From a virus, in IMG/VR virus record IMGVR_UViG_3300009509_000110, positions 1 to 21,878 of that record: a stretch of 21,878 nucleotides of DNA. One strand, given 5' to 3'. Position 1 is the first letter of the stretch, and each line of letters begins with the position of its first letter. Both the position numbers and the translations under genes were made by a program. Under the pieces are notes generated by a model that saw only the letters and a program-made list of their open reading frames with translations, was not told where the DNA came from and did no database searches. Positions 1 to 21,878 of this stretch are shown here, piece by piece.

Positions 1-78
1 GAGCTGAGCGGCCCCTTCTTCATCAGCCACTACGAGACGTGTCCGGATGCGGACCAGTTCGGGAAGGGGCAGAAGTGA
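1..78 (+). CDS. C-terminal end of an unidentified phage protein (partial)
   Basis: The first reading frame of the plus strand is open from base 1 to a TGA at 76-78 and encodes 25 residues ending in SHYETCPDADQFGKGQK. Codon use is GC-biased at third positions, as in the confirmed genes. The next gene appears to start at a GTG (75-77) that overlaps this stop, the same tight coupling seen elsewhere in the window. This suggests a real C-terminus rather than chance reading. Too little is present to name a function. Because it is read rightward, away from the structural genes, it probably belongs to a replication/early module, but that is inference only. Confidence 0.5.
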   Translation, partial: ELSGPFFISHYETCPDADQFGKGQK

Positions 79-353
79 ACGCGAGGGTTGACTTAGTGCT
101 CTGGCTGATCGCCCTGGTGATGTTCCCTTCGTGCTGGTGGGCCTCGGGCCTCTCGTGGTGGGGCTTCGTCGCTATCATCTGGGCCCTCTCAGCTCATCAA
201 TGGAGGCAGGATGTCCGACTCGCCACCAAGCTGCCCAAGGTGTCACCGACTCATCACCTGGCTCGACAAGGCCGTGGACCGGCAGCACGCAGCCGAGGAG
301 ATGGCGCGGGAGATCCGGGAGCAGGCTCTCCAGGACCGCGCCAACCGCGCTGA
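75..353 (+). CDS. small two-helix membrane protein, unknown function
   Basis: The likely start is GTG at 75, which overlaps the stop of the preceding gene and is preceded by an AAGGGG ribosome site about 5 bases upstream. The protein has about 92 residues. Residues ~6-25 (VDLVLWLIALVMFPSCWWAS) and ~28-43 (WWGFVAIIWALSAHQW) are strongly hydrophobic and Trp-rich, so two membrane-spanning helices are likely. The remainder is basic and Pro/Gly/Arg-rich. Bases 211-353 are shared with the next gene in another frame. In that overlap the codons lose their GC third-position bias, so the tail may be a by-product of the downstream gene, or the reading may be broken there. It could be an accessory membrane or lysis protein; nothing in the sequence identifies it. 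Confidence 0.45.
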   Translation: MNARVDLVLWLIALVMFPSCWWASGLSWWGFVAIIWALSAHQWRQDVRLATKLPKVSPTHHLARQGRGPAARSRGDGAGDPGAGSPGPRQPR

Positions 354-492
354 CCTCGAGCAGCGGATGCTCAACTGCCTCACGGGCGAGATCCTCGCCT
401 GGATGTACGCCCACCACCTGGAGCACAAGCTGCGCGAGATCCACGACCAGTACGGGCTCCCACGCGACCCGGAGCTACTCGAGCTCGACTAG
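211..492 (+). CDS. small CxxC-containing coiled-coil protein
   Basis: A 93-residue protein starting at ATG 211 with GGAGG four bases upstream. It begins with a single CPRC knuckle (residues ~8-11), too little for a full zinc ribbon. Residues ~20-80 are charged and helical, rich in Glu, Arg, Gln and Ala (for example AAEEMAREIREQALQ), and likely form a coiled coil. Codons are strongly GC-ending, which supports real coding. The 5' half overlaps the membrane-protein frame upstream. Its TAG stop (490-492) overlaps the stop of the leftward gene at 489-491 within the palindrome CTAG. I do not recognise the family. Confidence 0.7.
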   Translation: MSDSPPSCPRCHRLITWLDKAVDRQHAAEEMAREIREQALQDRANRADLEQRMLNCLTGEILAWMYAHHLEHKLREIHDQYGLPRDPELLELD

Positions 493-950
493 GTCATCCA
501 CACTGGACGCGGGAGATTGTGCCGGCACAGATCCCGGACCATCCAGTCCGGGATCTCCTCGCCACGTCGGACCAGGTTGCGACGCTGCCGCGCGATCGAG
601 TCCGGATCGCAGGAGTCGAAGGCGTCGTCTCCGCCGAATCGGTGGACGCCCCGGAAGTAGAGCCACGCGACCCACCGCAGTCCCCAGGTCGTCTCGGCCT
701 GGATGTTCAGCCGGAGCTCTGCGTCGGAGTCGTGCCGCCACTGGCTCGTCAGCGTGCCCGGAGGCCAGAGCCTCGTGCAGTAGCGCGCGTCATGGAGCCG
801 GCAGGCCCGCCTGAAGTCCGCGAACGGCCCGAGGTCGTCGGGCGAGTTACTGCACCCGTCGTCCCGGAATCGCGCGGGTAGATCCTTCAGGCAGAGCGTC
901 AGGTGCGGACGGCGCGCAGGCCCTCTCAGCTCGAGATTGATGCGACACAT
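489..950 (-). CDS. phospholipase A2-like (HD-motif) protein, possible lysis or lipid-acting enzyme
   Basis: A 153-residue protein starting at ATG 950 after an AGGAGG site that overlaps the stop of the peptidase gene 9 bases upstream. Residues 31-58 contain DGCS, then PDD, then FRRACRLHDARYC. This resembles the Cys-x-x-His-Asp-x-x-Tyr active-site helix of phospholipase A2-like proteins (H53, D54, Y57). A second acidic helix, DSDAELRLNI (residues 74-83), and a YFRGVHRFGG segment (98-107) follow, as in small bacterial and phage proteins of this general pattern. The canonical PLA2 calcium loop is not evident. Its place directly after a peptidoglycan peptidase suggests a role in lysis or envelope disruption. 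The match is by motif memory only, so activity is unproven. A perfect stem-loop lies inside its 3' end. Confidence 0.55.
   Translation of the reverse strand: MCRINLELRGPARRPHLTLCLKDLPARFRDDGCSNSPDDLGPFADFRRACRLHDARYCTRLWPPGTLTSQWRHDSDAELRLNIQAETTWGLRWVAWLYFRGVHRFGGDDAFDSCDPDSIARQRRNLVRRGEEIPDWMVRDLCRHNLPRPVWMT
518..556. terminator. palindrome plus 11-bp stem-loop at the convergent gene junction (possible bidirectional terminator)
   Basis: Bases 518-529 are a perfect 12-bp palindrome (TGTGCCGGCACA). Bases 529-539 (AGATCCCGGAC) pair perfectly with 546-556 across a 6-base loop. The structure lies just downstream of the rightward unit's last stop (492) and inside the last codons of the leftward unit. 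This is where a terminator serving both strands would be expected. No T-run follows on either strand, so intrinsic termination is not assured; it could instead be a Rho-blocking, processing or protein-binding site. Confidence 0.4.
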
Positions 951-959
951 GATCGCCTC

Positions 960-1370
960 CTAGGGATACGTCCAGACCCTCCGCTCTCCGGGGACGATGT
1001 CGAGGTGGACGATCCTCTTCGACGGCGGCCCGTGCTGCCGCAGTCCGATCCCCTTCCACGTTGGATCAGGGAAGACCAACTCGAGGAGCATGACCGACGC
1101 GGGACCGTAGATGTTGATGTCGCAGGCTCCAACCGTGTGAGGCCCGAACCGGAACTCGTCCTCGAAGTCAGGATGCTCCTGGCGGTGGACGTTGGCGTCG
1201 TGACGTGGACAGCGAGAGCCGCTGATGACGCGCATCGGAGCGCCCAACCGAACACGGAGGTACTCGAGGGCATTCATGAACTCGCCGCTTGGGCACTCAG
1301 CACAGCCACACTGGCAGTCCATCTCGTCGTGGGTGAAGTGCGGGTAAAAGTCGCTGTTGAAGTGATTCAT
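960..1370 (-). CDS. M15-family zinc peptidase (endolysin / peptidoglycan carboxypeptidase)
   Basis: A 136-residue protein whose ATG (1370) overlaps the upstream stop by 4 bases. It matches the short peptidase M15 (Peptidase_M15_3-like) pattern. The start MNHFNSDFYPHFTHDEM is followed by a small Cys cluster (C19, C21, C23, C26). Then come SGSRC (50-54), GPHTVGACDINIYG (76-89) and VHLDI (121-125). The predicted zinc ligands are H78, D84 and H122. Members cleave D-Ala- or L-Ala/D-Glu-containing peptides of the cell wall and often serve as phage endolysins. Here it sits between a membrane-anchored coiled-coil protein and a PLA2-like protein, which fits a lysis cassette at the end of the late operon. 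No signal peptide is visible, so a holin would be needed for release. Confidence 0.85.
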   Translation of the reverse strand: MNHFNSDFYPHFTHDEMDCQCGCAECPSGEFMNALEYLRVRLGAPMRVISGSRCPRHDANVHRQEHPDFEDEFRFGPHTVGACDINIYGPASVMLLELVFPDPTWKGIGLRQHGPPSKRIVHLDIVPGERRVWTYP

Positions 1371-1738
1371 GTCTTCAGGTCGTGCCTTTCCCAGCCGTTG
1401 AGGCGAGTCTCCAAGCCCTTTACCCGCTCCCGCATATCAGTACAAGGAAGTAGCTTGATCTGCTGGCTTGTCTCTGCACCGACCCTGTCGATCCGGGCGT
1501 GGATTTTGTCGTGGCCTGCATTGTTCTCGTTGCGTAGTGCTGTGACCTGGCTATTCGCCGCCCGAGCCGCTGACTCTGCGTTCTTCACGGCTGCCGCCAG
1601 GGCCGCATAGTCCAGTCCCTCCCTCTTGCCCTCCTCGTGTTCTTCTTGCTTCAAGGTCCGCAGGATGAGCCCCCCGCCCACGAGTACCGACAGCAGCGTC
1701 GCGACGCTAGCAAGGAGTTGAAGATGGTCAGGCGTCAT
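1367..1738 (-). CDS. membrane-anchored coiled-coil lysis protein (holin or inner-membrane spanin candidate)
   Basis: The protein starts at ATG 1738, which overlaps the upstream TAA by one base (TAATG), giving 123 residues. A longer frame upstream is unlikely because it would run into the preceding gene. Residues ~7-27 (LLASVATLLSVLVGGGLIL core) form one transmembrane helix. A charged region (EEHEEGKREG) and an Ala/Asn/Gln-rich helix (~45-85) with coiled-coil character come next. The C-terminus has MRERVKGLETRLNGWERH. One N-terminal membrane helix plus a coiled coil next to an endolysin is typical of i-spanins and of some single-helix holins. The sequence does not decide between them, and no outer-membrane spanin with a lipobox is visible. 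Confidence 0.65.
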   Translation of the reverse strand: MTPDHLQLLASVATLLSVLVGGGLILRTLKQEEHEEGKREGLDYAALAAAVKNAESAARAANSQVTALRNENNAGHDKIHARIDRVGAETSQQIKLLPCTDMRERVKGLETRLNGWERHDLKT

Positions 1739-2028
1739 TAGACTTCCCTTACGACAAGGTCCCATGTGCGCTCGTACATCGGACCCAGGTTCCGGTCACT
1801 GTCCATGCACCACACAAGAACCGCGATCGGATAGGATTCATCAGCAACACCGCCGCTCAACTGCCAGAAGACCGATCGGCCATCAGTCGTCGGCTGGCCG
1901 TGCGAGGACAGGTCGGCGTCGAGTGTCGGCTGGGGGATGTAGACAATCTCCTCTCCAGGCTTCATGAGATCGTCGAAGGAGAAGCGGAACTCCCGCTTGT
2001 CGTTCGGAGCTTTGAATAGGGCTTCCAC
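1738..2028 (-). CDS. Ig-like beta-sandwich virion accessory protein, copy 2
   Basis: A 96-residue protein starting at GTG 2028, whose first base is shared with the preceding TAG stop (TAGTG). It has a short PND segment near the N-terminus (residues 8-10). A QLSGGVADESYPIAVLVW stretch at ~56-73 and an ERTWDLVVREV end follow. These features match the adjacent upstream gene (PNDK, QISGGTAD..Y.I.V, ERVWPLRVR), so the two are tandem paralogs. The pattern is known from small phage fibre/head-decoration proteins with an immunoglobulin-like fold, in which an LSGGTAG-like turn precedes Y-x-V-x-V strands. Likely a decoration or fibre-associated protein; the exact location in the virion is unknown. Confidence 0.65.
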   Translation of the reverse strand: MEALFKAPNDKREFRFSFDDLMKPGEEIVYIPQPTLDADLSSHGQPTTDGRSVFWQLSGGVADESYPIAVLVWCMDSDRNLGPMYERTWDLVVREV

Positions 2029-2327
2029 TAGAGCGTCCGCACCCGGAGGGGCCAGACCCGCTCCAGCACGTTGTTGTCCGGGCTGCCGGTGTCTGTCGTG
2101 ACCTTGACCGTGATGGTATAGGTCGTGTCAGCCGTACCCCCGCTGATCTGGGCGAGCACCTTCTTGCCCGCCGAGTCGTGGTCGGGAGTCCCGTGGACCG
2201 TGCAGCCCGAGGGCGCGATGGTGTAGGTGTTGACCGTGGTGATCATCTCGGCCGCAGCCAACTCGTTCGTGAAGTCGTGCGAGAGCATCACCTTGTCGTT
2301 CGGACCTTTGACGAATGCCTCAGCCAA
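2028..2327 (-). CDS. Ig-like beta-sandwich virion accessory protein, copy 1
   Basis: I place the start at TTG 2327, with AGGAG 7 bases upstream, giving 99 residues and an 8-base overlap with the stop of the previous gene. The frame stays open further upstream but there encodes an Arg/Ser-rich shadow of the neighbouring gene. The protein begins MAEAFVKGPNDK. It has a QISGGTADTTYTITVKV segment (~60-76) and ends ERVWPLRVRTL. The C-terminal half is the typical Ig-like phage fibre/decoration pattern (SGGTA, then alternating hydrophobic strands, then a final R-x-W-x-L-x-V strand). It is a tandem paralog of the gene that follows. The TTG start may keep expression low. Confidence 0.65.
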   Translation of the reverse strand: MAEAFVKGPNDKVMLSHDFTNELAAAEMITTVNTYTIAPSGCTVHGTPDHDSAGKKVLAQISGGTADTTYTITVKVTTDTGSPDNNVLERVWPLRVRTL

Positions 2328-2907
2328 TGTCTGGCTCCTCCACCGGCCGGGGCCGTGGGGGCACGTCCACGACCAGGTTCTCGATGTCGTTCGCGAGCGC
2401 GTTCCGGATGACCTCCACGTCCAGGACGGAGACATCGCCGTCGAGCTTCGCCAGCGTGCGGGGATCCACCTGCGTCGGCCGGACGGCGTCGAAGTAGTCC
2501 TCCATCCGACCCTTCCAGCCGTCCATGTTGAGCAACTGATCGACCAGGTCGGTGCCCATGAAGGAGTTGAGGAACACGCGCTCGAGGGGGAAGAGGCAGA
2601 TCCCCTCCGTGTTGTCCACGGCCGCCTCGCAGATGTTCCCGAAGGGCTCCGGGTGGACCTCGACCAGGCAGGGAGCCGGGATCGTGAAGTCGCGAGGATC
2701 GAAGCCCACCACGAGGCAGCGGTCGATCCACCGCTGCGGAGGCTCAATCCCCCGTGGCGTGTAGTAGCGCAGCGCGCCCTTCGACAGGAAGAAGGTATAC
2801 GAGTCCGGCGCGATGAACTCGTTACGGACGGAGTCTCCCCGGTTCTCCCAGGCGTTGTAGACGATCAGGTTGTGTGGGGTCCTGACCATGCGGATGTAGT
2901 GAGCCAT
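2320..2907 (-). CDS. conserved ~200-residue partner of the glycine-rich fibre, copy 2
   Basis: I place the start at ATG 2907, overlapping the upstream TGA by one base (TGATG) and with GAGGA 7 bases upstream. This gives 195 residues. The choice is supported by the paralog at 4267-4878, which starts in the same way (MAHYIRMVRT here, MSHQIRMIKT there). Other shared blocks are FFLSKGALRYYTP and FPLERVFLNSF, with LVDQLL just after. The family is not recognised. Conserved aromatic and hydrophobic blocks and no membrane helix suggest a soluble virion or assembly protein. Because it is duplicated together with a glycine-rich fibre gene, an adaptor, capping or chaperone role for that fibre is plausible but inferred only. 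Confidence 0.7.
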   Translation of the reverse strand: MAHYIRMVRTPHNLIVYNAWENRGDSVRNEFIAPDSYTFFLSKGALRYYTPRGIEPPQRWIDRCLVVGFDPRDFTIPAPCLVEVHPEPFGNICEAAVDNTEGICLFPLERVFLNSFMGTDLVDQLLNMDGWKGRMEDYFDAVRPTQVDPRTLAKLDGDVSVLDVEVIRNALANDIENLVVDVPPRPRPVEEPDIG

Positions 2908-3137
2908 CAGAAGATCCTCAGCGGGAACTTCTCCGCGAGCCGTTCCTTCTCGGCTGCGGCTCGCAGGGCTTCCCACTTTCGATATGCGGCCCGGGCGAGC
3001 AGGCCGAAGTCAGCGCGACCATTCTCATCGAAGGGGACGCGGAGCTCCAGGTCACGCTCGACGACACGCTCGTCCAGGAAGATGTCCACCAGGACGCGGA
3101 CGTCGGAGAGTCTCTCCACGATAACGACGCGCATCAT
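2907..3137 (-). CDS. small (~75-residue) cassette protein, copy 2
   Basis: A 76-residue protein whose ATG ATG start (3137/3134) overlaps the stop of the glycine-rich gene (ATGATG). It reads as a beta-hairpin-like N-terminus (ERLSDVRVLVDIFLDERVVE) followed by an amphipathic, positively charged helix (ARAAYRKWEALRAAAEKERL). It occupies the same position as the 72-residue protein at 4875-5093. The strand pattern is similar too (RVLVDIFLDE against RVKVQFYCDG), so the two are probably diverged paralogs. No function is recognised. Small proteins between fibre genes are often assembly factors or linkers, but the sequence does not show that. Confidence 0.65.
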   Translation of the reverse strand: MMRVVIVERLSDVRVLVDIFLDERVVERDLELRVPFDENGRADFGLLARAAYRKWEALRAAAEKERLAEKFPLRIF

Positions 3138-4267
3138 GGGGTGAACTCCGCGAAGTTGTTGACGGCCCCGCGACGATCGGCGCCGACCCCATCGTAGTAG
3201 AGGCCCTTGCCCGAGTAGGTTCCCCAGATCGAGTACCCGGCAGCGCCTCCGGCCGCACCTCCACTACCGCCCTGCTGGCCCGGCTCGGCGATGTCTCCTC
3301 CGTCCCCTCCAGTCGCGCCTCCGGCTGCACCCCCACCACCGCCGCCGCCAGCGAACAGCTCAGCGTAGTTGAGCACGCGGACGTAGCCGGACCCGTTGTA
3401 GCCGCTGTTCACTGCGTGGCCGCCTGTCTGGCCCACAGTCGCAGCACAGGTCGTATTGCCGTTCTGGCCCGGCCCGCCGCCGGACCCTCCGAGAGTCTCG
3501 GTCCCGTCGTCCCCCCAGGCCGTCTGATCGTTCGGATCATCGCAGGAGACGCCTCCGTCTCCGCCTCCATCTCCCCAGACAGACTCGAAGCCAGCTCCTC
3601 CCCCTCCGCCACCACCACGCGGCGAACCCTTACCGGCGCAGAGGCCCTTACCTCCGTCACCGCCTCCGGCCTTCAGTTCTCCGTAGTTGACGACGGTAAT
3701 AGATGGCAGGGAATTGAACGTCGTGGCCTGGAAGAAGACGGCCGGGCTGCGGATGTTCTTCGTGCAACCGACGGCAAAGTCGGCTGGCACGGTGAGTCGC
3801 CAGTTCTGGATCGTGCTGCCCCATCCGACTCCGTTGATCGTCTGGTTGTGCGCCCACCAGAGATTGAAGACCTTGTTCCCGTCGTGTCGCACCAGGGTTG
3901 GGACCCAGAGGGCGTTCCACTGATAGCCCGGATGGAGGCGCCGCCGGATGCCCGTCCAGGCCAGGCCGCACTCCTGGTCGAAGTCTCCCGCACCCGCAGG
4001 CCACTCCAGCGCCGCGTCCCCGGCAACCTGCTCGAGCTCCGCGCGATCGGCCGCGACCTCGAAGACACCCCGGCCTGCCGCCGACTCGATGAGGAGAGGC
4101 TGAGCCAGGCCCTCGAGATCCGCGAAGTCGGCCAACTGCTCGCCCGCCTCATGGTCGGCCGGCGACTCGTAGCGCCCCCGACCGGCGACCTGGTCGAACG
4201 CGCCTGCGTCGGCCGGGCTCTCGAATACGCCAGCGCCGGCCAGTGCCTCGTAGACCTCGAAGTTCAC
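3134..4267 (-). CDS. glycine-rich tail fibre/adhesin with N-terminal nonapeptide repeats, copy 2
   Basis: I place the start at GTG 4267, which shares its first base with the preceding TAG (TAGTG) and has GAGGG 4 bases upstream. This gives 377 residues. Residues ~6-101 are ten tandem nine-residue repeats (aromatic/aliphatic-E-x-x-A-G/D-x-x-x) plus a partial unit. Residues ~102-200 are a Trp/aromatic-rich unique region (NALWVPTLVRH, NLWWAHNQTING). Residues ~200-377 are glycine-rich, with GGGGGGGA tracts each following a hydrophobic strand such as VVNYGEL or VLNYAELF. Such tracts resemble the polyglycine-rich tips of phage adhesins and lambda J-like fibre ends, which contact host receptors. Probable role: receptor binding. 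It is homologous in its C-terminal half to the gene at 5093-5809. Confidence 0.75.
   Translation of the reverse strand: MNFEVYEALAGAGVFESPADAGAFDQVAGRGRYESPADHEAGEQLADFADLEGLAQPLLIESAAGRGVFEVAADRAELEQVAGDAALEWPAGAGDFDQECGLAWTGIRRRLHPGYQWNALWVPTLVRHDGNKVFNLWWAHNQTINGVGWGSTIQNWRLTVPADFAVGCTKNIRSPAVFFQATTFNSLPSITVVNYGELKAGGGDGGKGLCAGKGSPRGGGGGGGAGFESVWGDGGGDGGVSCDDPNDQTAWGDDGTETLGGSGGGPGQNGNTTCAATVGQTGGHAVNSGYNGSGYVRVLNYAELFAGGGGGGGAAGGATGGDGGDIAEPGQQGGSGGAAGGAAGYSIWGTYSGKGLYYDGVGADRRGAVNNFAEFTP
3983..4252 (-). repeat. ten-unit nonapeptide (27-bp) coding repeat
   Basis: Read on the minus strand, residues 6-95 of the glycine-rich protein divide exactly into nine-residue units: YEALAGAGV, FESPADAGA, FDQVAGRGR, YESPADHEA, GEQLADFAD, LEGLAQPLL, IESAAGRGV, FEVAADRAE, LEQVAGDAA, LEWPAGAGD. 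A partial FDQECG follows. Position 1 is hydrophobic in nine of ten units, position 2 is always acidic, position 5 is always Ala, and position 6 is Gly or Asp except in one unit (Gln). The DNA copies have diverged, so the periodicity is held at protein level. A regular beta-solenoid or similar rod is likely. It is not the calcium-binding RTX nonapeptide, which has GGxGxD. Confidence 0.85.
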
Positions 4268-4878
4268 TACGCCCTCGGCTTGTAGCTGTGAGGATCCAGC
4301 ACTCGTGGCTGGGCCGGGTCCTGTCCCTTGAAAAGTTGCTCCCAGGTCGCCGTCACGATGGCCTCGAGCGGGAGGCTCCGCTGGATCTTTGATGCGGGCC
4401 CGGTCGCGACCTCGGTCGCCAGTTCCCAGCACGGCCTCCAGGCCCCGGGATCATCCTCACTGAAGCCACGCCCGAGCCAGGTGGGCGCGCCGAGAATCCC
4501 ATCGACGAGCTCGACGGGATACAGGTCCAGCAGCCACTCGCGGTCCAGCGGGAAGATTGACAGGATCTCGACCTCCTCCAGGGCGATCGTCTTCGGCGCC
4601 GTGTCCTCTGGGCACTCCTGCCACAGCATCGGCGCCTTCAGGTCGTAGTAGGCGCGGTCATCGAGGGTCTGCGGATCGCCGTCCGTCTGGCCGACGGTGA
4701 AGAGATTTCCGACGTAACCCGGAGGGTAGAAGCTCCTCATCGTGCCCTTCATCAGGAAGTAGGGATAGCGGCGATTGTGGCGCGGTCGTCCCCACGCGAT
4801 GATGTCCCCGGCCTCGGTCCACCGCTGGAACAGCAGGATGGCGAACTCGGTCTTGATCATGCGGATCTGGTGGCTCAT
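4267..4878 (-). CDS. conserved ~200-residue partner of the glycine-rich fibre, copy 1
   Basis: A 203-residue protein from ATG 4878, which overlaps the upstream stop by 4 bases (ATGA) and has AAGGAG 5 bases upstream. It starts MSHQIRMIKTEFAILLFQRW. It has a YFLMKGTMRSFYPPG block (~40-54), a FPLDREWLLDLYPVELVDGIL block (~108-128), and a C-terminal region with QLFKGQDPAQP. The same blocks occur in the gene at 2320-2907. I recognise no named family. There is no membrane segment or signal peptide. The one-to-one pairing with a glycine-rich fibre in both cassettes suggests it attaches, caps or helps fold that fibre, but this is inference. Confidence 0.7.
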   Translation of the reverse strand: MSHQIRMIKTEFAILLFQRWTEAGDIIAWGRPRHNRRYPYFLMKGTMRSFYPPGYVGNLFTVGQTDGDPQTLDDRAYYDLKAPMLWQECPEDTAPKTIALEEVEILSIFPLDREWLLDLYPVELVDGILGAPTWLGRGFSEDDPGAWRPCWELATEVATGPASKIQRSLPLEAIVTATWEQLFKGQDPAQPRVLDPHSYKPRA

Positions 4879-5093
4879 GTGATCTCCTTCAGGACGCAGC
4901 GCCGGCCCGCGCGCATCTCCATCCGACCAAGGACGACAAGCTGGTTGTAGAGGTAGCGGCCCAACTCCTCCTCGAACTCGGCCAGCGGACGTACCGCGAA
5001 CGCCTGAACCTCGCAGATCGGCCTTCCGTCGCAGTAGAACTGCACCTTGACGCGGTCGCTTCTGGTGAATCCGAGTAGCTTGTACTGGAACAT
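4875..5093 (-). CDS. small (~75-residue) cassette protein, copy 1
   Basis: A 72-residue protein from ATG 5093, sharing one base with the stop of the glycine-rich gene (TGATG). Its first half reads as beta strands (YKLLGFTRSDRVKVQFYCDG, ICEVQAFAV) and its second half as a helix (LAEFEEELGRYLYNQLVVLG) with a basic tail (MRAGRRCVLKEI). Its counterpart in the second cassette is the 76-residue gene at 2907-3137. No function is recognised. The length, fold pattern and position between fibre and partner genes are conserved, which suggests a functional unit rather than filler. Confidence 0.65.
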   Translation of the reverse strand: MFQYKLLGFTRSDRVKVQFYCDGRPICEVQAFAVRPLAEFEEELGRYLYNQLVVLGRMEMRAGRRCVLKEIT

Positions 5094-5809
5094 CAGTTGA
5101 TCTCTGACCCCTGGATGTCGAAGGTCCCGACCTTGGTCACATTCGAGACGCCGTCGATGGCCGCGCCGGCCGCTCCTCCAGTCGATGTCGCATTGGCCCC
5201 AGCCTGGCCCGGATCGCCTCCGTCTCCGCCCTGGCTTACGTCGAGGTAGCGTCCTCCGCCTCCACCGCCGCCGCCCCAGATCTCCGCGACCCCGCCCTGC
5301 GTGATCGTGATGGCCCGATCGACCTTGAGGGCCACCCCTCCAGCATCCCCCGACGTCAGGTACGTCAGTCCGGCTCCGCCGACCTGGAAGATCCCGCCTG
5401 CGCCGCCAGCGGATGCCGTCCCATCCTGGCCGGACTCGTCACCCGTGCCGCCGACACCGGGGACCGTGCCTGCCCCGCCGCCTCCGCCCGCGTAGACGAC
5501 GAAATTGGACTTGTCGATATAGGTGCCGGCGTTGCCTCCCTTGCCTCCGGCTCCCTGGACGCGCCCGTAGAAGATCAGATTGATGATCGTCCCCAGCTCG
5601 AAGTTGTCCGGGAAGTGGAGCGCAGGCTGGTCCTTGGAATCGGATCCGATGACCACCCCGGGGCTGATGACATAGGTCAGCGTCGCGGCCTTCTCCGGAG
5701 ATCCCGCAGCGACGTAGGCATCGACATTGTTGCCGACGAGGTAGATCGTGTCCGGGGCGGGCACTGAGCCCTTCTGTCCGAAGCCGACTCGCTGGTTGAC
5801 AATGAGCAT
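5093..5809 (-). CDS. glycine-rich tail fibre/adhesin, copy 1
   Basis: I place the start at ATG 5809, one base after the stop of the tail-fibre gene, giving 238 residues. The frame is open further upstream but reads there as an Arg/Ser-rich shadow of the neighbour. There is no clear ribosome site, so coupling to the upstream gene is likely. Residues ~1-80 are a non-repetitive beta-rich domain (MLIVNQRVGFGQKG, TIYLVGNNVDAYV). From ~85 on, glycine tracts follow short hydrophobic strands (NLIFYGRVQGAGGKGG, FVVYAGGGGGAG, GVAEIWGGGGGGGG). This matches glycine-rich phage adhesin tips and is homologous to the C-terminal half of the 377-residue protein in the second cassette. It lacks the nonapeptide repeats of that paralog. 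Likely receptor binding. Confidence 0.75.
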   Translation of the reverse strand: MLIVNQRVGFGQKGSVPAPDTIYLVGNNVDAYVAAGSPEKAATLTYVISPGVVIGSDSKDQPALHFPDNFELGTIINLIFYGRVQGAGGKGGNAGTYIDKSNFVVYAGGGGGAGTVPGVGGTGDESGQDGTASAGGAGGIFQVGGAGLTYLTSGDAGGVALKVDRAITITQGGVAEIWGGGGGGGGRYLDVSQGGDGGDPGQAGANATSTGGAAGAAIDGVSNVTKVGTFDIQGSEIN

Positions 5810-5810
5810 C

Positions 5811-7142
5811 TTATGCGTCCGTAGAAGCGTCCAGTGTCGCGAAGACGCGGACGTCCGTGAGGATGAAGTCCACGTCCAGGTTGTCCGAGGCGTCCGTTGG
5901 ATCGCGCTCAATCTCGAGCTCGATCTGGCAGTTGTCCGACGGCGTCCCCCCGGGAGTAAGGGCCGTCCCCAGTTCCCCCGTCTCGTACCGCGTCTCGATA
6001 CTCGTGAGCGTGAGATTGCTGAAGTCCTGCGCCGTACCGAACGCCTGGTCGAAGCTGTCTCCGGCCCCAACACACCGAGCTCGAGCGCGGAGCTTGACGA
6101 CGGTGCCCGTGCCGGAGCGCCGGCAGCCACCGAGAAGGAGCTGGAGGGTTCCGCCATCCCAGCTCTTGGGCGCCGGAATCGAGATCTGCGCGTAGGTCTT
6201 GTCCGTCCCGCCGCTCAGGGTTCCGCCGCTGAGCGAGATCTCCGTGCTCGCGTTCGTGGCAAGGGTGAAGGAGTTACCCCCGGTCCCGGGCGTGTCATGA
6301 GCCACGGTGACGATCGCGGCATTCGCGGTATAGGTGCAGTCGCCTGTAGTGCCCAGTGCCGAGGCATTGAGGCGGCTCGCAATCTCCGTCGCCTGCGCGT
6401 TGTTCGACCCCATGATCTGGATGTCGCCATCCGAGGTGTAGGTCGTTCGGAACGTGTAGACCGTCCCGTTGATCGTCAGGGTATCGACGCCGTTCGCCAG
6501 CGTAGAGTAGTCATCCACCTGGATCGCGCCGGTCGCAGCGACCGAGTCAGGAAAGGCCAGGCCCTTGATGTCGGGCCTGCCTGCGGTCGTCTCCCAGGTG
6601 TCATGAGGATCGCAACCATACGTCTCCCTGGGGCTCAGTGCCGCCGCAGGAAAGCCGATGGTGTGGCGTCCGACGGTGAGCGGTTGCGCCGCTGTGAATG
6701 CCGACTTGCGGATGGACTCGAGCAGGTAGAGGTAGACCGCCGTCGGGGTCGTGGGCACGACTCCCGAGTCAAGGGTCACGGTGATGTCGTTGTTCGGATT
6801 GCTGTAGGCCGCGCTCGAGACGTAGCCGTAGACATCGCCGCCGCCACTGCTGATCTTGATGCGCCGGTTCGTGGTGAAGTAGCCCGTGTCATCGACGGCT
6901 GGGCTGCCGACGATCCGGACGACCGTGTCGCTGACCTTCGACAGCGTGAAGGTGCGTCCGTCGTGCTGGGGAGTCAGCCAGAGGTTGACCCACTCCGCGT
7001 CTCGCATCCAACGCGCCACGGCCGCCATGATCTCGCGGCAGGCGTTGTTCACTGAGGGCTTGGTCTGGCCCTCCGGGAAGCCGTCCGGACTCGCAACCTG
7101 GTTGCTGTCTGCGACGATGTCCCACTTGCCGATGTCCGACAT
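5811..7142 (-). CDS. tail fibre protein with virion-adaptor-like N-terminus
   Basis: A 443-residue protein from ATG 7142, two codon-lengths or less after the giant gene's stop, with a GGGGGGAG site 4 bases upstream. The N-terminus (~20-50: DGFPEGQTKPSVNNACREIM, then AAVARWMRDAEW) is the familiar start of many podovirus tail fibres (PEGxxPSxVNDxxREMMAA). Residues ~50-140 form a beta domain. Residues ~204-313 (TLTINGTVYTF, NNAQATEIASRLNAS, TPGTGGNSFTLATN, SGGTLSGGTD) match a small domain repeated in many phage tail proteins. The C-terminus is another beta domain. As the first gene of the fibre region, it probably anchors host-recognition parts to the virion, with the glycine-rich adhesins acting downstream. 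Confidence 0.75.
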   Translation of the reverse strand: MSDIGKWDIVADSNQVASPDGFPEGQTKPSVNNACREIMAAVARWMRDAEWVNLWLTPQHDGRTFTLSKVSDTVVRIVGSPAVDDTGYFTTNRRIKISSGGGDVYGYVSSAAYSNPNNDITVTLDSGVVPTTPTAVYLYLLESIRKSAFTAAQPLTVGRHTIGFPAAALSPRETYGCDPHDTWETTAGRPDIKGLAFPDSVAATGAIQVDDYSTLANGVDTLTINGTVYTFRTTYTSDGDIQIMGSNNAQATEIASRLNASALGTTGDCTYTANAAIVTVAHDTPGTGGNSFTLATNASTEISLSGGTLSGGTDKTYAQISIPAPKSWDGGTLQLLLGGCRRSGTGTVVKLRARARCVGAGDSFDQAFGTAQDFSNLTLTSIETRYETGELGTALTPGGTPSDNCQIELEIERDPTDASDNLDVDFILTDVRVFATLDASTDA

Positions 7143-7143
7143 A

Positions 7144-10100
7144 TCACTCCCCCCGGAGCTGGCCCTGGATGTCCTGGACCGTCTCCTTCATGAATCGGTT
7201 GCGCTCCAGCCGCAGCTCCTCGATCCGCCTCTCGCGCTCCTCCCCGGGCAGGGTCCGGTCCATCTTCAGCCGGTTCATCTCATCGTTGAGCGACGAGACG
7301 TAGCGGGCGGCGCGGTCCATCTCACGCTTGAAGAGGATGCGCGGATCCGCGAGCAGCTCGTCGGCGCGGTCGTAGTCGCCCTCCTCCTCGAGCTGCCGGT
7401 AACTGTTCCAGACCTGATCGACGTCGTTGAGGATGTCGTAGAAGTCCTTGACATAGCGGCTGTACTTCCCGGGCCGCTCGTAGAAGCGGCTGACGAGGGG
7501 CAGCTCGTCGGTCCTCATCGAGCGCGGCTCGAATCCCAGCGACTTGTCCAGCGCGTGCAGGCCCCAGCCGGCGAAGTTGCCGAACACCGAGCGAAGCAGA
7601 GCCTCCATGCGGACGGGCGAGGTGTTGAGCTTCTTGCCGAGCTCCCGCAGCGTTGCCGGCGTGGTGGCCCGGTAGCGCGTCCCCGGCATCCGGCCCTCCA
7701 TCCCCTTCGTCTCGATCGGCTGGCCCGTGAACCAGACCTGGTTCGCCCCCTGCTCGTAGAGCTGGGAGATCCCGACCGGCAGGCCGAGGTGAAAGTTGTT
7801 CGCCACGATGCCGAGCAGATCCGCGCCGTACTCCGACCAGGTCGGGTTATCCGGCCGTACGAGCTGCTCCGCGAGCGTGCCGACCATTCCGGGCTCCCAA
7901 ATCTTCGGCTGCTTGAAGTGGTCGTACTGCATCTTGCCCGTCTTGGCGTCCACACCCCTCGGGATGAAGTAGTGCCAGTACGCCCACTTGTCCCAATCCG
8001 GGAGGTCGCGGTACTCCTCGATGCCCCAGTTCACCGCCGCGAGTGCCATGCTGTAGAGAGCCACCGTTCCCAGCCGGACGCCAGCGAGAGCGCGGTACTT
8101 CCGCGTCCCGTCCTTCACCCCGAGCATCCCACCGGGAACGGAACGTGTGATCTTGTCTGCGCCCTGCACGGCCGCGTTGAAGAACGGGATCGTCTCGGCC
8201 AGAAGCCGGTAGGTCGCGGCGCCACCCTTCACAGAGAAGTCGGTAGACACCTCCGCCGCCAGGAACGCAGAGTGACCCTTCGAGGCGCCCTTCTTCCGCG
8301 CCCTCATGTACTCGCCGAAGCGAGGCGCGTTCTCGATCGCGCGGCCCAGCGACTCCATCGCGTACCAGACGTCGCGCGCGCCGTAAAGCAGGAAGCGAGG
8401 ATTGAATCCCTTTTTCTGCGCGTAGCGCGTCAGGAGGCGACGCCGAAAGGCGGGATCTCTCCTGATCGTGGCGCCGCCTCCCCCCTGCTGGAGGTACTCC
8501 CTCCACTCCGGACTGTTCCTCATCTGGTGCAGGTACGCGCGGATCGTCGCAGTGAACGCCTGCTTGCCGGTCCTGGTCGTGATCGAGGCCATCACCGGAT
8601 CGCGTGTCGCGTTGGCGGCCATGAAGCCAGGAGTCATCACGCGGAAGTCCTGGATCCACTTCCGGGCCTCGTTGGCCCAGGCCAGGATCGGCTCCGGCCT
8701 CCGCATCGCGGCGACTGACTTGGTGAGAATCGGATCGAAGAGCTGGTAATACTGCGGCGCGCCCTTCTCCAGGTAGGTCATGATGTTGTCGCCGTAGGGC
8801 TTCTTCTTCCCCATCCAGAGGGTCACAGCGTCGGCCATGCCCTTGATCTTCAGCACTTCCTCCGGGAACGGGATGCCGAGGATGTCGAGCTCCCGCTTCA
8901 GCGCCGTCGTCACCTGCTCGATCGCGATACGCTGTGTGTGCGCGGACTCGGGGATCTTCGCTCCGAAGGCGCCGCCGCCCTCCTTGAGAAGCTGCCTCGC
9001 AACGTGGCGCCGGGCGTCGTTCTCCAGGGCGAGCTGGATCAGCCGAGAGGGACCGTCGAGGATGTTCATGAGTGGGTCGCGGACGTTGCGCGAGCTGCCT
9101 CGAATCGTGTGAATCCCGGAGCCGGTAGACCAGGGATCGGCTCGCCCGCCGATCCCTCGGCGGTCCCGCTCGATCTCCCGGAATAGGCCGAAGGCGCGAT
9201 CGGTGAATAGCCAGTTCTGGCGCTGCTGCTCCGAGAACAGCCCGGAGGCTTGTGCGAAGTCGGCGACGTGATCGTTGAACTCCTTGAGCTTGTCGAACAC
9301 CTGGCGGAACTCCGGCGTCTCCATCTCCATCCCGCGCTTGATCTCGGCATCGCTAAAGAGGTTCTCCCGCCGAGTCCCTCCGTAGCCCGGGCCCTCTCCC
9401 TTTGCGAGGGGATCCTTGACCGTCGGCGCGTTCTCGAAGAGGTGCCAGAACATCTTGTTAAGCTCCTCGAGTCGCTTCTCCAGGCGCGTCACCTGACCCT
9501 TCCAGGTCCGGATGTCCTCCGGTTCGGTGGACGTCTCGGCCTTCATTCGGGCCTCCTCGAGCTTGCTCTCGGTCGCCTCGATCTTGGCCGTCAGCGTGTT
9601 CAGCCGATCCTGCACTTCGGGGACGATATTTCCGATCTTCGCGACGCGGCCCGTCTTGGTCACAACCTGCTGCCTGAGCTGGGTCGCCATGCGGGCGAGG
9701 GAGTAGGCCCAGAACTGCCGTTCCTTGCGCCGTGAACGGTAGACGGGGGAGAGGATTTCCATGAGCCCGTCGCCCTCGAATCCAATGTCGGCTCCGCCAC
9801 GCCGCCAGACCGGGTAGCCGTCGTACAGCATCCGGTGAGCGATGGCGGGGACTCGCCTGAGTCGGCGCATTCGCTCGTAGGCCCGCATCGGCAGCACGCG
9901 ACCGTCCACCAGCTCGTCGAGCATCCGAACACCGTGGAGGTCGTCGATGTACGCCTGGCGCTTGAAGTCGAACTTGCGGTCGGCTGCGGCTGCGAGGTCT
10001 ACATTCTCGGGACCGATCTTCCCTTGGATCGAGTGCTCTGCCGGCTGTTGGAAGTAGCGGTTGATCTCGTCGCGCGCCCGGTACATCGCGTCCCGCTGGT

Positions 10101-13100
10101 TCTTGGGAAGAGTGCCGAGCGCCTTCTCGAATGCCTCGACGAAGGTGGGCGCCCTGGACTCGAGCGCCGAGGTCTGGGTCAGCCAGCCGCGCACCGCCTC
10201 AGCCCAGCCCTCGTCCACGCTCGTCCGGTCGTAACTCACACTGCGGAGTTCATCCGCGATCTTCTCCTGAGCTCGCGCGATGGCCTCGTTCTTCGATGCG
10301 TCGCCCAGGATGTGGTCCTTCGACAGCTCCCTCGTGAACGCCCTGAAGACCTTGTAGCGGTCGGCCAGGGCGTGGCCGATCTCGTGGGCGGCGACCTGGA
10401 GGTCGCCCCATCGGCGGATCGCCAGAGTCCCGGAGCCGGGGTGGCCCTTCGGGACATAGAACCCGGCGACGCTCTGGGTGAAGCGGTGGCCGTGAAGGCG
10501 GAGCCGGCCCTGCTGAATCGGGAGCTTGAGCTCGCGTACCAGGCGGTTCAGAACCTCGCCGCGCCGTAGGAGCTTGCGAGGAATCCGGGCATCCGCCGGC
10601 TGGCTTACCGTGTCGGTGAAGGGGATCCAGTTCTCGCCCGCCTCGACTTCCTCCGCACCTACCGTCTCCTGGCGGGGCTTCTCATCCGAGAGGCGGATCT
10701 CCTTCGACCGAGTACCCCGGAACTCCTTGATGCCGAACTCCTTGCGGGCGTCCGGCGAGAACGCGGCCTTCCACGCGCTTTCTGGGGTCGGTGGGGGGCC
10801 GAGTAGCGTGCCCTGCTGGTTCGCGGAGTCCTCGACGCCCCGGCCGTAGCGAGCGAATGCTCGCTTCACCTGGAGTTGCGTGCCCTGGAAGGTCCGCATC
10901 AGATCCGCGACGTCGGGAGGGATCCGGCCCTCGAGCATCGAAGTCTGGGTCAGCGCCTCTTGCATCGTGAGGTTGTTCGCTGCCCGGTGGCCCTCCTGGC
11001 GCACGGCCTCCTCGACCCTGGCGCGGAAGCCGAGTTCCGGCGCCGTGCTCTCGACCCGGAGGATCGTGGGAACCGCCCGGATGAGGCGCTGCTTCAGCCC
11101 GTTCGACATCGCGTTGAGCGTGTCCGAGTTCCGGATCACGCGGCCGACCAGGGCGTTCTCCGCCATCCGGAGCCCGTCCTCGCTGAGCGTGCCGTGCTGC
11201 GTGACGTACTTGTTCCGGTTCTCCCGGGTGATGATCTTGTCGCGCTCGAGCGACTTGACGATCCCCCGGTTGTTGGAGAGCAGGGCCCGGAGCGTCTGGT
11301 CATCGCCGAGCTTGTCCAGCATGGCGCTGAAGTCGTTGAGGGTGGCCTCGGAGATGCTGCGGCCGTGGGAGACGCCGCGATCTCCTGCGCTGACCTCCTG
11401 GGTCAGGCCCTCGTTCAGACGGCGGGCCAGGACCCCCTGCTCGTTGAGGCTGTTCGGCCGCTCGACGACGCGGACGATGACGGGGCGCGCCATCTCGAGC
11501 GCCTGGTTGTAGTCCAGGCCGAATCGTTCCACTCGCGCCAGTGTCTCCGCGCGCAGCTCGCCCGGCGACATCCGGGAGAGGCCGTTGTAGACCCGGCTGA
11601 TGATCATGGCCCGGCCGTTCCCGCCGTAGACGATGCCGGCCTGATCCACGATCGGCGGCCCGGTGAGCGCGTTCGGGGCGTCGTTGTAGATCTCGTCCGG
11701 CTTGAAGGCGTCGGCGTTGCGGATGACCTTGTCCTGCTCGCTGCGGTCCCGGTGATAGGCCCGCTCGTTCATCCCGGGCGGGTAGCCCTCAGTCGGGCTG
11801 AAGGTGGCGCCGCTGTGAGAGGTGCGGAGATCCCCCAGCTCCATCAGCGCGTACTGGCCCCGGAGCGAGTCCCCGTCCGGGAGCCCGATCTCAGTCTCGC
11901 GGCCGTAGACCTTGCCGACGTCCACCTCGGGCAGCTCGAGCTCCGACTCAGCCCTCATCTCGTCGGACTCAGCGCGGCCAGTGCCTCCCGTGGGCGGCCT
12001 CAGAACGCCGTTCTCTTCGACCCATCCCTCCGGTCTTGACACCAGCTCGTAGCGGCCAGAGGCGACGGCTCGCGCGGCCGCATCAGTCCCGGACTCGCGG
12101 TGAGTCTCCTTCAGGTCGAAGACGCGCTCGTAGTGGCTTCTCGGCATCGCGAGGTCGTTGACCGCGTCGTAGACGAACCCGTCCTTCTCGGCCCAGGCGT
12201 GGAGAATCTCGCGCTGCGGGTAGCCCCCGACCAGGACGCCCTCGACGTAGTCCCCTCGGAACTTGGCCGCGAGGTCCGTGGCGCACTTCTGGCACTTCTT
12301 GTCCATGCCCCAGACGGGATCCCGAGTCTCCGCGATGTAGTCGCGCATGGCGTCGCGCAGTGGGGCGTCGGCCCCGACCGCGATGGGGTCGCCGGGCTGA
12401 CGTGCTCTCGTCTCGCGCTCTGTGAGCCGCCCCTCCAGGTACTCCTGCTCGATCCGATCCGCGAAGCTCTCAGCCTCCTTCTGGGTCATGCCGAGCTGCC
12501 GCCCGAAGGCGATCGCGTCGGCCCGGTCCCAATCGGGCGGCAGGCCCTCGCGGGCCGTGGCTTCGCCAGGGCGCTCAGGAGACGAGATCTCGCCGCCCGG
12601 GGGTTCGGCCTCGGGGCGCTCGATCGGAGCCTCGGGACGCTCAGGGGTGGCAGGCTCCTCGGGTGTTCTGGGCCTGGGTGGCGGCCACTCGGGCGGCTCC
12701 GGGATCGGTGGCTCCTCCGCAGGCTCTTCCGGAAGCTGCCGGCCCGCGCGCTCCTCGAGAGGCGGACGCTCCACGATCTCGGGCTTCGGCCGAGCCCGGT
12801 AGGGCTTCCCGAGCGCCCCGAACATCGCCATCTCGCCCGTCTCGATGAGGCGCGGGACTCCCTCCTGGCTGCTCATCCCGTAGGTGGCACCCCCCAGCGC
12901 CCCCGCGCGGACCATCCGAGGCTGTGAGCGCAGGAAGCGGAATAGGGCTCCGATGATGGCTCCTTTCCCCGCCTCCTCGGCAATCGTCCAGGAGTCCTGG
13001 TCGGCGACTCCCAGAGCCGAGAGCATCGCGAATCCCACGATCGGACCCGCCGCGTGCGCGGCGACAATGGCCTGGCCCACCCCCAGCGGGATCCCGGCGA

Positions 13101-14280
13101 CCGCCTCCGCGATCATTCCAGGCACCCCCTGTCCATCCGGGCGCTTCCCTTCGGCGAGCCGCAGCATCTCCTGGGCGCGCTCGCGGTACTTCTCCTCCAG
13201 GTCGCCGAATGCCCCACCGTAGAAGATGGGGTTGTCCTGCGTCCCCGTGAGGCTCGCGGCGCTCTGGGCTAGGTAGTCGAGGATCATGAAGGCGTTGGCC
13301 GCGTTCCACTCCGCGCCCGCGATGCTCCCGTAACCGCCGGCACCGAGGGAGTCCCAGACCTCCATGAGCTTCCCCATCCCCTGGAGTTCCGGGGCCCCCT
13401 CGGGCTTCTGGCGGCCTCTCACCTTCTCCGCCCGGGCCTCGAGTTGGGCGCGGGGGCCGTAGTATCGATCGAAGAAGCGGCGGTTCCGATCGCGAAGGGG
13501 AACCTGGCGCCCCTCCTGGTCGGTGTAGTAACGCTGGTACTCGCGCTGCTGCGTCTCGACGTCGCCCTCCAGGACCGCCTTCGTGAACTTCGGGAACTCG
13601 GCCGAGAACGTGGGACCGAGATTGAAGGCGAAGTCGATGAGCTTCTCCTGGTCCTGCCTCGGCAGCTTGGCCCATCGCTCCTCACCGACAGCCCACTTCG
13701 CGTCGGACGCTGCGATGGCCGCGTCGCTCCGGAGCATCCTGTCGGCCTCTTCGCCGGAGATCTCCGTCGGCGTCATGGGGCCGACCTGGTGTCCGTAGCC
13801 GATCTGCCGCTCGCCCTGAGCCGGACCCGGGCCAGCCTTGAAGGGCCCCCGGTTGCTCCCGGCCTCGACCGTGCGGAGGTACTCGTAGAAGTCCTCCGAG
13901 AGTCCGCCCTCCTGGTCGATGTCGGGCAGGGGGCGGGCCCGCGCAATCGCAGCGAGGCCGATGTCTCCCGGGCGGGCAGTAGCAACCGACGTCGAGCCCC
14001 CGGGCTGGGCAGCCTCCGGCTGGGCGCGCGGACCCGCCGAACGCATCTGGGACATCAGCCGCGTCGCGGACTCGTTACCGGCACGCGGGTCGTAGTCGTC
14101 GATCGGCTGGCCGAGAGCGCGGCGTGCGCCCTCCGGGAGCCTCACGTCAATGAAGGCGTCGAGCTCGAAATCGGAGACGTCCTGGAACGCGGGATCCCTG
14201 TCGCGCAGGAATTGCCGGCGCTCCGCGTCGGGAAGCGCAGCGAAGTCCTCGTCCCGGATGATGCCTGCGATGTCGGTCAC
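7144..14280 (-). CDS. giant polyvalent internal virion (ejection) protein with lysozyme-, papain-, ParB- and metallopeptidase-like domains
   Basis: A 2378-residue protein from GTG 14280 (GAGAGGG site upstream). Domains in order: a lysozyme-like region (~125-290; TVEAG, IGYGH at 160-164, FAFNLGPTF); hydrophobic glycine-rich helices (~385-470); and a Pro/Glu linker (~500-575). Next is a Cys-His-Asp domain (~650-725; C666, HAW with H694, VYDAV with D705), papain/transglutaminase-like. Then a DdrB/ParB-like domain (~765-1075; GGNGRAMII at 886-894) and a zincin with HEIGH at 1299-1303 and DEGWAE at 1356-1361. A coiled coil (~1552-1610) leads to a long helical C-terminus with a hydrophobic stretch at ~2064-2086. 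Phage polyvalent proteins of this type are packed in the head and ejected with DNA. The lysozyme would open the wall, as in T7 gp16, and the other domains may act on host proteins or DNA. It follows two other ejection-type genes. Confidence 0.85.
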   Translation of the reverse strand: MTDIAGIIRDEDFAALPDAERRQFLRDRDPAFQDVSDFELDAFIDVRLPEGARRALGQPIDDYDPRAGNESATRLMSQMRSAGPRAQPEAAQPGGSTSVATARPGDIGLAAIARARPLPDIDQEGGLSEDFYEYLRTVEAGSNRGPFKAGPGPAQGERQIGYGHQVGPMTPTEISGEEADRMLRSDAAIAASDAKWAVGEERWAKLPRQDQEKLIDFAFNLGPTFSAEFPKFTKAVLEGDVETQQREYQRYYTDQEGRQVPLRDRNRRFFDRYYGPRAQLEARAEKVRGRQKPEGAPELQGMGKLMEVWDSLGAGGYGSIAGAEWNAANAFMILDYLAQSAASLTGTQDNPIFYGGAFGDLEEKYRERAQEMLRLAEGKRPDGQGVPGMIAEAVAGIPLGVGQAIVAAHAAGPIVGFAMLSALGVADQDSWTIAEEAGKGAIIGALFRFLRSQPRMVRAGALGGATYGMSSQEGVPRLIETGEMAMFGALGKPYRARPKPEIVERPPLEERAGRQLPEEPAEEPPIPEPPEWPPPRPRTPEEPATPERPEAPIERPEAEPPGGEISSPERPGEATAREGLPPDWDRADAIAFGRQLGMTQKEAESFADRIEQEYLEGRLTERETRARQPGDPIAVGADAPLRDAMRDYIAETRDPVWGMDKKCQKCATDLAAKFRGDYVEGVLVGGYPQREILHAWAEKDGFVYDAVNDLAMPRSHYERVFDLKETHRESGTDAAARAVASGRYELVSRPEGWVEENGVLRPPTGGTGRAESDEMRAESELELPEVDVGKVYGRETEIGLPDGDSLRGQYALMELGDLRTSHSGATFSPTEGYPPGMNERAYHRDRSEQDKVIRNADAFKPDEIYNDAPNALTGPPIVDQAGIVYGGNGRAMIISRVYNGLSRMSPGELRAETLARVERFGLDYNQALEMARPVIVRVVERPNSLNEQGVLARRLNEGLTQEVSAGDRGVSHGRSISEATLNDFSAMLDKLGDDQTLRALLSNNRGIVKSLERDKIITRENRNKYVTQHGTLSEDGLRMAENALVGRVIRNSDTLNAMSNGLKQRLIRAVPTILRVESTAPELGFRARVEEAVRQEGHRAANNLTMQEALTQTSMLEGRIPPDVADLMRTFQGTQLQVKRAFARYGRGVEDSANQQGTLLGPPPTPESAWKAAFSPDARKEFGIKEFRGTRSKEIRLSDEKPRQETVGAEEVEAGENWIPFTDTVSQPADARIPRKLLRRGEVLNRLVRELKLPIQQGRLRLHGHRFTQSVAGFYVPKGHPGSGTLAIRRWGDLQVAAHEIGHALADRYKVFRAFTRELSKDHILGDASKNEAIARAQEKIADELRSVSYDRTSVDEGWAEAVRGWLTQTSALESRAPTFVEAFEKALGTLPKNQRDAMYRARDEINRYFQQPAEHSIQGKIGPENVDLAAAADRKFDFKRQAYIDDLHGVRMLDELVDGRVLPMRAYERMRRLRRVPAIAHRMLYDGYPVWRRGGADIGFEGDGLMEILSPVYRSRRKERQFWAYSLARMATQLRQQVVTKTGRVAKIGNIVPEVQDRLNTLTAKIEATESKLEEARMKAETSTEPEDIRTWKGQVTRLEKRLEELNKMFWHLFENAPTVKDPLAKGEGPGYGGTRRENLFSDAEIKRGMEMETPEFRQVFDKLKEFNDHVADFAQASGLFSEQQRQNWLFTDRAFGLFREIERDRRGIGGRADPWSTGSGIHTIRGSSRNVRDPLMNILDGPSRLIQLALENDARRHVARQLLKEGGGAFGAKIPESAHTQRIAIEQVTTALKRELDILGIPFPEEVLKIKGMADAVTLWMGKKKPYGDNIMTYLEKGAPQYYQLFDPILTKSVAAMRRPEPILAWANEARKWIQDFRVMTPGFMAANATRDPVMASITTRTGKQAFTATIRAYLHQMRNSPEWREYLQQGGGGATIRRDPAFRRRLLTRYAQKKGFNPRFLLYGARDVWYAMESLGRAIENAPRFGEYMRARKKGASKGHSAFLAAEVSTDFSVKGGAATYRLLAETIPFFNAAVQGADKITRSVPGGMLGVKDGTRKYRALAGVRLGTVALYSMALAAVNWGIEEYRDLPDWDKWAYWHYFIPRGVDAKTGKMQYDHFKQPKIWEPGMVGTLAEQLVRPDNPTWSEYGADLLGIVANNFHLGLPVGISQLYEQGANQVWFTGQPIETKGMEGRMPGTRYRATTPATLRELGKKLNTSPVRMEALLRSVFGNFAGWGLHALDKSLGFEPRSMRTDELPLVSRFYERPGKYSRYVKDFYDILNDVDQVWNSYRQLEEEGDYDRADELLADPRILFKREMDRAARYVSSLNDEMNRLKMDRTLPGEERERRIEELRLERNRFMKETVQDIQGQLRGE

Positions 14281-14292
14281 GTTGCCCTCTCA

Positions 14293-15477
14293 TCAGCGCA
14301 TACGCGGGTACTTCTCCTCGAGACGTCGGCGCGCGTCGGACACCTCGGGAGGGTCGCCGAAGCCCCACGCATCCCAGAGCTCCTGGACTCGCTCCGACCA
14401 ACTGGGCCCCTCGGGCGCGACTTCCTTCGCAGGGGCCTCTCGCCCGGGCGCCTTATCGGCCTGGCCGTACAGTCGGGCGAGTCGCGCCCGGTACTGATCC
14501 ATCGTCTCCCCAGGGATCATCTTCATCGCGTTCGCTGCGCGCTGCGACGCGACGGGATCGACGACCGAGTGTGCGCGCCGCCGCTCCTCATCACTGAGCC
14601 CTTCGTACCAGTCAGAGTCCGCCTGGCGCGTGCCGGCGGTCGCGCTCTGTGTCGGCGTCATCACGCCGGTCCCGAGAGTGAGCTGCTGGCCCCCGCGTCG
14701 CGCAGCCATGTACCGCTCGCGCTGGGCCTCCGAGATGTCGGTGCGCTTCAGCTGCTCGTCCAGGTAGCGGTTGAAGGAGCGTCGGTCGCGGCCCGCCTCG
14801 ACGGCCCGGGTGGCCTGGAAGATGTTGCCGCCCTGCGACGTAGTCCCCAGGAAGTCGATCGCCCCCTGCGTGATCGGGCTACCCCAGATGCGCGAGAGGA
14901 TGTTCCCCCGTTCCTTCGGCGCCGCCGCAGCTTCCCGGGCCCGAACAACATCGAGCGTCTCGCCACTGAGCGTCGGGCCCTGGAGCGCCCCCTGGCCGGG
15001 CTCGATCACTTCGGGCTCCGGCATCTTGTAGGCCGCGTCCGTCCTCCTCGACCGGATCGGCGCGTTCGGATTGAAGTCCGGTGTGCGTGCGTAATCAGGC
15101 ACTCGGAGCGGATCGGGACCGATCACGTTCGTCCCGCGTCGCAGTGCCTCCATCCTCTGGTCGCCGGGCATGATGCCGCGCACCAGCCCGCCCATGCCGC
15201 CGCGCTCCAGGAGGGCCTGCTGAATGAGCGGACTCTGCGTCGCGAACCGAGAGCCCTGACCCTGCTGGCCCATGCGCGAAGCCAGGAGTCTCTTGAGCAG
15301 CTCCCCCTGACCTCCGCCTCCGGCCGCACTCCGGCCTCCGGGCATAGAACTGACCGTGGCCTCGCCCTTGCCGCCCTCCTGCTCGAAAGCGGCCTGGACG
15401 CCCTGCCTGCCCATCTCGGCAGCACCCGCCATGAGTGCGGCCTTTCCGAGCGCGATCAGGAATGCAGGAATCGGCAT
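14293..15477 (-). CDS. internal virion (ejection) protein
   Basis: I choose ATG 15477 (394 residues). A GTG one codon earlier is possible, but GGGGGG lies 6 bases from the ATG. The N-terminus (MPIPAFLIALGKAALMAGAA) is a hydrophobic helix. It is followed by a low-complexity Gly/Gln/Arg region (~45-100) with many short helices and no recognised enzyme motif. Two regions look structured: ~190-260 (NILSRIWGSPITQGAIDFLG, RRSFNRYLDEQLKR) and the C-terminus (~290-394, SDWYEGLSDEERRRA, VQELWDAWGF). Its position between the 265-residue protein and the giant polyvalent protein is that of a podovirus core/pilot protein ejected with DNA. The assignment rests on context and composition. Confidence 0.65.
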   Translation of the reverse strand: MPIPAFLIALGKAALMAGAAEMGRQGVQAAFEQEGGKGEATVSSMPGGRSAAGGGGQGELLKRLLASRMGQQGQGSRFATQSPLIQQALLERGGMGGLVRGIMPGDQRMEALRRGTNVIGPDPLRVPDYARTPDFNPNAPIRSRRTDAAYKMPEPEVIEPGQGALQGPTLSGETLDVVRAREAAAAPKERGNILSRIWGSPITQGAIDFLGTTSQGGNIFQATRAVEAGRDRRSFNRYLDEQLKRTDISEAQRERYMAARRGGQQLTLGTGVMTPTQSATAGTRQADSDWYEGLSDEERRRAHSVVDPVASQRAANAMKMIPGETMDQYRARLARLYGQADKAPGREAPAKEVAPEGPSWSERVQELWDAWGFGDPPEVSDARRRLEEKYPRMR

Positions 15478-15492
15478 CACTCACCCCCCATC

Positions 15493-16290
15493 TCATCCAA
15501 AGCCCAGCATACTCGCCAGGCCCCGACCCCAATCGATGCTCCGAGGTCCGGTCTTGCCACTCAGGCTGGTCGTGCCGCCGCCCGCCACCGGACCACCGAT
15601 CGCCTCCTGGAAGAGTCCGAGTCGCTCCCACGGCTCTCCCTGCTGGAAGTTCCACCGCTCGACCAAGTCGTTCAGGAGATCCTGGAGATACACGTCTTCC
15701 TGCTGCCCCGCTGCCGCGAGCCGATCGATGTCGTAGTAGTCCTCCCGGGCGAACTGTGGAGCCATGCCCATCGCCCGCTCCTGCGCGCCTCGCTCCGAGA
15801 GGTAATTGCGATAGTAGATGTCCGTTGCCGCGTCAGTCAGTGAGCCGGCGAGCTCGCCCTGACTGCGCGTGAGTGCGCCCTGGTAGGCCCCCGAACGCCG
15901 CGCCCCGGCTCCCGCGAATCGGCTCTCCAGGTCGTTGAGCACGGTACGGTTGTAGTGCTCTCCGATCTGTCCCGCGACCCGCCCGAACTCCCGATCGAGG
16001 ATCGGGTTCCCTTCCAGGAACTCACCGCGCATCGTCGCCATGTTGAGCTGCTGCGCCTCGCGGAGTTGGTCGCTGCCCATCCCCGCGCGGTACTCCGTGC
16101 GCCGCAGAGCCTCCATCGTCTCCGGGCTCCGCTCCGCAATCGTGGAGGTCGGGTAATACTGGAGCGGCTGGCCGTAGGCCCGCTCGGCCCTCCCGTACAG
16201 GCGCTCGAGGTAGGGGGCCTGCTTGATCCACGGGTTGTAGACCTGGACGCTCCGGCTCGCCTCTCGACTGCCTCCTCCGCCCTTTGCCAT
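15493..16290 (-). CDS. internal virion / DNA-ejection-type protein
   Basis: A 265-residue protein from ATG 16290 with AAGGAG 7 bases upstream. It begins MAKGGGGSREASRSVQVYNP. After that come an LERLYGRAERAYG helix and QYYPTSTIAERSPETMEALR. This pattern (glycine run, NPW..Q.PYL, YxxA...Y, YYPxxTxAxxSPET) is common in a family of podovirus proteins encoded beside internal virion proteins. The middle is helical and the Ala/Gly/Arg-rich segment FAGAGARRSGAYQGAL (~120-140) is typical of that family. The C-terminus is glycine-rich and ends in LASMLGFG. It is probably carried in the virion and ejected or placed at the portal. The family assignment is from pattern memory. Confidence 0.65.
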   Translation of the reverse strand: MAKGGGGSREASRSVQVYNPWIKQAPYLERLYGRAERAYGQPLQYYPTSTIAERSPETMEALRRTEYRAGMGSDQLREAQQLNMATMRGEFLEGNPILDREFGRVAGQIGEHYNRTVLNDLESRFAGAGARRSGAYQGALTRSQGELAGSLTDAATDIYYRNYLSERGAQERAMGMAPQFAREDYYDIDRLAAAGQQEDVYLQDLLNDLVERWNFQQGEPWERLGLFQEAIGGPVAGGGTTSLSGKTGPRSIDWGRGLASMLGFG

Positions 16291-16291
16291 G

Positions 16292-16765
16292 TCAAATCTC
16301 CTTCGTCAGGGCCGTGTAGCAGTGCTTGAATCCGAACTGGCCCATCACGCGCTCCCAGCCCTTTCGACCTAGAACCTCGATCTCGCTGCACCCGTTCTGG
16401 ATCGCCCAGTGCTCCAGCTCCCGGTACAGGTGCAGCCAACTCTCCATCTTCTCTCCCGCCAGGAACAGGACCGAGCAGACCCGGCGGCGAGGGTACTCCA
16501 GAATCTCCGTGACCATCGCCGCGCGGTTCTCGTGGAATCCCTCTCCTTCCGCAGCCGCGAGCCACATCTGCATATTGCCCTTCGAGCACTCGTCGATGAT
16601 GTGCTCCGGGCTGTACCGCTCCTCCATCGGCCGCAGCGCAGGGGCGATCATGTCGCAGAGGTACTCCCTCACCTTCTCGTCGTAAAAGGCGTCCGGCTGG
16701 ACGGAGTAGAGGCTAACCGAGATAGGCGACGCCGAAGATTCTGTCTGTCGATGGCTGACTGTCAT
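16292..16765 (-). CDS. GNAT-fold virion protein (T7 gp13-like position)
   Basis: A 157-residue protein. Its C-terminal half (VCSVLFLAGEKMESWLHLYR, LEHWAIQNGCSEIEVLGRKG, then WERVMGQFGFKHCYTALTKE) carries the pattern of the GNAT-like proteins found among podovirus internal virion genes. These share the acetyltransferase fold but usually have not been shown to acetylate anything. The ATG at 16765 has no ribosome site, and the gene overlaps its upstream neighbour by 53 bases. No better start exists before the conserved region, so translation may depend on the upstream gene. It lies directly before the ejection proteins, as gp13 precedes the core proteins in T7. A minor or assembly-time virion protein is likely. 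Confidence 0.65.
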   Translation of the reverse strand: MTVSHRQTESSASPISVSLYSVQPDAFYDEKVREYLCDMIAPALRPMEERYSPEHIIDECSKGNMQMWLAAAEGEGFHENRAAMVTEILEYPRRRVCSVLFLAGEKMESWLHLYRELEHWAIQNGCSEIEVLGRKGWERVMGQFGFKHCYTALTKEI

Positions 16766-17036
16766 GGGTGATCGTGATTTGCCCGGTGGAGCAGGTAGCC
16801 CAGACGACTCCGGAAGCGAGCGCCTGTGCGGCCGACTGGCTCATCGGGCTCAGGATGACGATGGTCGCGGACCCGATCTCGGGCCGGGTCAGAATCGTAG
16901 TGGTGGAGCTGGCCGTCAGCGTCACCTTCGCGAAGTGATTGACTCTACCCAGGAGCACGCCGTTCAGGATTCGCGCGAGCGTGCGCCTGTGCTCCTTGGC
17001 ATCGTCGAAGAACTCTGGTGCTGACTGGTAACTCAC
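16713..17036 (-). CDS. small beta-rich tail/neck protein
   Basis: A 107-residue protein from GTG 17036, overlapping the nozzle-like gene's stop by 4 bases (GTGA). The N-terminal helix (EHRRTLARILNGVLLGRVNH) is followed by strands VTLTASSTTTILTRPEIG and TIVILSPMSQSAAQALASG. It ends TGQITITHDSQPSTDRIFGV. This layout (helix, then VTLTANxxxTTLxDxRIG, PxTANAAA, GxxTITHxN) recurs in small proteins encoded next to podovirus tail and internal-protein genes. It is probably a trimeric beta-rich tail or fibre-attachment component. The exact role is not defined by the sequence. Confidence 0.65.
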   Translation of the reverse strand: MSYQSAPEFFDDAKEHRRTLARILNGVLLGRVNHFAKVTLTASSTTTILTRPEIGSATIVILSPMSQSAAQALASGVVWATCSTGQITITHDSQPSTDRIFGVAYLG

Positions 17037-18529
17037 TTCCGTCCCGTCGGACGCGACTCGGCATCGATGCCGAGTGCGTCGTCGAAGCCGCCCTCAACGG
17101 TCATCCGGATTCGGTGGTATCGGGCGTCGCATCGAGAGGGGCAGGCGCCCGATCTCTCGCTCATGCGCTGCGCTGGCTTGTACGTCACCGCTTTGCGGAG
17201 GGTCGAGCGCCCGCCGATTTGAACCTGGACATCCTGCGCGCCTGCGACCAGAGGCCGCATCAAGCCCGTCATCGATCGGAGCCCAGCCGCGAACTCGATG
17301 TCACCCCACTCGAAGATGGCCGTCAGTGGCGTCCCTGCGAACTGCGACAGGACGTGGCTCGTGCTGTAGGCGCCCAGCAGATGGGGGCCGTACTCAGCCA
17401 GCCGATCGTCGAAGGAGCCGGTGGCCGCATCGACCGTCTCGGCATCCGCCTGGTCGATCGAGGCGTTCACCAGCGAGACGGCCTTGAAGATGAGCTCCGT
17501 GTCCATCTCGCACAGGGCGAAGTTGTTGCGGGCCGTGTGCCAGATCAGGAGCTTGTTCGGTGTGCCTCCGCTGTTCCCGCTGCCCGGGTAGGCGACGTAA
17601 ATCAGGGGCCGATCCGGGTCCCTCGCGGCACTGACGCGATGGGGGTAACTCATGTCCAGGTCGGCCAGGAAGGTCTTGTTGATGATCCCGTCGCCGACAT
17701 CCGTCGATCCTGTGTAGTTGAAGACCCGGAAGCCCGAGGGCGAGAGGAAGAAGATCTGCCGGCCGAAGGGCACGACCAGGTCGGGGATCATGAGGCCGAA
17801 GTCGGGCTCGACGGTGTTGATCTGATACATCGTCTGGCCGCCGACGAAGTCCATGCGCGAGATGGCCTTCTCCTGGAAGATCGCTCCGATCTCGGTGCCA
17901 CCGACGATGTTCTGCACCTCGCCGGCCTCGCCCTTCAGGTCGCGGTAGTCTGAGAGCAGCGCCAGGGCCGAATCACTGCCCGGGGTGGGCCAGGAGTAGG
18001 GATTGTTGTTGGCGGGCCACCAGACGCGGGTCGGCATCCGCCCGTAGGTCGTGTCGATCGTGTTCCCGACAACGATGTGCAGGTTGACCACGCCGATGCA
18101 GCGAGCCCGAGGCGCATCGCTCGAGAGGTCTGAGAAGACCGAGGACGCCGTCAGGTTGAACGCCTGGATAGGGTAGTTCGGGGTGACGGCGATGATGTCG
18201 TCGTCGAACGCGGCGAATCGCCACTTGTCAATCGGGTTGAGCGCGTATCCGCCTGACTTCGACTTATCCACATGAGCGGCCGTTGCGGGATCGACGACGT
18301 AGAGCTTCGTCTCGTCGCCGGCAATCGTGTAGGGGACGCCCTCGGAGCTGACTCCCGAGATGGCGCCACGGCAGTAGGCGGTCGTGCCTCCCATCGACAT
18401 CGACGAGAGCGACCCGTGCTCCTCGTACCCGACGGCCTTCGGGCGGGTGTTCTGGCAGGTCAGCAGGCCCTTGGTGCCGATCGCGAGCGAGGCGAGGTCG
18501 GGCATCCAATCGCCCAGTGTGATCCTCAT
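17033..18529 (-). CDS. tail nozzle / P22 gp10-like stabilisation protein
   Basis: A 498-residue protein from ATG 18529 with a strong AGGAGG 5 bases upstream that overlaps the previous stop. It is rich in beta strands and aromatic residues. It begins MRITLGDWMPDLASLAIGTK. Blade-like segments include LYVVDPATAAHV, WRFAAFDDDIIAVT, RVWWPANNNPYSWPTPG and IFFLSPSGFRVFNYTG, the style of the beta-propeller tail nozzle proteins of SU10/P22-like and T7-like phages. It lies immediately after the adaptor-like gene, which is the usual order for adaptor then nozzle. It likely forms the hexameric tube end through which DNA and internal proteins leave. Confidence 0.75.
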   Translation of the reverse strand: MRITLGDWMPDLASLAIGTKGLLTCQNTRPKAVGYEEHGSLSSMSMGGTTAYCRGAISGVSSEGVPYTIAGDETKLYVVDPATAAHVDKSKSGGYALNPIDKWRFAAFDDDIIAVTPNYPIQAFNLTASSVFSDLSSDAPRARCIGVVNLHIVVGNTIDTTYGRMPTRVWWPANNNPYSWPTPGSDSALALLSDYRDLKGEAGEVQNIVGGTEIGAIFQEKAISRMDFVGGQTMYQINTVEPDFGLMIPDLVVPFGRQIFFLSPSGFRVFNYTGSTDVGDGIINKTFLADLDMSYPHRVSAARDPDRPLIYVAYPGSGNSGGTPNKLLIWHTARNNFALCEMDTELIFKAVSLVNASIDQADAETVDAATGSFDDRLAEYGPHLLGAYSTSHVLSQFAGTPLTAIFEWGDIEFAAGLRSMTGLMRPLVAGAQDVQVQIGGRSTLRKAVTYKPAQRMSERSGACPSRCDARYHRIRMTVEGGFDDALGIDAESRPTGRK

Positions 18530-18538
18530 GTCTACCTC

Positions 18539-19183
18539 CTACGCGACGGTGTCGGGAACTGTCCTGATCGGCCCCCCGCCCCAGCGGGCGCGCTTCTCCA
18601 GGCGGTTCAGTGCGGCGACTGCCTTGCCGTACCTCTTCTCCCAGAGGACGAAGCGGTTGTCGTCCTCGATCCAGGGTTGCGCCTCCATCAACGCCCCGAA
18701 CAGCATCGCGTTCGGGTAGTTGGTGAGGAGGTAGTTCGTGGGGTTGCTGTCCGAGAGGGGCGTGATCCCGTAGTACCCGCCGATGGAGTAGGTGTGCGCG
18801 GCCGTCGGAGTGGGAGCCAGTGCGACATTGAATCCCCGGTGCATGAAGGCTCGGGGCTTGCCACTGTCGTCGTTCTGCCGGATCCGGTTGAACATCTCCG
18901 CGCTGACGAGCTCGAGATTGCCGGATCGGTCAGAGTAATCGGCCCGGATCCAGCGCACCTCGAGCATGGTGGCCGGCGGCGTGATGTAGTCCTGGCTGGC
19001 GACCATCGAGAGGCCGGTCGTCTCGCTCTCCGTCAGCCGCATCCGGAGGTCGGTGCTCTGCTGAATATCCACTTCCGCGAGTCGGATGAAGGCTGGGATC
19101 AGCGTGATCAGATCGTCGCGATCGAGGTAGCTATCCACCGCGTTGACCAGGCCGTCGTAGGTGGTGAGATCGATCTCGGACAT
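18539..19183 (-). CDS. head-to-tail adaptor (SU10/P22 gp4-like)
   Basis: I choose ATG 19183, which overlaps the upstream TGA by one base (TGATG), with GGGAGG 5 bases away; a GTG one codon earlier is less well placed. The protein has 214 residues. The first ~60 residues are helical (TYDGLVNAVDSYLDRDDLIT, LIPAFIRLAEVDIQQ). The middle holds YITPPATMLEVRWIRA. Near the C-terminus are NYLLTNYPNAMLFGALMEAQ and the helix RYGKAVAALNRLEKRARWGG. This is the common pattern of phage adaptor proteins that form a ring below the portal. The following gene is nozzle-like, which agrees. Confidence 0.8.
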   Translation of the reverse strand: MSEIDLTTYDGLVNAVDSYLDRDDLITLIPAFIRLAEVDIQQSTDLRMRLTESETTGLSMVASQDYITPPATMLEVRWIRADYSDRSGNLELVSAEMFNRIRQNDDSGKPRAFMHRGFNVALAPTPTAAHTYSIGGYYGITPLSDSNPTNYLLTNYPNAMLFGALMEAQPWIEDDNRFVLWEKRYGKAVAALNRLEKRARWGGGPIRTVPDTVA

Positions 19184-19572
19184 CACAGCCTCCCGGGCCA
19201 GATCCGGAGCCAGGCGTACTCGGGGTCATTGAGAAGCCGCTTCATCGCAGCGGTCGAGTCGGGCTGGAGGATGTCTACCCCGTGCTTGTTCCTCCACTCG
19301 AGGTAGAGCCAGTCGGGGATCGTGGCCGCGTGATACCACTCGCCCGATTTGGACTTCCCGGCGTTCGATCCCTCGTGGACCTGGCGCTCCTTGCAGTAGC
19401 GGATGAAGGGGTCCATGTCCTGCGTGACCCTGGTAATCATCCGCTGCTCGTTCTCGTCCCAGCGGTCCTCCTCGATCAGTCCGCCCTCTCGTGCGATCGA
19501 CTCCAACCGCACGAGTTGGTTGAAGCTCGAGAAGGACTCTCCGGGCCTCTTCTGAACAAGCGCCGCCAGCAT
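19183..19572 (-). CDS. conserved phage structural-region protein, unknown role
   Basis: A 129-residue protein from ATG 19572, overlapping the previous TGA by one base. The N-terminal half is helical and charged (LVRLESIAREGGLIEEDRWD). The C-terminal half (AATIPDWLYLEWRNKHGVDI, DSTAAMKRLLNDPEYAWLRI) matches a short motif common in podovirus structural clusters: a VxLxW..KHGVDIxxxD segment followed by RLLNDPEYxxLR. Its function there is not established. It always lies among head-completion genes in my recollection, so it is probably a minor virion or assembly protein. Confidence 0.65.
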   Translation of the reverse strand: MLAALVQKRPGESFSSFNQLVRLESIAREGGLIEEDRWDENEQRMITRVTQDMDPFIRYCKERQVHEGSNAGKSKSGEWYHAATIPDWLYLEWRNKHGVDILQPDSTAAMKRLLNDPEYAWLRIWPGRL

Positions 19573-20282
19573 CAGTCGTCGCAGCTCCCGCCGTTCTCGA
19601 GTGCGGCAACGCGGATATAGGGCGTCCCACTCGACGCCATCCGGAGCTGTTGGGCCCCCGCCACGTCGAGGATGATGGGGCCCTCACCCGAGGCGAGGAT
19701 CAGTGGCAAGCTGGCCGCAGCGGTCGTGTCGCCTGTCGCTGTCCCCATCCCGTAGATGATCCCGGCAGACTCCATGCCGATCATGACGTACTTCGGACGC
19801 TTGCCGGCTAGGTTGTTCGGGATCGTCACGTCCGACGCGGTCGTGCCGAGTTGGGCCCGGGTCACTACCGTTCTGAGCGAGGGTGGTCCGATCATCTCAA
19901 TTCTCCTGTTCTCGATCGGTGTGATGGCGATGTCGTAGTTGCCAAGGATTGACGAGAGCGCGAGGTGTGTACAGCCCTGGACGTCGATGATCAGACCTCT
20001 CTTGGGCGCGCGCGGCGTCGATACTGGCGCCAGATCGTTGATCGTCCACGAATGCCCCACTGCGCTGTGGTAGGGCAGTGCGTAGAAGGGGATCAAAGGC
20101 GCCTCGAGAGACTGTAGATACACGAACCGGGGACGGAGCCCGCCAATCAGTGTAGGCAGAGCTGCGGAGTAGACCGTGCTCGCGACAGTCAGTACGCCGA
20201 TTGTTCCAGTCGTCCTGGGAGCCATCGGCGTCGAGAGGATCCCGCCGCCGAGGCAGTGCCTCTGTCGCCGGTCAGGCAGCAT
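19572..20282 (-). CDS. head/tail structural protein with two repeated beta domains
   Basis: A 236-residue protein from ATG 20282, with GGAGG 6 bases upstream and three bases after the previous stop. A later ATG at codon 20 lacks a ribosome site. The halves ~25-126 and ~132-232 resemble each other. Shared parts are G-x-RP-R/K-F/Y-V-x-L/I near the middle, LIIDVQGCTHLALSS against IILDVAGAQQLRMAS, and ITPIENRR against VAALENGG. Each half looks like a beta-sandwich. The ending is typical of phage decoration or fibre domains (x-V-x-x-L-E-N). It follows the capsid and a small beta protein, so a head decoration or accessory role is likely. Confidence 0.65.
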   Translation of the reverse strand: MLPDRRQRHCLGGGILSTPMAPRTTGTIGVLTVASTVYSAALPTLIGGLRPRFVYLQSLEAPLIPFYALPYHSAVGHSWTINDLAPVSTPRAPKRGLIIDVQGCTHLALSSILGNYDIAITPIENRRIEMIGPPSLRTVVTRAQLGTTASDVTIPNNLAGKRPKYVMIGMESAGIIYGMGTATGDTTAAASLPLILASGEGPIILDVAGAQQLRMASSGTPYIRVAALENGGSCDD

Positions 20283-20285
20283 GGG

Positions 20286-20630
20286 CTACCTCCGGATGAT
20301 CGTGGTGAACCGCGCCGCGTGCGTTCCCGTCGTCTCGCCGTTGCTCTGGTACACGAGCCTCTGGCCCCTGCGGACGTAGCACTTCGCGTCCGTATAGCAC
20401 TCCTGCCCCACGTCTGCGCTTGCCGCAGGGATCACGAGATCGACGCCCGAGTCCGCTCCATCGAGAAGGATGTCGCAGGTGGTCACGGTGCTGACGGCGG
20501 CGTTGGAGTTGACGATGACGGCGATAATTTCCCCGTCCTCCGGGATGACGACCTGCTCGCAGACCTGTCCGGCAGTCTCGAGGGACATGGTCCCACCCAT
20601 TGGGAGGAAGATGTCGTTCAGGGTACGCAT
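20286..20630 (-). CDS. small beta-rich head (decoration-type) protein
   Basis: A 114-residue protein from ATG 20630 with AAGGAG 8 bases upstream. It consists of alternating beta strands (CEQVVIPEDGEIIAVIVNSN, TTCDILLDG, VDLVIPAASADVG, KCYVRRGQRLVYQSNGE) and ends RFTTIIRR. This resembles small phage head-decoration/accessory proteins in which strands surround a V-x-x-GD-x-I/L-x-V-x-S-x-G turn. It is the first gene after the capsid gene, separated by 112 bases that hold strong RNA structure. A decoration role is probable from position and fold pattern, but the family is not certain. Confidence 0.6.
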   Translation of the reverse strand: MRTLNDIFLPMGGTMSLETAGQVCEQVVIPEDGEIIAVIVNSNAAVSTVTTCDILLDGADSGVDLVIPAASADVGQECYTDAKCYVRRGQRLVYQSNGETTGTHAARFTTIIRR

Positions 20631-20652
20631 TGGCTTGTCTCCTTGGCGTTCC

Positions 20653-20731
20653 GGGGATTTGCCCCTTCACCCGGTCAGACGGGGCCGGGAGCCCTACAGC
20701 CGCAGGACGACTGCACCGGACCCCCGACCCC
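20653..20731 (-). promoter_or_regulatory. RNA hairpins downstream of the capsid gene (attenuator/terminator or processing site)
   Basis: In the leftward transcript, GGGGUCGGG (bases 20731-20723) can pair with CCCGGCCCC (20689-20681), giving nine pairs with one U-G. The 33-base loop between them contains a smaller GCAG/CTGC hairpin. A second short hairpin, GGGG-CAAAU-CCCC (20665-20653), follows. No U-run is present. The location between the capsid gene and the next gene suggests a partial terminator, an RNase-resistant 3' end or a processing site that sets high capsid expression. This is inferred from base pairing only. Confidence 0.4.
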
Positions 20732-20742
20732 TGGTTGAACGA

Positions 20743-21705
20743 TTAGCTCGAGGTCAGCGCGCCGATGTAGCCGTTCCCGGCCTCGTTGCGGCAGATCAGG
20801 GTGTGCTCCGCGAGCAGCAGCCGCTTGTTGGCGTCGCCGGTCTTCGCCAGCGGCTCCGTGCGGAAGCTGCGGAGATACCCGATCGCCCAGAGGGTCGGGT
20901 CGATCACATGCACCGACATCGAACGACTGAACCTGTTGGGAACCAGTCTGTGAGTCCCGAAGTCCGAGACGTAGATGTCGATGGCGGCTGTGAGCTTCTT
21001 GTCCTCGCCCTTGTCGGTGCGCGTCGAACCGCCCGTGAACCCGCTGGCCGTGACCTTGTTGAAGGCGCCGGTCATGATGATCGTGGGGTCGCCTCCTGAC
21101 GTCCACACGTTCTGGATGACCGTCTTCAGCAGCGACTCGGTGAACGGCCTCAGCGTTCCGTCCGTCGGTGCGGCCGAGTTGTTCGGCTGCCCGGCCGTGT
21201 GGGCTGCGTCCGCGCCACCGGCACCCCGAGAGGTATTGGTGTCGTACCAGACCTCCATCCCGCCGAGTTGGCGAGCGACCGTCTTCGACCCGACCGTGAT
21301 CGGATTGTCCGACGTGAAGATCGCCTCGAGATCGCGCTTCAGCTCCCGGGCGGCCTTCGCTACCTGATAGCCGAGTTCGGTCTTCCGACCGGCCTTGTTG
21401 ATCGCGTCCGCCGTCCCCGACACCACGACCACCTTCCAGGAGATCTGGGAGATGTTGTGGAGGCGCTGCGTCGGCGTGATCGCATCGCCTGTCGTGATGT
21501 CGTCGCCCTCGATGTGGGCATTGGTGTCGTCGGCCGCTGCGAGCGCGTCCGTCTGCCACTCGTGAGTGACAGCCGAGATGCTCTCGCGATCGACGTTCGA
21601 CATGAACGGGGTGTCCATCGGGGAGATGTCGTAGATCGCATCTTCCAGATCTTCCCGCTCGCCGACGAGATCGTAGCTGTCGAAAGTCTCAGCGTACTGA
21701 GTCAT
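20743..21705 (-). CDS. major capsid protein (DUF5309 / SU10-like, HK97 fold)
   Basis: A 320-residue protein from ATG 21705, with GGGAGG 8 bases upstream and a 4-base overlap (ATGA) with the previous gene's stop. It shows the DUF5309 pattern: an YDLVGEREDLEDAIYDISPM N-arm, DTPFMSN, HEWQTDAL, an EGDD acidic motif, QRLHNISQISWKVVVVSGTA, and the helix YQVAKAARELKRDLEAIF. These are followed by a P-domain-like region (WTSGGDPTIIMTGAFNKV) and a C-terminal region with VPNRFSRSMSVHVIDPTLWA. Family members form the icosahedral shell of short-tailed phages such as SU10. The length is typical for the family. No decoration fusion or protease domain is visible, so maturation would rely on a separate scaffold. 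Confidence 0.9.
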   Translation of the reverse strand: MTQYAETFDSYDLVGEREDLEDAIYDISPMDTPFMSNVDRESISAVTHEWQTDALAAADDTNAHIEGDDITTGDAITPTQRLHNISQISWKVVVVSGTADAINKAGRKTELGYQVAKAARELKRDLEAIFTSDNPITVGSKTVARQLGGMEVWYDTNTSRGAGGADAAHTAGQPNNSAAPTDGTLRPFTESLLKTVIQNVWTSGGDPTIIMTGAFNKVTASGFTGGSTRTDKGEDKKLTAAIDIYVSDFGTHRLVPNRFSRSMSVHVIDPTLWAIGYLRSFRTEPLAKTGDANKRLLLAEHTLICRNEAGNGYIGALTSS

Positions 21706-21878
21706 CTGATGAGCCTCCCAATGACACGAGCGGCATCCTCGAGGGATCCACTCTTCTTCAAGGCCGCCCGCTCGGCCCTGATTGTTCGTTGGGAGTCGCG
21801 CTGTCTGATGCGTCGAGCACCGGGCTTCAGATTCGCCTTGGGCGTCTCACGCACCTTTTTCAGACTCAACTTCACACC
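21702..21878 (-). CDS. C-terminal end of an unidentified basic protein upstream of the capsid (scaffold candidate, partial)
   Basis: The minus-strand frame is open from the window edge to TGA at 21704-21702, which overlaps the capsid ATG. The visible 58 residues are Arg/Lys-rich and helical. They include SLKKVRETPKANLKPGARR and RAERAALKKSG, and end LEDAARVIGRLIR. Scaffold proteins are usually encoded directly upstream of the capsid gene and often end in a basic helical capsid-binding segment, so that role fits. The visible part has no diagnostic motif, so this is a positional inference. Confidence 0.6.
   Translation of the reverse strand, partial: GVKLSLKKVRETPKANLKPGARRIRQRDSQRTIRAERAALKKSGSLEDAARVIGRLIR

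Follow-up and report, generated by a model that had tools for sequence, protein, structure and literature searches.

A giant phage protein with an LPD38-containing C-terminal core and variable N-terminal domains, probably a podophage ejection protein

The window analysed here comprises the 21,878 bases of a virus record that covers part of a phage genome; all of its features described below lie on the minus strand. The giant protein gene (7144..14280) is one uninterrupted frame of 2378 codons that starts with GTG and has a purine-rich stretch, GAGAGG, immediately 5' of the start. The original prediction of a single open frame at this locus was correct in its extent but is realized on the minus strand, the plus-strand reading being broken by stops. 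Shuffling the window 100 times by mononucleotide gave stop-free frames of at most 485 codons, and the GC content at codon positions 1, 2 and 3 of the gene (0.68, 0.47 and 0.88) is coding-like. All four motifs named in that prediction were found in the 2378-residue product: IGYGH at residue 160, C663 and C666 with H694-A-W and D705, GGNGR at residue 886, and HEIGH at residue 1299. Three of the four enzyme-like domains read from them (GH24, ddrB-ParB and zincin) stand, whereas the Cys..HAW..D region is present as a motif only.

The GH24 phage-lysozyme-like domain occupies residues ~135-265 (13486..13878). When residues 101-300 were scanned alone, Pfam PF00959 (Phage_lysozyme) matched residues 156-261 with an E-value of 2e-7 and 31.8 bits against a cut-off of 22.3, and PHROGs concurs with an endolysin match (E 1.4e-5). 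The usual GH24 catalytic triad is Glu-Asp-Thr. In an alignment with the lysozymes of two cyanophages, S-SM1 and S-SSM5, Glu139 is kept as the catalytic Glu, but the Asp and Thr positions are replaced, and a longer loop (an insertion) makes the alignment there uncertain. The lysozyme-like fold family is thus retained from the original prediction, while enzymatic activity is uncertain because only the Glu aligns. Further along the polypeptide a hydropathy scan marked a hydrophobic segment at residues 405-423 (13012..13068); several related proteins have a similar segment close to their N-terminus.

The next region, C663xxC666...H694AW...D705 (residues 604-784; 11929..12471), is a putative enzyme identified by sequence motif. 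C663 and C666 are the sole cysteines of the whole protein, so that a functional site may lie here. One reading takes this region for a new domain, a cysteine enzyme of the transglutaminase or papain type. The C-x2-C-A...HAW...D arrangement in which the two cysteines sit presumably resembles that of transglutaminase-like enzymes, and its HAW form arose in 0.1% of shuffles, against 1.7% for the broad Cys/His/Asp motif; we regard the arrangement as suggestive only. Neither the Transglut_core (PF01841) nor the Peptidase_C93 (PF06035) profile matched in the window, the region had no match in Pfam, PHROGs, the PDB, phages, plasmids, IMG/VR or 369 genomes, and the AlphaFold model, built without relatives, is uninformative (pLDDT 37). 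One weak genome match was rejected as an unrelated ORF. The CxxC may equally be metal-binding, and we consider a cysteine enzyme doubtful. Such a domain would be unlisted before for polyvalent proteins; text searches of PMC5512222 for 'papain' and 'cysteine' were negative.

The ddrB-like ParB domain, with its C-terminal extension to residue ~1175 (10756..11904), is firmer. PF18763 (ddrB-ParB) matched residues 802-939 with an E-value of 4.9e-12 and 46.5 bits against a cut-off of 27.6, and the active-site residue Arg890 is invariant among the distinct relatives (80 of 80 alignment rows), so the ParB-like assignment of the GGNGR segment was borne out. The region also matches gp47 of Alcaligenes phage Piluca.

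Residues 1239-1420 (10021..10566) carry HEIGH at 1299-1303 and EGWAE at 1357-1361. No Pfam zincin family scored above its cut-off in this region, the best E-values being about 0.15-0.2. Profile searches thus failed for the cysteine region and Pfam for the zincin, but the latter was rescued by its relatives: HExxH is intact in 66 of 66 and EGxAE in 68 of 68 distinct relatives with residues present at those positions. The AlphaFold model predicts three short strands followed by a helix with HExxH and then a helix with the downstream Glu, and a matching order of strands and helices has been described for the metallopeptidases of polyvalent proteins (PMC5512222). With HExxH and a downstream Glu in the second predicted helix, the assignment of a zincin-like metallopeptidase holds up.

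These residues also bear on the idea that the giant protein serves mainly for ejection or as a channel, its ParB, zincin and cysteine domains being inactive remnants or structural parts. The incomplete GH24 triad and the orphan cysteine region would suit such a protein, but none of the distinct relatives scored departs from HExxH, EGxAE or the ParB arginine. Because of this invariance, selection appears to keep the zincin and ParB active sites, and we consider wholesale inactivity improbable.

The largest and most conserved part of the protein, which the original prediction did not notice, is a C-terminal core at residues ~1432-2368 (~950 residues). Its first part (residues 1432-1538; 9667..9987) was recognized with an iterated profile, and its second (residues 1637-2368; 7177..9372) by profile matches in more than 70 proteins. 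The second part includes the LPD38 domain (residues 2088-2263; 7492..8019), which matched PF18857 with an E-value of 2.2e-18 and 67.5 bits against a curated cut-off of 27. Just before LPD38 the hydropathy scan found a hydrophobic segment (residues 2065-2083; 8032..8088) that is kept in most of the relatives scanned. The literature searched for a role of LPD38 contained only the domain name (PMC5512222, with one mention in PMC9144972). The two halves of the core are split by a ~95-residue coiled-coil insertion (residues ~1545-1640; 9361..9648), recognized from the alignment and from long helices in the model; it is missing from the closest relatives.

As single queries against IMG/VR, neither the whole protein nor its N-terminal third retrieved any relatives, and those used here were obtained through ParB, zincin and zincin-core alignments and by tblastn against phage records. 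Thirteen diverse cores, once aligned, proved too divergent to serve for scanning. By iterated profiles, the core is common to giant proteins of Vibrio, Aeromonas, Shewanella, Escherichia, Achromobacter, Bacillus, Pelagibacter and cyanobacterial phages, and it also occurs in prophages of Betaproteobacteria such as Dechloromonas denitrificans. At most 35 residues follow the core in 53 of 55 distinct proteins, which makes it C-terminal in all but two. Ahead of it lie between 22 and 2973 residues, and the lowest values come from truncated contigs or split frames. Comparison among related phages shows a constant core and differing N-terminal domains: methylase, ADP-ribosyltransferase (ART), pyrophosphatase (InPase) and ParB in some relatives, SLT transglycosylase with helicase and methylase in others. 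One related giant gene, in L198 (7787-13050), lies in two overlapping frames; the cause could be a frameshift or a sequencing error, or the frames could encode two proteins.

The zincin is directly N-terminal to the core in 45 of the 55 proteins, a share inflated by the fact that most of them were fetched with zincin alignments; it occurs in about a third of the dozen phage records from the whole-protein search. The zincin was considered as a constant part of the core and dropped, several core proteins having none. Published hypotheses for polyvalent-protein metallopeptidases have them process their own chain, either ahead of packaging, inside the head or once in the cell, and self-processing has been proposed for P1 DdrB and others (PMC5512222). 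By analogy, there is perhaps an even chance that this zincin cuts the giant protein itself.

The original prediction gave the domains another purpose: once the wall is opened, the zincin, cysteine and ParB-like domains would act on host proteins or defence systems, as a multi-tool counter-defence protein. Such a role has precedent in P1 DarB and related virion proteins, which protect against type I restriction (PMC9024508), and in the many conflict-type enzymes carried on polyvalent proteins (PMC5512222), and the methylase, ART and helicase domains of the relatives are in keeping with it. We found no defence target or partner, however, and the cysteine region has no relatives. Moreover, the zincin adjoins the core in many proteins whatever their cargo, for which a common processing role fits better than a varied effector. 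The self-processing hypotheses are at least as likely as action on host or defence proteins; that the zincin or the cysteine region attacks host defence directly is possible but not supported, and we judge the multi-tool role unlikely as a whole.

Upstream of the giant gene lie head, tail-tube and ejection genes, the late virion location typical of polyvalent proteins. They comprise the major head protein (20743..21705; phrog_1328, E 2e-97), virion structural proteins in the tail-tube-A (18539..19186; phrog_2941, E 7e-36) and tail-tube-B (17033..18529; phrog_3287, E 4e-53) positions, a GNAT-like acetyltransferase gene (16292..16765), and a 265-residue gp7-like DNA ejection protein (15493..16290; phrog_4287, E 2.3e-11) with homologues in phages related through their capsid proteins. 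Next is a 395-residue protein (14293..15480) that had no profile match and is placed in the second ejection-protein slot by position. The giant gene is thus the last of the ejection cluster, in the third slot after a gp7/gp14-type and a second ejection protein. The gene that follows it (5811..7142) is in the probable tail fibre position and matches phrog_28344, a family of unknown function (E 1.5e-8).

The same arrangement recurs in other phages. On the long contig of the closest kin (L177), tail-tube A, tail-tube B, a small gene, GNAT, a gp7-like ejection protein, a 320-residue protein and the giant protein follow one another in the order of the window. The cluster order of Pelagibacter phage HTVC204P and of ct8d5349 is nearly identical to it, and epsilon15 has its tail, GNAT and internal virion proteins in the same order. 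A GNAT gene is found in the tail/ejection cluster of the window, HTVC204P, ct8d5349, L177 and epsilon15, where it is gp13, annotated as an internal virion protein; its constant position suggests that the putative acetyltransferase acts in the virion or in assembly.

Three capsid kin with head proteins 45-48% identical (L213, L214 and L215) keep the cluster but have unrelated proteins of 400-680 residues in place of the giant one, which indicates that the giant protein is exchanged in the third slot. In L214 the second-slot protein matches phrog_2534, 'released from the phage upon host infection'; profile comparison of the 395-residue neighbour with second-slot proteins found no homology. Compared with window positions 5811-16290, the last ejection genes of these three kin appear to have been exchanged as a block or singly.

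Several smaller genes of the window were also noted. Those at 4267-4878 and 2320-2976 encode paralogous proteins of ~200 residues (29% identity, E 2e-13 by direct comparison), and two glycine-rich tail-region proteins at 3134-4432 and 5093-6157 have no similarity to each other. A match to Peptidase M15_3 at 960-1370 (E 0.0017) and one to prokaryotic phospholipase A2 at 489-950 (E 0.0036) are weak and below their cut-offs; the former may be a lysis or wall peptidase.

The best support for placing the core family in virions comes from Burkholderia phage JC1, where 51 unique peptides of gp69 were detected in virions purified on CsCl; the products of the two preceding genes, gp67 and gp68, are also virion-associated (PMC9144972). 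JC1 gp69 (4515 residues) carries the core at residues 3727-4501 (E 3e-64). This homologue and the podophage order of the ejection cluster support the predicted placement of the window protein in the virion, by homology only. An alternative is a late intracellular protein outside the virion, for example an assembly protease or a DNA-binding factor, the virion data being those of the homologue. Given the position within the tail/ejection cluster and the JC1 data, we consider this very unlikely.

We therefore favour, with a probability of roughly 0.75, a virion-carried podophage ejection protein made of a constant C-terminal core and replaceable N-terminal cargo. The giant protein would be packaged in the head with the other ejection proteins and expelled through the short tail at infection. 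Along its path the GH24-like domain would loosen the peptidoglycan, and the hydrophobic segments may contact the inner membrane. In the cytoplasm the ParB-like domain would act on the incoming DNA. The zincin may cleave its own polypeptide, before packaging or after entry, and so free the cargo from the core.

Several observations weigh against this interpretation. The core had no detectable sequence similarity to epsilon15 gp15-gp17, and profile comparison showed no homology with the small third-slot proteins of the capsid kin or with the ejection-cluster proteins of Piluca. The core, ParB and zincin profiles did not match the N4 virion RNA polymerase (gp50). A Foldseek search of the core against the PDB gave nothing meaningful (best match dynein, E 3e-3, TM 0.09), and because no solved structure resembles the core, a channel role for it is unsupported; against viral models, the Foldseek matches were other large polyvalent proteins. 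The GH24 catalytic triad is incomplete, the zincin is missing from some core proteins in a sample that favours those having it, virion presence is that of the JC1 homologue, and self-cleavage is conjectural.

More generally, and more tentatively, the LPD38-containing core could be a podophage ejection chassis that loads proteins 1200 to 4600 residues long into the head and directs them into the cell, the zincin of many members freeing an exchangeable cargo. On this view the window protein would represent one variant of the cargo and might include a new cysteine-enzyme domain; we rate this extension as plausible, at somewhat less than even odds. An ejection protein of this kind links two lines mostly described apart, polyvalent proteins as effectors of early conflict and podophage ejection proteins. 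Should delivery be the task of the LPD38 core, it would offer a handle on how phages bring multi-hundred-kilodalton enzymes into cells.

Among known systems, the closest fit is with the polyvalent proteins (Iyer et al. 2017, PMC5512222), a classification made in the original prediction and supported here, LPD38 and ddrB-ParB being phage-type polyvalent domains (PMC5512222). The window protein joins disparate, unrelated enzyme-type domains in one polypeptide (lysozyme of the GH24 type, ddrB-ParB, a zincin-like metallopeptidase and the LPD38 core) in a late virion neighbourhood. Fusions of lysozyme and ddrB-ParB have been described in Acinetobacter prophages (PMC5512222), but the exact domain set of the window, with its Cys..HAW..D region, was not found elsewhere. 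Betaproteobacterial prophage proteins, such as those of Dechloromonas denitrificans (L193) and Rugosibacter (L195), share the zincin and core at ~31-34% identity and in some cases ParB; they are mostly 1200-1700 residues long, and no lysozyme or cysteine region was found in them.

Compared with the ejection proteins gp16 of T7, gp16 of P22 and their epsilon15 counterpart, the giant protein holds the same third slot of the cluster and is likewise its largest member. In T7 gp16 the N-terminal domain is a peptidoglycan hydrolase, and membrane helices are predicted in the C-terminal part (PMC8954989). The window protein differs in having no sequence homology to epsilon15 gp15-gp17, and its top Foldseek matches include no solved ejection protein. 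By position and packaging it would work like a third ejection protein, although homology to the gp16 type was not found. The N4 virion RNA polymerase of the Schitoviridae is likewise a giant enzyme with several domains, and two smaller ejection proteins are ejected along with it (PMC12633501), but it is not matched by the core, ParB or zincin profiles. P1 DarB and DdrB are giant virion antirestriction proteins, and ddrB is the namesake of the ParB domain (PMC5512222, PMC9024508); P1, however, is a myophage.

The DarB-like giants of Bcep22-like podophages, JC1 gp69 and DC1 gp67, share the homologous C-terminal core with LPD38. DC1 gp67 has an N-terminal peptidoglycan hydrolase, comparable in place to the GH24-like domain of the window protein, and JC1 gp69 is the last of three consecutive virion-associated gene products (gp67-gp69). 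Both are nearly twice as long as the window protein and carry SLT in place of GH24; their ParB and zincin counterparts are a methylase and a helicase. Giant multi-domain virion proteins were already known, and the window protein helps to show that they combine a shared core with changing cargo.
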